Below, one piece after another: positions 1 through 64,000 of a stretch of DNA of 64,000 nt. Numbering within the stretch: the stretch's first letter is position 1; each line of letters opens with the position of its first letter. Below the pieces are notes generated by a model. That model had not been told where the DNA came from. It searched no databases and was given only the letters and a program-made list of their open reading frames with translations. Origin of the DNA: Blastocatellia bacterium (GTDB lineage Bacteria > Acidobacteriota > Blastocatellia > Pyrinomonadales > Pyrinomonadaceae); assembly GCA_003168335.1 (NCBI GenBank), contig PMSM01000013.1:1-64000 (forward strand). Reading direction: 5' to 3'. The position numbers and the translations under genes were made by a program.

Positions 1-539
1 AAGACATCTTCACGATTCAGGGCCGCGGGACAGTGGCGACGGGAAGAGTTGAGCGCGGCAAGGTGAAGGTAAACGAGAGTGTGGAGATAGTGGGCATCAA
101 GCCCACGCGGACGACGGTGGTCACGGGCGTGGAGATGTTCAAGAAGCTACTGGACGAAGGCACGGCCGGGGACAACGTGGGGTTGCTGTTAAGAGGAGTT
201 GAGCGGAAGGACATCGAGCGTGGGCAGGTGATCGCGAAGCCGGGTTCGATTACGCCGCACACGAAGTTCAAGGCGGAGGCGTACGTGCTGACCAAAGAAG
301 AGGGCGGACGGCACACGCCGTTTTTCACGGGTTACCGGCCGCAGTTCTACTTTAGAACAACTGATGTAACTGGCGTCGCCCATCTGCCGGAGGGAGTAGA
401 GATGGTGATGCCCGGCGACAACGTCGAGATGAACATCGAGTTGATCGCGCCGATCGCGATGGAAAAAGGCTTGCGCTTCGCCATTCGCGAAGGCGGTCGC
501 ACCGTCGGCGCCGGCACCGTCTCGGAAATTGTCGAGTAG
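1..539 (+). CDS. tuf: Elongation factor Tu, C-terminal part (cut by window edge)
   Basis: EF-Tu delivers aminoacyl-tRNA to the ribosome as a GTP complex in the cytoplasm. The reading frame is open from base 3, and 178 residues are visible. They cover beta-barrel domains 2 and 3: [13 protein letters not shown] opens domain 2, [10 protein letters not shown] and [19 protein letters not shown] lie in domain 3, and the protein ends [15 protein letters not shown]. The GTPase domain lies outside the window. It is followed within 54 bases by rpmG on the same strand, the usual order at the head of a secE-nusG-rplKAJL-rpoBC cluster. An internal GTG at 33 is not the start. Many bacteria have two tuf copies; which one this is cannot be told here. 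Confidence 0.97.
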
Positions 540-550
540 GTTTTGGGAGC

Positions 551-574
551 TCAGATCTCAAACTTGAGATCTGA
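551..574. repeat. Perfect 24-base palindrome between tuf and rpmG
   Basis: Arms TCAGATCTCAA (551-561) and TTGAGATCTGA (564-574) are exact reverse complements around a 2-base centre. It sits 12 bases after the tuf stop and is followed by an imperfect third copy of the word (GGAGATTTGAG). With no T-run after it, it looks more like a dispersed intergenic palindrome or an mRNA processing hairpin than a terminator. Confidence 0.7.
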
Positions 575-592
575 ACCTGGAGATTTGAGTTT

Positions 593-745
593 ATGCCGCG
601 TGACAATGTCGTACTGCAGTGCACGGATTGCAAAAGTCGCAACTACGTCACTACAAAGAATAAGAAGACCTCGAAGGAACGCCTCGAGTTTAAGAAGTTC
701 TGCGGTCGCTGCCGCAAGCACACGGATCACAAGGAAACCAAGTGA
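593..745 (+). CDS. rpmG: 50S ribosomal protein L33
   Basis: Small basic ribosomal protein of the large subunit, 50 residues, the normal length. The translation begins [20 protein letters not shown] and ends [10 protein letters not shown]. Two CxxC pairs, C10/C13 and C37/C40, make this the zinc-binding (C+) form of L33. The ATG at 593 follows the palindromic tuf-rpmG spacer; no strong Shine-Dalgarno is seen. It lies between tuf and tRNA-Trp, the order found in many bacterial secE clusters. Confidence 0.95.
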
Positions 746-752
746 CACTTAC

Positions 753-820
753 CATTGCCGATTTCCGATTTGTATTTAGACGGCAAGCAATCAGCATTGG
801 TAGATTGGCAATCGGCAATG
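753..820. repeat. ATTGCCGATT-type inverted repeat
   Basis: CATTGCCGATT (753-763) is matched by AATCGGCAATG (810-820), with further ATTGGCAATC-like words between. The same vocabulary recurs at 19341-19457. It fills the rpmG to tRNA-Trp spacer and ends 5 bases before the tRNA. Confidence 0.65.
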
Positions 821-825
821 TTAGT

Positions 826-901
826 AGGGGTATAGTGTCAACGGTTAGCACGTCGGTCTCCAAAACCGAAAGTCCGGGTTCGAATCCTGGTACCCCTGCC
901 A
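826..901 (+). tRNA. trnW: tRNA-Trp (CCA anticodon)
   Basis: Cloverleaf with acceptor arm AGGGGTA (826-832) pairing TACCCCT (891-897), discriminator G898 and an encoded CCA at 899-901. The anticodon loop CTCCAAA gives CCA, read as tryptophan. The T arm contains GGTTCGAATCC. A tRNA-Trp just upstream of secE is a widespread arrangement. Confidence 0.95.
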
Positions 902-936
902 AGTTCGTATAGAAAGTTCGCGGATCGAGAGAAGAA

Positions 937-1314
937 GTGTCGAGAGAAGAAAACGAAGACGAGAACTTTGGCGCCCTGGGCGAGCCGACCCCGGCGCGCG
1001 ACACTTCCGTGGTCAAGCCCATTGGAACTCCGGCCCCGCGGGCAGCCAGATTTGGTGAGGGAGCGGAAGGCAGAGGCGCCCGACGCGAGCGCGGATTAGC
1101 GGGCCCGCGGACGGGATTTGTCCAGCGCACCTCGCAGTTCGTGCGAGACACTCGCGCGGAAATGCGGCGCGTTTCGTGGCCGACTGCCAACGAAGTAAAG
1201 AACACCACGATCATAACTTTGATTGCAGTCGTATTCTTTGCCATCTATCTATTTGGGGTTGATCGAGTCTGGTCGTTTCTGATTGAACATCTGCGCACCT
1301 TGCTCGGAGGCTGA
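937..1314 (+). CDS. secE: Preprotein translocase subunit SecE
   Basis: SecE clamps the SecY channel in the inner membrane. The protein has 125 residues. The conserved SecE core is C-terminal: [20 protein letters not shown], the amphipathic surface helix, is followed by one membrane span ([19 protein letters not shown]). The first 65 or so residues are a charged, Pro/Gly/Arg-rich extension with no recognised fold, longer than in minimal single-span SecE. The start is GTG at 937; no in-frame ATG fits better. It lies 36 bases after tRNA-Trp and 18 bases before nusG. Confidence 0.93.
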
Positions 1315-1331
1315 CGCAGCGAAAGATTTCA

Positions 1332-1892
1332 ATGAATCAGTGGTTCATACTTCATACGTATTCCGGTCACGAGAAGAAGGTTTGCGAAAGCCTTAAAGCT
1401 CGGGTGGCGGGCACAGATCTGGAAACGGCAATAACCGAGGTATTGGTCCCTACCGAGACCGTGGTCGAAATGCGTGGCAATAAACGCGTCGAGTCCTCGC
1501 GCATGTTTTATCCCGGTTACGTGCTGGTCCAAATTGAATGCGACGACCGGGGACATATTCCCGACAACGTTTTTCACGCTATTCGATCGACGCCCAAGGT
1601 GACAGGTTTTGTTGGCGGGCAAAGTCCGACGCCGCTGACGCCGCAGGAAGTTGATCAAATCGTCCATCACGTTGCCGAGGCCGCCGAAAAACCGAAGCCG
1701 AAGTTTTCATACGCCGCCGGAGAGACGGTGCGCATCAAATCAGGCCCGTTCCAGAGTTTCACCGGCAAGGTTGAAGAGGTTAACGAAGACAAGTCCACGT
1801 TGAAGGTCACGGTGACGATCTTCGGTCGCTCGACGCCGGTTGAATTGAATTTTCTGGATGTCGAGAAAGTAACGTTTACGGAAGAAGAGTAA
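1332..1892 (+). CDS. nusG: Transcription termination/antitermination factor NusG
   Basis: NusG binds the RNA polymerase clamp, sets elongation rate and links to Rho or ribosomal S10. Its 186 residues match the family. The N-terminal NGN domain starts [19 protein letters not shown] and includes [11 protein letters not shown] and [12 protein letters not shown]-terminal KOW domain (about residues 130-186) contains [16 protein letters not shown] and ends [20 protein letters not shown] at 1332; secE ends 17 bases earlier and rplK starts 11 bases later, so one operon is likely. Confidence 0.97.
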
Positions 1893-1902
1893 TTTACTAA
1901 TC

Positions 1903-2328
1903 ATGGCAAAGAAGATTACCGGTTTTATCAAGCTTCAGGTCCCGGCGGGCAAGGCCAATCCGGCGCCGCCCATTGGTCCGGCGCTCGGCCAGCACGGCGT
2001 CAATATCATGGAGTTCTGCAAGGCTTTTAACGCCAAGACTGCGCAGAACGATCCGGACATGAAGATTCCGGTCGTGATCACGGTTTATGCGGATCGCTCG
2101 TTTACTTTTGAAACGAAAACGCCGCCGGCCGCTGATTTGTTAAAGAAGGCCGCCGGGGTCGAGAAAGGTTCGGGCAATCCCAAGAAAGAAAAGATTGGCA
2201 AGATCTCTCGCGCTAAGCTTGAAGAGGTCGCCAGGACCAAGATGCCTGATCTGAACACAACTAATTTGCAGAGTGCGATTCGCACGATCGAGGGCACGGC
2301 CAGGCAGATGGGCCTGACGATAGAATAA
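1903..2328 (+). CDS. rplK: 50S ribosomal protein L11
   Basis: L11 forms the GTPase-associated centre with 23S rRNA and L10/L12. It has 141 residues, the standard length. The N-terminal domain shows [20 protein letters not shown] and [16 protein letters not shown]; the RNA-binding C-terminal domain ends [18 protein letters not shown]. The proline-rich [14 protein letters not shown] segment is the family signature. ATG at 1903 lies 11 bases after the nusG stop. Confidence 0.98.
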
Positions 2329-2487
2329 TTTCGGATTGCGAAATTCGGATTGCGGAATTTTACCGCACCCCGGGTTTGCTATTGATAACAGAGGGAGAGG
2401 TAAACGTGAGCCAAGCTCGCGCTGCGCGTTGCAAATTCGCAATTCGAACTTCGCAATCTGACCTCGCTGGAACCTCGGAGTCACTAA
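2329..2487. repeat. Repeat-filled spacer between rplK and rplA
   Basis: The word TTCGGATTGCG occurs twice in direct repeat (2330-2340, 2344-2354). Related words in opposite orientation (CAAATTCGCAATTCGAA, CTTCGCAATCTG) occur at about 2432-2460. The stretch could fold into a long AT-rich hairpin inside the ribosomal-protein operon. No reading frame or terminator is evident. Confidence 0.5.
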
Positions 2488-3183
2488 ATGAAGAAGCACG
2501 GAAAGAAATATCGCGCCGCGTTGGAGAAAATGGAACCCGGGCGTAAGTACAGTCTCGATGACGCGGTTAAGAAGCTCAAAGAAATTGCGTTCGCAAAGTT
2601 TGACGAGACGGTCGAGCTGACGATGTGGCTGGGTGTGGATCCGCGCAAGGCTGATCAACTGGTGCGCGGCACGCTCGTCCTGCCTCACGGCCTCGGAAGA
2701 TCAAAAACAGTTCTGGTCATTGCGCAGGGCGACAAGATCAAGGAAGCCGAAGAAGCCGGCGCCGATTTTGTCGGGGGCGAAGACATGGTGACCAAAATCA
2801 AAGGTGGATGGCTGGATTTTGACGCGGTGATCGCGACTCCGGATATGATGCGCCTCGTGGGCGGGCTCGGTAAGGTGCTCGGACCGCGCGGGCTGATGCC
2901 CAATCCAAAAACCGGCACGGTGACCTTTGACGTCAAGACCGCGGTGAGCGAAACAAAAGCCGGCAAGGTCGAGTACCGGGTGGATAAGACCGGCGTGATT
3001 CACACGGCCGTGGGCAAAGTTTCCTTCGAGGAAGATAAGATCGTAGACAACACCCGCGCGCTGATCGAGGCCGTGGTGAAAGCAAAGCCGTCGACCGCGA
3101 AAGGCAAGTACGTGAAGAAAGTTAATATCGCAGCGACGATGAGCCCGGGTTTGCTCCTGGACGAAACGGCATTTGCTAAATAA
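2488..3183 (+). CDS. rplA: 50S ribosomal protein L1
   Basis: L1 forms the mobile L1 stalk and in many bacteria represses its own operon by binding mRNA. It has 231 residues, normal for the family. Motifs: [20 protein letters not shown] near residue 50, the L1 signature around [16 protein letters not shown] (about residues 133-148), and a C-terminus with [14 protein letters not shown] at 2488 is preceded by a repeat-rich spacer of about 160 bases, longer than usual between rplK and rplA; rplJ follows after 14 bases with AGGAG before its start. Confidence 0.98.
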
Positions 3184-3197
3184 GTGAGGAGCTAAGG

Positions 3198-3731
3198 ATG
3201 AAGAACAGAGCACAGAAACAGAAAGACCTTGACGCCCTCGCTGAACAGTTTAAGAACTCAAATGCGGCGATGCTGGTGAGTTTCAAGAACATGACCGTCG
3301 CGAAGGATCAGGAATTGCGGCGCCAGTTGCGCGACGCGGGCGCTACCTACTCGGTAGTGAAGAACACCCTGGCGCGTAAGGCTTCCGCCGGCACTCCGCT
3401 GGAGCCGATGGCCGATCAATTCAAGGGCGTAACGGCGGTCGCGCTTAGCCCGAACGATCCGGTTGGGCTTTCAAAAGCGATCTCCAAATTTACTAAAGCG
3501 AATCCGGATATTTTCAGCTTTAAGGTGGGGCTGGTCGAAGGCAAGGTTGTAGAGCTCAAGGAAGTCGAATCGATTGCCAGCCTGCCATCGCGGGAAGACT
3601 TGCTCTCGAAAGTTTTGTTCCTGATTAATTCCCAGGCACAGCGGCTGGTCACGGTGCTGCAAGCCGTGCCGCGCAATCTCGCGGTCGTCACGGAACAGGT
3701 GCGCGCGCAAAAAGAAGCGCAGGGCGCGTGA
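3198..3731 (+). CDS. rplJ: 50S ribosomal protein L10
   Basis: L10 anchors L7/L12 dimers to the ribosomal stalk. It has 177 residues. The RNA-binding N-terminus contains AMLVSFKNMTVAKDQELRRQ and YSVVKNTLARKA; the C-terminal helix that binds L12 dimers is ALSPNDPVG...QRLVTVLQAVPRNLAVVTEQ. A clear AGGAG lies at 3186-3190. Only 14 bases separate it from rplA, so the classical L10 leader RNA is absent at this position. Confidence 0.97.
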   Translation: MKNRAQKQKDLDALAEQFKNSNAAMLVSFKNMTVAKDQELRRQLRDAGATYSVVKNTLARKASAGTPLEPMADQFKGVTAVALSPNDPVGLSKAISKFTKANPDIFSFKVGLVEGKVVELKEVESIASLPSREDLLSKVLFLINSQAQRLVTVLQAVPRNLAVVTEQVRAQKEAQGA

Positions 3732-3903
3732 AAAATCTCGAATTTTGAAATTCAAATTTCGAAATTCAATTGTGGCCGTCATGCTCCTGTCAGTGGGACG
3801 GCTATGGCAAAAGGCTCGCGAGTAGCGGCGATGCAGCCACCAACGCAGCCAATGAAAAGCAAATCCATGATTTGCGAGAACGAACGGGAGAACGTGATTC
3901 ATC
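3732..3903. repeat. rplJ-rplL spacer with AT-rich palindromes
   Basis: It contains GAAATTCAAATTTC (3747-3760) and neighbouring GAATTTTGAAATTC/TTTCGAAATTC words that can fold on each other. They resemble the AATTC/TTCGAA-rich words in the rplK-rplA spacer. The rest, up to rplL, has no recognisable gene or terminator. Confidence 0.4.
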
Positions 3904-4290
3904 ATGTCGGATAAATTGCAAGGAATCGTCGATCAGATAAAAGAGCTCACGCTGCTTGAGGCGTCCGAGTTGGTAAAGCTCATGGAAGAGACGTTTGGAG
4001 TCTCGGCAGCCGCGGCCGCGGTGGCCATGCCAGCCGCTGCTGCGGGTGGTGGCGAAGCGGCCGCGCCGGCTGAAGAGCAGACGGAATTTGACGTCATTCT
4101 TCAGGCAGCGGGCGCCGCCAAGATCAACGTCATTAAGGTCGTCCGTGAAGTAACTGCGCTGGGGCTTAAGGAAGCGAAGGACCTCGTTGAGGCTGCTCCA
4201 AAAGCGGTCAAAGAGGGCGTTTCCAAGGAAGAAGCTGAAACGGTCAGGCAGAAACTGGCGGACGCCGGGGCAACCGTCGAAGTTAAATAA
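3904..4290 (+). CDS. rplL: 50S ribosomal protein L7/L12
   Basis: L7/L12 is the flexible stalk protein that recruits translation factors. It has 128 residues. The dimerising N-terminal helices carry [20 protein letters not shown], then an Ala-rich hinge (residues about 36-56), and the globular C-terminal domain carries [20 protein letters not shown] and [21 protein letters not shown] at 3904 follows a 172-base AT-rich spacer after rplJ. Confidence 0.98.
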
Positions 4291-4564
4291 GGTTTTTGGA
4301 CGCCGGGTACTCTTACCGGCGCCCCGCACCTGACATTCTGGCCCGGTTCTGTGGGCTTGACCTTTCGTACCTGAGTGGTTAACTTAGGGGAGTATTGAGG
4401 CGCTGGCGTTACTCCCGGAAAAATCTGGAAGCAGGATGCAATCGCTTATGTGAAGCGGTCGGGGCAAGGTGCGCTCTGGCCGCGCATACGTCTGTTTTGG
4501 CTCTCTTTTAGGACCGAACGCCGATCTCGCCAGCGAGTGCAACTGGAAAGAATAGGAAACATTC
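4291..4564. other. rplL-rpoB spacer with possible attenuator hairpin
   Basis: A 274-base spacer with no supported gene. Just after the rplL stop, CGCCGGGTA (4301-4309) can pair with TACCGGCG (4314-4321), leaving one bulge. No U-run follows, so partial attenuation or RNA processing is only a guess by analogy with the rplL-rpoB attenuator of enterobacteria. Confidence 0.35.
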
Positions 4565-9028
<4,464 letters not shown>

Positions 9029-9044
9029 TTGCATCCATTCATAG

Positions 9045-9073
9045 GTTCTATTGGTCTAATAAGACTATAGGAC
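9045..9073 (+). promoter_or_regulatory. Imperfect hairpin in the rpoB-rpoC spacer
   Basis: GTTCTAT (9045-9051) can pair with ATAGGAC (9067-9073) and GTCT with AGAC inside it, giving a long stem with a small bulge and an AT-rich loop. There is no T-run after it and rpoC starts 28 bases later, so mRNA processing or stabilisation is more likely than termination. Confidence 0.3.
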
Positions 9074-9100
9074 GTATTTGAAGAAAACTGGAGAACTAAA

Positions 9101-13339
<4,239 letters not shown>

Positions 13340-13373
13340 GCTCTGCCTCAGCTTCATCGAATGCCACTCGTAG

Positions 13374-13406
13374 AACACCCGCCGCGCTGGCGGGTGTTTT
13401 GCTTTT
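13374..13406 (+). terminator. Rho-independent terminator after rpoC
   Basis: AACACCCGCC (13374-13383) and GGCGGGTGTT (13389-13398) form a perfect 10-bp GC-rich stem with a 5-base loop, followed by TTGCTTTT. It lies 35 bases after the rpoC stop and most likely ends the whole cluster. Confidence 0.9.
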
Positions 13407-13447
13407 GGTCAGCGGCATGATTCCTTCGCAGGCAGGATGAACTTATT

Positions 13448-13582
13448 GCTGGGAGCGCGGACGTCCCGTCCGCCCAGCGAACGAAGTTCGCTCATGTCTT
13501 TGGCTAACCTCAGCCATAACCTGAAACAAAAACGCCTTTCGCGCTTCGCGCTCAGTGCGGACGAGACGTCCGCGCTCCCAGC
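13448..13582. repeat. Inverted-repeat element, GGGAGCGCGGACGTC family, copy 1
   Basis: It begins GCTGGGAGCGCGGACGTC and ends with the reverse complement GACGTCCGCGCTCCCAGC; the interior includes GCGAACGAAGTTCGCTC-like and GCGCTTCGCGC palindromes. A second copy lies at 29431-29542. No transposase is near either copy. Any apparent reading frame through it is repeat sequence, not a gene. Confidence 0.8.
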
Positions 13583-14021
13583 GAAAAGGAGACTGGCCCT
13601 GACGGTCAGGCTAATGCCCCATCTGGGCCAAGACGCTCCATTTCTCCTGCCTCAAAACAAAACTCTAGCGCGCTGAGGCCTGATTTCGGTAGAATGCCTG
13701 AGGCGAGCAAGTTCCGCCCTCCTCCTTCAGGCTATCAGCGGAGTGATCAAATTCTTCCGGGGTCAATCTGACCGGCGGTGTTCCTGGATCAGACGTACTT
13801 GTCTCTGCTTATCCAGCTGCTCACGTTGATCCTCGATCCGATGAACTCATTCGGGTCACTTTCTAACTCGTCTTTAATGCGTTAACACGACAGTCATATT
13901 GCTTGTTGTTCGCGCTGCTCTCGGTAGGTAGAATCAAAATGCTCCGGCCCTCCCGCGTAGGACCTCCCGCATAGGAATTGAGCAAGACCACAAAATTTTG
14001 TAAGGAGATTAAGTACCCCCT
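13583..14021. other. Intergenic stretch upstream of the NlpC/P60 gene
   Basis: About 440 bases without a supported gene. I looked for a c-di-AMP (ydaO) or other riboswitch, as often found before cell-wall hydrolases, and did not recognise one. A TAAGGAG at 14001-14007 is the likely ribosome binding site of the downstream gene. Confidence 0.4.
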
Positions 14022-14708
14022 TTGAATATTCGTATACTGTTCCCTCGCTTGCTCATCGGTTGCTTCGCTTTATGCGTAACCGGGAGCATGGCTGCCCAGA
14101 GTAGCGAAGCCGATTCGCGCCAAACCCGCACCGCCCTTGATCCGAACGGCGCCACGCGATTGGAAACGGAAATCGCAGCGCCAACCCTGGGCGAAGAGCG
14201 CCGGCCGCGCATAGTCGGTTCTGTCCCCTCGACCCGTCCCGAACCTATGGTAGCTGGCCGTTTTGATCGGCTCTTGTTGACGGCGATTGAATCGCACTTG
14301 GGTTCGTCTTACCACTTCAACACCACTGGCCCGGAGACGTTCGATTGTTCAGGTCTTGTCTGGCGCACCTTCCAGGAGGCCGGCATCAGCTTTACTCGCG
14401 GCCCGGCGCGTTCATACTGGGCGACCTTTGCGCCCGCGACGAAGGCGGAAGAGAGCAAGTTCGGCACGCTGGTTTTCTTCAGCGGGTTAACGCACGTTGG
14501 GATCGTGGCCGATGAAAAAGGTTTCTATCATTCTTCGCGGCACCACGGCGTCGTCTATTCACCTTTCGATGAGTACTGGCTGTCGCGCATCGACGGCTTT
14601 CGCCGCGTCCCGCTTGAGTCAATGCCTGCTCCGGCCGCGAAGGCAAAACCGCGCGTTGCCAAGCCCGCGACCAAAGCGCTGGACGTGGAAGCAGGCAACG
14701 AGCCATAA
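14022..14708 (+). CDS. Secreted NlpC/P60 peptidoglycan hydrolase
   Basis: A likely cell-wall endopeptidase cutting peptide stems of peptidoglycan, acting in the periplasm. It has 228 residues. The N-terminus is a signal peptide (LLIGCFALCVTGSMAAQS), followed by a linker of about 65 residues and the NlpC/P60 domain at about 82-195. The catalytic Cys is in ETFDCSGLVWR, the His in LTHVGIV, and further His lie in SSRHHGVVYS. The C-terminal tail is Lys/Ala/Pro-rich. The start is TTG at 14022 with AAGGAG about 14 bases upstream, rather far; it is chosen because it gives a complete signal peptide. Convergent with the RDD gene. Confidence 0.85.
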   Translation: MNIRILFPRLLIGCFALCVTGSMAAQSSEADSRQTRTALDPNGATRLETEIAAPTLGEERRPRIVGSVPSTRPEPMVAGRFDRLLLTAIESHLGSSYHFNTTGPETFDCSGLVWRTFQEAGISFTRGPARSYWATFAPATKAEESKFGTLVFFSGLTHVGIVADEKGFYHSSRHHGVVYSPFDEYWLSRIDGFRRVPLESMPAPAAKAKPRVAKPATKALDVEAGNEP

Positions 14709-14731
14709 CGAACGTGATCACGGAAGTAACA

Positions 14732-14774
14732 AAGGCCGCACCGGATGATTCCGCTGCGGCCTTCTTGGTTTTGT
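14732..14774. terminator. Terminator between NlpC/P60 gene and RDD gene
   Basis: AAGGCCGCA (14732-14740) and TGCGGCCTT (14755-14763) form a perfect 9-bp stem with a 14-base loop, followed by CTTGGTTTTG on the + strand. It lies between two convergent genes. Confidence 0.75.
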
Positions 14775-14786
14775 AGTAAGGAATTG

Positions 14787-15200
14787 TTAACCGGCGGCAT
14801 CCCGCTTTGACGCTACCACCGTGCCGGCCGGCAAATCGCCAATGCGTTGCTTCCGCGTAGAGGAGATGATCGCTATGCCCGCCGGAATGCCGCCGAGCAA
14901 AATAGGATTTGCTTCCAAAAGACGCGCTAAGGTTCGAATCAGGTGACTCTTCAATTCACCACGGGTGCCATCGATATTGCGGACAACAAGACCCTGCATA
15001 AATTTCCCCGGCGTGCGCGACCAGAGCCATTCGAAGACGAAGAAGTAGAACAGGTAGGTAAAGCACAAGACCGTGCCGCCCACAATCGAACTGTCGGTAT
15101 GGACCAGGCCAACCGTCAAGACTGAGATTAGACACGCGCACAAGTTGTCAATTATGAACGCGATGATCCTCGCCTTGCCGGCGTCGCCGATCAAATCCAT
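14787..15200 (-). CDS. RDD-family membrane protein
   Basis: 137 residues with about two to three membrane spans: IIAFIIDNLCACLISVLTVG near residues 12-31, VLCFTYLFYFFVFEWLW near 44-60, and a weaker one about 98-113. The family signature is visible: R11 with D18 in ARIIAFIIDN, and RTPGK (SRTPGKFMQGLVV) plus QRIGDLPAGTVVA near the C-terminus. RDD proteins are small inner-membrane proteins; some are linked to Na+/H+ exchange, but most have no known role and none is claimed here. It is the last gene of a minus-strand run and faces the NlpC/P60 gene across a terminator. Confidence 0.8.
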   Translation of the reverse strand: MDLIGDAGKARIIAFIIDNLCACLISVLTVGLVHTDSSIVGGTVLCFTYLFYFFVFEWLWSRTPGKFMQGLVVRNIDGTRGELKSHLIRTLARLLEANPILLGGIPAGIAIISSTRKQRIGDLPAGTVVASKRDAAG

Positions 15201-15237
15201 TTGTGTGCTCAGAGGAATCGACTGAGGTGGATCCGGG

Positions 15238-15453
15238 CTAACTCCTGGTCACAAACCCGGAATGGCGTTCTTTATCGGGCTTTTCCCACACGGCGATAAT
15301 CTTTTCGATCGCGATGTAGCAAACTTCGCCATCAACATCCTGCAAATGCAGGACTCCGTTTTCCACCTTGGCCACGTCGCCACGCAGGCTTGAAGTGGCG
15401 CCACAGAAGACGTCGATCCTGCGGCCGGTGAGCGTTTTCAAGAATTCTTCCAT
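15238..15453 (-). CDS. Small Sm-like protein of unknown function
   Basis: 71 residues. The pattern FLKTLTGRRIDVFCGAT..LRGDVAKVENGVLHLQD.DGEVCYIAIEKIIAVWE resembles a single Sm/LSm-like beta-barrel, in which short beta strands alternate with glycine turns and the last strand has I.kI..v. Small archaeal and bacterial proteins of this kind are known, but their role is not established. It is 6 bases from the YkgJ-like gene and 37 from the RDD gene, so likely co-transcribed. RNA binding is possible but unproven. Confidence 0.6.
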   Translation of the reverse strand: MEEFLKTLTGRRIDVFCGATSSLRGDVAKVENGVLHLQDVDGEVCYIAIEKIIAVWEKPDKERHSGFVTRS

Positions 15454-15459
15454 CGCGTT

Positions 15460-15864
15460 TTACTCGTCGCCGTTGCGAAATGTGATTTGTACCAACGGCA
15501 CTACCGTTTCGTCACCCTGTTGCACCCGCTCAAATTGCAGCAGGTCATAGTAGGCGCACCGCACCCGCGCCGGAAATTCGCGGCAGACCAATGGCCGCGC
15601 GTGATAGATCGTGCACTGGCGCGTCTCCGGATTAAGGAATTTGCAGGCCTTGCCGAAAATCGGATCAGCCTTGCGCCGCAGTATTTGTTCACCTTGCCAG
15701 GTAGTGGTGAATCGTTTCTGAGCCGTCGCCACATCAACGCCGAAATGTTTCGCCAGCCGTTGGATGTCGCGCTTGGTGACCTGCACTCGCTCGTATATCG
15801 AGCAGCAATAGGCTGGACACTTCGTACAATCGTAGTAGCTTCGTTCCGCTTCGGTAGTTGCCAT
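15460..15864 (-). CDS. YkgJ-family cysteine-cluster protein
   Basis: 134 residues with the zinc/iron-chelating cluster typical of UPF0153/YkgJ proteins: C13, C16, C20 and C21 in DCTKCPAYCC, then GKACKFLNPETRQC and the signature YHARPLVCREFP. The family is thought to bind a metal or Fe-S cluster; the biochemical role is unknown. There is no signal peptide, so it is probably cytoplasmic. It follows the DHS-like gene by 14 bases on the same strand and precedes the Sm-like gene by 6, consistent with one transcript. Confidence 0.85.
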   Translation of the reverse strand: MATTEAERSYYDCTKCPAYCCSIYERVQVTKRDIQRLAKHFGVDVATAQKRFTTTWQGEQILRRKADPIFGKACKFLNPETRQCTIYHARPLVCREFPARVRCAYYDLLQFERVQQGDETVVPLVQITFRNGDE

Positions 15865-15878
15865 CCCTGGTTCGCTCG

Positions 15879-17015
15879 TTATCGTCTGATTGATTTTCGG
15901 TATTCACTCAGCAGCAGCTTCATGAACTCTTCACGACGTTGATAGAGTCGGCGAGGCTGCCGGGGCTTTCGTTTCGCTAAAGCATACGCTGTGATGATGG
16001 GCAGCGCCACTGTCGAGTCGAGGTAACACACCACCGCGTCAGGTAAGCGATCGGGATCGATCTTGCCCCAGGACACTGCTTCGCCCGGAGTGGCGCCCGA
16101 AAGTCCACCGGTGTCGGGTCGCGCGTCGGTGACCTGGAGAAAGTAATCGTGGCCGCGCTCGTCGATCCCCAGGACTTCCTGGATCTGCGGTTCAGTCTGC
16201 AGCGCGAAGTTCTTTGGCGACCCGCCACCGAGGATGAAGATGGCCGAGCGGCCGCCCTTCTGGCCGCGCTTGCGTTTGCCGTCGTGAATCAATCCGCGCT
16301 TCGCGGCCAGCACAATCGACGCGGTCTCGTTCACGTCCAGCGAAGGATCAAAGGCCAGCTTGTTTCCCTGTAAAGATTTGGCCGCGACGTTCATGCCGAT
16401 CGATGAATCGCCGGGAGAAGAGGTATAAAGCGGTACCGAATACTCATGCGCCGCGGCGAGCAGAGATTTGTTCTTCAATCCCAGTTTGCGCTCGCGTTCC
16501 CAGACGTATCGCCCCGCCAGATAATGAAACTCGGCCGTCGACATGGGACGCTGAAACTCGGGCGCTTCAATCACGCGGCGAAAGAACGCGTCGGTATCGA
16601 GCAGCACCGAGTAGTCGAAAAAGATGTCATAGATCCGCACGACCTCTTCGTCGCGGAGGACGATGTCGGAAGTCTGCGCATTGCCTTCGTGCATCGCCAG
16701 GCCGATGCCGAAATGCGTGTCGTGGTAAAAATTGGCGCCCGTCGAAATGATCCAATCGATAAAGCCGGCTTTGATCAGCGGAATCAGCGCCGACATGCCG
16801 AGCCCGGCGGGCGTCAACGCCCCGGTCAGCGTCACCCCGACAGTAACGTCGGGCTCGAGCATTTTCCGGGTGAAGAGCCAGCACGCTTCGCGCAGACGCG
16901 CCGCGTTGTAAGCCAGGAATGTGTTGTCGACCAGATCGACAAGTTTGGTAGCGCCGGTGATCGCTTTGGGATCGATCCGCCGGCCGCGCAGAAATTTGCT
17001 TTGCTTTTTCGCCAA
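15879..17015 (-). CDS. Deoxyhypusine synthase-family enzyme
   Basis: 378 residues, typical for the DHS fold, which uses NAD and a polyamine to transfer an aminobutyl group through a lysine imine. Visible: [14 protein letters not shown] (about 61-74), [13 protein letters not shown] (90-102), GDSSIGMN (202-209), GGGSPKNF (263-270) and [24 protein letters not shown] (295-318, two parts). K268 in GGGSPKNF aligns with the eukaryotic active-site lysine, though the GGGxxKHH form is changed to KNF. Bacteria lack eIF5A, so this is more likely a homospermidine- or spermidine-forming branch (inference) or a protein modifier of unknown target. ATG at 17015. Confidence 0.85.
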
Positions 17016-17228
17016 GACCCTTTTGGACTCTAGGGGAATTGATTTGAAATTATCGAACGTGAAGAAAGATAGTCGGCGAGTCAGCGGGCGTTGTCAACCG
17101 CAGACAAGGCAAACAAAAGGGATCCACAAAATCACACGAAGTCTCACTAAGCAATTTCGGGTGGTTTCGTGTGGTTTCGTGGATCGTCTCATCCCATTGG
17201 GCAGAAGGAGAGAGACAAGACGAGTACG

Positions 17229-17468
17229 CTAAGGCTTATTCGACTGAGTTTGTGCAGTGGCGAGTTTTTCCAGACACTGACGACAGAGACAACTGCGGTA
17301 AAGCGATCGCAACTCAGCGCGCGCCTCATCGCTCAATTTGAGCTCAGAGCACCAGCACCCACTAAGTTTTGCTCCACAGGTGAAAGGACCGCCGCAGGCT
17401 TCGCACACAGACGGGTCGTGCAGAACAGGCAAAACGATCCGGGCAAGTGCTCTTAGTTTCATCTTCAC
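17229..17468 (-). CDS. Cysteine-rich CWC-motif small protein
   Basis: 79 residues. The pattern CEACGGPFTCG...GCWCSELKLS...LRSLYRSCLCRQCLEKLA matches the cysteine-rich CWC family: eight cysteines, with the eponymous CWC. It probably binds zinc; no function is known. Its ATG overlaps the stop of the upstream CorC-like gene in an ATGA, so translation is probably coupled. Between it and the DHS-like gene lie about 210 bases with no gene. Confidence 0.75.
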   Translation of the reverse strand: MKMKLRALARIVLPVLHDPSVCEACGGPFTCGAKLSGCWCSELKLSDEARAELRSLYRSCLCRQCLEKLATAQTQSNKP

Positions 17469-18772
17469 CTGTGCGCGGCCGCCTCGTCCGTCGCCTGGGC
17501 CCGCTGCAGCTTCAAACGCCCAATGCGCCTTTCGTCCGCGGCCAAAACTTCAACCTCGAGACCCCGAAAAGTCATGCGCGCGCCCGCACGCGGTACACTG
17601 CCCTGGAAGGCGATTACCAAGCCGGCAATCGTCGTGAAATCGTCGGCTTCGATTTCCATGCCGAACAGGCGCTCGATTTTTCCAATCTCAGTGCTGCCCA
17701 GCACTTCGTAAACACCGTCGCCGGCGGCAACGATCTCTTCCGGCGCTTCGCCGCTGATGTCTTCGTCTTCGATTTCACCCACGATCTCTTCCAGGATGTC
17801 TTCGACGGTCACCAGGCCGGCGATGCCGCCGTACTCATCTATCACCATCGCCAGGTAGGCGTGCGCTTTTTGCATTTCTTCCAACAGCCGGGCCAAAGGT
17901 TTCGTCTCCGGAATGAAATAGACCGGCCGCACGAATGACGCTATCGGAGCGTCGGCCTGGTCTTTTGCCCAGCAATGCAGGAGGTCGCGGACATAGATAA
18001 GACCTTCGACGTTGTCGATTTGATCGCGAAAGACGGGCAGCCGTGAATGTTTCGTTTCCAGCATTACATCGCAGGCCTCGCGAGCTGTCGCGGTGTTCGG
18101 CAGCGCTATGATCGCCGTACGCGGCGTCATGACTTCGCCCACTGACTTGTCCCCGAACTCGAAAACCGAATGGATCAGTTCGCGTTCCTCTTCTTCGATG
18201 ATGCCTTCAGCTTCGCCGACTTCGATTAGCGCCTGGATGTCGTCGTCGTTGTCCTCATCTGCTGGATCGCCGTTAGCTTCTTCCAGCTCTTCCTGCTGCC
18301 GCAGACGGTCGAACGAGCGATGCCAGGGCTCAGCCGCGAAGGCCAGCAGGCGATAGAACGGCCTGAGGATCGGCAAGAGCCGCAGCAGCTTTCCCTCCGG
18401 GTTCCGCAAAGAGATCATCCGTGGAATGAACTGGCGAAAAATTCCCGCCAGCACCAGACCCGCAGCCAGCGAAATAAACAGGGCCACGCTGTTGGCCGAA
18501 AACCATTGCAGCGAAAGTGAAATGTAAGTGACCAGGACCGAGAAAACCACCAGCAGAATTTGGATCGCGGCCGAGAGCGTGAAGCTGAAGCGGGCCCGAT
18601 TTTCCAGAATCTCTTTGAGCAACGGCGCGTAGCGCGCGTTCGGATGCTCTTCGGCTTCAGCGGCCAGCCTTCTGAGCCCGACGTCGCTTAACTGGCCGAA
18701 CGCCATGTCAACGGCGGCGAGAAAGGTCAGTGCCACAAGCAGGAAAAAACTGATGGCTAATTCAATTTCCAT
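17465..18772 (-). CDS. HlyC/CorC-type CNNM-CBS membrane protein
   Basis: 435 residues from the ATG at 18772. N-terminal CNNM (DUF21) transmembrane domain (about 1-185) with spans such as FFLLVALTFLAAVDMAFGQL and VALFISLAAGLVLAGIF. Then two CBS motifs: SVGEVMTPRTAIIALP and SRLPVFRDQIDNVEGLIYVRD in the first, MVIDEYGGIAGLVTVEDILE in the second. A C-terminal CorC_HlyC domain (about 345-425) follows, with TTIAGLVIAFQGSVPRAG. Relatives are implicated in Mg2+ or Co2+ efflux, but toxin-like names persist without proof. An upstream TTG at 18793 lies inside a hairpin repeat and is not used. It follows phoH and ybeY, the known ybeZ-ybeY-ybeX order. Confidence 0.88.
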   Translation of the reverse strand: MEIELAISFFLLVALTFLAAVDMAFGQLSDVGLRRLAAEAEEHPNARYAPLLKEILENRARFSFTLSAAIQILLVVFSVLVTYISLSLQWFSANSVALFISLAAGLVLAGIFRQFIPRMISLRNPEGKLLRLLPILRPFYRLLAFAAEPWHRSFDRLRQQEELEEANGDPADEDNDDDIQALIEVGEAEGIIEEEERELIHSVFEFGDKSVGEVMTPRTAIIALPNTATAREACDVMLETKHSRLPVFRDQIDNVEGLIYVRDLLHCWAKDQADAPIASFVRPVYFIPETKPLARLLEEMQKAHAYLAMVIDEYGGIAGLVTVEDILEEIVGEIEDEDISGEAPEEIVAAGDGVYEVLGSTEIGKIERLFGMEIEADDFTTIAGLVIAFQGSVPRAGARMTFRGLEVEVLAADERRIGRLKLQRAQATDEAAAHR

Positions 18773-18787
18773 AGAGGCGACTGTGTC

Positions 18788-18883
18788 CGACAAACTTCAG
18801 TTTGTCGATCCCTGGTGCAAACTCTCCGTCTGTTTAGAGTCGGGCTATTGCCCGACCAGGCGGGCGGTAGCCCGCTTCTAAAC
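18788..18883. repeat. Two adjacent hairpins between ybeY and the CorC-like gene
   Basis: CGACAAACT (18788-18796) pairs with AGTTTGTCG (18799-18807) across 2 bases. Next, GTTTAGA (18832-18838) pairs with TCTAAAC (18876-18882) around GGGCTATTGCCC and GGGCGGTAGCCC inner hairpins. A further CGAACTGAGGTTTGTCGAA word follows to about 18909. These look like dispersed palindromes, not a promoter. Confidence 0.55.
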
Positions 18884-18917
18884 GTGACGACGAACTGAGG
18901 TTTGTCGAACATCGAGA

Positions 18918-19343
18918 TTATATTCCAAGACGCTTGCGAAGTCTCAATTCCAGCCGGTTCATTTCACCGCGATCCGTTTCGTGATCATAGCCCGACAAAT
19001 GCAGCAACCCGTGCAGGATCAATTGCGACACTTCGTGCTCAAGACTTAGCCCGTGTTCTTTGGCCTGACGGGTTGCCTGCTCAATTGAAACCACCACGTC
19101 GCCCAGACTCAAGCCTGCCACTTTTTCAAATTCGCTCTGCTCAGCGGGAAACGACAGCACGTCGGTCGTTGCCCGTTTGCCGCGCCACATCCGATTGAGC
19201 TCGCGCATGGCGCGGTCTGAAACAAAAGCGACGGTCACCCCGCTCGCAGCAACAGGCAGAGCTCGCGAGGCCGCCGTTGCGAACACCTGCCAGCGCTCGC
19301 AGTTAATCGGTAGCTTGCGTTGGCGGTTAACTACTTCGATCAT
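18918..19343 (-). CDS. ybeY: Endoribonuclease YbeY
   Basis: YbeY is a metal-dependent RNase needed for 16S rRNA 3'-end maturation and ribosome quality control. 141 residues from the ATG at 19343. The zinc motif is HGLLHLSGYDHETD (HxxxHxxGYDH) near residue 110. Other blocks: VTVAFVSDRAMRELNRMWRG and TTDVLSFPAEQ. An in-frame upstream start at 19376 would add 11 residues encoded by the ATTGCCGATT-type repeat, so the shorter form is preferred. It lies downstream of phoH, as in many bacteria. Confidence 0.93.
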   Translation of the reverse strand: MIEVVNRQRKLPINCERWQVFATAASRALPVAASGVTVAFVSDRAMRELNRMWRGKRATTDVLSFPAEQSEFEKVAGLSLGDVVVSIEQATRQAKEHGLSLEHEVSQLILHGLLHLSGYDHETDRGEMNRLELRLRKRLGI

Positions 19344-19457
19344 TGCCAATTTCCGATTGCCCATTGCCGATATCAATTAACCAAAGGAACGGTCGATTTG
19401 ATGCTGAGCCGCTCGCCGGATTTCCAATCGGCAATCGGCAATCTCAAATCGGCAATG
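19341..19457. repeat. ATTGCCGATT-type inverted repeat, second copy
   Basis: CATTGCCAATTTCCGATTGC at the left is mirrored by CCAATCGGCAATCGGCAAT and AATCGGCAATG at the right. The left end abuts the ybeY start codon and the right end stops 3 bases before the phoH stop, so it fills the phoH-ybeY spacer completely. Same vocabulary as 753-820. Confidence 0.65.
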
Positions 19458-19459
19458 CT

Positions 19460-20413
19460 CTAAATCTCGCTCTTCTTTGTATGCGACTCGTAGGCCTTGA
19501 TGATCATCTGCACCAGCTTGTGCCGCACCACGTCTTTGTCGGTAAAGTAGATGAAGTCGATGCCATCGATGCCGGCCAACACGCGTTCAGCTTCTACCAG
19601 TCCGCTGCGTTTGCCGTGGGGCAGGTCGATCTGGGTTACGTCGCCGGTGATCACCGCCTTCGAGCCGAATCCGATCCGCGTCAGAAACATCTTCATCTGT
19701 TCGCTGGTCGTGTTCTGTGCTTCGTCGAGGATCACAAAAGCGTCTGAGAGCGTACGCCCGCGCATGAACGCCAGCGGCGCTATTTCGATCACGCGCTTTT
19801 CCAGCAGGCGGGTCACCCGCTCGTAGTCAACGAGGTCAAACAGCGCATCGTAGAGCGGCCTCAGGTAAGGATCTATCTTCTCCTGCAAATCTCCGGGAAG
19901 GAAACCAAGTTTTTCTCCGGCTTCAACCGCCGGGCGCGCCAGCACGATGCGGTTCACTTGTTTTTGCACCAGCGCCTGCACGGCCATCGCCACTCCGAGA
20001 TACGTCTTGCCGGTGCCCGCGGGGCCAATTCCAAACACGATGTCTTTTTGTTGGATCGTCTCGATGTAGCGCCGTTGCATCGCCGATTTCGGCGCGACCT
20101 GTTTCTTGCCGGCCGGACTGAAACGCGATCGGGTGAAGTAGTCGCGCAGGCTGTAGGCGCGGTCTTCGGTGATTTGCGCGAAGGCTTCGCGCAGCTCTTT
20201 GTCGGTGAACTGCCGGCCTTCGGCAAACAAGGCAGAGAAGTCTTCCAGAATCCGCTCGACGGTTTCGACGTCTTTCGGATCTCCGTCAACCTTAAGGTTG
20301 TGGCCGCGCCCGTTGATCCGAACATCGAGCAGCGACTCGAGGTATTTAATGTTCTGGTCGTGAACGCCGAAAAGCGTTTCCAGTCCCCGTGGTGGAAGCT
20401 CGATTTGCTTCAA
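19460..20413 (-). CDS. phoH: PhoH-like ATPase (YbeZ)
   Basis: A cytoplasmic P-loop ATPase that often partners YbeY in rRNA maturation. 317 residues. The N-terminal KH-like part (about 15-60) has [13 protein letters not shown]. The ATPase domain has Walker [11 protein letters not shown] (128-137), [20 protein letters not shown], Walker [13 protein letters not shown], and [11 protein letters not shown]. The C-terminus is IKAYE. ATG at 20413. It heads the minus-strand ybeZ-ybeY-ybeX-like module; the spacer to ybeY is filled by a repeat. Confidence 0.95.
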
Positions 20414-20686
20414 CTGATGAAAATATCTCCTGGATAAGCAGTAGCTTGATTGCGGGTGTGAGCTGGCGGATTGCTCTTTTGCATAAGTGCGTATCGGACG
20501 CTACTACACGGTAACTACGTTGTCAATTCTGGCTGTGGCGGCTGCTTGAGGGCTGGAATTGTCGTCGACTTTCAAAGGGAAGCAAGCGAGGAGACTCGCT
20601 GGAATCGCCCGGGACTTGGCTACGCACGCGCCGGCAAGGTTGAGGCATCAAAGTGCCTGCGATATAGTCTCACTCAGGATTTCTGC

Positions 20687-20772
20687 GGAGGGGTCGCATA
20701 ATTGGTAGTGCAGCGGTCTTGAAAACCGCCGTCCGCAAGGATATGCAGGTTCGAGTCCTGTCCCCTCCGCCA
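20687..20772 (+). tRNA. trnS: tRNA-Ser (UGA anticodon)
   Basis: Acceptor GGAGGGG (20687-20693) pairs CCCCTCC (20762-20768); discriminator G, then encoded CCA (20770-20772). The anticodon stem GCGGT/ACCGC encloses CTTGAAA, giving UGA. A long class-II variable arm is present (GTCC GCAA GGAT), as expected for serine. The D arm (GCATAATTGGTAGTGC) looks like a generic elongator D arm rather than the usual serine form, but it folds. The anticodon is TGA rather than TCA, so this is not tRNA-Sec. Confidence 0.88.
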
Positions 20773-20939
20773 TTTCTTTTGAAGAACTTAGCTCTTGCCA
20801 TACGCTCGCTACCCTTCCGTTCCAGTAGCGAGTTGGCGCGATTTTGGCGCGCTGCTGGCGTTCGCGGTCACCAATCGAAGCGGCAAAGGCAAACAAACGA
20901 TTCGCCAGGCTGGCGTGATGGCGGCTCTGTAGGATACGA

Positions 20940-22559
20940 ATGCCGGACCTCAACTACAAAGCTGACGCCGTTGTGATCGGAGGCGGGCTTGCGGGGATCG
21001 CGACGGCGCTTGAGTTGCTCGATCAGAACAAGAGCGTTGTCTTGATCGAGCGAGCGGGCGCAGAGAAGTTCGGCGGGCTCGCGCGCGTGTCGTTCGGCGG
21101 AGTCTTCGTGGTCGGCTCGCCCGAGCAAAAGCGTGCGGGCGTTAAGGACAGCGTCGATCTTGCGCTGCGAGATTGGATCGCGTACGGCGAACTGGGCGAG
21201 AACGATGTCTGGCCTCGCCGCTGGGCGGAGGCTTACATCGCTCAGTCCCTCGACATGGTCAGGCGCTGGCTGTACCAGCACAGCGTCACCTTTTTCCCGG
21301 TGCTCAACTGGGCCGAGCGCGGTCTGGATCAGCCCGGAAACTCGGTCCCGCGCTTTCACATTGTCTGGGGCACGGGACAGGAACTTGTGCTCGGACTGCT
21401 CAAGCATCTCTACGCCCATAAGAATCGCAACCAGCTGGCGCTGCACTTTCAGCATCGAGTCACCGGTCTCATTCAGACCGGCGGCCGTTTTACCGGCTGC
21501 GCGGGCATCGATGAAGGCTCAGGCCGGGAGTTCACCGCTACCGGCGAATGTGTAGTGATCGCCGCCGGCGGCATCGCCGGCAATCTCGAGATGGTGCGCA
21601 GGCATTGGTACAAGCCATGGGGCGAGCCGCCAGAGCATTTGTTGAACGGCTCGGATCCAACGGCGGACGGCGCGATGCTGGAAGCCGTCCGCGAGCACGG
21701 CGGCAATATTACTCACCTCGAAAAGATGTGGAACTACGCCGCTGGAGTTCATCACTGGAAGCCTCAGCACGAGTTGCACGGACTCTCGCTGGTGCCGCCC
21801 AAGTCCGCGCTGTGGGTGAACTACGAAGGACGGCGGATGGGACCGCCCGCGATGGTGACGGGATTCGACACGCGCTATCTGGTCGAGACGATCTGCAAGC
21901 AGAAGAATAAGTATTCGTGGCAGGTGCTGAACTGGAAGATTGCGAAGAAAGAATTCGCCGTGTCGGGCTCGGAGTTCAATCCGGCGATCCGCGACAAGAA
22001 ACGGATCAAGCTCCTGCTCAGTCTGCTGCTGGGAAATCCCGGTCTGGTGCGCGAGTTCATCGACAACTGCCCGGACTTCGTGACCGCGAACTCGGTGGCC
22101 GAGCTGGCCGGGAAGATGAACGCGCTGACAGAAACGGCCGGCGTAGACGCGACGCTGCTCGCTGAAGAGATTCGGCTCTATGATGATCAGATCGATCGCG
22201 GGCCCGCATTTCACAACGACGATCAATTGAGGCGAATCGCACACGCGCGCCAATACAGAGGCGATCGCGTGCGCACCTGCAAGTTCGCGAAGATCGACGA
22301 TGCGAGGGCACGTCCGCTGATCGCCATTCGTGAGTTCATCCTCTCGCGCAAGAGCCTCGGCGGGATTCAGACCGATCTCAGTTCGCGCGTGCTGGACACG
22401 AAAGGCGAAGTCCTGCCGGGGCTCTACGCGGTAGGTGAGGCCGCGGGCTTTGGCGGCGGGGGCATTCACGGCCTGCGTTCACTCGAGGGGACGTTTCTCG
22501 GAGGCTGCATCTTCAGCGGACGACTGGCAGGTCAGGCAATTGCGAAAGGGGTAGGATAG
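20940..22559 (+). CDS. FAD-dependent dehydrogenase of the fumarate reductase/KsdD type
   Basis: 539 residues. N-terminal FAD-binding Rossmann motif VVIGGGLAGIATALELLDQN (GxGxxG-like, about 12-31), with E at the end of strand 2 (VVLIERAG). Also SFGGVFVVGSPEQ, ERGLDQPGNSVPRFHIVWGT and the C-terminal FAD motif GLYAVGEAAGFGGGGIHGLR with LEGTFLGGCIFSGRLAG. These match a group of predicted FAD-binding dehydrogenases related to 3-ketosteroid delta-1-dehydrogenase and succinate dehydrogenase flavoproteins. The substrate is not known. ATG at 20940 has GTAGGA upstream. It lies after tRNA-Ser and 315 bases before a ThDP enzyme on the same strand. Confidence 0.85.
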   Translation: MPDLNYKADAVVIGGGLAGIATALELLDQNKSVVLIERAGAEKFGGLARVSFGGVFVVGSPEQKRAGVKDSVDLALRDWIAYGELGENDVWPRRWAEAYIAQSLDMVRRWLYQHSVTFFPVLNWAERGLDQPGNSVPRFHIVWGTGQELVLGLLKHLYAHKNRNQLALHFQHRVTGLIQTGGRFTGCAGIDEGSGREFTATGECVVIAAGGIAGNLEMVRRHWYKPWGEPPEHLLNGSDPTADGAMLEAVREHGGNITHLEKMWNYAAGVHHWKPQHELHGLSLVPPKSALWVNYEGRRMGPPAMVTGFDTRYLVETICKQKNKYSWQVLNWKIAKKEFAVSGSEFNPAIRDKKRIKLLLSLLLGNPGLVREFIDNCPDFVTANSVAELAGKMNALTETAGVDATLLAEEIRLYDDQIDRGPAFHNDDQLRRIAHARQYRGDRVRTCKFAKIDDARARPLIAIREFILSRKSLGGIQTDLSSRVLDTKGEVLPGLYAVGEAAGFGGGGIHGLRSLEGTFLGGCIFSGRLAGQAIAKGVG

Positions 22560-22584
22560 ACTTTAGGAAGTTCTGATCAAGCCC

Positions 22585-22775
22585 TTTCGGCGCGTAGCGT
22601 CGGTATGAATTTAGCCCGGCCTTTCAAGGCCGGGAAAGGTCAACGAGGTGTTCCGTCGCGTAGCGACGCCTGAAACTAGCTGGATTCAATCGTCGCTACG
22701 CGACGAGAGCAGACAACAACCTGATCCCGGCGTTGAAACGCCGGGCTAAATTCATACCGACACTACGCGCCGAAA
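22585..22775. repeat. Long nested inverted repeat upstream of the ThDP enzyme
   Basis: The outer arms 22585-22620 and 22740-22775 are reverse complements over 36 bases with one mismatch (both contain TATGAATTTAGCCCGGC or its complement). Inside are GCCCGGCCTTTCAAGGCCGGG, CCGTCGCGTAGCGACG and CGTCGCTACGCGACG hairpins, plus CCCGGCGTTGAAACGCCGGG. No coding content. It resembles miniature palindromic elements. Confidence 0.85.
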
Positions 22776-22874
22776 ACACTTGTTCAGAGTTTCCTTTAGT
22801 CTATCTCCGTTGGCCCGCGAAGTTGGGTGATCGTTGACACACAGACTAAAGTCTATGCTACTTCGGAGAACCTG

Positions 22875-24608
22875 ATGAAAAAAACAGGCGCGTGGCTGGC
22901 CGTCTATGCGCTCGAGCAGATCGGCGTGAAGCACACCTTCGGCATTCCGGGGGTGCACAACACCGAGCTGTATGACGAGCTAAACAAGTCCGAAAAGATC
23001 ACTCCCGTACTCGTCACTCACGAAGGCTGTGGCGCGTTCATGGCCGATGCCATCAGCCGTACGAGCGATGCGATCGGTTGTCTGGCCATCGTTCCCGCCG
23101 CCGGCATGACTCACGCGATGAGCGGTATAGGCGAGGCTTATTTGGACGGCGTCCCGATGCTCGTGATCTCGGGCGGCATTCGCCGCGACTCGGGAAGGCA
23201 TTATCAGCTTCACGAGATAGATCAACAGCGGATACTCGAAGGAATCACCAAGGCTGCATTCCTGGTTCGCACGCACGACGAAGTCATCCCAACCATCTAT
23301 CGCGCTTACGAGATCGCGACTTCGGGTGAGCCCGGACCCGCATTCGTAGAATTGTCGGGCGACGTCCAACTCTTCTCGGGAGAAGTGAGCGAGTTGCCCG
23401 CCTATCAACGAGAGTGGAAGCCTCCGGTAGTCGATCGCGAGCAGATCAGCGAAGCGGCGGGCCTCATCAAGTCAGCGAAGAAGGCGGGAGTGTACGCCGG
23501 TTGGGGCGCGCGCGAAGCGACCGCTGAGGCGATTGAGCTCGCGGAGTTACTCGGGGCTCCGGTCGCGACGACGCTTCAGGGATTGAGCGTGTTTCCGGCG
23601 AATCACCCTCTGCACGCGGGGATGGGATTCGGTCCGTCGGCTGTTCCCGCCGCCCGCAGAGCCTTCGAAGGTTGCGATTGTTTGATCGCCGTTGGAGTGC
23701 GCTTCGCAGAGCTGGCGACTGGCAGCTACGGAATGACGATCCCGGAGAACTTGATTCACATCGACATCAATCCGCAAGTCTTCAACAAGAATTATCCGGC
23801 CAGAGTTGCAATCGAAGCGGACGCGAGCAATGCGCTGCGCATGTTGATCGATGAGCTCAAACAAACCGGCGTGCGGCCGGCCGGCGGGACGCAAGTGAAG
23901 CAAACGATCAAATCAGAAAAAGACGCCTTCTTTCGTTCGTGGACCGAGAAGACCAACGAGAGTCGCGTCAGCCCCGGTATTTTCTTCCGCGAGTTGCGCG
24001 CGCGGCTCGACGACGACGCCTATGTTGTAGTCGACGACGGCAATCACACTTTTCTCGCCGCCGAGTTATTCGCGGTTCATCAGTCGAAGCATTTCATCTC
24101 GCCGACGGACTTCAACTGCATGGGCTACTGCGTGCCCGCGACGGTTGGCGTGAAGCTGACTCATCCCGATAAGCAGGTGGTCGGCATTGTCGGCGACGGG
24201 GGCTTTCTGATGACCGGACTCGAGATCATTACGGCTGCGCGGCTGGGGCTCGGCGCGATCTTCTGTGTCTTCAACGACGGCGAGCTGGCGCAGATTTCTC
24301 AGCTGCAGACGGTTCCGCTCAATCGCAAGACGTGCACGGTGCTCGGCGAGTTGAAGGTCGACGGCATCGCAACTGCGACGGGCGCGGCGTACTTGAGAAT
24401 GCAAAACGATCTGGGTGCGGGAACGGTCCTCGACGAGGCCCTGCAGATTTCTCGAGGAGGCCGGCCCGTGATCGTGGATGTGAATATCGATTACAGCCGC
24501 AAGAGCGAGTTCACCAAAGGGATCGTGAAAGTAAGCCTCGGCCGCTTCCCGTTTGATCAGAAACTGCGCTTCATCGGGCGGGCGATCAAACGGCACGTGC
24601 TGGGGTAG
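22875..24608 (+). CDS. Thiamine diphosphate-dependent enzyme, acetolactate synthase/decarboxylase type
   Basis: 577 residues from the ATG at 22875. Three-domain ThDP fold: the N-terminal PYR domain with catalytic Glu in LVTHEGCGAFMADA (about 50); a central domain with GGIRRDSGRHYQLHE; and a C-terminal PP domain with the ThDP/Mg motif GIVGDGGFLMTGLEII followed by FNDGELAQI, and FNCMGYCVPATVG. Relatives include acetolactate synthase, benzoylformate or indolepyruvate decarboxylase and oxalyl-CoA decarboxylase. I cannot assign the substrate. A start at 22827 would add 16 residues encoded beside the repeat element and is rejected. The flavin dehydrogenase upstream could share a pathway (inference). 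Confidence 0.82.
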   Translation: MKKTGAWLAVYALEQIGVKHTFGIPGVHNTELYDELNKSEKITPVLVTHEGCGAFMADAISRTSDAIGCLAIVPAAGMTHAMSGIGEAYLDGVPMLVISGGIRRDSGRHYQLHEIDQQRILEGITKAAFLVRTHDEVIPTIYRAYEIATSGEPGPAFVELSGDVQLFSGEVSELPAYQREWKPPVVDREQISEAAGLIKSAKKAGVYAGWGAREATAEAIELAELLGAPVATTLQGLSVFPANHPLHAGMGFGPSAVPAARRAFEGCDCLIAVGVRFAELATGSYGMTIPENLIHIDINPQVFNKNYPARVAIEADASNALRMLIDELKQTGVRPAGGTQVKQTIKSEKDAFFRSWTEKTNESRVSPGIFFRELRARLDDDAYVVVDDGNHTFLAAELFAVHQSKHFISPTDFNCMGYCVPATVGVKLTHPDKQVVGIVGDGGFLMTGLEIITAARLGLGAIFCVFNDGELAQISQLQTVPLNRKTCTVLGELKVDGIATATGAAYLRMQNDLGAGTVLDEALQISRGGRPVIVDVNIDYSRKSEFTKGIVKVSLGRFPFDQKLRFIGRAIKRHVLG

Positions 24609-24618
24609 CAACTGTTGG

Positions 24619-25608
24619 CTACGGCTTCTTTTCGGGGGCACTAAACCCCGGACACGCGCTCTTCGGATCGTCGGTATTCGCTTTGCACTTTTCCGTGGGA
24701 GTCACTGAAGCGAGCCCCAGCCGCGACTTGAGCTCAGTAAAGGGAAACCACGCAGTCTTGTCAGAAACACTGCACTGCGATTTATCAGGGTGCCGGCAGA
24801 CGTCGATGGCATAAATCGGATGAATCTCCCACAAGGCCAATCGCTCAAAATCCTTCGCATTGTCTCTGGCCGGATTAGATCCGGCCTTTCCATCTTTGGT
24901 GCAGGCCACGTGGCTGCCGTCAAAGAACAACTGACCTGAGATCTTCACCGGATGCGTTTTGAGGAAGCCGGCGTAGTCAGGCGAGTCGAATAGGTCCCAC
25001 GCCGGCGGCCGGTAATGGGGAATGATCTCGGCTACGATGGTATTGCATAACGCAGTTTCGTTCGGGTCCTCAGCCAGGGTGATATGAATATCGTTATACG
25101 CGCAGCCAAGCAGATTGCACTGAACGCTCTCGCCATTGCCTTTCGTTAGTGGGTTGTCCTTATCAACATTCGAATGTCGCGCATCCAGGACGAAACCGAC
25201 GAACGTCACCGTTTTACCTTCGCCGAGCCTGGTGCCGTCGTTAAGCGTAATTATGTCTGCAAGTTTTGTCCGGCTCGGTGGCGGTTCGCCTTTGGGAATG
25301 CTGGGCTCGTTGTTACTGGCTTCGCCCAGTGCGGCAAACGTCTTCAATGTTACCGGCATGATGTTGGTTACCGGAGCGCAGAAATTATTCTTCATCGCAT
25401 TCTGCTGGTCGTTAACCGGGCTCTTGTGACAGCCGGTGTTGCCGCAAAGAAAATCTATTCGCTGTGGCTTGTTGGTGAAGGGTTTGAGCTGGAGCGGAAG
25501 AGGCTGGTTGCACGTATTGAACTTCAGCTGCTGTGCGTAGCCGGAGGCCGGTAGCAAAAGGAGTGCGAGCGTCAACCCGGCAAAACGAAATAAGATGTGT
25601 GATTGCAT
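24619..25608 (-). CDS. Secreted cysteine-rich protein of unknown function
   Basis: 329 residues beginning with a signal peptide (FAGLTLALLLLPASGYAQQ). At least ten cysteines follow, including CGNTGCH (a C-x4-C-H pattern as in some multihaem c-type cytochromes), QCNLLGCAYND, DVCRHPDKSQCS and SACPG. A glycine-rich domain in the middle resembles GKTVTFVGFVLDARHSN and IHITLAEDPNE, suggesting a beta-rich fold with an OB-like feel, but I do not recognise a family. It converges on the ThDP enzyme with only 10 bases between stops. Role unknown; haem binding is only a possibility. Confidence 0.65.
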   Translation of the reverse strand: MQSHILFRFAGLTLALLLLPASGYAQQLKFNTCNQPLPLQLKPFTNKPQRIDFLCGNTGCHKSPVNDQQNAMKNNFCAPVTNIMPVTLKTFAALGEASNNEPSIPKGEPPPSRTKLADIITLNDGTRLGEGKTVTFVGFVLDARHSNVDKDNPLTKGNGESVQCNLLGCAYNDIHITLAEDPNETALCNTIVAEIIPHYRPPAWDLFDSPDYAGFLKTHPVKISGQLFFDGSHVACTKDGKAGSNPARDNAKDFERLALWEIHPIYAIDVCRHPDKSQCSVSDKTAWFPFTELKSRLGLASVTPTEKCKANTDDPKSACPGFSAPEKKP

Positions 25609-25682
25609 TTCTTTCTACCTGTAATTACTTTTGCGGTGAATCCTATAACGATTGCCATGGCAGGGCAAGGGTCATGACTATG

Positions 25683-25710
25683 GGTCCGATAGGTCCGATA
25701 GGCCCAATGG
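25683..25710 (+). repeat. Short tandem GGTCCGATA repeat
   Basis: Two exact copies of the 9-base GGTCCGATA and a degenerate third (GGCCCAATG) lie in the spacer between the secreted protein and the TetR gene. There is no supported gene in the stretch. Confidence 0.5.
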
Positions 25711-25765
25711 TCGAGTATTCCGGACTTGCGATGAATTCGCGTACAGGCTAGGCTAGGGCCGTCAC

Positions 25766-25783
25766 TGAGTGATGATTCATTCA
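25766..25783. promoter_or_regulatory. FadR-like (TetR-type) operator
   Basis: TGAGTGATGATTCATTCA is a 7-4-7 inverted repeat with one mismatch between arms. It fits the TGAATGA-N4-TCATTCA operator known for the Bacillus subtilis fatty-acid repressor FadR. It lies 9 bases before the ATG chosen for the TetR gene, so a bound repressor would block transcription of the TetR-acyl-CoA ligase operon. Confidence 0.65.
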
Positions 25784-25792
25784 GTTAATCGT

Positions 25793-26395
25793 ATGCCCCG
25801 AAAGAGTCCACGAAACGGAGCTTCAGGAAAGCGCGAATCGATCCTGCGCGCCGCCACGCGCGTCTTTGCGCGCAACGGCTATTTCAATTCCAAAGTTGCA
25901 GACATCGCCCGCGCAGCCGATGTCGCCGACGGCACCGTCTATCTTTATTTCAAGAGCAAAGAAGAAATTCTGCATTCCATCTTTGATCAGAACATGGCCG
26001 AGGCTATTGCCGCCGGCCGGGTGCTGATCGAAAAGCTTCGCGATCCGAGCGAGAAGCTGCGCCGCATTGCCATGCTTCATCTTGAGCGCCTGGGCGCCGA
26101 TCGCAACCTGGCAATTGTTTTCCAGGTTGAGCTGCGCGGTTCGACAAAGTTCATGCGAGAGTTTTCTGCGGCGGGCTTCGCTGAGTACCTCGGATTGCTG
26201 CGTAAGACGTTTGAAGAAGGACAGCGTTCCGGCGTCTTTCGCAAGGACTTGAGCGCCAAGCTGGTTTCGAAGATTCTCTTCGGGGCCCTCGATGAAATGG
26301 CTACGAACTGGATCATCTCAAAACGCAAATACAAGCTCGAGCCGATGGCTGAGGTAGTCATGGATGTTTTCCTTAACGGAGTCAGCGCCTCGTGA
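25793..26395 (+). CDS. TetR-family regulator, FadR-like
   Basis: 200 residues from the ATG at 25793. N-terminal helix-turn-helix: RESILRAATRVFARNGYFNS, VADIARAADVADGTVYLYFK, SKEEILHSIF. The C-terminal ligand domain (about 60-195) resembles FadR/YsiA-type regulators that sense long-chain acyl-CoA. It overlaps the downstream acyl-CoA ligase gene by 4 bases (GTGA), and a FadR-like operator lies just upstream, so autoregulation and de-repression by acyl-CoA are likely (inference). A GTG at 25769 would add 8 residues, but that start lies inside the operator. Confidence 0.85.
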   Translation: MPRKSPRNGASGKRESILRAATRVFARNGYFNSKVADIARAADVADGTVYLYFKSKEEILHSIFDQNMAEAIAAGRVLIEKLRDPSEKLRRIAMLHLERLGADRNLAIVFQVELRGSTKFMREFSAAGFAEYLGLLRKTFEEGQRSGVFRKDLSAKLVSKILFGALDEMATNWIISKRKYKLEPMAEVVMDVFLNGVSAS

Positions 26396-28287
26396 GCACA
26401 ATCCGACAACCTCAGGTCGAACCAAGCCGCCGGGCGCCGCTCCGTGAACCACTCACTGTCGACGAACCAAAGACGCTGGTCGAAGTCTATGAGGGCGCGG
26501 CGCGCTTTCACCCCAAGCCGGACACTCTGAACTACAAAAGCGATGGGGCATGGTGCCCGGTTTCCGCGGATGAAATGCTGAGGCGCGCCCGCTGGATCGC
26601 GCTGGGTCTGTATTCGCTGGGGATACGCAAGGGCGATCGGGTGGCTCTGCTTTCTGAAAGTCGCGTGGAGTGGGTGCTGGCCGATCAAGGCTGTATCTTT
26701 GCCGGAGCAGTTTCGGTTCCGGTTTATCCCACGCTGACACCGCCGCAAGTCGAATACATCCTGAAGGATTGCGGCGCGCGAGCATTGCTGGTGTCGACAC
26801 CAGCGAAAGTCGCAGAGGTTGAAAGCGTGGTGCACGAATGCGCGGCAATTGAAAACATGGTGGTGTTCGACTCAGATGGATTGACCGTGGCAAATGCTCT
26901 GAGCCTGGTCGAACTTGAAGCCCGCGGGCGCGCGCTTGAAATTGAACGGCCAGAGTTGTCTGCTGAACTGGCCCACGCCGCCGTCCCTGAGGACCTCGCC
27001 ACGATCATCTATACCTCGGGTACTACCGGCGAGCCGAAGGGCGTGATGCTGACCCATGCGAACATGGTTTCGAATCTGATCGATTCATCGAAGCATCTGG
27101 CTTTCGACGAGCGGGATTCGGCGCTTTCGGTGTTGCCGCTTTCGCACATCTTCGAGCGGCAGGCGATGAACATGTATCTGCATCACGGCATGAGCGTTTA
27201 TTTTGGCGAAGCGCTGGAAAAAATTGGTGCCAATTTATGCGAAGTGCATCCGACTGCTTTCGTCGGCGTGCCACGTATCTATGAAAAGATTCTGGCGCGC
27301 GTCCAGGAACGTGCCTTGGCAAGAGGAAAGCTGAACGGCGCTCTGTGCAACTGGGCGATCGAAATTGGAAAGCAGTGGGCCCAACGGCAGGCCAGGTCTC
27401 AGCCGATTCCGCTTTGGCTGGCCTTGCGGCACAAGCTCGCCGACGCGCCGGTCTATGCGAAGTGGCGCAAAGCGATGGGCGGCCACATTCGGATCTTCGT
27501 ATCCGGCGGAGCGTCGCTATCAAACGACGTGGCGCTCTCTTTCCTGGGCGCAGGCTTGTCGATCGTGCAAGGTTATGGGTTGACCGAAACGTCGCCGGTA
27601 ATCACGGCCGGCCGGCTCGAGGACAATCGTATCGGCACAGTCGGGAAACCGATACCAAATGTCGAAGTGCGGATTGCTTCTGACGGCGAGATCGAAACAC
27701 GCGGGCCGCATGTGATGCGCGGGTACTGGAACAAACCTGAGGAAACGCGCGCGGTCTTCACCGATGATGGCTGGTTCAAAACCGGGGACATCGGCAATCT
27801 TGATTCGGACGGATACTTGACGATCACGGATCGAAAAAAGGAGCTGCTGAAAACTTCCGGCGGCAAATACATTGCACCCCAGCCGATCGAGCAATTGATC
27901 AAAAGCTCGCGCTTCGTCAATCAGGTTGTGGTAATCGGCAGCGACCGCAAGTTCGCGTCCGCCCTGCTTGTGCCTGACTGGGACCAGTTGGAGGCCTATG
28001 CCAAACTAAAAGGTCTGAAACTGAGCACGCGGGAAGAATTCTGCCGGCACCCGCGAATTATCGACTTGTTTGAGCGACAGATTGCCGCGCGCACCCAGAA
28101 TCTGGCGCAGTTCGAGAAAATCAAACGCATTGCCCTGCTTGATCGGGAATTGACGGTCGAAGGCGACGAACTGACTCCGACGCTGAAAGTGAAGCGGCGA
28201 GTGATTGATGAAAAGTATCGTGACGTGATCGATCGGATTTATGCCGAAGGCCCACGACCAGATACGACAACCCGAAGGAAGCTCTGA
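26392..28287 (+). CDS. fadD: Long-chain fatty acid-CoA ligase
   Basis: Activates fatty acids to acyl-CoA via acyl-adenylate. 631 residues. Motifs: P-loop IIYTSGTTGEPKGVMLTHAN (about 201-220), VLPLSHIFERQAM, GYGLTETSPVI (A5-like), W-FKTGDIGNLDSDGYL and the A8 region TDRKKELLKTSGGKYIAPQ. Long eukaryote/FadD15-like form with the FVGVPRIYEKI block. The start is GTG at 26392 overlapping the TetR stop, so translation is coupled. With the FadR-like operator, the pair forms a fatty-acid uptake/degradation control unit. The symbol follows function, not proven orthology. Confidence 0.88.
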   Translation: MSTIRQPQVEPSRRAPLREPLTVDEPKTLVEVYEGAARFHPKPDTLNYKSDGAWCPVSADEMLRRARWIALGLYSLGIRKGDRVALLSESRVEWVLADQGCIFAGAVSVPVYPTLTPPQVEYILKDCGARALLVSTPAKVAEVESVVHECAAIENMVVFDSDGLTVANALSLVELEARGRALEIERPELSAELAHAAVPEDLATIIYTSGTTGEPKGVMLTHANMVSNLIDSSKHLAFDERDSALSVLPLSHIFERQAMNMYLHHGMSVYFGEALEKIGANLCEVHPTAFVGVPRIYEKILARVQERALARGKLNGALCNWAIEIGKQWAQRQARSQPIPLWLALRHKLADAPVYAKWRKAMGGHIRIFVSGGASLSNDVALSFLGAGLSIVQGYGLTETSPVITAGRLEDNRIGTVGKPIPNVEVRIASDGEIETRGPHVMRGYWNKPEETRAVFTDDGWFKTGDIGNLDSDGYLTITDRKKELLKTSGGKYIAPQPIEQLIKSSRFVNQVVVIGSDRKFASALLVPDWDQLEAYAKLKGLKLSTREEFCRHPRIIDLFERQIAARTQNLAQFEKIKRIALLDRELTVEGDELTPTLKVKRRVIDEKYRDVIDRIYAEGPRPDTTTRRKL

Positions 28288-28344
28288 AGAAGTTGGTGAC
28301 GGGAGAATTTGGGATTGCCGTGCAGTGGGCGGTTCCCTGAGCTA

Positions 28345-28558
28345 AGGCCCAAAGGGCCGGCATGTAATAGCCACGCCCGTAAGGGCGTGGTCGCGATCGT
28401 TTTGATCAGTCTTGAGGCCCGAAGGGCCGGAACCTTCTGCCATGCGATGTCATCACTCATCGCTTTGTGTCGCACCTTCGGCGCTCATTCCTCTGGACAG
28501 GCTTCTGATCCACGCCCTTACGGGCGTGGCTATTGACTGACGGCCCTTCGGGCCTGCA
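28345..28558. repeat. Inverted-repeat element, CCACGCCCGTAAGGGCG family
   Basis: Perfect 25-bp arms at 28366-28390 and 28510-28534 (containing CCACGCCCGTAAGGGCGTGG, itself a near-palindrome) bracket about 120 bases. Outer hairpins GGCCCAAAGGGCC, GGCCCGAAGGGCC and GGCCCTTCGGGCC lie around them. The element fills most of the 364-base gap between the acyl-CoA ligase and the next gene. Nothing else is seen in the gap. Confidence 0.8.
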
Positions 28559-28651
28559 ATGTCAGGGAATCGGCGTACAGAATTCCTCGAAGGGCTCCTA
28601 CTTTCGCAAACTTGTTGAGAGATTCCTGAAGGAGGCCGAGATGGCCATCGT

Positions 28652-29305
28652 TCACGGATCGTCGCGCAGCTTGATCTCGAACGCCGCCAAAACCCGCTCC
28701 GCGGTTTCGCGCGCGGCTTGCTTCAAAGCATATTCGGAATACGTCGGATTGTTGCGTGAAGAGGTGGGGCTGGAAACTCCGCCCCGGCCCGACTGATAGA
28801 TCTGGTGATGACTGCGGCCCGTTTGTTTGAATTTCGCGGTCCCCGGTTCGAGGATCGTGTAGCTGACGTACAACTCATCCACTGAGTTCTTTGATGGTTG
28901 CTTGCCAGAGTCCGCCAGTTCGCTGCCGATCTGCAACCACACTACGTACCTGACCGTCTCTTCTTTGGCCCGCTTGATCGCGTCGGAGCGACTCATCCCA
29001 CGTCCAGCTGAAGTGACTATGACATCTGCGGCGTCACCCAGGCGCCGCACACAATTATCAATTACGGTGTCAGATACGTAGTAAGGGATGTTGGATTTTG
29101 GATCTCGATTGTCGATGCCCACCAGCAACTGAAGTTTGGGAGGTTTGTCCGGTTTCTTCTCGACGGTCTTCGGGCCCGAAACAGAGGGCGCCGTGGTTGT
29201 GGTGCCATCCGTTGAGCGGCGCCCCGATTGCGCGTGATTGATGGTAGCGCAGGCGAAAAGGACAGCGATTAAGAAAATAACCCGGCGATGATAGAGTGCG
29301 TTCAT
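28652..29305 (-). CDS. Secreted protein of unknown function
   Basis: 217 residues from the ATG at 29305, with a signal peptide or N-terminal span (RRVIFLIAVLFACATINHAQS). A low-complexity Thr/Ser/Lys/Pro linker follows (about 29-54), then a compact domain (about 55-215) with LQLLVGIDNRDPKSN, NCVRRLGDAADVIVTSAG, RYVVWLQIGSELAD and LYVSYTILEPGTAKF. The alternation of beta strands with an IDNCVRRL helix faintly recalls CsgG/TolB-like periplasmic domains, but I do not claim a family. An alternative ATG at 29320 adds 5 residues; starts farther upstream run into the repeat at 29431. Confidence 0.6.
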   Translation of the reverse strand: MNALYHRRVIFLIAVLFACATINHAQSGRRSTDGTTTTAPSVSGPKTVEKKPDKPPKLQLLVGIDNRDPKSNIPYYVSDTVIDNCVRRLGDAADVIVTSAGRGMSRSDAIKRAKEETVRYVVWLQIGSELADSGKQPSKNSVDELYVSYTILEPGTAKFKQTGRSHHQIYQSGRGGVSSPTSSRNNPTYSEYALKQAARETAERVLAAFEIKLRDDP

Positions 29306-29430
29306 ATTCAGCTTCGGCATTCTAGCACTGGATGCACTGACGCGCATTTTGGCTGCTCGCCGGCCCTGATCTACGAAAAGAAAAGATAAGCGAAAGCCAC
29401 GTTCGATTTTGCTGGAGGCACGGCGTCGAA

Positions 29431-29542
29431 GCTGGGAGCGCGGACGTCCCGTCCGCACTGAGCGCGGAGCGCGAATGCTCTCAGTCCAAAAGGCTTTGAG
29501 CGCCTGCGGCGCTCAGGCGGACAGGACGTCCGCGCTCCCGGC
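29431..29542. repeat. Inverted-repeat element, GGGAGCGCGGACGTC family, copy 2
   Basis: It starts GCTGGGAGCGCGGACGTC and ends GGACGTCCGCGCTCCCGGC, the reverse complement with one change. The inner part contains GCGCGGAGCGCG and GCGCCTGCGGCGC. Its termini are almost identical to the element at 13448-13582 while the centre differs, as expected for a structure-conserved repeat. The remaining gap to 29658 shows no gene. Confidence 0.8.
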
Positions 29543-29658
29543 AAATGGGTTGACCTGGTCCGACAAGTTGAACGGAACGAAGAACGGTTGCTTGATACCC
29601 TTTTAACCTTGCCGCTCAAATGAATTAGACTTCTGAATGTCACCGACAGTCGCAGCCT

Positions 29659-30360
29659 ATGACAGATCAGCAAACACGTCCGCTAATCATCACCCGAGTC
29701 CGCGAGCAAGGTCGCGACATCCGCGCATTCGATCTGAGGCCTGTCGATGCGAATGACGAGCACGGTGTCGCATTCATTTCCGGCCAGGTAGCCATGCTCC
29801 GCGTTTCGGAAGAAGAGCCGGCCTACTTTGCTTTCGCCAGCGCTCCCACAGATCGCGATCTGGAAATCCTCGTCAAGCGAACCATCGGCGCCAGCCTGGC
29901 GCTCTTTGATATGAAAGAAGGCGAGCGGGTAGATCTGCTCAGCGTGGTTGGCCACGGCTTTGATCTGGATCTGCAGCAAGGACGTGATCTGGTTTTCGTG
30001 GCGATGGGAACCGGAGTGGCGCCGTTGCGTTCAGCCCTGCGACATGTCTTGAATCGGAAGACGGACTTCGGACAATTGGTAGTGCTTTATGGCGCGCGCA
30101 CGCCCGACGATTTCTGCTATCGCGACGAGACGCAGAGTTGGCAAGACGCCGGCGTCGAACTGCGTCAGGTAATTTCCAAACCCGATGGCCACGACTGGTC
30201 CGGTCCCACCGGCTATGTGCAGACGCTCCTGGATCACGTCCTGCCTGATTTGAATTCTCCCGTGGCTTTGGTTTGCGGCTCGCGCGAAATGATCGCGCAG
30301 ACCAGAGATCGTTTGCAGCAGATGGGCTTTTCGCCCGAGGCGATCCTGACGAACTATTAG
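29659..30360 (+). CDS. Ferredoxin-NADP reductase-like oxidoreductase
   Basis: 233 residues. N-terminal FAD-binding beta-barrel (about 8-90): SGQVAMLRVSEEEPAYFAFA holds the YFAFAS version of the FAD RxYS site. The C-terminal NAD(P) domain (about 100-230) has VFVAMGTGVAPLRSALRH, the nucleotide-binding GTGVAP motif, and ALVCGSREMI, the CGS/Cys motif of FNR-type enzymes. No Fe-S domain is present. The arginine of the usual RxYS flavin motif is replaced (YFAFAS), as in some reductase subunits that work inside hydrogenase or dihydroorotate dehydrogenase complexes. No such partner is seen nearby, so its electron acceptor is unknown. It converges on the cytochrome c gene across a repeat. Confidence 0.8.
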   Translation: MTDQQTRPLIITRVREQGRDIRAFDLRPVDANDEHGVAFISGQVAMLRVSEEEPAYFAFASAPTDRDLEILVKRTIGASLALFDMKEGERVDLLSVVGHGFDLDLQQGRDLVFVAMGTGVAPLRSALRHVLNRKTDFGQLVVLYGARTPDDFCYRDETQSWQDAGVELRQVISKPDGHDWSGPTGYVQTLLDHVLPDLNSPVALVCGSREMIAQTRDRLQQMGFSPEAILTNY

Positions 30361-30363
30361 TCC

Positions 30364-30487
30364 TTTTTGGAGTGCGGCGACTCGTCGCCGCTTTCACAAG
30401 GCGCGACTAGTCGCGCCGAACAAAGCGCTGACAAGTCAGCGCACTCCAAAAGCGGGGTCGCGCTTAGGCTTGCCACCGCACTCCAAA
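30364..30487. repeat. GGAGTGCGGCGAC inverted repeat, copy 1
   Basis: It starts TTTTTGGAGTGCGGCGAC and closes with CCGCACTCCAAA at 30476-30487; an internal GCGCACTCCAAA lies at 30439-30450, and GGCGCGACTAGTCGCGCC is an internal perfect palindrome. It occupies the whole space between the convergent stop codons of the reductase and the cytochrome genes. Confidence 0.8.
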
Positions 30488-31501
30488 TTAATTCGTGTGG
30501 CCAAACCCGTGCTTCTGTTTGCACAGACGACAGTAGGTCGGAGGTTCGGTGTTGTCTAACTGATGCCTGACCGGCTTCAGCGTTTGCAGAAACGCAAAGA
30601 TGGATTTCAGATCGTCGTCAGACATCTGGCCAAAGAAGTACCACGGCATCGATGCATGCAGCGGGCGCGCGCCGACTTTCCCGGTGCGCAGGGCCTGCAC
30701 AAAAGAAGTGTCGTTGTAGTAACCAATTCCCGACGCGGCGGGCGTGATGTTGTTGGAAACTACATCACCCTTCGGCTCCTTCAAAAGGAAACCGCCCGCG
30801 AAATCCATTCCGGGCAGCGGCTGGCCTTTTTCCTGCGGCGTGTGGCAATTGGCGCACGCGGCCATCCGCACCAGATAATTACCGCGCGCGACCGGCGTCG
30901 ATTGATCCGGCGCCGGCACCGCGGCAGTTACCGGTTCGGGAACACTTTGAATGAAAAAGTTGAGCGGGAAAGGCATGCTGGTTGTCGGCAACTGATTCCG
31001 CACCGCGGGCACCGAACGGAGATAGACGATCACTGAGGCCAGATCTTCATCCGACATCTGGCGATAATTCTGGTAGGGCATGACGGAAAAGAGCGCCCGT
31101 CCGTCATGGCCGATGCCTTCGCGAATGGCGCGCGCCAGCGTGTCGTCGCTCCAGTTGCCGGCGCCGGTTTCCTGGTCGGGCGTGATGTTCGGGGCGATCA
31201 GCCAGGGCATGTCCTGATCAGACCGGACGTGGCCTGAGCCTTCCCGCCCGGCGATCGGCGGCGCGCCCGGCTTTGACCAATCGGCATCGGTATGACAACT
31301 AAAGCAGCCCATGACGCCGTCGACCAGGTACTTGCCACGGGCCAGTCTTGGCGGCGTCGCTGCAAATTTTCGATCAGTGAGCGCGCGTTTCTTCGCGCCG
31401 ATGATGGGACGCCAGCCAATCGTGAAGGTGATTCCCACGACGACCAGCGTGAGGATTACGAGTAGGGATAGGCCGGCAAATTTTTTCCAACGACGGGCCA
31501 T
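30488..31501 (-). CDS. Di-haem cytochrome c, membrane-anchored or secreted
   Basis: 337 residues from the ATG at 31501, with AGGAG about 10 bases upstream. An N-terminal span (FAGLSLLVILTLVVVGITF) is followed by two cytochrome c domains: CFSCH (C66, C69, H70) and CANCH (C216, C219, H220). Probable Met ligands occur in ALFSVMPYQNY and HASMPWYFFGQM. The C-terminus has CRLCKQKHG (325-333), a CxxCK, which would be an unusual third haem site or simply a remnant. It acts in the periplasm as an electron carrier; the partner is not evident. Starts upstream of 31501 give non-membrane, non-homologous sequence. Confidence 0.87.
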   Translation of the reverse strand: MARRWKKFAGLSLLVILTLVVVGITFTIGWRPIIGAKKRALTDRKFAATPPRLARGKYLVDGVMGCFSCHTDADWSKPGAPPIAGREGSGHVRSDQDMPWLIAPNITPDQETGAGNWSDDTLARAIREGIGHDGRALFSVMPYQNYRQMSDEDLASVIVYLRSVPAVRNQLPTTSMPFPLNFFIQSVPEPVTAAVPAPDQSTPVARGNYLVRMAACANCHTPQEKGQPLPGMDFAGGFLLKEPKGDVVSNNITPAASGIGYYNDTSFVQALRTGKVGARPLHASMPWYFFGQMSDDDLKSIFAFLQTLKPVRHQLDNTEPPTYCRLCKQKHGFGHTN

Positions 31502-31622
31502 GGGGTTGAACTGCTCCTGATTAATTTCGAAAAGTGGTTCAGAAGTGACGGACGATCCATTCCCGAGACTAAAGACCACTAAGAAGGACGGGATGCTTTT
31601 TATGATAGGTAGTCGAGAGAAG

Positions 31623-32465
31623 TCAACCAGTTGGTTTGTCAGCCTCAGTCTGGTTGGGCGGCTTCGCCATCTCGGCACAGAGGGCCAGGAGCACGTGCGC
31701 GTTGCCCAGCAATCCGTATCTCGTGCGAAAGATCTGAGTCGCATCGGCTATGTGAAGCAAGCGAATCGGTAACTTCATCCTTGGGCCTCTGGTCTCTTCG
31801 GTGATACCAAAATCCGTCACGTCTTTCCAGGCAATGCGGCTGCCGCCGTCCTTCTCAGTTATGCCGTTAGCGTCAACGGTAAAACCTGAATGGGCCTCCA
31901 TATAGTTGGAGAGTCCTTTGCCTAAAGGGATCTTGTTGGCGGGTTGCCAACCCTTGAACTCGACGCTCGATCCATTCCTAATCGCGGCCTTAACTCGCGG
32001 CAACATCAGCTTCAGGGATTCATCCTGGATCTTTTGCGCGATCTCGTCCGCGTCCCTGAGACCCTGACCAAACTCAATTACTTCACCGTCCTGCTTCACG
32101 ATCCGACAAGCCGTCTCTTGCATGTATGAATCGATCTCGGCCCACGTGGTCGTGGATTCTTTGCCGCCCCGACGGAAAAACAACCCGTTCTCGTAAAGCC
32201 TTAAGCACGCACCGCGCCCCCGAAACAACGCATAGATAGCCACCACCACCGGCAGCAGGAAAAGTGAGCCAATGATCGAAAGCGCCACCACGCCACCCCA
32301 CTCGCGGGATTGCGCTTCTGAAACCACGCCCAGAAAAAAAAGCGAGGCAATACCGGCGGAAGCAAGAGCCAGGCAACCTATTTTCACAACGTTCCCAGCA
32401 GACCCCTGGTATTCCTTTAGGAGGCTTCCCAGTCGCAGGGTACTTGTTGATGGGTTGGTTTTCAC
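31623..32465 (-). CDS. Membrane protein with PH-like cytoplasmic domain
   Basis: 280 residues. Two membrane spans near the N-terminus: VVKIGCLALASAGIASLFFL (26-45) and VVALSIIGSLFLLPVVVAIYA (about 59-79). Then LRLYENGLFFRRGGKESTTTWAEI begins a soluble part with two similar beta-rich blocks (LYENGLFF..TTWAEIDSY and FTVDANGITEKDG..RIAWKDV), typical of bacterial PH-like domains such as DUF6585 proteins. The match is a resemblance I cannot verify. Its end lies 121 bases after the start of the cytochrome gene. No function is known. Confidence 0.6.
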   Translation of the reverse strand: MKTNPSTSTLRLGSLLKEYQGSAGNVVKIGCLALASAGIASLFFLGVVSEAQSREWGGVVALSIIGSLFLLPVVVAIYALFRGRGACLRLYENGLFFRRGGKESTTTWAEIDSYMQETACRIVKQDGEVIEFGQGLRDADEIAQKIQDESLKLMLPRVKAAIRNGSSVEFKGWQPANKIPLGKGLSNYMEAHSGFTVDANGITEKDGGSRIAWKDVTDFGITEETRGPRMKLPIRLLHIADATQIFRTRYGLLGNAHVLLALCAEMAKPPNQTEADKPTG

Positions 32466-32550
32466 TTACTGGTTCTACCTCGAATGGCTTCATAGGGACT
32501 TCACGCCCAGTGGTGTCTTAACTGTGTGTTGCTGGTTGCTGCGCGAAGCG

Positions 32551-32637
32551 AGCCCTAGCCCGACCGTTAGGGAGGGCTCGAAATATTTAACAAACGGAAG
32601 CCGGGAGCCCTCCCTTACGGTCGGCCTAATGCCCCGA
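32551..32637. repeat. CCCTTACGGTCGG inverted repeat, diverged copy
   Basis: AGCCCTAGCCCGACCGTTAG at 32551 is mirrored by GAGCCCTCCCTTACGGTCGG near 32607, and it is followed by CCTAATGCCCC. It shares the CTCCCTTACGGTCGG vocabulary of the perfect copy at 33953-34030. The 280-base gap between genes shows no reading frame. Confidence 0.6.
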
Positions 32638-32745
32638 ACGTCAGCAACGTCAGCAACGCAATTTTAGGACAGTACCTGACGCGCGCACCAATTGACTCAG
32701 CGCCGGTTCGTCAATTTTGACGGTGCCTGGGCGGAAGAGACTTGC

Positions 32746-33915
32746 TTAAGAAAGAAAATCCAGGATCGCACGCGCCGCGCGACCTGAAGCGCCGGGCTCG
32801 CCGATCTTTTCCGCTACGCTTTTCAACTCAGACCGCATCGCGGCATTGCGAACCGGATCGAGTAAACCCAGCAACTCTGCCGCGAGCGACTCGCCGCTCA
32901 GTTGATCCTGGATCAGCTCAGTCACTATCCGCCGGCCCGCGATCAAGTTTGCCAGCCCGTAGTGCTCGGCGGTGATCAAACTGCCCAGCGTGTGCCAGTT
33001 CAGCGCAGACTCTTTATAAACGATGACCAGCGGCGTCCCCAAAAGCGCGGCTTCGAGCGTCGCAGTGCCGCTGGCGACGGCCGCGGCATCGGCGGCGGCC
33101 AGGGCCTCGCGCGTTTCATGATGAACCAGACGGACAGAATTCTTGAGTGACGAATCATGTCCAGCGATTATGTCGCGCGCTTCGCCGGGGTTGCGATTCG
33201 GCGCGACAACTATCACAAACTGAATATCCGACCGTTGCTTTGCCATCAAGTCAGCCGCGTCAAGCATCGGCGGCAAAATCCGCACCAGCTCCTTGTGACG
33301 GCTGCCGGGCAATAACGTAACCACCGGCCGGGCCGGGTCGAGATCGTTTCGCCGGCAGAACTCCTCGCGTCCGTAACCCGCGCGTACTTCGCCGGAGAGG
33401 GGATGCCCGACATACTCGACCTGCGTCATGCCCCGCGCGGCGTACCAATCTTTCTCAAACGGCAGAATCGAAAGCAACAGATCGACATCGCGAGACACGC
33501 TGTGAACGCGATAAGAGCGCCAGGCCCACAATTGCGGACTGATGTAGTAAATGACCGGTACGCCGCGGCGATGAAGCCAACGCGCGAGGCGCAAATTAAA
33601 GTCGGGCCAATCGACCAGGACTACGGCGGCTGGTTTTCTTTCCGTGGCTGCGCGTTTCAACTCGCCAAAAGCGCGCCAGAATTTTGGCAGGGCCTGACCG
33701 ACTTCCCATAATCCGAGGATGGCCAGCTCGTCGGCGTGCACTACTGAATCAACGCCGGCGGCGCGCATCTGGGCGCCGGTCGAGCCAAAGAAATCGATCT
33801 GAGTTTCCGGCGCAGCTTGCCGCAGAGCACGCACCAGGGCCGCGGCATGCGCGTCTCCCGACGCCTCGCCGGCTACGATCATCAGGCTAAGTGAGTTGGT
33901 TGAGTGATGAATCAT
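32746..33915 (-). CDS. lpxB: Lipid-A-disaccharide synthase
   Basis: LpxB joins UDP-2,3-diacylglucosamine and lipid X to make the lipid A disaccharide, at the inner membrane. 389 residues, usual length. Motifs: IVAGEASGDAHAAALVRAL (about 13-31), FFGSTGAQMRAAG, VLVDWPDFNLRLAR, the conserved YYISPQLWAWR, and LLPGSRHKELVRILPPM, then AAAVASGTATLEAAL. An ATG at 33915 is the likely start. It sits divergent from lptD, pointing to an outer membrane with LPS. Confidence 0.96.
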   Translation of the reverse strand: MIHHSTNSLSLMIVAGEASGDAHAAALVRALRQAAPETQIDFFGSTGAQMRAAGVDSVVHADELAILGLWEVGQALPKFWRAFGELKRAATERKPAAVVLVDWPDFNLRLARWLHRRGVPVIYYISPQLWAWRSYRVHSVSRDVDLLLSILPFEKDWYAARGMTQVEYVGHPLSGEVRAGYGREEFCRRNDLDPARPVVTLLPGSRHKELVRILPPMLDAADLMAKQRSDIQFVIVVAPNRNPGEARDIIAGHDSSLKNSVRLVHHETREALAAADAAAVASGTATLEAALLGTPLVIVYKESALNWHTLGSLITAEHYGLANLIAGRRIVTELIQDQLSGESLAAELLGLLDPVRNAAMRSELKSVAEKIGEPGASGRAARAILDFLS

Positions 33916-33952
33916 CTGATGATACCAGAGCCGCGAAGACAGTCCGCGCAGC

Positions 33953-34030
33953 GGGGCAGTAGCCCGACCGTAAGGGATGGCTTCTCTTGAAGCGTTATGA
34001 AGCCCTCCCTTACGGTCGGGCTACTGCCCC
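33953..34030. repeat. Perfect 25-bp inverted repeat between lpxB and lptD
   Basis: Arms 33953-33977 and 34006-34030 are exact reverse complements over 25 bases (containing GGGGCAGTAGCCCGACCGTA and its complement) around a 28-base loop. It lies in the divergent promoter region of lpxB and lptD. A diverged copy is at 32551-32637. Its place between two divergent envelope genes could matter for expression, but the same motif elsewhere argues for a generic repeat. Confidence 0.85.
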
Positions 34031-34189
34031 GTTCTTCGCGCTCGAACGTTTCCTTGTAGCTCATCGCGCGCGCATGTTAGCATCGGCGCATTCCGTTAGT
34101 GAAAACGGCGCGCCGGCTGCGGGTCTCTCCTCTTCGCAGCAGGCGCGATTGATTATAACCCGGGCGCGGAGGTCGGCAGCTTTTCAAGC

Positions 34190-36721
34190 GTGCGCTGCAT
34201 TGCTTCGACAATCAGGTTGCGAGTGACGCGCGTTTTGCCACTGATGGCATGCGTCGCGCTCGCCTGCCTGTTCGCGGCGCCCGCCCGCTCTCAGGGGACC
34301 AATCCCGTCGATCGCAAGGTCGATAATCCGATCACGGACACGCCGAACGTTAATCCACTGCAACAGGATCAGCCGGTCCGGCCCACGTCACGGGGGAAAC
34401 CACTTCCAATACAGCCGGGCGACAGCTTGTCGGTCACTTGCGTTACGGAAACCGTCACCGGTCCCAAAGGCGCCCAGGTTTCTGTTTGCGAAGGCAACGT
34501 CGACGCGCGCATCGGCACGTATCGTTTGCAAGCCGACAAGATCACTGTCTATGACGCGACCAACAAAGTGATCGCCGAAGGCAACGTAGTCTTTGATCAG
34601 GGCGATCAGCAACGCATCACCGGCAGCCGGGCGGAATGGAATTACAAGACCAAGCTCGGCTTTTTTATCAACTCGACCGGTTACACCAATCAGACGAACG
34701 ACGGCACGCGCATGTACTTCATTGCTGATCGGGTTGAGAAGATCAGCCTGGACACGATCGTCGTCATCAACGGCGAGATCACTGCGTGCGATGAAGAAGT
34801 ACCGAAGTGGAGCTTTCACACGAAGAGAGCCAGGATCAAAACCGGCGATAAGGCAAAACTTTCCTCGCCCACATTTCGCGTCAAGAACATTCCCGTACTT
34901 TACTTGCCGTATGCTTCGTTGTCGCTGAAGCATACCGACCGCCAGTCCGGTTTCCTGACGCCGACCTTCAGCATCTCGGGCGCCAAGGGCTTCCGTGTTT
35001 CCGACGCTTACTACCTGGCGCTGGGCCGTTCGGCCGACTTCACTCTGCGCGGTGATTTATTCTCGAGCCGCGGCTTCGGCATCGGCGGAGATCTGCGCAC
35101 GCGCGCCAACTCGCGCTCTTTTTTCAACATGGGTTTCTATACGGTCAAAGATCGCATCTTGGGGCCCAAAGAGGACGCGCAACATCCTAATCAGGGCGGC
35201 TCGAGTTTCTATATTGACGCGGTCCACTATTTCCCGAATGGATTTTTGGCCGCGGCCGATGTGAACGTCACGTCCAATCTCGCCTTCCGTCAGATTTTCT
35301 CTGACTCGATTCAACAGGCGATTTCGCCCGAAGAGCGCTCGCAGGTTTTCATCAACAAGGACTACCACGCCTATAGCTTCAACTTCCGGCTGAACTCTCA
35401 GGCGACGTCTTTGCAGAACTCGCAGATTCGCATTCGCGAGTTGCCCAGCGTGTCGCTCGATCGTCGCCCGTCGCCGCTGCACTGGTTCAACAAATTCGCG
35501 GTCTATTACTCGTTTGAAAGCGCGGTGGAGGGAGTCAGCCGCAAAGAGACTCCCAGCGACCTGGCGACTTTTCGCGCGGAGGCGGGACGCGATCCGATCA
35601 TTACGCCTTCGATCGTGCAGCGTTTCGACTTTCATCCGAGCGTGTCCGTGCCGCTGAATTTCTCGGGGTGGTCATTAACTGCCACGGCCGGTGCGCGCGC
35701 GACTTATTACTCGAATTCGATTGACCCGGCCACGGGCCTGGTGTCGCCGCGCGACGTGGTGCGGGGCTATGGCGAGTTTGAGTTGGACCTGCGCCCGCCG
35801 GCATTGGCGCGGAACTTTCGACGCAGTGACGGGTCAGTCTGGTTTCGACACGTGATCGAGCCTTATCTGATCTATCGACGCGTCGCCGGCATCGGCAACT
35901 TTGATCAGATTATTCGTTTTGATTATGTCGACGCGATTACGGACACTAACGAGATTGAATACGGCATTACGAATCGCTTCTACACCCGGCGATCGACTGA
36001 GACCGTAGGCAAGAAGGCCCAGCGCGGGGCCCGCGGCAAGAAATCGCTGTCGACCCAGCCTTACGAAGCACTGTCGATCACGATCCGCGGCAAGTATTTT
36101 TTTGATCCGTACTTTGGCGGCGCGCTGATCGCGGGCCGGCGCAATCAGTTCGATGCGATCGATACTCTTTCCGGGTTTAGTTATGGAGCGGTGCCGCGCA
36201 AGTTTTCACCGCTGAACGTCGACATGCGTTTTCGCCCGACAGAGCATCTGTTTGCCGACTTTCGCGCGGACCTTGATACTCATGGCGGCGGGTTGCGGGC
36301 AATGGCCGCCAGCCTTGGCATCAATCGCAACCTGATCCAGGCGTTTTCGACCTTTTATTACACAAGGGCGGTCGAGCTGGTGCCCAGCCTGCAGCAGTTC
36401 GCAGATGCGCAGGGCAGAGAACCGGGCACGTTGCGCGGTTCGCAATGGAGCCCTTCGGTTTTTCTTGGCAATCGTGAGAAAGGATTGTTCGGCGGGCTTT
36501 CGCTCTTCTTTGATTTCCAGAATCACCCGTTTGCCAACAGCAATCGATCGCTCATTAGTTCGACGGCGACCGTTGGCTATACCTGGAAGTGCTGTGCGGT
36601 CACGGTGCAGGACTTCACTTTTAATGTGGGGCTGCGCAACGAGAATCGATTTGTTTTCGCCTTTCGGCTAAATGGCATCGGGACCTTCGGGACCGAGAAG
36701 ATTGGCCAGTGGGCGAAGTAG
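34190..36721 (+). CDS. lptD: LPS-assembly protein LptD
   Basis: LptD is the outer-membrane beta-barrel through which LPS reaches the cell surface. 843 residues. A signal peptide (LPLMACVALACLFAAPARSQ) precedes an OstA/LptA-like jellyroll (about 75-200) with LQADKITVYDATNKVIAEGN, VVFDQGDQQRITGSRAEW and YLPYASLSLKHTDRQSGFL, then a barrel of many aromatic strands ending in FRLNGIGTFG. Cysteines at CVTETV, SVCEGN and TWKCCAVTV may form the disulfides known in LptD. Start GTG at 34190; a GTG at 34223 is possible. Confidence 0.93.
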   Translation: MRCIASTIRLRVTRVLPLMACVALACLFAAPARSQGTNPVDRKVDNPITDTPNVNPLQQDQPVRPTSRGKPLPIQPGDSLSVTCVTETVTGPKGAQVSVCEGNVDARIGTYRLQADKITVYDATNKVIAEGNVVFDQGDQQRITGSRAEWNYKTKLGFFINSTGYTNQTNDGTRMYFIADRVEKISLDTIVVINGEITACDEEVPKWSFHTKRARIKTGDKAKLSSPTFRVKNIPVLYLPYASLSLKHTDRQSGFLTPTFSISGAKGFRVSDAYYLALGRSADFTLRGDLFSSRGFGIGGDLRTRANSRSFFNMGFYTVKDRILGPKEDAQHPNQGGSSFYIDAVHYFPNGFLAAADVNVTSNLAFRQIFSDSIQQAISPEERSQVFINKDYHAYSFNFRLNSQATSLQNSQIRIRELPSVSLDRRPSPLHWFNKFAVYYSFESAVEGVSRKETPSDLATFRAEAGRDPIITPSIVQRFDFHPSVSVPLNFSGWSLTATAGARATYYSNSIDPATGLVSPRDVVRGYGEFELDLRPPALARNFRRSDGSVWFRHVIEPYLIYRRVAGIGNFDQIIRFDYVDAITDTNEIEYGITNRFYTRRSTETVGKKAQRGARGKKSLSTQPYEALSITIRGKYFFDPYFGGALIAGRRNQFDAIDTLSGFSYGAVPRKFSPLNVDMRFRPTEHLFADFRADLDTHGGGLRAMAASLGINRNLIQAFSTFYYTRAVELVPSLQQFADAQGREPGTLRGSQWSPSVFLGNREKGLFGGLSLFFDFQNHPFANSNRSLISSTATVGYTWKCCAVTVQDFTFNVGLRNENRFVFAFRLNGIGTFGTEKIGQWAK

Positions 36722-36753
36722 AGTGGCCGTGTTTTGCCCCTGGCGCGGGACAC

Positions 36754-38037
36754 TTATACGCCGATGGTTTCCGGCTCCAGGTCCGCAGGGTGCCCACCAA
36801 TCCGTCTGGTCATCGCGGTGGCGTTCAGATTAGAGACTCCTTCCATTCCTACGGCGCTCATCACCTGAAAGAACAGGACCCCGTCAAGCCAGTCAAAACT
36901 AATGCCGGCAGCGCTGTGTACGGCGACCGTCGCCGAGTAGGTGTCCGGCGCCAACCAGCAATTGAAGGCGAAGGTAACTTCCACTATCTCTCCGCGCTGA
37001 ACCGGACCGAAATCCAGTTGTTGCAACTCAGTGTTGGTGCCATAAAGATGAATGCCGTGACGATTACGTAGCAGAAAACCGCAGACGGGCGCTTCCGCTT
37101 CCGCATGGAAGCGCGCCCGCACGCGCAGCAGCACGGCTTCGCCCGACTCAACAAATTCTATTCGTTTGTGCGCGGCGTTAAGCAGATCCACCCGGAGGAC
37201 TTCCGCGCTGCCATCGCCGTGACGGTAAACGTAAGAAACTTCGCCTTCATTCTCCGTCGAAATGGTTTCTTCGGTGGCCGGTTCTCCCGCTTCGTAGGCG
37301 TCCTCGCGCGCCATGATCAATTTCTGATAACGGTTGAGCACATCAGTCGGCTTGCCTATCGCTTCCCGGCGTCCGGCGTGAAGCAAAACAGCGCGTGAGC
37401 ACAGGGCGCGGATAGCGCCGGGATCGTGTGAGACAAACAGGATGGTCATCCCGCTTTCCTGCATCTCTCTGAGGCGGCGCATGCAGCGATGTTGAAAGAC
37501 GGTGTCACCGACAGCGAGCGCCTCGTCAATAATCAAAATTTGCGGCATCGCGCTAATCGCGGTCGCGAACGCGAGGCGGACGTACATCCCACTGGAATAC
37601 GTCTTGACGGGTTGATAAATGAAATCGCCGATCTCCGCGAAGCGTTCGATCTCCGGCAGCATGGCTTCGGTTTCGGCCCGCGAAAATCCCGCTAGCGAGG
37701 CGCTCATGAAAACGTTTTCGACGCCCGTGAATTCCGGGTTGAACCCGGCCCCGAGTTCCAGCAAAGCCGCAATGCGGCCGGTGTGCCGAACGCTGCCGTG
37801 CGTCGGCTCGAGGGTGCCGGCGATAATCTGGAGCAGAGTTGATTTGCCACAGCCGTTGGGGCCGACGATGCCAAATGTCGTGCCCTGCTCGACCTCAAAA
37901 CTGACATCACGCAGCGCCCAAAATTCGCGATGCGTCTTCCAGCGACCTCGCGAAATCATCTCCTTTAAGCGATCGGCCGGTTGCTGGTAGATACGGTATT
38001 GCTTGGATACGTCTTCAACACAGATTGCCACGGCCAT
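36754..38037 (-). CDS. Polysaccharide ABC transporter ATPase, Wzt type with C-terminal binding domain
   Basis: Drives export of an O-antigen-like or capsular polysaccharide. 427 residues. ATPase part (about 1-245): Walker A GIVGPNGCGKST, GFNPEFTGVENVFM, signature VKTYSSGMYVRLAFA, Walker B LIIDEALAVGD, switch LFVSHDP. The C-terminal part (about 265-425) has the Wzt_C beta-sandwich feel (ESGEAVLLRVRARFHAEAEA, GIHLYGTNTELQQLDFG, TYSATVAVHSAAG), the domain that recognises the terminal sugar. The usual Wzm permease partner is not in this window. ATG at 38037. It converges on lptD with 32 bases between. Confidence 0.92.
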   Translation of the reverse strand: MAVAICVEDVSKQYRIYQQPADRLKEMISRGRWKTHREFWALRDVSFEVEQGTTFGIVGPNGCGKSTLLQIIAGTLEPTHGSVRHTGRIAALLELGAGFNPEFTGVENVFMSASLAGFSRAETEAMLPEIERFAEIGDFIYQPVKTYSSGMYVRLAFATAISAMPQILIIDEALAVGDTVFQHRCMRRLREMQESGMTILFVSHDPGAIRALCSRAVLLHAGRREAIGKPTDVLNRYQKLIMAREDAYEAGEPATEETISTENEGEVSYVYRHGDGSAEVLRVDLLNAAHKRIEFVESGEAVLLRVRARFHAEAEAPVCGFLLRNRHGIHLYGTNTELQQLDFGPVQRGEIVEVTFAFNCWLAPDTYSATVAVHSAAGISFDWLDGVLFFQVMSAVGMEGVSNLNATAMTRRIGGHPADLEPETIGV

Positions 38038-38121
38038 GCTGCCTATAATAAGGAAGGGCGTGTGCGAATGTCGAACTTGATTTCGGCTGGGGGATGCGCG
38101 TCGCCTAACGACGAACTCGTC

Positions 38122-38652
38122 CTACTTCTTTTTGTCAGGTATAACCCGGATGCGCCACACGTCGTTGTACTTCACCTTCTGGCCGTTTGCCTCGCGCTCC
38201 TGCGCCGTGTAGTAAACGGTGATGTGGCGGCCCATAAATTGGGCGAAGTCGGTGATCACATTCGCAGTCGGCGGATTGGGCCGCTGCACCTTCGCGGGAG
38301 CGCCGTCAGGCAAAAGAGTTGCGACAGCACCCGGCCCGACGTAAATAAACGTTTGGATCGCGGCCCGTTTGTCATACGGGAAGTCGAGCACGCGGGACTT
38401 GCGACTATCGCGCGTCCACTCGTATGGAGCGTCCGGAATGGAAGCGACGAACGTCTGCACATCATTCTTCCCGCTGGCGTAGGTCAAGATCAACGTGCGC
38501 TGGTCGTTGTCAACGGCGGTGACTTCGCCCGTCCACGTATTGCCAGGATATCCCGCTGGATAATACTCAGGCTGTTCAGCCGTCCCTTTCTGCGAGCGGG
38601 ACATTCCCGCACAGAGAACCAAGCAGGCGAGGGCAACAATTGTTCTCTTCAT
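38122..38652 (-). CDS. Secreted hypothetical protein
   Basis: 176 residues with a signal peptide (TIVALACLVLCAGMSRSQ). The middle is beta-rich (WTGEVTAVDNDQRTLILTYA, QTFVASIPDAPYEWTRDSR) and the C-terminus has MGRHITVYYTAQEREANGQK and WRIRVIPDKKK, compatible with a small periplasmic OB-like domain. I do not recognise a family. It lies alone between the Wzt-type ATPase and a repeat-rich gap, transcribed like the ATPase gene but with 84 bases between, so co-transcription is possible. Confidence 0.6.
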   Translation of the reverse strand: MKRTIVALACLVLCAGMSRSQKGTAEQPEYYPAGYPGNTWTGEVTAVDNDQRTLILTYASGKNDVQTFVASIPDAPYEWTRDSRKSRVLDFPYDKRAAIQTFIYVGPGAVATLLPDGAPAKVQRPNPPTANVITDFAQFMGRHITVYYTAQEREANGQKVKYNDVWRIRVIPDKKK

Positions 38653-38800
38653 CTTTCATTCCTCCAGATGAGATTAATATATTTCTACGTGTCGGCTACG
38701 CGGTAGCAACATAAGGTCAGAATTGACTGGGCGCGGCGATTATGAACCGGGCTGGTCCAGCAAGGCAACGATATCCGCAATCTCCCAAAGAAGCTCACCT

Positions 38801-38972
38801 TTTTGGAGTGCGGCGACATGAGCACCCCAGCGCGTATGGCACGCCAGCCGAGATGCTCGGCCGGGGACCCCGCTTGTCGCCGCTTTCGTATGGCTTGCTT
38901 GACTAAATCCCTGGCACTTGCGGTCTCCTGGTGCACCGGAGCAAAAGCGGCGACAGGTCGCCGCACTCCAAA
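38801..38972. repeat. GGAGTGCGGCGAC inverted repeat, copy 2
   Basis: TTTTGGAGTGCGGCGACATG at 38801 is answered by GCGGCGACAGGTCGCCGCAC and CTCCAAA near 38948-38972. The centre differs from the copies at 30364 and 54735. Confidence 0.75.
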
Positions 38973-39205
38973 TCTCGCGCTCCCAGGATAGCCGCGGCTC
39001 AGGGTGGGCAACGGTTTCGTTGAGCCTCGCCACTAATGATCTTTGCGGAAGACTAATCGGCCAATTACATCTTGTTAGCGTCTTAGTTTAGAGTTTTGAG
39101 GGATTCCCTGCGGAGGGATGAGGTCAGTACCGGGAGCGGTAGCGACCGGGTTATTGGCCCGGCAAACTCGACCCTCCCGTGAATTGAGACTAGGTCGCTA
39201 CAAGT

Positions 39206-39318
39206 TGTTCTCTGCGTCCTCTGCGAAGACCTCTGATTCTTCTCTGCGGTTAATTGCCCAAGCCAAAGACATTAACCGCAGAGAGCCCAGAGGTTGGCGC
39301 AGAGGGCCGCAGAGAAAA
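39206..39318. repeat. CTCTGCGGTTAAT inverted repeat
   Basis: Perfect 14-bp arms TCTCTGCGGTTAAT (39241-39254) and ATTAACCGCAGAGA (39271-39284), flanked by further CTGCG/CGCAG words (TTCTCTGCGTCCTCTGCGAA left, GGCGCAGAGGGCCGCAGAG right) that extend the hairpin. Confidence 0.7.
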
Positions 39319-39531
39319 CTGAAATTAAGACAGTACCGATTTTTTTAGTCATTGCGGTGCACAGACGGAAATTGTTATATTCGTGGTAGCCTTTTGGTTG
39401 GTTCAAGCTTGAGCCGGCATTTAACTGTACTAATGGTTCAGGAGGTCTGGATTGTTGTTTTCGCCCCGTCGAGCGCGCCCCGCTGAACGCCCGCCCCGCA
39501 AGAATTACAGCACCAGCTAAGGGAGTACCTA

Positions 39532-40077
39532 GTGAAAAATCAAATAAGCAGAAAGAGGTCCACTGTGGCAAAGAAATTCGAGCGTGTGCACGTCTTTGGC
39601 ATCATCGCGGCCATCGCCGTTCTGGTTGTGGGCGCCGTGACCGTCCTGTCGCGCCAACCCGCCACGGCGAAGGAAGCGAAAAAACAAGAGACGGCTTCTG
39701 TGATGCCTGCTGTGATCCCTGATCAGCCGAAGAAGAATTACGTCACCGTCAAGGTGGGCGGCCAGGACGTTAAGATTGATAGCCAAACCGGACAGATACA
39801 GGAACTCACACCCGAAGAGGCCCAGAGACTAGCCGCCGGACTCAAACCGATGCTCAACAAATCCAGCGACGGGCTGGTCACGGTCCAACATCCCGATGGC
39901 TCGATGTCGATGGATCTTCAGGGCCATTTTCAGAACGTCGCAGTCGCGAGGGTAAACAAGGACGGCACCGTCTCTGAATCCTGCGTCGATAATCCGCGCG
40001 CGGCGGGCGCGTTCTTCGGAATCGATCCGAAACAAATTGAAAACGCACCCAATCGCGTTAAGCCCACTGGAAATTAG
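39532..40077 (+). CDS. Membrane-anchored hypothetical protein, upstream of the protease
   Basis: 181 residues starting GTG at 39532. A positively charged N-terminus (KNQISRKRSTVAKKFERV) precedes one span (FGIIAAIAVLVVGAVTVL, about 22-40), so an anchored periplasmic protein is likely. The rest has two blocks, VTVKVGGQDVKIDSQTGQIQ and HPDGSMSMDLQGHFQNVAVA, and a C-terminal FGIDPKQIENAP. No family recognised. It ends 14 bases before the protease-like gene on the same strand, so co-expression is likely, which makes it a possible accessory or assembly factor for that secreted protein (inference). Confidence 0.65.
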   Translation: MKNQISRKRSTVAKKFERVHVFGIIAAIAVLVVGAVTVLSRQPATAKEAKKQETASVMPAVIPDQPKKNYVTVKVGGQDVKIDSQTGQIQELTPEEAQRLAAGLKPMLNKSSDGLVTVQHPDGSMSMDLQGHFQNVAVARVNKDGTVSESCVDNPRAAGAFFGIDPKQIENAPNRVKPTGN

Positions 40078-40091
40078 AATCATAATTAATA

Positions 40092-42674
40092 ATGAACCGG
40101 CTGCTCGCTAAAATCCCAGCACTCTTGCTCACTCTGACGGTGGGCCTGATTGCGTCTTCCTCAGCCTTCGCGACCGCCACAATTGTAATTCAGAACGCCG
40201 ACGCAGCGAACGTCGGTTTCAACGATCCGTCGGCGCCAGTGCCAAATCAGACGGGCAACAGTGGCACTACTTTGGGAGAGCAACGGCTGATTGCTTTTCA
40301 GGCCGCCGCGAATATCTGGGGCGCCACGCTGGTGAGCGGCCAGACAATCACCATTCACGCAAGTTGGTCGACCCAACTGACTTGTGGTACCACCTCAGGC
40401 GTATTGGGTTCCGCGGGCACGACCTCACTGCAAGCTAATTTCACGAATGCTGTGCTTCAGAATGCCTGGTACAGCGTCGCCCTTGCCGAAGCGCTGGCGC
40501 TAAAAAATCTAAACGGCGCGACGGCTGAGATCAACGCGCAGTTCAATTCGAATGTAGGTACGTCTACCTGTTTGACGAGCAGTCATTGGTATTACGGGCT
40601 CGATGGTCTTCACGGGAACGGTGGGCTTGATTTGGTCACAGTTCTCCTTCACGAATTCGGACACGGTTTGGGGTTCGCGTCATTCACCGACGAGAGCACC
40701 GGTGTACAGCCCGGAACGCCGCCGGGACTTCCCAGCGTTTTCGACTTTTTTCTGCTTGATAAAACCACCGGTAAGCACTGGCCGGTCATGACTAACGCTG
40801 AGCGCCAGGCGTCTGCCATCAACGCCCCTAATTTGGTATGGGATGGCCCGCAGGTAACGAGTGACGCCGCTGGTACTGTGTTGACCGTAGGAAAGGATGC
40901 ATCAGGGCACCCGTTGATTTACTCGATCAACCCGGTAGAGACCGGTTCTTCGGTTTCACACTGGGACAAGTCGGAAAGTCCCAATCAACTGATGGAGCCG
41001 AGCATTAATAGTGATCTCACTCACAGCGTCAGTATTGGTACCTTTCGTCCGGATTTGACCTTCTCTGTGTTGAGAGACATCGGCTGGTGTGCCGGTTGTG
41101 CGCAACCGCCGCCGCCATCGCCGACGCCGACACCATCACCGCCGCCGAACGACAACTTTGCCAGCTCACAGGTCATTGGTGGATGTTCAGGCAGCGTTAC
41201 GGGCTCGAATATTTTGGCTACCAAGGAAGCAGGCGAGCCAACCCAGCTTGCGGCCAGTTCAGGAAGCATTAGATCTGTCTGGTACCAATGGCAAGCTCCG
41301 AGTACCGGCAGCGCAACCATAACGACCAGCGGCAGCGATTTTGATACGATTCTTTCGGTGTACACCGGAAGTAGCGTGGGGGGCCTGACTCTGGTTCCCA
41401 ACGGCACCAACGACGACGCCGTACCTGGTTCCGATGTAACCAGCAGTGTAACCATCAACGTCACGCAAGGCACGCTCTATAGTATCGCGGTGAACGGCTA
41501 CGATAATCAACTTGATGGTGGCGACACCGGCAACATTAAGCTCAACTGGAGCGAAAGTAGTTGCGCGCCGCCGCCAGCAAAGGTGCGTCTAACGGCTACG
41601 GATTTCCCCATCAATGAAGGCGACCCGGCCGGGTTTGTGACTATTAGGGTGTTCAGGGAAGGAGATGCAACCAGCGCGGCGAGCGTCAACTACGCCACGT
41701 CCGACACGGCCGGCCTGACGGTTTGTTCTCAAGGCGGTACGGGGAAAGCAAGTGAACGATGCGACTATGCGACAAGTTTAGGAACGCTGAGCTGGGCCGC
41801 GGGCGAGGCCGGCACGAAGAGCTTCAACATCCCGATAATTAATGATGCCATCGTCGAAGGAAATGAAACTTTCAATGTCACGTTGAGTAGTCCGACAGGC
41901 GTAAGTTTGGGAACGCCATCTACAGCAACGGTGACCATTCTGGACGATGACAGCAATCCGCCGGCACCGAATCCGATAGACGGAGTAGATTTCTTCATTA
42001 CCCAGCAGTACATAGATTTCCTGGGCCGGATGCCGGATCAGGGTGGATTTACGAACTGGCATAACACTCTGGCCCCATGCCCGAATGGAGGATTCGGAGA
42101 AGCTCCTACTTCGGATCCTACTTCGAATTGCGATCGCTTACATGTGGCGGCTGGGTTCTTTCAATCACAAGAATTCCTGGATCGGGGCTACTTTGCATTT
42201 TGCTTTTACATGGTCAGCTACAATCAGCGGCCGACCTATGCGCAGTTCATTCCGGACATGGCGCAGGTCGGAGGACCGAAGTCACCAGCGGAAGAACAAG
42301 CGAGTAAAGCTGCCTTCGCAGATGCTTTTGTATTGCGGTCCGATTTTGTCACCAAATATCCTGGGCTAAGCGGACAGCCCCTGGCTAACGCACTTTGGGT
42401 GACAGCCGGGTTACCCGGTAGCCCTATCAATGCAGGTGCCATGACCAACGGCCAAATCCTACGCACCATAGTGGAGACTTCTGCTGCCTTCAACAAGTTC
42501 CTGCCCGATGGGACGGTGGCGATACAATACTTTGGGTTCTTAAGACGTGACCCGGACACGATCGGTTATCAGAACAACCTGACGACGTTGAGGAACGATC
42601 CGAATAACCTGCGTCACATGATCTTCATCTTTATCTATTCGAGCGAGTATCGCGGCCGGTTTGGCACGCCTTAG
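40092..42674 (+). CDS. Secreted metzincin-like protease with Calx-beta and DUF4214-type tail
   Basis: 860 residues. Signal peptide (LLLTLTVGLIASSSAFA). A zinc-protease-like domain (about 30-335) has HEFGHGLGFASFTD (H187, E188, H191) and a likely Met-turn in NQLMEPS (M301). After a Pro linker comes a PPC-like beta domain (about 353-488; SDFDTILSVYTGSS, LYSIAVNGYDN), then Calx-beta (497-620; VTIRVFREGDATSAASVNYA, TATVTILDDD) with two Cys (C545, C557), and the tail (629-860). The tail shows DUF4214-like helices (FFITQQYIDFLGRMPDQGGF, QYFGFLRRDPDTIGYQNN) and the Cys pair of APCPNGGFGE..NCDRLH. ATG at 40092. First of the five tail-bearing genes. Confidence 0.82.
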   Translation: MNRLLAKIPALLLTLTVGLIASSSAFATATIVIQNADAANVGFNDPSAPVPNQTGNSGTTLGEQRLIAFQAAANIWGATLVSGQTITIHASWSTQLTCGTTSGVLGSAGTTSLQANFTNAVLQNAWYSVALAEALALKNLNGATAEINAQFNSNVGTSTCLTSSHWYYGLDGLHGNGGLDLVTVLLHEFGHGLGFASFTDESTGVQPGTPPGLPSVFDFFLLDKTTGKHWPVMTNAERQASAINAPNLVWDGPQVTSDAAGTVLTVGKDASGHPLIYSINPVETGSSVSHWDKSESPNQLMEPSINSDLTHSVSIGTFRPDLTFSVLRDIGWCAGCAQPPPPSPTPTPSPPPNDNFASSQVIGGCSGSVTGSNILATKEAGEPTQLAASSGSIRSVWYQWQAPSTGSATITTSGSDFDTILSVYTGSSVGGLTLVPNGTNDDAVPGSDVTSSVTINVTQGTLYSIAVNGYDNQLDGGDTGNIKLNWSESSCAPPPAKVRLTATDFPINEGDPAGFVTIRVFREGDATSAASVNYATSDTAGLTVCSQGGTGKASERCDYATSLGTLSWAAGEAGTKSFNIPIINDAIVEGNETFNVTLSSPTGVSLGTPSTATVTILDDDSNPPAPNPIDGVDFFITQQYIDFLGRMPDQGGFTNWHNTLAPCPNGGFGEAPTSDPTSNCDRLHVAAGFFQSQEFLDRGYFAFCFYMVSYNQRPTYAQFIPDMAQVGGPKSPAEEQASKAAFADAFVLRSDFVTKYPGLSGQPLANALWVTAGLPGSPINAGAMTNGQILRTIVETSAAFNKFLPDGTVAIQYFGFLRRDPDTIGYQNNLTTLRNDPNNLRHMIFIFIYSSEYRGRFGTP

Positions 42675-42813
42675 TAGAAGTTGATTTCCAGCCAGGCTTA
42701 ATGTTCCCGGGAACATTCCCTCTTCAGGAGGCCTTTCGCTCCGGGCCCTGGCGAGCAGCAACGAACCATCGGCATGTCATCGCAGGGTACAGTCGAGACA
42801 CTCGCCCATCAAA

Positions 42814-45800
42814 ATGAAGCGTTCGAAGTTAATAATAATTCCGGCAGTTGCTCTCTTCCTCTTTTTCATGCTCGGAGGTTTCGGCTCGCTGGCCAGCGGC
42901 AGCAAACCTGGAAGCGGCGCGTCTCACCCGCGCGCGAGCAGTGGACCTTACAAACAAACCGCATCGAATACTAATGCTCAGATTGGTGCCCAGGATGACG
43001 GCGATGATTCTGATCCGGATCTGCCTCCCGGGATGCGCGGAGCCATCGATAAAGAAACTTATCTGCGGATGCGCGCCGAACAGATCGCGGCGCTTCGCGG
43101 GATCGATCTGGAGCACCCGGAGAATAACGATCCAGGCGCGCGCGGGAGAGCCATTCAGCAAATGGAGCAGCAAGAATCGAATTTGTCAGGACAGAATACG
43201 TTTCTCGGGAGGCTCGCCGCAGTGTTCGGGGTGAGTTCTGCGGTTGGAGGAACGTGGACTGCTTTAGGTCCGGCCCCGATTCCCAATGGTCAGACGACCA
43301 CCGTTCGGACAGCGGTTAGCGGTCGGGTCACGGCGATTGCCGTGCATCCGACGAACCCGGACATCGTATATGTCGGCACGGCGCAAGGCGGCGTATATCG
43401 AACAATCAATCACGGGCTAGCATGGACGGCGATCTTTGACTCGGCAAACACGCTGGCTATTGGTGCGGTAACAATCGATCCAAACGACACGACGCGAGTT
43501 TGGGTTGGGACTGGCGAAGGTAACTTTTCAGGGGACTCGTTTTTCGGCGTCGGGGTGTATCTCATCACGAACGCCGACACGTCCCCAATTCTGAATGGAC
43601 CATTCAATCGCGATGGTTCAAGCATAGACGTATTCACGTATCGCTCTGTGAATACGATTCTGGTTGCGCCTAATAATAGCAACATCGTATTTGTCGGTAC
43701 GTCTTCGGGAGCTAGCGGTCTTTCCGGTGATGTGGGTCCGACGCTCCCGGCACGCGGTTTATATCGCACGACCAACGCGCTTAGCGCGACCCCAACTTTT
43801 ACTCATTTGACCACTACTGCTGCGATCAACCCTGCTGCGACCAATATCGCGGTGCAAGACATGGTCTTTGATCCAAGCGATTCAACTGGAGAGACGATGC
43901 TGGTTGGACATCGCGACACTCTCGGGCAGAGCACTGGAGGCGCCTATCGCTCAATTAACGCAACTGATCCGACGCCGAGTTTCACCCGAACCTTAACCCT
44001 GACGGGCAGCGAGAGCATAAAGTTTGCGATCAATCACGTTGGCTCGACAGTTAATGTGCTGGCAGCAACGGGTGAATCCTCCTCGGGTTCATCTTGTTCG
44101 GTTGCGAGCCAGAGTGGAGCTTTGCACCGCTCAACGGATGGCGGTGTCACCTGGTCGTCGGCGATTCCCTCTGCCGGAGGCTTCTGCAAGGACCAGTGCG
44201 GCTACGATATCGCTGTCGCGTTGGATCTAACCGATGCCAATATCATCTATCTTGGCGGCGCATCGAATAGCACGTGTTCTGGGGTTTTGAAGAAGACAAG
44301 CGACGGCGGCCTCACTTTTCCCCGCAGCGACACTGGTTTGCATGCAGACACACATGTGATCGTTGTGGCACCTTCAAACCCAACGATTGTCTACACCGGC
44401 AGTGACGGCGGTGTGTGGAGGTCAATAGATAAAGGCGCTTCATGGACGAGCCTCAACACTGCGGGATTCAATGCCACACAGTTCGAGAGCATTGCAGTTC
44501 ATCCAATCGATCGTAATTATACTATCGGAGGCACGCAGGACAACGGCACTGAGTTTCTCGCGCCGGATGGCACCACTTGGATCCATTCAGATGACGGCGA
44601 CGGGGGCTATGCCCTCATTGACCAAAGCTCACCCGACACGATAAACGTCACGGCTTATCACACTTATTTCAATTTGTCCGGCTCGCAGATTGGTTTTGAG
44701 CGCGCCACCTCGACCGTATCGCCCGGTGATCCGTTCTGGAATATCCACTTGGGCTGTGGCGGAACATCGAATGGCATTAGTTGTTCAGATGCCGTGAATT
44801 TTTATGCTCCAATGGCGCTTGGTCCTGGTGGTTCTGGAAATCCGAATACTGTCTATTTCGGTTCAGATCGCCTCTATCGATCAAGCGATAAGGGCACGAC
44901 GATGTCAGTGGTGAGTCAGGGACCATTGGTCAATACGGTACCCATTAGCGCGATTGCAATTTCGCCGCAGGATGACAATTATCGGTTAGTTGGCCTCAAT
45001 AGCGGAGCATTGTGGTTCACTACTACAGGATCATCAACGCTTACCCAGATCGGCAGCGGTACGATACCTGCTGGCAGGTATATTTCGCGTATCGTCTTCG
45101 ATCCGACGAACAAGAACACGGCCTACATCGCGTTCGATGCCTACATGGGTAGCATCAGTGCCGCAAACTCGCATGTGTGGCGGGTGACGAATCTGAATAC
45201 CACTCCTTCGTTTGCAGCCATCAACGGATCGGGCATTACGGGGTTACCGGATGTGCCGGTAAATGCGTTTGCAGTTGATCCGGTGACCACCAACAATCTT
45301 TTCGCGGGCACCGACATCGGCGTCTTCAACTCAACCGACGGGGGTGCGAACTGGGAGCCCTACGGCACCGGCTTGCCACGCGTGGCAGTTTTTGACATGG
45401 CGATTCAAGGTCCTAATCGGGTCCTGCGCATCGCCACGCATGGTCGCGGCATGTGGGAGATTTCAATTGTCGCTACGCCGCCGCCAACGGTACGGTTAAC
45501 GGCCAGTGATTTTCCGGTCAGTGAAAATGTCGCTGCTGGTTTTGTGACGGTGAGCGTGATCAGGGAAGGAGATGCGACCAGCGCGGCGAGCGTCAACTAC
45601 GCCACGTCCGACACGGCCGGCCTGACGGTTTGTTCTCAAGGCGGTACCGGGAAAGCAAGTGAACGATGCGACTATGCGACAAGTTTAGGAACGCTGAGCT
45701 GGGCCGCGGGCGAGGCCGGCACGAAGACCTTCAACATCCCGATAATTAATGATGCCATCGTCGAAGGAAATGAAACTTTCAATGTGACGTTGAGTAGTCC

Positions 45801-46566
45801 GACCGGCGTAAGTTTGGGAACGCCATCTACAGCAACGGTGACCATCCTGGACGATGACGTAGCACCATCTACCAATCCGATAGACGGAGTGGATTTCTTC
45901 ATTACCCAGCAGTACATAGATTTCCTGGGCCGGATGCCGGATCAGGGCGGATTTACGAACTGGCATAACACTCTGGCCCCATGTCCGAATGGGGGATTCG
46001 GAGAGTTTGATAATCCGAATTGCGATCGCTTACACGTGGCTGCCGGATTCTTACAGTCGGCTGAGTTTTTGGATCGCGGATACTTTGCGTTTCGCTTCTA
46101 CATGGTGGCTTACCATCAGCCCCCAACGTACGCGCAGTTCATTCCGGACATGGCACAGGTTGGCGGTTCCAAGACTCCCGCAGAAGAAGAAGCCGCCAAA
46201 GTGGCCTTTGCGAATGCCTTCGTGCTGCAGTCGTCGTTCACCACCAAGTATCCCAGCTTGAGCGGGCAGGCGCTGGCCGAGGGGCTCTTGCAGACGGCTG
46301 GATTACCGGCGGGTTCATACAATGCCGGCGCGCAAACAAACGGACAAATCCTGCGTGGGATTGCGCAAAGTCAGGCCGCGCTGGACAAGTTTCTAACCGA
46401 AGGAACGGTGTCGATTCAATACTTCGCATTCCTGCGACGCGATCCGGATACTATCGGTTACCAGAACAACGTGGCCACCCTGAACCTCAATCCCAGTAAC
46501 TTGCGTCACATGATCTTCATCTTTATCTATTCGAGCGAGTATCGCGGCCGGTTTGGCACGCCTTAG
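42814..46566 (+). CDS. Secreted Asp-box (sortilin-like) propeller with Calx-beta and DUF4214-type tail
   Basis: 1250 residues. Hydrophobic signal (LIIIPAVALFLFFMLGGFGS). A large central region (about 140-890) carries repeated Asp-box/BNR motifs: HRSTDGGVTWSS, KTSDGGLTFPRS, RSIDKGASWTS, NSTDGGANWEPYGTGLPR; such repeats build a beta-propeller as in VPS10/sortilin or xyloglucanase-like proteins. Catalysis is not shown. Then Calx-beta (about 890-1015) and the tail to the end (GVDFFITQQYIDFLGRMPDQ). The Calx and last 45 codons are almost identical in DNA to the first copy, while the middle of the tail is diverged (MVAYHQPPTY, KTPAEEEAAKVAFANAF). ATG at 42814. Confidence 0.8.
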   Translation: MKRSKLIIIPAVALFLFFMLGGFGSLASGSKPGSGASHPRASSGPYKQTASNTNAQIGAQDDGDDSDPDLPPGMRGAIDKETYLRMRAEQIAALRGIDLEHPENNDPGARGRAIQQMEQQESNLSGQNTFLGRLAAVFGVSSAVGGTWTALGPAPIPNGQTTTVRTAVSGRVTAIAVHPTNPDIVYVGTAQGGVYRTINHGLAWTAIFDSANTLAIGAVTIDPNDTTRVWVGTGEGNFSGDSFFGVGVYLITNADTSPILNGPFNRDGSSIDVFTYRSVNTILVAPNNSNIVFVGTSSGASGLSGDVGPTLPARGLYRTTNALSATPTFTHLTTTAAINPAATNIAVQDMVFDPSDSTGETMLVGHRDTLGQSTGGAYRSINATDPTPSFTRTLTLTGSESIKFAINHVGSTVNVLAATGESSSGSSCSVASQSGALHRSTDGGVTWSSAIPSAGGFCKDQCGYDIAVALDLTDANIIYLGGASNSTCSGVLKKTSDGGLTFPRSDTGLHADTHVIVVAPSNPTIVYTGSDGGVWRSIDKGASWTSLNTAGFNATQFESIAVHPIDRNYTIGGTQDNGTEFLAPDGTTWIHSDDGDGGYALIDQSSPDTINVTAYHTYFNLSGSQIGFERATSTVSPGDPFWNIHLGCGGTSNGISCSDAVNFYAPMALGPGGSGNPNTVYFGSDRLYRSSDKGTTMSVVSQGPLVNTVPISAIAISPQDDNYRLVGLNSGALWFTTTGSSTLTQIGSGTIPAGRYISRIVFDPTNKNTAYIAFDAYMGSISAANSHVWRVTNLNTTPSFAAINGSGITGLPDVPVNAFAVDPVTTNNLFAGTDIGVFNSTDGGANWEPYGTGLPRVAVFDMAIQGPNRVLRIATHGRGMWEISIVATPPPTVRLTASDFPVSENVAAGFVTVSVIREGDATSAASVNYATSDTAGLTVCSQGGTGKASERCDYATSLGTLSWAAGEAGTKTFNIPIINDAIVEGNETFNVTLSSPTGVSLGTPSTATVTILDDDVAPSTNPIDGVDFFITQQYIDFLGRMPDQGGFTNWHNTLAPCPNGGFGEFDNPNCDRLHVAAGFLQSAEFLDRGYFAFRFYMVAYHQPPTYAQFIPDMAQVGGSKTPAEEEAAKVAFANAFVLQSSFTTKYPSLSGQALAEGLLQTAGLPAGSYNAGAQTNGQILRGIAQSQAALDKFLTEGTVSIQYFAFLRRDPDTIGYQNNVATLNLNPSNLRHMIFIFIYSSEYRGRFGTP

Positions 46567-46647
46567 TAGAAGTTGATCGCCACGCAGTGCACCTAAGAAG
46601 ATATCTTCAGGATGCCTTGCGCACCTGGAGCAGATGATCCGTCTTCT

Positions 46648-46958
46648 TCACCCGAGTACAGAGCGCAATTCGGTCAGCCTTAGGTCGGTCGTAGCCAACG
46701 ATGCGCCAGAGCCTAAGACTTCATGGATCCGGGCTAGATCATCGCGGGTCTCCGCCTTGTTGGGATCTTTTTGCCAGTAGAGCTTCACTAATGGCGACGG
46801 ACTTGCGGTAACTTTTCAGTGCAGCTTCCCTCTGGCCCAGGTCAGCGAGTGCTTGCCCGATGCCGAAGTATGTGATCGAAAGATCGCGCCCGTGTCCTGC
46901 GTCAGTCGGGTCGGCCTTAGCAAGAGGTTCGATTAAGGCCAGAGCTTTTTCGCGTAAG
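46648..46958 (-). pseudogene. Remnant of a TPR-containing protein
   Basis: Read on the minus strand, the stretch encodes tetratricopeptide-like sequence (ITYFGIGQALADLGQREAAL, then KSYRKSVAISEALLAK), then continues in another frame as DDLARIHEVLGSGASLA and TDLRLTELRSVLG with a stop at 46648-46650. One extra A in an A5 run (46768-46772) separates the frames. There is no start: the fragment begins right after the stop of the LuxR gene. Such C-termini occur in large TPR or Ser/Thr kinase proteins of this lineage (my recollection). It is probably a truncated, frameshifted remnant. Confidence 0.7.
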
Positions 46959-46959
46959 A

Positions 46960-47619
46960 CTAGATCAGTCCCGCGCGCTCGGCGCGACGAATCGCTTCCA
47001 GGCGACTATGTGAGTCGAGTTTATGCAGGATGTGCTGGACGTGATTGTTGACCGTAGTGGGGCTGATGTGCAGTTGGTCGGCGATGCTCCTGGTCGTGCT
47101 GCCTTTTGCCAGGAAGCGAAGAACCTCGCTCTCTCTGGCGCTAAGATCGCTCTTGCGCGCCGCCGTGCGTGAAGCGATCATCGCCACGGCTTGATCGGCG
47201 GGCAAGCTTGTGTTGCGGACCACGAAATCGCGGAACACCATCTCCAACCGCTTGCGCAGGTCGACAGGGCGGACGATGTGAATTGCATAGACCTCTGTCG
47301 AGCTGTTGGACTCGGCTATTACTACAGAGACGTTGCACCATTGTTCACCATCAACGGTTTGCACCTGTAAATCAAAACTCTCCAATGGATGGCGCTTGCT
47401 AATGGCTCGCCGCACCGTGCAATTTGCTGAGCAGACCACACCACACTCATCAATACCTTGAACAATTGTGCGACACGGTTGACCGATCGCTTGTTCGGCC
47501 GTAACGCCAAACAACTTCCCGTTTGCTTCGTTCCAAGCGACCACAACGCCCTCGCTGTTGACGACAAAGGCCGCATCTGAAGTGCCGTCGATTAGTTTTC
47601 TGAACTCTTCTTGACGCAT
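46960..47619 (-). CDS. PAS-LuxR transcriptional regulator
   Basis: 219 residues. N-terminal PAS domain (about 5-115): FRKLIDGTSDAAFVVNSEGV and VVAWNEANGKLFGVTAEQAI. Cysteines C49, C59, C63 and C67 near CRTIVQGIDECGVVCSANC could bind a metal or cluster. The C-terminal LuxR helix-turn-helix (about 150-219) is LSARESEVLRFLAKGSTTRS and IADQLHISPTTVNNHVQHIL. No phospho-receiver domain. It sits between the second and third tail-bearing secreted protein genes on the opposite strand; a role in their control is possible but unproven. ATG at 47619. Confidence 0.85.
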   Translation of the reverse strand: MRQEEFRKLIDGTSDAAFVVNSEGVVVAWNEANGKLFGVTAEQAIGQPCRTIVQGIDECGVVCSANCTVRRAISKRHPLESFDLQVQTVDGEQWCNVSVVIAESNSSTEVYAIHIVRPVDLRKRLEMVFRDFVVRNTSLPADQAVAMIASRTAARKSDLSARESEVLRFLAKGSTTRSIADQLHISPTTVNNHVQHILHKLDSHSRLEAIRRAERAGLI

Positions 47620-48069
47620 CGGTATGAGTTCATCATAAGAAATGATGTGAATTGATTATTGTGCAGGGAGGCTAAAAAGACAATCATGGGCGGATCAGTT
47701 CGGACCTCTCTACTAACCTGGTGAGACTGACTCAAGCAGAACTCAGGTTAGACGACGTCCTGCCTGGCAGGCAGCTAAGCAGGTAATAGAGAAATGAGGT
47801 TTCAGTGTGACCCAAACCGGACCTCCAGTGGGCCGATGGAGGCTAGGAACTTTAGCTCATCATGGAACGCCATTTATTAACCTTCTTACGGAATAATGAG
47901 TACCACCAATGAAGAAATTGCTAACTGCGGCAAGGAAAACATTTGGAATAGCACGTGCGCGAAAATGAAGGTAGAATCTGCACGCGCTGGACACGCCATA
48001 ACCACGAGGCGTGCAGACTCCTAATTACACGCACGCTGCGAATATCAGACGGAAGACCGGGGAGTCACT
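47620..48069. other. Intergenic stretch upstream of the third tail-bearing gene
   Basis: 450 bases between divergent genes. Perfect arms TCTGCACGC (47977-47985) and GCGTGCAGA (48009-48017) could form a hairpin in the 5' leader of the 48070 gene. CTGCCTGGCAGGCAG (47760-47774) is a near-palindrome. A 19-codon frame starting 47909 is too short to support. Confidence 0.35.
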
Positions 48070-50991
48070 ATGTCATTTAATAGGTTCAGCCGTTGGTTGC
48101 TAGTCTCTAAAATCAAAGGGAGGGTAAGGATCTGCGCATTTATCTTAGGTGTGACTTTCCTCTCGGTTCTGATTCTTCACGTCAGTGCGGGCTCGACGAA
48201 CCAGTCATCACAGTTTGATGGTAGCTACGACCACAAGCGGCCTGGCGATACCAGGCAATCCAAATCCTCGGCTGAACTCTTAAGAAAAGCGAAGACGCGC
48301 TCGAAAGCGCAACGAGCTCCGATTGCACAGCCTAAGCAGGACGATACCAAGGTGGTAAGCTCCGGCAAGGGCGCAGCGCAGACTGGCGTCGCCCGGCCGG
48401 AAGTATCCAGTGGCCCTGTTTACTCAAAGATTCCAGAGTTGACACCCGTACAAGCAAAGTCGCTTAAGCGGGAGTCCGAAGAGGAAGAGCCTATTGTGCC
48501 CGTGCAGCAAGGCAGAGTGTGGACCGAGATTCCCAAGCCAACGGATCCTCCAACCGAGCCTGTCTTCGGGGAAAGCGGTTTACACCAGATGTCTGGTTTA
48601 ATCTCGCCACAAGCCGCAAGTGATTTTAGGTATCAGCAAGTCACGGATTTGTCCTCCAACGGTAGCTTTTCTGAGATAAATGAACCAAGCGTCGCGAATA
48701 TGGGAAGCACTGTGTTCTTCACTGGCAACTGGTATGCGGCTCGGTCCACGAATGGAGGGCAGACTTTCACATATGTCAGCCCATTCACAACCTTCCCCAG
48801 CGTGAACGGTGGCTTCTGTTGTGATCAGGTGGTCAACTATGCGCCTAGCCAGGACATGATGCTTTGGGAAACGCAGTATTTGTCGGACGGCACAAGCAAC
48901 ACGATCCGGATTGCTCGCGCGGTAGGAAGCGCGGCAGTGGCGAACAACTCCTGGACCTCTTACAAATTCACCCCTCAGGATTTTGGTTTTCCAACTGGCA
49001 CCTATTTGGATTTTCCGAATCTGACGTTTGGATCCACATTCGTCTACCTGACAGAGAACGTGTTTACCTCAGGCGGCACCGATCAGGACAGCCACGGCAC
49101 CTTCACCGGCTCTGTGATCCTGCGCATTCGTCTTTCAGAGCTGGCGGCCGGGGGATCGATTAGCTACAACTATTATGCTCAGACGCGCTCCAGTTCGGAC
49201 GTAGGGAGCCTGCGCTGCACGGAAGGCGCCGGAGCGACGATTTATTGCGGTGGCTGGCGAACAACTTCGCAACTGCGAATTTTCCACTGGGACGACGGCG
49301 CAAGCTCGATTTTTTGGGACGATGTTAACGCCGCGGCCTTTACCACACTCGACAGAGGAAATGGCGTGGCCACGAGTCCTGATGGAACCAACTTTGCGGC
49401 AAGAGCAGACGGCAGGATTCTCGGAGCCTGGGTGGCAAACGGATTCATCGGATTTATGTGGGCGGCCAAGCAAGACTCGACCTTCCCGTATCCTTACACG
49501 ATCGTCGCGCGTTTCGATCAATTGACACGTGCTCGCGTTAGCCAAAACACGATCTGGAATTCGAGCGTTGCCTGGCTATATCCGACTGCCTCACCAAACA
49601 GCGCGGGCAATCTTGCAGGACTCCTCGCCTTTGGCGGTGGCGCAAACTATCCCGGAACGGATATCTGGATAGCTGACGACGTCGAGATTGGATTCAGTCC
49701 GGTCGGGCTGCATGGTTCAACCGGCGGCACTGCTGGACCAACCAGCAACAAGTGGGGAGACTACTTGACGGTTCGACCACACCGGGATTTCCCGAACACC
49801 TGGGTCGCAGCGGCTTACTCCCTAAAGAATGGAGGCTTGGGATCGAATGCTGTTCCGAGATATCTCTGGTTCGGAAGGGAGCGAGATTTCGGTTCGACAC
49901 CGTCCCCAACGGTACGGTTAACAGCTACGGATTTTCCGGTCAATGAAAACAGCAGTGCCGGTTTCGTGACTGTGAGCGTGATCCGGGAAGGAGATGCTAC
50001 CAGTGCGGCGAGCGTAAACTTCGCCACGTCCGACACGTCAAGCCTGAACGCGGCCTGTTCTCAAGGCGGTACGGGGAAAGCAAGTGAACGATGCGACTAT
50101 GCGACAAGTTTAGGAACGCTGAGCTGGGCCGCGGGCGAGGCCGGCACGAAGACCTTCAACATCCCGATAATTAATGATGCTCTCGTCGAAGGGACTGAAA
50201 CTTTCAATGTCACGTTGAGTAATCCGATAGGCGTAGGTTTGGGAACGCCATCTACAGCAACGGTGACCATTCTGGACGACGACGTAGCACCATCTACCAA
50301 TCCGATAGACGGAGTGGATTTCTTCATTACCCAGCAGTACATAGATTTCCTTGGCCGGATGCCGGATCAGGGTGGATTTACGAACTGGCATAACACACTG
50401 GCCCCATGTCCGAATGGAGGATTCGGAGAACCAGTTACTTCGAATTGCGATCGCTTACACGTGGCCGCCGGGTTCTTCCAATCGGATGAGTTTCTAAACC
50501 GCGGCTACTGGGCATTTTGCTTTTACATGGTCAGCTACAATCAGCGGCCGACCTATGCGCAGTTCATTCCGGACATGGCGCAGGTCGGAGGACCGAAGTC
50601 ACCAGCGGAAGAGCAAGCCAGTAAGGCTGCTTTCGCAGATGCTTATGTACAGCGAGCCGAGTTTGTCGCTAAATACGGTGCGCAAAGCGGACAGCCCCTG
50701 GCTAACGCCTTATGGCTGACAGCCGGGTTACCCGGTAGCCCGATCAACGCAGGTGTCATGACCAACGGCCAAATCTTACGCACCATAGTGGAGACTTCTG
50801 CGGCCTTCAACAAGTTCCTGCCCGATGGCACGGTGGCGATTCAATACTTCGGGTTCTTAAGACGCGACCCGGACACGATCGGTTATCAGAACAACCTGAC
50901 GACGTTGAGGAACGATCCGAATAACCTGCGTCACATGATCTTCATCTTTATCTATTCGAGCGAGTATCGCGGCCGCTTTGGCACGCCATAA
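48070..50991 (+). CDS. Secreted BNR/sialidase-like protein with Calx-beta and DUF4214-type tail
   Basis: 973 residues. An N-terminal hydrophobic stretch (ICAFILGVTFLSVLILHVSA, about 21-40) serves as signal or anchor, then a low-complexity charged region (about 50-165). The middle (about 190-610) is rich in aromatic and Asp/Gly strands (FFTGNWYAARSTNGGQTFTY, GFCCDQVVNYAPSQDMMLWE, NKWGDYLTVRPHRDFPNTWV), resembling six-bladed propeller exo-enzymes; no active site is claimed. Calx-beta (about 613-735) and the tail follow. The tail is nearly identical to that of the 40092 gene in DNA (SYNQRPTYAQFIPDMAQVGG, PKSPAEEQASKAAFADA). ATG at 48070 with GGGGAG about 6 bases upstream. Confidence 0.8.
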   Translation: MSFNRFSRWLLVSKIKGRVRICAFILGVTFLSVLILHVSAGSTNQSSQFDGSYDHKRPGDTRQSKSSAELLRKAKTRSKAQRAPIAQPKQDDTKVVSSGKGAAQTGVARPEVSSGPVYSKIPELTPVQAKSLKRESEEEEPIVPVQQGRVWTEIPKPTDPPTEPVFGESGLHQMSGLISPQAASDFRYQQVTDLSSNGSFSEINEPSVANMGSTVFFTGNWYAARSTNGGQTFTYVSPFTTFPSVNGGFCCDQVVNYAPSQDMMLWETQYLSDGTSNTIRIARAVGSAAVANNSWTSYKFTPQDFGFPTGTYLDFPNLTFGSTFVYLTENVFTSGGTDQDSHGTFTGSVILRIRLSELAAGGSISYNYYAQTRSSSDVGSLRCTEGAGATIYCGGWRTTSQLRIFHWDDGASSIFWDDVNAAAFTTLDRGNGVATSPDGTNFAARADGRILGAWVANGFIGFMWAAKQDSTFPYPYTIVARFDQLTRARVSQNTIWNSSVAWLYPTASPNSAGNLAGLLAFGGGANYPGTDIWIADDVEIGFSPVGLHGSTGGTAGPTSNKWGDYLTVRPHRDFPNTWVAAAYSLKNGGLGSNAVPRYLWFGRERDFGSTPSPTVRLTATDFPVNENSSAGFVTVSVIREGDATSAASVNFATSDTSSLNAACSQGGTGKASERCDYATSLGTLSWAAGEAGTKTFNIPIINDALVEGTETFNVTLSNPIGVGLGTPSTATVTILDDDVAPSTNPIDGVDFFITQQYIDFLGRMPDQGGFTNWHNTLAPCPNGGFGEPVTSNCDRLHVAAGFFQSDEFLNRGYWAFCFYMVSYNQRPTYAQFIPDMAQVGGPKSPAEEQASKAAFADAYVQRAEFVAKYGAQSGQPLANALWLTAGLPGSPINAGVMTNGQILRTIVETSAAFNKFLPDGTVAIQYFGFLRRDPDTIGYQNNLTTLRNDPNNLRHMIFIFIYSSEYRGRFGTP

Positions 50992-51538
50992 TAGAAATTG
51001 ATCGCAAACGGGTTCGTCAACTCCGTCGAATACGTTTTGAGATTCGGACCATGAACTCGTAGTAATACAAAGAATACGCTCGAAGAAAGAGCCGTCGCGA
51101 ACAAAGATGTTCCCGGCGGCTCGTTTCTTTTCACAAGTTGGTAAAGGTCGACGCCGTATGCCGCTCCTGTGTGGCATGCCTTCTGAAGCGAATCCGAATA
51201 AGAGGGCGTAGATATCGTTCTGCGTCCAGGAAGCTTTGAGCTTTCACCTCATTGCATATGTGGGTTAGCGCACAGACCCGGTAAGTACCCGCCCTTATAC
51301 TCACGCTAAGTAGAAATTACCTTTTGACACCGGACCACCCAGCAAACGCCCCGCTCTTGTGTCTTCTGTTGTTTCTGAGAGACCGAGGAGGGACAGAAAC
51401 CTCCGCCAATAAGCCTCGCATTATTGATTGGAAGATCACCGTGGAAATGCTTCTGAGTGGCAATGTGTCGACTCGCCTACGGTCCAGACGTGAAAAGCGT
51501 CGCTTGAGCTTTTTGCTTAAGTTCCGAGGAAGCCATCC
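50992..51538. other. Intergenic stretch between the third and fourth tail-bearing genes
   Basis: About 550 bases. It contains a terminator (51089-51131) and otherwise no supported gene. The first few bases after the 50991 stop resemble the post-stop sequence of the other two long copies (TAGAAATTGATCGC), showing that the duplicated unit extends past the stop codon. Confidence 0.4.
51089..51131 (+). terminator. Probable terminator after the 48070 gene
   Basis: GAGCCG (51089-51094) pairs with the GGCGGCTC end of the downstream arm (51115-51122), with further partial pairing of CGAACA with TGTTCCCG; the stem is followed by GTTTCTTTT. Confidence 0.6.
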
Positions 51539-51670
51539 ATGCGGTCCGTTATTCAACTGTCCAGCGTTGCGGTAGCGACGTTACTACTTAGCTCGCTCGT
51601 GTTTGTTTCGCAAAGCGTCCAAGCTGCAACTCTAACTGTTTCAACAACAGAAAAAGGAACCCTCTCATGA
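51539..51670 (+). CDS. Short signal-peptide ORF coupled to the next gene
   Basis: 43 codons: MRSVIQLSSVAVATLLLSSL is followed by VFVSQSVQA, a textbook signal peptide, and a 14-residue mature stub ATLTVSTTEKGTLS. Its start has GAGGA about 10 bases upstream, and its TGA overlaps the ATG of the next gene (ATGA), so ribosomes could pass on. Either it is a short leader peptide, or the decayed 5' end of a larger secreted gene: the stub resembles the first strand of CSLREA-type beta-helix proteins. I cannot decide. Confidence 0.4.
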   Translation: MRSVIQLSSVAVATLLLSSLVFVSQSVQAATLTVSTTEKGTLS

Positions 51671-53454
51671 ATTATCTTAATAAGTATGTCTCCGCAAGTT
51701 TTCTTATCATCGCCGCGCTCTTGTTCTCGGCCTCGTCTCGCCCGGCTTTGGCTCAAAGCGTGCCACCGCTGGGCGCGGCCGAGAGCTTTGCTGCCCTGGC
51801 TGGCACAACCCTAACCGCTACGGGCGCTGGGACCGTGATCTCCGGCAATGTGGGAGTCAGCCCCGGACTTGCGGTGACTGGATTTCCGCCGGCTGTAGTA
51901 GTGAATGGCCAAATATACACGGGGGCGGGATCTCTCGCCGGCCCGGCCCAGGACAGTGCCCTCATTGCCTACAATAATCTCAAAGGGCAGACGTGCCCTG
52001 CCGCAAACAACTTGACCGGTAAGATTCTGGGACAGACCCAGCTCTCGGTCAGTCCAGGCGTCTATTGTTTTGACACGTCGGTTCAGTTGAACGCAATACT
52101 CACTCTCAACGATGGAGGCGATCCCAACGCGATCTTCATTTTCCAGATTGGGACCACGCTCACGACCGCCAGCAGCTCGCAGGTGATCATGAGCAGTGGC
52201 GGTCGAGGCAAAAATGTGTTTTGGCAGGTCGGCAGTTCTGCGACTATTGGCACATCAACCACCTTCCGCGGACACATTATTGCAAACACGAGCATTACCC
52301 TGACCACCAGCGCCAGCACCACCGGCAGAATCTTTGCGCTAAATGGCGCGGCGACGATTGATACTGTTGTTCTCGACGCAGTGCCGACGGCCATTCAATT
52401 CAGCGCTTCGTCCTATACCGTGGGTGAGGAGGTCCCGCAGCTCATCGTCCAGGTCACTCGCACCGGGGACACGACCGGTGCGGCGACCGTCAAGTACGCC
52501 ACGAGCGACACGGCGGGTCTGCAAAGTTGTTCGGTTGTTAACGGCAAGGCCTCGGAGCGCTGCGATTATGAAACTACCATAGGCACGTTGAGGTTCGCGG
52601 CCGGGGAAGCAAGTAAGACTTTTAATATTCTGATGATCAACGACGTGTACGTTGAAGGCCCCGAAACCTTCACCTTGGCGTTGAGTGCGCCCACAGGGGC
52701 TAGCCTGGGTGCACCCAGCACGGCGACGGTGACCATCCTGGATAACGACTTTGTGGCAGCGGCGAATCCGATTGATGGGGTGGACTTCTTCGTGACCCAG
52801 CAGTACCTGGACTTTCTGGCCCGGGTGCCTGACACAGTTGGATTTGCTAACTGGGTGGCCACCTTGAGCCCCTGTCCGAATGGCGGCTTTGGCGAGCTTG
52901 CTAATCCAGGCTGCGACCGGGTACACGTCTCCGCCGGGTTTTATCAGTCGGCAGAGTTTCAGGACCGTGGCTATTTTGCTTATCGCTTTTATGAGGTAGG
53001 CCTGGGTCGCAAACCCCTCTACAGGGAGTTTATCCCTGACATGGCGGACGTGGGCGGAGCGCAGTCGCCGGCCGAAGAAGCGCTCAGTAAAGCGACGTAC
53101 GTTGATGAGTTTGTCTTGCGCCCCGAGTTTGTCACAAAATACAGTGGGCTAAGCGGACAGCCCCTGGCTAACGCAGTCTGGCTGACAGCCGGGTTACCTG
53201 GTAGCCCGATCAGCGCAGGTAGCATGACAAACGGCCAAATCTTACGCGCCGTAGTGGAAACTTCTGCTGCCTCCAACAAGTTTTTCAACCGCGGATTTGT
53301 CTCAATGCAATACTTTGGGTATCTGAGACGTGATCCGGACACCATAGGATTCACGAACTGGGTGGCCACCCTGGATGCCGACTCGAGTAATTTCCGGCAT
53401 ATGATCTTCGGCTTCATCTACTCGGATGAATACCGCCATAGATTTGGGCCGTAA
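51667..53454 (+). CDS. Secreted ice-binding-like (DUF3494) protein with Calx-beta and DUF4214-type tail
   Basis: 595 residues. A signal peptide (SASFLIIAALLFSASSRPALA) is followed by a DUF3494-like domain (about 35-225): LGAAESFAALAGTTLTATGA, GTVISGNVGVSPG, NAIFIFQIGTTLTTASSSQV, FWQVGSSATIGTSTTFRGHI. Such domains bind ice or serve as general surface adhesion modules. Then Calx-beta (about 242-360; LIVQVTRTGDTTGAATVKYA) with a Cys pair, and the tail (about 368-595) in the FYEVGLGRKPLYREFIPDMA variant shared with the 54937 gene. ATG at 51667 overlaps the stop of the short upstream ORF. Confidence 0.83.
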   Translation: MNYLNKYVSASFLIIAALLFSASSRPALAQSVPPLGAAESFAALAGTTLTATGAGTVISGNVGVSPGLAVTGFPPAVVVNGQIYTGAGSLAGPAQDSALIAYNNLKGQTCPAANNLTGKILGQTQLSVSPGVYCFDTSVQLNAILTLNDGGDPNAIFIFQIGTTLTTASSSQVIMSSGGRGKNVFWQVGSSATIGTSTTFRGHIIANTSITLTTSASTTGRIFALNGAATIDTVVLDAVPTAIQFSASSYTVGEEVPQLIVQVTRTGDTTGAATVKYATSDTAGLQSCSVVNGKASERCDYETTIGTLRFAAGEASKTFNILMINDVYVEGPETFTLALSAPTGASLGAPSTATVTILDNDFVAAANPIDGVDFFVTQQYLDFLARVPDTVGFANWVATLSPCPNGGFGELANPGCDRVHVSAGFYQSAEFQDRGYFAYRFYEVGLGRKPLYREFIPDMADVGGAQSPAEEALSKATYVDEFVLRPEFVTKYSGLSGQPLANAVWLTAGLPGSPISAGSMTNGQILRAVVETSAASNKFFNRGFVSMQYFGYLRRDPDTIGFTNWVATLDADSSNFRHMIFGFIYSDEYRHRFGP

Positions 53455-53555
53455 GCAGTCCATCGTCAGGCACAGGCAGTGAACCCGCGGAGATCAAAGC
53501 TAAGGGCAGCGAATAGACGGCCAGGGCCAACTGTTCGCTGCTCTCCATTTTTGTA

Positions 53556-54692
53556 ATGCACATTGGAATCGACGGACTTCCGCTTCTGACACCGCTCACC
53601 GGTGTGGGTCATTACACCCTTGAACTCGCTCGTGCCCTGGCATCCATGGCTCCGACTGATGAGTTTGAGCTGATAGCGCCTCGCCCGCCATCGCTTGCTG
53701 CTGCAGAAAAGCTGAACCAGGCGACAGCCGCGAACCTGCGCTGGGTCCAGTCGAAGAGATGGCGGCTTAACCGATACTGGTGGGGCGCCGGTCTGCCGCT
53801 CCACTTGAGGCGCGGCTCGCTGGATTTATTTCACGGCACAAACTTTGAAATTCCTTTCTGGGACAAGCGACCAGCCGTCCTTACTATTCATGATCTTTCT
53901 TCGCTCTTGCATCCTGAGAAGCATGAGAAGCGACTCGCCACACGCGCGCGCCGGCGTTTGCCGCTGATGGTGAAATCGGCAGCGATGATTATCACGCCGA
54001 CTGAAAGCGTGAAGCGCGAAGTGTGTGCGCATTTGGGCGTCGAAGCGAGCAAGGTGGCGGTCACGCCGTTAGCACCACGAACGGTATTTAGGAAGATCGA
54101 GTGTGAGCAGGCCATCGAGACGCGCAAGCGCCTGGGCATCAGAGACGATTTCATCCTCTTTGTGGGCACGATCGAGCCCCGCAAGAATCTACTTACACTT
54201 GCTCGGGCGTTCGATGAGATTCTGCGTCAGACATCTCTTCGTCCCCAGCTCGTGATCGCCGGTCAGGAAGGCTGGCTAATGAATGACCTCTTCCAATTTA
54301 TCAATAGCGCCGGCATTCAAGATGATGTTTGCTTTACAGGTTATCTCGGTGACGATGATCTCCGCGATCTTTATTCCTCGTGCACTCTCTTCGTCTACCC
54401 TTCCTTATATGAAGGCTTCGGGCTGCCGCCGCTCGAAGCGATGGCCTGCGGCGCGCCGGTAATAACAAGCAGGATTCCTCCCATAATGGAAACCGTCGAA
54501 GGGGCCGCGTGCCTGGTCGACCCCGCCAACGCGCAGGAGCTTGCCAGCGCGATTGTCCGACTGCTCGAAGACCCCGGAGCAAGAGAGGACCTTTCGAGGC
54601 TGGGAGCACGGCAGGTTCGAAACTTTACCTGGGAGCGGACAGCTTCGCTCACGCTGGAGATCTATAAAAAGGTACTTGGATTAACGGAGTAG
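53556..54692 (+). CDS. Glycosyltransferase family 4 (GT-B)
   Basis: 378 residues. Typical GT4 layout: N-terminal GLPLLTPLTGVGHYTLELAR, then LDLFHGTNFEIPFW, a central HDLSSLLHPEKHEK, and the C-terminal nucleotide-sugar domain with DFILFVGTIEPRKNLLTLAR, VCFTGYLGDDDLRDLYSSC, and the EX7E motif in YPSLYEGFGLPPLEAMACGA. It transfers a sugar from a nucleotide donor, in the cytoplasm. It lies next to the tail-bearing genes and 5' of a bidirectional terminator. Confidence 0.92.
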   Translation: MHIGIDGLPLLTPLTGVGHYTLELARALASMAPTDEFELIAPRPPSLAAAEKLNQATAANLRWVQSKRWRLNRYWWGAGLPLHLRRGSLDLFHGTNFEIPFWDKRPAVLTIHDLSSLLHPEKHEKRLATRARRRLPLMVKSAAMIITPTESVKREVCAHLGVEASKVAVTPLAPRTVFRKIECEQAIETRKRLGIRDDFILFVGTIEPRKNLLTLARAFDEILRQTSLRPQLVIAGQEGWLMNDLFQFINSAGIQDDVCFTGYLGDDDLRDLYSSCTLFVYPSLYEGFGLPPLEAMACGAPVITSRIPPIMETVEGAACLVDPANAQELASAIVRLLEDPGAREDLSRLGARQVRNFTWERTASLTLEIYKKVLGLTE

Positions 54693-54734
54693 CAGGCTGC
54701 TGAAAAACTCTTTGATTCTACGAATGGCGCAAAA

Positions 54735-54834
54735 TTTGGAGTGCGGCGGCAGCGACGCCGCTTTGGATTCTTTAGGTTCTTAAGGCTCGCCAATCCAAAG
54801 CGGCGTCGCGCTACGCTTGCCGCCGCACTCCAAA
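54735..54834. repeat. GGAGTGCGGCGGC inverted repeat, copy 3
   Basis: TTTGGAGTGCGGCGGCAGCG at 54735 mirrors GCCGCCGCACTCCAAA ending 54834. CGACGCCGCTTTGGATT is matched by AATCCAAAGCGGCGTCG inside. It sits at the 3' end of the GT4 gene, just before a terminator. Confidence 0.8.
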
Positions 54835-54876
54835 GCGAATCACTCGACGCGGCTTCGGCGCACGATTCCAATTGAA

Positions 54877-54901
54877 AAGGCCGGCTGTCGGAGCCGGCCT
54901 T
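54877..54901. terminator. Bidirectional terminator between GT4 and the fifth tail-bearing gene
   Basis: AAGGCCGGCT (54877-54886) and AGCCGGCCTT (54892-54901) form a perfect 10-bp stem with a 5-base loop, with an A4 stretch before the first arm giving a T-run on the minus strand. It separates two convergent genes. Confidence 0.85.
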
Positions 54902-54936
54902 AGCGATTTGAACGACGAGAAAACGAGGTGAGCGAT

Positions 54937-55788
54937 TTAGAATCTGTTCCGGTATTCATCCGAATAGATGAACCCAAAGATCATATGTCGGAAGTTATTC
55001 GGATCAGCATTCAGTGTATCTACCCAGTTCTGGAACCCAATTGTATCCGGATCACGTCGCAGGTAACCAAAGTACTCCATTGACACAAACCCGCGGTTGA
55101 GAAACTTGTTGAAGGCCGCAGAAGTTTCCGCTATGGCGCGTAAGATTTGCCCGTTTGTCATGGCGCCTGCACTGATCGGGCTACCAGGTAACCCGGCTGT
55201 CAGCCAAACTGCGTTAGCCAGGGGCTGTCCGCTTAGCCCAGGGTACTTAGCGACAAACTCAGGGCGCAATACAAAAGCGTCGGTGAATGCCGCTTTGCTG
55301 GCGTCTGACTGGGCCGGTGACTGCGAACCACCAACCAACGCCATGTCAGGGATAAACTCCTTGTAGAGGGGTCTGCGACCCAGGCCGACCTCATAAAAGC
55401 GATAAGCAAAATAGCCACGGTCCTGAAACTCCACCGACTGATAAAAGCCCGCCGAGACATGCACCCGATCGCACTGCGGATTAGCAAACTCGCCAAAGCC
55501 GCCGTTCGGGCAATTGTTCAAGGTGAGGTTCCAGTTTGCGAACCCTACCGAGTCCGGAAAGCGGCCTAAGAAATCGATATACTGCTCCTGGACGAAGAAG
55601 TCTATATCGTCAATAGTGATGACCTGGTTTGTGCCGGGTCGCAAACGCACTGGCTTAACCTTAACATTGCCGTAGAAGAGCACCGAAGGAAGTCCCGGTG
55701 TTTCCGTTTCAATCCGGAGAGTAGGAGCCTGACCTAGCACAGATAGGCTGGCAAAGGCTATTATTAAAAACGCAATACTGATCTTCAT
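54937..55788 (-). CDS. Secreted DUF4214-type tail protein, minimal member
   Basis: 283 residues: signal peptide (ISIAFLIIAFASLSVLGQ), a short beta segment (about 23-58), then the shared tail (about 59-283) in the same variant as the 51667 gene: IDDIDFFVQEQYIDFLGRFP, FYEVGLGRRPLYKEFIPDMA, EYFGYLRRDPDTIGF, FGFIYSDEYRNRF. No Calx-beta. It is the only member on the minus strand and shows that the tail can be almost the whole protein. The Cys pair NNCPNGGFGEF..PQCDRVH is kept. ATG at 55788. Confidence 0.8.
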   Translation of the reverse strand: MKISIAFLIIAFASLSVLGQAPTLRIETETPGLPSVLFYGNVKVKPVRLRPGTNQVITIDDIDFFVQEQYIDFLGRFPDSVGFANWNLTLNNCPNGGFGEFANPQCDRVHVSAGFYQSVEFQDRGYFAYRFYEVGLGRRPLYKEFIPDMALVGGSQSPAQSDASKAAFTDAFVLRPEFVAKYPGLSGQPLANAVWLTAGLPGSPISAGAMTNGQILRAIAETSAAFNKFLNRGFVSMEYFGYLRRDPDTIGFQNWVDTLNADPNNFRHMIFGFIYSDEYRNRF

Positions 55789-56097
55789 AATGTCTCCTAG
55801 ATTCGGAATCCTGTCTAACGTCCGGAGTACCAGGCTGGGGTCCTTATCCTAGCGCCTTGGAGTATAGCTTTTCGGCCCGGGATTGGTCAACAAATCTCGT
55901 GGTCAGCAGTCATCTGTTAAGTCCGGCCTGAACCAGCCGAACCCGTCCCTGTTTTTGACGCCATAAGCTATCGAATGGTTGGGAGAATATCAGAAGTATT
56001 TCATCGAGCCAAAGTCAGTTGGTAATCACCGGGAACCAGCAAACATCGACAAATCCCGGCCACGAACCGCCTATTGGGGAACGGCATTCCAAGTCAA
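55789..56097. other. Divergent spacer before the GT2 gene
   Basis: 309 bases between the minus-strand tail protein and the plus-strand GT2 gene. Probably the promoter region of both. No repeat, RNA gene or operator recognised. Confidence 0.35.
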
Positions 56098-57303
56098 ATG
56101 AAGATTTCCACAGCAGCCAGGCAGCCAGACAGAGTGGAAACTGCAACCGAGGATGTAGCGCTGGAATTGTCGATCCTCATGCCTTGTTTGAATGAGGCGG
56201 AAACCCTGGCGACTTGTATATTGAAGGCGCAATCCTCTTTGCAGAAGCTTAATATTGCGGGTGAAATAATTATTGCCGATAACGGTAGTACGGATGGCTC
56301 GCAGGCGATCGCAGCCCAAATGGGGGCCCGGGTCGTGGCAGTTGCAACCAAAGGTTATGGCAGCGCCCTGATGGGTGGCATCGCCGCCGCCCGCGGCAAG
56401 TACATAATCATGGGCGACGCGGATGATAGCTACGACTTTACAAACCTTGAACCCTTTTTTCAGAAGTTACGAGCCGGCTATGACCTGGTAATGGGCAACC
56501 GCTTCAAGGGTGGCATTCAACCTCGAGCGATGCCGCGGCTGCATAGATACTTTGGTAACCCTGTCCTGACTGGAATGGGACGCCTTTTTTTTCACAGCCC
56601 TTGCGGAGACTTTCATTGCGGGCTCCGGGGCTTCAGCAAATCTGCGATCCAAAAACTAGACCTGCGGACTACAGGTATGGAGTTCGCTACCGAAACTGTT
56701 GTCAAAGCCACGTTGTATAAACTGCGAATTGCTGAGGTGCCAACCACGCTGGCACGGGACGGACGAAGTCGACGGCCGCACCTGCGTAGTTGGCGAGATG
56801 GCTGGCGCCATTTGCGGTTTATGCTTCTTTACAGCCCGCGTTGGCTTTTCTTATATCCGGGCCTGCTGCTAATGATCGTGGGAACCCTGGCGAGCGGCTG
56901 GCTCTTAGTAGGGCCAAGAGTGGTTGAAGGAGTGACCCTCGACGTTCATACGCTTCTATATGCGGCGATGGCGATCGTGATGGGCTTCCAGATGGTTATT
57001 TTTGCCGTGTTCACCAAGGTCTTCGGCATGAGCGAGGGCTTGCTTCCGGAAGACCAGCGGTTGAACAAACTGTTTCGCTATATCAAACTCGAGACGGGGT
57101 TGCTGGTAGGAACTTTGCTCCTGGTTGTGGGAGTGATGATGTCCGTCTACGCTTTGAACTACTGGGGAGCCAGGTTCTTTGGCCCACTTAATCCCTCCAA
57201 AACATTGCGGCTGGTGATCCCGGCGGTCACGTTGATTACCCTTGGGCTGGAAACTATTCTCTCGAGTTTCTTTCTGAGCATCCTTGGCTTGAAGCGGCGT
57301 TAG
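56098..57303 (+). CDS. Glycosyltransferase family 2 with C-terminal membrane spans
   Basis: 401 residues from the ATG at 56098. GT-A domain (about 20-240): SILMPCLNEAETLATCIL, IIIADNGSTDGSQAIA, the DXD-like GDADDSYDF, MGNRFKGGI and FHCGLRGFSKSAI. C-terminal spans include WLFLYPGLLLMIVGTLASGW and GLLVGTLLLVVGVMMSVYAL. This matches polyprenyl-phosphate glycosyltransferases that make lipid-linked sugar donors for GT-C enzymes; two GT-C-like proteins follow. A TTG at 56074 would add 8 residues, but the ATG is preferred. Confidence 0.88.
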   Translation: MKISTAARQPDRVETATEDVALELSILMPCLNEAETLATCILKAQSSLQKLNIAGEIIIADNGSTDGSQAIAAQMGARVVAVATKGYGSALMGGIAAARGKYIIMGDADDSYDFTNLEPFFQKLRAGYDLVMGNRFKGGIQPRAMPRLHRYFGNPVLTGMGRLFFHSPCGDFHCGLRGFSKSAIQKLDLRTTGMEFATETVVKATLYKLRIAEVPTTLARDGRSRRPHLRSWRDGWRHLRFMLLYSPRWLFLYPGLLLMIVGTLASGWLLVGPRVVEGVTLDVHTLLYAAMAIVMGFQMVIFAVFTKVFGMSEGLLPEDQRLNKLFRYIKLETGLLVGTLLLVVGVMMSVYALNYWGARFFGPLNPSKTLRLVIPAVTLITLGLETILSSFFLSILGLKRR

Positions 57304-57392
57304 ATGGTATTGAGTAAATACGTCCGCGGGTCTATTTCAATCAGCCAATTAGCTGAACTGACTCCAGGAAGCGTCCGAGTCTTACGGGAGAG

Positions 57393-59096
57393 TTGAAACT
57401 GCCGGTGCGAAGAATCAGACTTACTCCAGTCCTGGTTAGTTTTTGGCTGGTCCTTCTGGCCGTCACCGTTGTGGTTGCGGCGCGAAGTTCTTACCGGCAA
57501 TCACTCAGAACCGAAGAGTATGCGTACGCGTGCGATCCATTCGGCTACTTGCGCATGGCCAAGGAGATAAGAAAGGCCGCCGATCGGCGAGAGCTTCCTC
57601 AATTCAGACTCGAATCCCAACAGACCCGACTCTTAATCAATTTCATGCAGTCCAGGAATGTCCCGGTTCCGCTCTGGGACGAGTTAGTAGCGCCACATGC
57701 GCATCATTATTTTCCGGCATCAGGCTTTGTTGGCGTGCAATACCCTCCGGGAACGGGATTGACCCTTGCCATATACCCGGAAGGGAAAGCAGTTTACCGC
57801 TTGAACCTAACGGTCGTCCTGGTTTTTCTCGTTACCGGAATTCTTGCTCTGGTTATCGCAGCTTACAAACAGGCGTGGGCGGCCGCCGGATTTGTTGTGC
57901 TGCCTATCTACCTGGGACTAGCGATTCTTGGAAGGATGGGAGCGCTGAGCTTTTCCATCAATGCGGTGCTGGTGCCGATCCTCCTGGGCTGTGTCCTGGC
58001 TCTAATCTCCTTAAAACTGCGAGTTGATAATCGACACCGGCTGGCTCTCATCGGCGCTTTGGGAGCAGGATTGTTCCTGGGTTTCGCGACCCTGATAAGA
58101 CTGCCCGCGGTCCTGTTGACGCCTGGTTTTCTCATCTTGCTGTGGCCTGACTCGTGGCGCGCCGGAATCCGAAGTTTGCCTGCGGTCTTTCTCCTCGGCG
58201 TCATGCTGACTGGTGTCCTCCCGGTCCTTGCTTACCAACAAGCGATTGCCGGCGCCTGGTACTTGCCGACCTATGCGAACGTGGATGCCGCTCTTCCGAC
58301 CCTTGAAAGTTTAAGAAATAACTTCTCGTATTTTCTCGGCCAGGGTGACGGAGCGAAAGACAACTGGGCGCTGGTTTATGCGCTGGCGGGCTTTGGCGGT
58401 TTTGCTCTCGCAACTCATTTGTCGCGGCGGTCTAAATCCTCAAATCGCCTGGGACTAAGTTGTAGACGTCTCGGTGTGGCCGCGGTTATTGTCTGGGCAT
58501 TGCCGACAGTTTTTTTTCTTACGCATAAAATCACTGCTCCTTATTACGCGATTCCGGGCATCTTTGGCGCGATAGCTTTGGCTGCTTTCGGATCGCTGGC
58601 GATTGAAGTTACTCAAGACAATTATTCGAAGCAGTTTGATAAGCGCAAAGCTCTTTGGTGGCTGGCCCTGGCTCTGATGATTTGGCCGGGCATTGCAACT
58701 TCCAATCGCGCCTGGCGGGGCCGATCCCGAACGCCGGCTCCCGCACAGGCAATTGCTCATGATCCGATCGTGCTTCCTTCAGAATTGGCGGATGATCACG
58801 CGTGGGTTTGGGCTGACCTGCTTACGGGATCGTTCTGGTACTATGCTGACAAGCCGGCGTTCAAAATTCAATTTACCAACTCCGAAACGCGCGCAATGAT
58901 CTTTAAGTTCGTCTCTGATCGCGGTGAAGCTCAATACCTAATCCAGGATAACGAGCGCATGCAGCAATTCATGGATGAAATTATTCGGTGGGGTGGCACT
59001 CTTGAACCGCGAGGCAAGGTTGATGGACAGCCCTACTTCCTGATCCGGTGGCCGCCGGGCGGTCCTCTGGCCACGAATGTAGCCGGCACCGACTGA
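57393..59096 (+). CDS. Multi-pass GT-C-like membrane glycosyltransferase
   Basis: 567 residues, about ten membrane spans (for example LTPVLVSFWLVLLAVTVVVA, VVLVFLVTGILALVIAAYKQ, SLAIEVTQDN flanked by AIPGIFGAIALAAFG). The N-terminal loop has the acidic YACDPFGYLRMAKEI, the GT-C catalytic type position. The C-terminal soluble part (about 440-567) has ADDHAWVWADLLTGSFWYYA. It probably takes sugar from the polyprenyl donor made by the GT2 neighbour, acting on the periplasmic side. The start is uncertain: TTG 57393 or GTG 57405; GGGAG lies just before. Confidence 0.7.
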   Translation: MKLPVRRIRLTPVLVSFWLVLLAVTVVVAARSSYRQSLRTEEYAYACDPFGYLRMAKEIRKAADRRELPQFRLESQQTRLLINFMQSRNVPVPLWDELVAPHAHHYFPASGFVGVQYPPGTGLTLAIYPEGKAVYRLNLTVVLVFLVTGILALVIAAYKQAWAAAGFVVLPIYLGLAILGRMGALSFSINAVLVPILLGCVLALISLKLRVDNRHRLALIGALGAGLFLGFATLIRLPAVLLTPGFLILLWPDSWRAGIRSLPAVFLLGVMLTGVLPVLAYQQAIAGAWYLPTYANVDAALPTLESLRNNFSYFLGQGDGAKDNWALVYALAGFGGFALATHLSRRSKSSNRLGLSCRRLGVAAVIVWALPTVFFLTHKITAPYYAIPGIFGAIALAAFGSLAIEVTQDNYSKQFDKRKALWWLALALMIWPGIATSNRAWRGRSRTPAPAQAIAHDPIVLPSELADDHAWVWADLLTGSFWYYADKPAFKIQFTNSETRAMIFKFVSDRGEAQYLIQDNERMQQFMDEIIRWGGTLEPRGKVDGQPYFLIRWPPGGPLATNVAGTD

Positions 59097-59200
59097 TCAG
59101 GCCGTGCCTCCAGGCCCGGGCAGATTTTCATTCAACCACTTGGAAACTGTGCGCCGCGGCAAATTCGCTTTGTCTTAAGTCAGATTTCAATCGGGTTGCG

Positions 59201-60928
59201 ATGCGGAGAAAGAATCTACTTACATGGTTGATTGTCCTGTGTCTCGGAATCATTGGCACCGTGCAATATCATCTGGCCCAGTTCTCTTCACGATTCGACT
59301 CGTTTTTTGGAGACAGAGGCGATGCCAGAGGAATTGTCTATTTTTGCGAACACTGGTATCAGAGCTTTCTAGGAAAAGCTAATCTGCTTTCTCCCGGACT
59401 TTTCTATCCCACCAAAGGAACACTCGCCTATTCCGATCTGTTGGTGGGCTACGCAATCCCGTATTCGCTCCTGCGCGGTTTGGGTTTTGGGATGTTCTCC
59501 GCCATGGAGATCGTCATCATTGGCTTAACTTTTCTGAGCTACTTAGTGTGCTTCATACTGCTGAATCGCGCGTTGCATTTCAGCCTTTTACCATCCTGCG
59601 CGGGAGCAATGTTCTTTGCCTTCAGCAGCCCGAAGTTTTTCCAGCTCCAACATTTGCAACTGCAATTTGTGGTGTGCCTGCCGCTGATCTTTCTGTTTGT
59701 AATACTTCTTGTCCAACAGTCGGCGACGCTGACGCAGAAGAGAGCTTTCGCTTTTTTGTCACTTTCAGGTCTGGCCTTCAACCTGCAACTGCTGACAGCG
59801 GTTTATCCTGGCTGGTTCTTTTCCTTGTGGTGCTCCCTTTTCCTGATATTAGCCCTTCTGTTTCAACCAGGTCGCCGGTTCATCTTCTTGCTGGTGCGGA
59901 AATTCTGGCCGGCTATATCAGCCGGCGCGGCAACCTTCCTGCTGGGAGCCATTCCCTTCATGCTTGTCTACTTTCCCCGCGCCAGCGCGCAGAACTGGTA
60001 CACCTACAGCAATGTCAAAGAGATGATTCCGGCGTGGTGGTCACTTTTGTCGATGGGTGACGGTAATTATGTCTGGGGCTGGTTGGCAGGCATTGTGAGG
60101 CCAAAACCCGCGCCTGCTTATTGGTCAGAATTAACGACTGGAATTGGAGTGTTCACATCCCTTGCCTGGATCGGATTAACGATCTTTGGCCTTTGGACTG
60201 CGGTAAAAACGCTCCGCTTTCGATCAGCGAAAAAAGGAAATGAAGATCGTCTCGAAACTCGGCGCGTCTATCTTCTCTTCCTCGGTCTGATGATTCTGGC
60301 AACCACACTCTTTTATTGCATTGGGATGAAGTATGGTAACGGTTACTCCCTCTGGAAACACGTCTATCACACTTTTCCTGGCGCCAAAGCAATTCGCGCC
60401 ATGTCGCGTTATGTAATTTTCCTGACTCTGCCGATGGCCGTAGGTTTTGCCTTCGCCCTGGATTACGGAATCAAGCGAGTATTGGCCCGGAAAACTTCCC
60501 TGGCGCGCAGCGCACTGATGTTTGGATTGTTGGCGCTGGCGGCCTTCGGCGTATTTGAACAGTTTGGCACGTTCAAAGTCGGCGGCACCGGGTTTTCCAA
60601 AAAGGCCGAAACCGCCTATTTGAATGCGATGGCGGCAAAGCTTGATGGCAACTGCGCGGCTTTCTATGTTGCCGCCAGACCTGATGACCACCATGGAGCG
60701 GCTGAACACCAGTATGACGCCATGCTGATCGCCGTGATGACGCACATCCCCACCTTGAACGGTACCAGCAGCCAGTTTCCGCCCGACTGGTTTGGACTAT
60801 ATGAAGTGAAAGATCCTGCTTATGAGGTGAACGTCAGAAAATGGATTGAGCGAAACGAAATTAAGGGCAACATCTGCCGTCTTGAACTTAGTCCGCCGGT
60901 CGAGGCCTTCAGCGGAAGTGCCAAGTAA
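59201..60928 (+). CDS. Multi-pass GT-C/YfhO-like membrane protein
   Basis: 575 residues from the ATG at 59201, about ten spans (LLTWLIVLCLGIIGTVQYHL at the start; FLTLPMAVGFAFALDYGI later). It begins with DRGDARGIVYFCEHW and FYPTKGTLAYSDLLVGYAIP, a pattern seen in GT-C superfamily proteins with acidic residues in the first loop. A C-terminal soluble portion (about 500-575) ends EIKGNICRLELS. Function by analogy: lipid-linked sugar transferase or related envelope enzyme. An earlier in-frame start would add residues without hydrophobic character. Confidence 0.65.
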   Translation: MRRKNLLTWLIVLCLGIIGTVQYHLAQFSSRFDSFFGDRGDARGIVYFCEHWYQSFLGKANLLSPGLFYPTKGTLAYSDLLVGYAIPYSLLRGLGFGMFSAMEIVIIGLTFLSYLVCFILLNRALHFSLLPSCAGAMFFAFSSPKFFQLQHLQLQFVVCLPLIFLFVILLVQQSATLTQKRAFAFLSLSGLAFNLQLLTAVYPGWFFSLWCSLFLILALLFQPGRRFIFLLVRKFWPAISAGAATFLLGAIPFMLVYFPRASAQNWYTYSNVKEMIPAWWSLLSMGDGNYVWGWLAGIVRPKPAPAYWSELTTGIGVFTSLAWIGLTIFGLWTAVKTLRFRSAKKGNEDRLETRRVYLLFLGLMILATTLFYCIGMKYGNGYSLWKHVYHTFPGAKAIRAMSRYVIFLTLPMAVGFAFALDYGIKRVLARKTSLARSALMFGLLALAAFGVFEQFGTFKVGGTGFSKKAETAYLNAMAAKLDGNCAAFYVAARPDDHHGAAEHQYDAMLIAVMTHIPTLNGTSSQFPPDWFGLYEVKDPAYEVNVRKWIERNEIKGNICRLELSPPVEAFSGSAK

Positions 60929-60986
60929 CGAACGCTGCTGCCGATTCTTGAAAGTTGTCGCGCGGGTCCACGAACGGGTTGAAAGA

Positions 60987-62828
60987 CTATTTCTTTAGCT
61001 TGATCACGAGTCCGCCGCCTATGTAGGGAACGTGATAGGTATATTCGACCCGATCGCGTAAGTTTTCATGCACAAACTTGTCGGTGGCCCGTTTGGCATA
61101 ATTCTCGTCATCGGCGTCGTCCACGAAAATGAATGTCGGGTTTGCAGTTAGTGCGAGTTGCAAATCAGCGTATTCATTATCAAAGTCGTGCGCTGCGTCT
61201 ACCACAACCAGATCAGCATTTGAGGGCAGCCGCTCTAATTGCCTGAGATTGGATCTCATGAGCTGCCATTGCTCGAAACCTCGAATGGTAAACAGCTGCT
61301 TCGCTATCTCGTATGGCTGCCATGGAGATTGATCATCATGACGAGGGCCTTCTGCAAAAACGTCAATGCCGATGTATTTTGCTTTCGGCGCCGCGCTCAG
61401 ATAAGCGTCAGCACTCGAGCCGGCTGAGGTTCCTAACTCGATAATCGATCTCGGCGCGATGGTCTTTGATAGCGCATAGAAGCACCTATATTTGTGAGTG
61501 AAGGCATCCCTAAGCCCGAGGTAGTATTCCTGATCATACTGAGTGAACACACTGAAAAGAGGATGAGGCTCCCAGTCGCAGGCTGCGAGGTTTCCAGCAA
61601 ACTGAAGATGGAAGTCTGCCGCAGATGAAAGTCGGTAGGGAAACTCAATGGCCTCAATAAGCGCCTGTCTGATGTGACTCGCCTGATATCCCGCCAGCAC
61701 GTACTCTCGTCCAGCATTGCCCATCCTGGAGAGGTCTCCGTTTTCAGATAGCATTTCGCTAAGCGATGCGGCAAAGCTCTCGTAATCAATATAGATCCGT
61801 CCGGCGCCGCTTCTGGTGATGTGATCAATCAGGACTTCCGAACTACCATTTGCCAAAACGGGTGTGCCTTGGGCCATCGCCTCAAGGGTGACGATGCTGA
61901 GACTCTCGTTCGGCGAGGGGCTGATGTATATCGTTGCGCCCGCCATCAGGCTGAATTTCTCTTCGTTCGAGACGAATCCCCGGAACTCAATGTCAGGATG
62001 ATCAGGCACTTTCATATCGTCCTTCCCGGTTATTACCAGACGTAACTTTCCTGGAAAAGTGCGATTGAATTTTTTGAAATATTCAAACAGCTCGGGGAAA
62101 CCTTTGTTTGGATCGACGCGACCACAGTAGAGGAGATAGCGTGTAGAAGCTGCCGGGGGTTGTCGGCGCTTGGTATCGATGCCCATCGAGACAATCCTGC
62201 CTGGTAGCGACCCCCACAAATTCTGACTTACTCGCTGTTCCGCGTCGGTGAGCCAGAGTGACTCTCGGGCCCGGTGGGCAGCATGCCGGTAAGCTGAAAG
62301 ATAAGCCGTTTGCTCGCAGTGCAATGTTGGGGCAAACAGGGCATGGCCCGGAGGTACGCGCTGAAGTCCAAAATAAGTCGTGGGATAGAGGTAGGTAACA
62401 AAGATCAGCGACCTGTAATCCGACCAATGAGTCTCGATAAACTGCATCAGCGGCTCGGAATAAGGGCCCTGGTTAAGGATGAACTCTTCCTGCAGAGGAA
62501 TGCTCCATTGAAGTTTAAGAGGGTCTTCCGGATTACGATTCCTTCCGGGACGAAACCGACTGAACCCCGCGAGCAGTCTCTGATGCAGTTCGCCCCAATA
62601 TGCACTCCGGCCGACTGTCACCGGAAATCTGACAATGTTCACTCCATCCTTCTTTATCGATCCTTCCGGGAGGACATTGGCCCAATCCGAGATATCCACA
62701 GCCGTCGTCGTCAGAAGATCGACGTCGTATGCGTCACGCAAGAGAGTGGCGTAATGCCAGGCGAGAGATTCCGAGCCACCGACGACGCCTTCGTGATACC
62801 GCTGAACAATAATCGCTAGTTTGTTCAT
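60987..62828 (-). CDS. Fusion of GT4 glycosyltransferase and class I methyltransferase
   Basis: 613 residues from the ATG at 62828. N-terminal GT4 (about 1-400): LAIIVQRYHEGVVGGSESLA, LYCGRVDPNKGFPELFEYFK, the donor-site EX7E in SPNESLSIVTLEAMAQG. C-terminal SAM methyltransferase (about 425-613): SIIELGTSAGSSADAYLSAA (motif I), KYIGIDVF, ADLVVVDAAHDFDNEYADL and FIFVDDADDENYAK. It may transfer a sugar and then methylate it or the growing chain, in one protein. Its ATG overlaps the upstream GT4 stop (ATGA), so expression is coupled. Confidence 0.85.
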   Translation of the reverse strand: MNKLAIIVQRYHEGVVGGSESLAWHYATLLRDAYDVDLLTTTAVDISDWANVLPEGSIKKDGVNIVRFPVTVGRSAYWGELHQRLLAGFSRFRPGRNRNPEDPLKLQWSIPLQEEFILNQGPYSEPLMQFIETHWSDYRSLIFVTYLYPTTYFGLQRVPPGHALFAPTLHCEQTAYLSAYRHAAHRARESLWLTDAEQRVSQNLWGSLPGRIVSMGIDTKRRQPPAASTRYLLYCGRVDPNKGFPELFEYFKKFNRTFPGKLRLVITGKDDMKVPDHPDIEFRGFVSNEEKFSLMAGATIYISPSPNESLSIVTLEAMAQGTPVLANGSSEVLIDHITRSGAGRIYIDYESFAASLSEMLSENGDLSRMGNAGREYVLAGYQASHIRQALIEAIEFPYRLSSAADFHLQFAGNLAACDWEPHPLFSVFTQYDQEYYLGLRDAFTHKYRCFYALSKTIAPRSIIELGTSAGSSADAYLSAAPKAKYIGIDVFAEGPRHDDQSPWQPYEIAKQLFTIRGFEQWQLMRSNLRQLERLPSNADLVVVDAAHDFDNEYADLQLALTANPTFIFVDDADDENYAKRATDKFVHENLRDRVEYTYHVPYIGGGLVIKLKK

Positions 62829-63913
62829 TGAAGACACGAGAGAGCACGCAGAAAACTGCTTTCAATTATCTGGTTGGTAAACATGGCTTCATACCGTTGC
62901 CGGCCTCTCAAACCCAACGCGGTTTTAACTGAGTTCTCTCTTAAGATTAGATCAATCGATTCTGCGATCAGAAAAGGATCGCGTTCGGGCCACGCCAGGC
63001 CTGCATCGCCCAGGGTCTCCGGGATCGCCGTCGAGGCGAAAGCAGTGATGGGCAACTTCATGGACATGGCTTCAACGAGTGGGACGCAGAACCCCTCGTG
63101 TTCGCTGGCCATGACGAAAGCATCGGCCACAAGGTAATACGCCTTTAGAGCTTCGTCTGATACGCCACCGCTGAAGACAACTGCATCTTTCAATCCGACT
63201 GAGCAGACGGCCAGGTGAAGAAGTTTTGAATATGGACTAAAGCCTTCTCCGCCTTTTCCCACAATGATCAGTCTGGAGTTGCGATTGCAGTTGTAATAGT
63301 AGCTGGCAAAACCTTCGATTAAGGCAAGGTGCCCTTTATTTGGCGTTACCCGGCCGACTGTCAAAATGTTTGCAGTACCATCCGAGTATTTTTTTAGCAC
63401 TGCTTCGTCGGCGGTAATTGTCGCTAAGCGATCGATGTGATGGAACGGTGGAACCACGAAGGAGCGAGCGTCGCTAGCCCCTTCCGCCACCAGTTCGTTC
63501 TTGTTGAATGTGGAGTCTGCGAGATAAAGATCGCACTGGGATTGGGCGAGATGGCCCAATTGCGCTCGGCCATCCTCACAAAGCCGCTGATCGCTACTGC
63601 TAAAGCCCATGAAGAACTTTGCCGGAGTTACATTGTGATACTTAATCGCCTTCCGGCATTTTAGTTCCCGCAGTAGCGACAATATCGGGCTCCAGCCCAC
63701 TGAGTAGTGATAGATAAGGACGTCATCAGCACCCTTTAGAAAGCGCTTGATCCCTGACACGTCAAAGATCTCATAGTTGCCGAGTGAACGTGTCTCTGAA
63801 AACAACCGCGCGTTGTTTCCTTGTCTCCGCAAAACGTCATACATTCCCAGCACGTCATTGCTGACGGCGTCGGCGGTAGTTAGGCTGGGACTTAAAATAC
63901 CGATTCTCGGCAA
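62825..63913 (-). CDS. Glycosyltransferase family 4
   Basis: 362 residues. N-terminal acceptor-binding half: RIGILSPSLTTADAVSNDVL, DVLIYHYSVGWSP. C-terminal donor half: NILTVGRVTPNKGHLALIEG, LIIVGKGGEGFSPY, AFVMASEHEGFCVPLVEAMS (EX7E) and FASTAIPETLGDAGLAWPER. A retaining GT-B enzyme acting on nucleotide sugars. It is followed with overlap by the GT4-methyltransferase fusion, making a small polysaccharide operon on the minus strand. ATG at 63913. Confidence 0.92.
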   Translation of the reverse strand: MPRIGILSPSLTTADAVSNDVLGMYDVLRRQGNNARLFSETRSLGNYEIFDVSGIKRFLKGADDVLIYHYSVGWSPILSLLRELKCRKAIKYHNVTPAKFFMGFSSSDQRLCEDGRAQLGHLAQSQCDLYLADSTFNKNELVAEGASDARSFVVPPFHHIDRLATITADEAVLKKYSDGTANILTVGRVTPNKGHLALIEGFASYYYNCNRNSRLIIVGKGGEGFSPYSKLLHLAVCSVGLKDAVVFSGGVSDEALKAYYLVADAFVMASEHEGFCVPLVEAMSMKLPITAFASTAIPETLGDAGLAWPERDPFLIAESIDLILRENSVKTALGLRGRQRYEAMFTNQIIESSFLRALSCLQ

Positions 63914-63957
63914 CGTAGTTGTCAGTTTCCCCGTCGGTTTCTCTAGTTCGCGCCGTT

Positions 63958-64000
63958 CTACAGGTCAAGGCCTGTCTGGTGAAGCGCAGCCAGGAACTGC
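63958..64000 (-). CDS. C-terminal end of a gene cut by the window edge (tentative)
   Basis: On the minus strand one frame reads QFLAALHQTGLDL then a stop at 63958-63960, 44 bases before the start of the GT4 gene. Its spacing suits another gene of the same operon, but 13 residues cannot identify it. Confidence 0.3.
   Translation of the reverse strand, partial: QFLAALHQTGLDL

Follow-up and report, generated by a model that had tools for sequence, protein, structure and literature searches.

Mosaic identity of Calx-beta/DUF4214 cassettes in a Blastocatellia genome is consistent with gene conversion among paralogous tails

How can copies of one gene end be almost identical in one segment and deeply diverged in the next? 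This question was raised by five genes in the window, i.e., the whole stretch of 64,000 nucleotides of contig PMSM01000013.1 (Blastocatellia bacterium, Pyrinomonadaceae) that was analyzed. The genome concerned (G000 in the comparisons below) comprises 5.16 Mb in 14 contigs, and its relatives in the searched collections were metagenome-assembled Pyrinomonadaceae and Acidobacteria. The five genes are the following:

Gene A, 40092..42674, + strand: secreted, with a metalloprotease-like host domain followed by Calx-beta and a DUF4214 tail (Pfam PF03160 and PF13946 above cut-off).
Gene B, 42814..46566, + strand: sortilin/BNR-type host domain, Calx-beta, tail with diverged middle (PF15902, PF03160, PF13946).
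Gene C, 48070..50991, + strand: unassigned host domain, Calx-beta, tail (PF03160, PF13946).
Gene D, 51667..53454, + strand: ice-binding-like host domain, Calx-beta, second tail variant (PF11999, PF03160, PF13946).
Gene E, 54937..55788, − strand: signal peptide, short conserved prefix and tail, with no host domain or Calx-beta (PF13946).

The host domains of genes A–D are mutually unrelated; that of gene A matched the NF038122 metalloprotease model, under that model's cut-off. The DUF4214 family (PF13946) exceeded its curated cut-off in all five genes, with 37–52 bits versus 23.2, and Calx-beta (PF03160) exceeded its own in genes A–D, with no Calx-beta Pfam match in gene E. Two further tail copies of the same genome, on contigs C2 and C13, showed 57% and 54% amino acid identity to the gene C tail, respectively. 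An additional DUF4214 match, missed by the tail search, was located just outside the window, within a frame of 559 aa that lies about 11 kb beyond gene E (G000:C8:66431-66580). The cluster sits between LptD and glycosyltransferase genes and encloses, between genes B and C, a PAS-LuxR type regulator (46960-47619, − strand).

The initial annotation had described the Calx-beta blocks of genes A, B, and C as nearly identical, which held at 92–95% overall, with 100% identity confined to the core. Between A 41650-42060, B 45557-45964, and C 49979-50389, identity was 95.3% (A-B), 91.9% (A-C), and 93.9% (B-C). Over the region A 42080-42609, values of 69.9% and 68.5% were obtained for A-B and B-C, yet 90.3% for A-C. 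The divergence noted earlier in the B tail (MVAYHQPPTY versus MVSYNQRPTY) was found as claimed, and so was the agreement of the A and B 3′ ends: 76 identical bases in all, of which 62 precede the stop and 14 follow the last codon (the stop plus 11), and identity ceases 11 bases beyond the stop. A short stretch reported as common to four genes, CTAAGCGGACAGCCCCTGG, was exact in the genes starting at 40092, 51667, and 54937, while the gene at 48070 has its last 17 bases alone. The shared and diverged segments are listed here:

A 41653..42077 = B 45560-45981, + strand: A-B tract, 18 mismatches among 158 polymorphic sites, with A and B strongly diverged elsewhere (p = 0.0002, floor).
B 45534..46002 = C 49956-50427, + strand: B-C tract (p = 0.0002, floor).
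A 42610..42685 = B 46502-46577, + strand: A-B 3′ tract of 76 identical bases, reaching 11 past the stop (p = 0.0018, coding part).
A 42461..42657 = C 50778-50974, + strand: A-C tract, 5 mismatches among 98 polymorphic sites (p = 0.019).
A 42360..42492 = D 53145-53275 = E 55242-55110, + strand in A: internal tract crossing the two tail variants (p = 0.0002; segment trees).
C 50658..50809 = D 53124-53275 = E 55260-55110, + strand in C: the same internal tract in C (p = 0.0002).
46005..46500, + strand: diverged middle of the B tail, pS about 0.6–1.0 versus A and C over most of the stretch.

Synonymous difference (pS) was computed in 20-codon windows along the cassette. Between A and B, it ranged from 0 to 0.10 over most of the Calx-beta block, rose to 0.59–0.93 in tail codons 213–372, and was 0 in the final 20 codons. 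Values for A-C were low nearly throughout. When A or C was compared with D, pS was mostly 0.6–1.0, but 0.13–0.36 within codons 273–332. Within one cassette, the synonymous difference between copies thus ranges from 0 to about 0.9; silent-site divergence is far from uniform, and duplication followed by plain drift does not fit as the sole cause.

Permutation tests were performed with a GENECONV-style re-implementation. For the pairs AB, BC, AD, and CD, p was at the floor (0.0002), both for all polymorphic sites and for silent sites, so a random spread of the differences was rejected at silent sites as well. A second set of up to 50,000 permutations was restricted to silent codons of the tail in the 21 own-genome pairs, yielding p = 2e-5 (AB) and 6e-5 (BC). 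Eight of the 21 pairs reached q < 0.05, seven of them inside the cluster. With pairwise p at or near the floor, the mosaic is beyond chance.

Trees of tail segments were in conflict with one another. Four segments grouped A+B+C (94–100%, neighbor joining), while the fifth, of 207 bp, grouped A+C+D+E with B outside (99% by neighbor joining; 87/96 by likelihood). An ACDE clade outside the fifth segment was rejected (p-AU 1.25e-17); an ABC clade inside the 207-bp segment was weakly disfavored (p-AU 0.07), with no rejection at 0.05.

Comparison with orthologous loci provided a direction for one of the tracts. The gene E ortholog of G041, a genome of a different genus, lies beside the same glycosyltransferase (74% identity). 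DNA identity between the two along the tail dropped over about 180 bp:

55078..55260, − strand: replaced internal tract in E, 39–44% identity to the syntenic G041 ortholog versus 57–85% in the rest of the tail.

In the same 180 bp, E was 84–95% identical to A, C, and D. At this site, 13 residues are present in all five cluster copies, compared to 20 in the G041 ortholog and in the other two own-genome copies, i.e., the cluster form is 7 shorter. Since the ortholog match was lost where the neighbor match and the short form were gained, the segment was received from the pool of the cluster. This polarized tract is the decisive case for replacement of the ancestral long form by the short form of the cluster. 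G041 carries two E-like genes with different tails, and old paralogy with differential loss can therefore explain some of the E discordance.

Across the 20 genomes compared, the tails (105 in total) cluster largely by genome rather than by host gene. The tree required 35 changes of genome label versus 74 with shuffled labels, and the nearest relative was found in the same genome for 68 of 103 tails and in another genome for 35. The 16 tails of G017, including that of its E ortholog, together made up a single clade. Lineage-specific duplication could account for part of this genome-wise clustering. Within one family (G001-G024), genomes ranged from having no tail copy to having 86.

Orthologs of gene E, recognized by prefix and synteny, were present in most tail-bearing genomes examined. 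The prefix showed a mean identity of 75% between genomes, compared to 45% for the tails, and a single clade of E tails was rejected (p-AU 3.8e-11). The gene A host domain and the preceding small gene were syntenic in the same-genus genomes G005, G003, and G006, where the gene A orthologs carry a PA domain, a different tail, and no Calx-beta; a single clade of gene A tails was likewise rejected (p-AU 5e-60). The small gene itself (39532-40077, just upstream of gene A) has no assigned function and is kept in the three same-genus genomes at 38–61% identity.

In the rpoB tree, the genome of the window grouped with its genus-mates. Unlike rpoB, its tails joined those of other genera, and a single clade for the genus was rejected (p-AU 1e-4). 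All seven copies belong to a type present in other genera and absent from the sampled genus-mates, which may reflect either replacement of the tail type in the whole set or differential loss of old types.

Conversion tests were also applied to other genomes. Five pairs reached q < 0.05 in G017 (best pair p = 4e-5 of 120) and one pair in G020 (best pair p = 2e-5 of 300); both best pairs are neighbors on one contig. The remaining five of six neighbor pairs in G020 were not significant, and no significant mosaic was detected in G005, G009, G011, G023, or G041.

Several other histories were weighed against these data. If one Calx-beta/tail block had only been copied whole onto different hosts and had then drifted, with no later exchange, the wholly different hosts, the sharp block edges (one where Calx-beta begins, the other shortly after the stop), and the absence of Calx-beta from the same-genus gene A orthologs would all be accounted for. 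A single history of this kind is, however, unable to yield adjacent synonymous divergences of 0 and 0.9 in one pair, and it is contradicted by the conflicting segment trees. As the sole cause, duplication and capture is refuted by the mosaic and was considered unlikely; as the origin of the cassettes, it is likely. Alternatively, homologous recombination could have brought diverged alleles into each locus from outside, with other strains or species as donors in place of copies in the same genome. Such import agrees with the deep divergence of the middle of B and with G000 tails being closer to another genus than to same-genus tails, against rpoB. It leaves unexplained the segments shared in one genome across loci A, C, D, and the inverted E, and was judged quite improbable.

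Near-identical repeats of 100–470 bp are present, as an assembly artefact would require, but the genome is contained in 14 contigs, and collapse or chimera formation swaps flanks and cannot make identity alternate with saturation inside a pair. A like pattern in independent genomes also makes this explanation very improbable. Regional constraint on DNA or protein that mimics conversion, to which the strongly conserved residues of the tail could point, was assigned an almost negligible probability: stretches identical between A and B are saturated between A and D and vice versa, at silent sites too. Because the tract positions differ pair by pair, such constraint is unable to explain the tracts.

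With a probability of roughly 0.85, the five tails are paralogous cassettes patched repeatedly by ectopic homologous recombination, most simply by non-reciprocal gene conversion. Segmental conversion or cassette shuffling, as the initial annotation had read the locus, is thereby supported by the silent-site mosaic, the permutations, the conflicting trees, and the polarized E tract. Exchange would have involved tracts of about 50–470 bp and copies lying a few kb from each other. The recombination is presumably RecA-type and non-reciprocal, although a single genome fits conversion or reciprocal exchange. Segmental conversion suits the short internal tracts and cassette replacement suits gene A, so both processes seem to be active; whole-block replacement has probably occurred at least in gene A, whose same-genus orthologs have a different tail and no Calx-beta. 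Within a genome, the tails would accordingly show partly concerted evolution, and a tail could be replaced while its host domain continued to be passed on vertically.

Ectopic conversion among bacterial paralogs is known from the Helicobacter pylori bab genes (PMC4552749), and gene conversion from a Mycobacterium tuberculosis outbreak (PMC12046097). In these cases, as far as they are described in the two sources, mosaic genes likewise arose through ectopic conversion of paralogs. Unlike there, the unit exchanged here is a C-terminal module on unrelated hosts and no whole-gene family, and antigenic variation is not implied. Paralog conversion as a process is thus known, while the family, the cassette anatomy, and the replacement of tails between species seem undescribed.

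As a natural example of gene conversion between paralogs, the locus is clean; it comes from a phylum that has received little study, and what is exchanged is a module of a protein, not an entire gene. Orthology assignments based on domains break down at the tail of these proteins: orthologous proteins of related species carry unrelated-looking tails, and neighbors within one genome carry matching ones.

The tail measures about 240 aa, is predicted as an all-helical domain (pLDDT 93.6), contains strongly conserved residues, ends in ..EYRxRFGxP, and is the C-terminal end in nearly every copy examined. The best PF13946 matches fell either in the initial or in the final part of the tail. Among solved structures, no fold match to the tail was obtained at E ≤ 0.001. 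The N-terminal, LPS-bound domain of RsaA (6t72) gave a weak Foldseek match (E 2.8, TM 0.34), which is a lead only, and the Caulobacter vibrioides control genome contained no match to the DUF4214 family. The last ~100 residues showed weak profile similarity to the phycobilisome linker (best E = 1.5e-4, CpcN); membership in that family was not supported, with no Pfam match, a best Foldseek E of 0.86, and no phycobilisome context.

Known C-terminal sorting domains were compared as well. T9SS C-terminal domains are similarly C-terminal modules on many secreted proteins, but they are beta-sandwiches, in contrast to the predicted helical tail here; no NCBIfam sorting-domain model matched at E ≤ 0.1, and this candidate was rejected. 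A weak sub-cut-off PorZ match concerned the host domain of gene B, not the tail. MYXO-CTERM and PEP-CTERM, as presented in PMC11980579, also equip dozens of a genome's secreted proteins with one shared C-terminal module. Their tag consists of a short motif, a helix, and a basic end, unlike the globular all-helical domain predicted here; the tail is without the short motif, transmembrane helix, and basic end, had no NCBIfam match, and was rejected as a member of either.

In the library searched, literature on DUF4214 is almost absent, and none was found that pairs it with Calx-beta; nor was any retrieved on Calx-beta accompanied by unknown domains in Acidobacteria. In segmented filamentous bacteria, DUF4214 has been described as a likely surface-anchoring domain (PMC12780176). 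The family is the same, and here it forms a module of ~240 aa that is almost always C-terminal. This description, together with the C-terminal place and the sharing of the tail by unrelated secreted domains, makes it plausible, at about even odds, that the tail serves to retain secreted proteins at the surface. If so, the copies of one cell would be under selection to remain compatible with a common partner, and genome-specific tail types predict specificity for the cell's own surface. The partly conserved LptD/glycosyltransferase setting suggests a possible link of the tail to envelope glycan. More speculatively, and on balance doubtful, the DUF4214 tail might act as an address label that is specific to each genome in this family of Acidobacteriota and is held uniform through conversion because all copies have to fit a single partner, perhaps the glycan of the cell's own envelope; the tail type would then be switchable set-wide in a lineage without any change of the host domains.

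The order in the window is LptD, tail cluster, GT4 glycosyltransferase, gene E, and GT2 glycosyltransferase (34190-36721, 53556-54692, and 56074-57303), and it is partly conserved in other genera. In G041, LptD is followed by two tail genes and the gene E ortholog adjoins GT2. A tail gene lies ahead of GT4 in G040, and the gene E ortholog adjoins GT4 in G019, G020, and G011.

Two further observations concern tails outside the window. The G011 homolog (L152:244-2796) of the window protein at 59048-60928 bears a DUF4214 tail, and the window copy is without one. In G020 (L122-L141), all listed tails except that of gene E carry an extra end of ~10 residues (..SNxEC..), which is absent from most other genomes.
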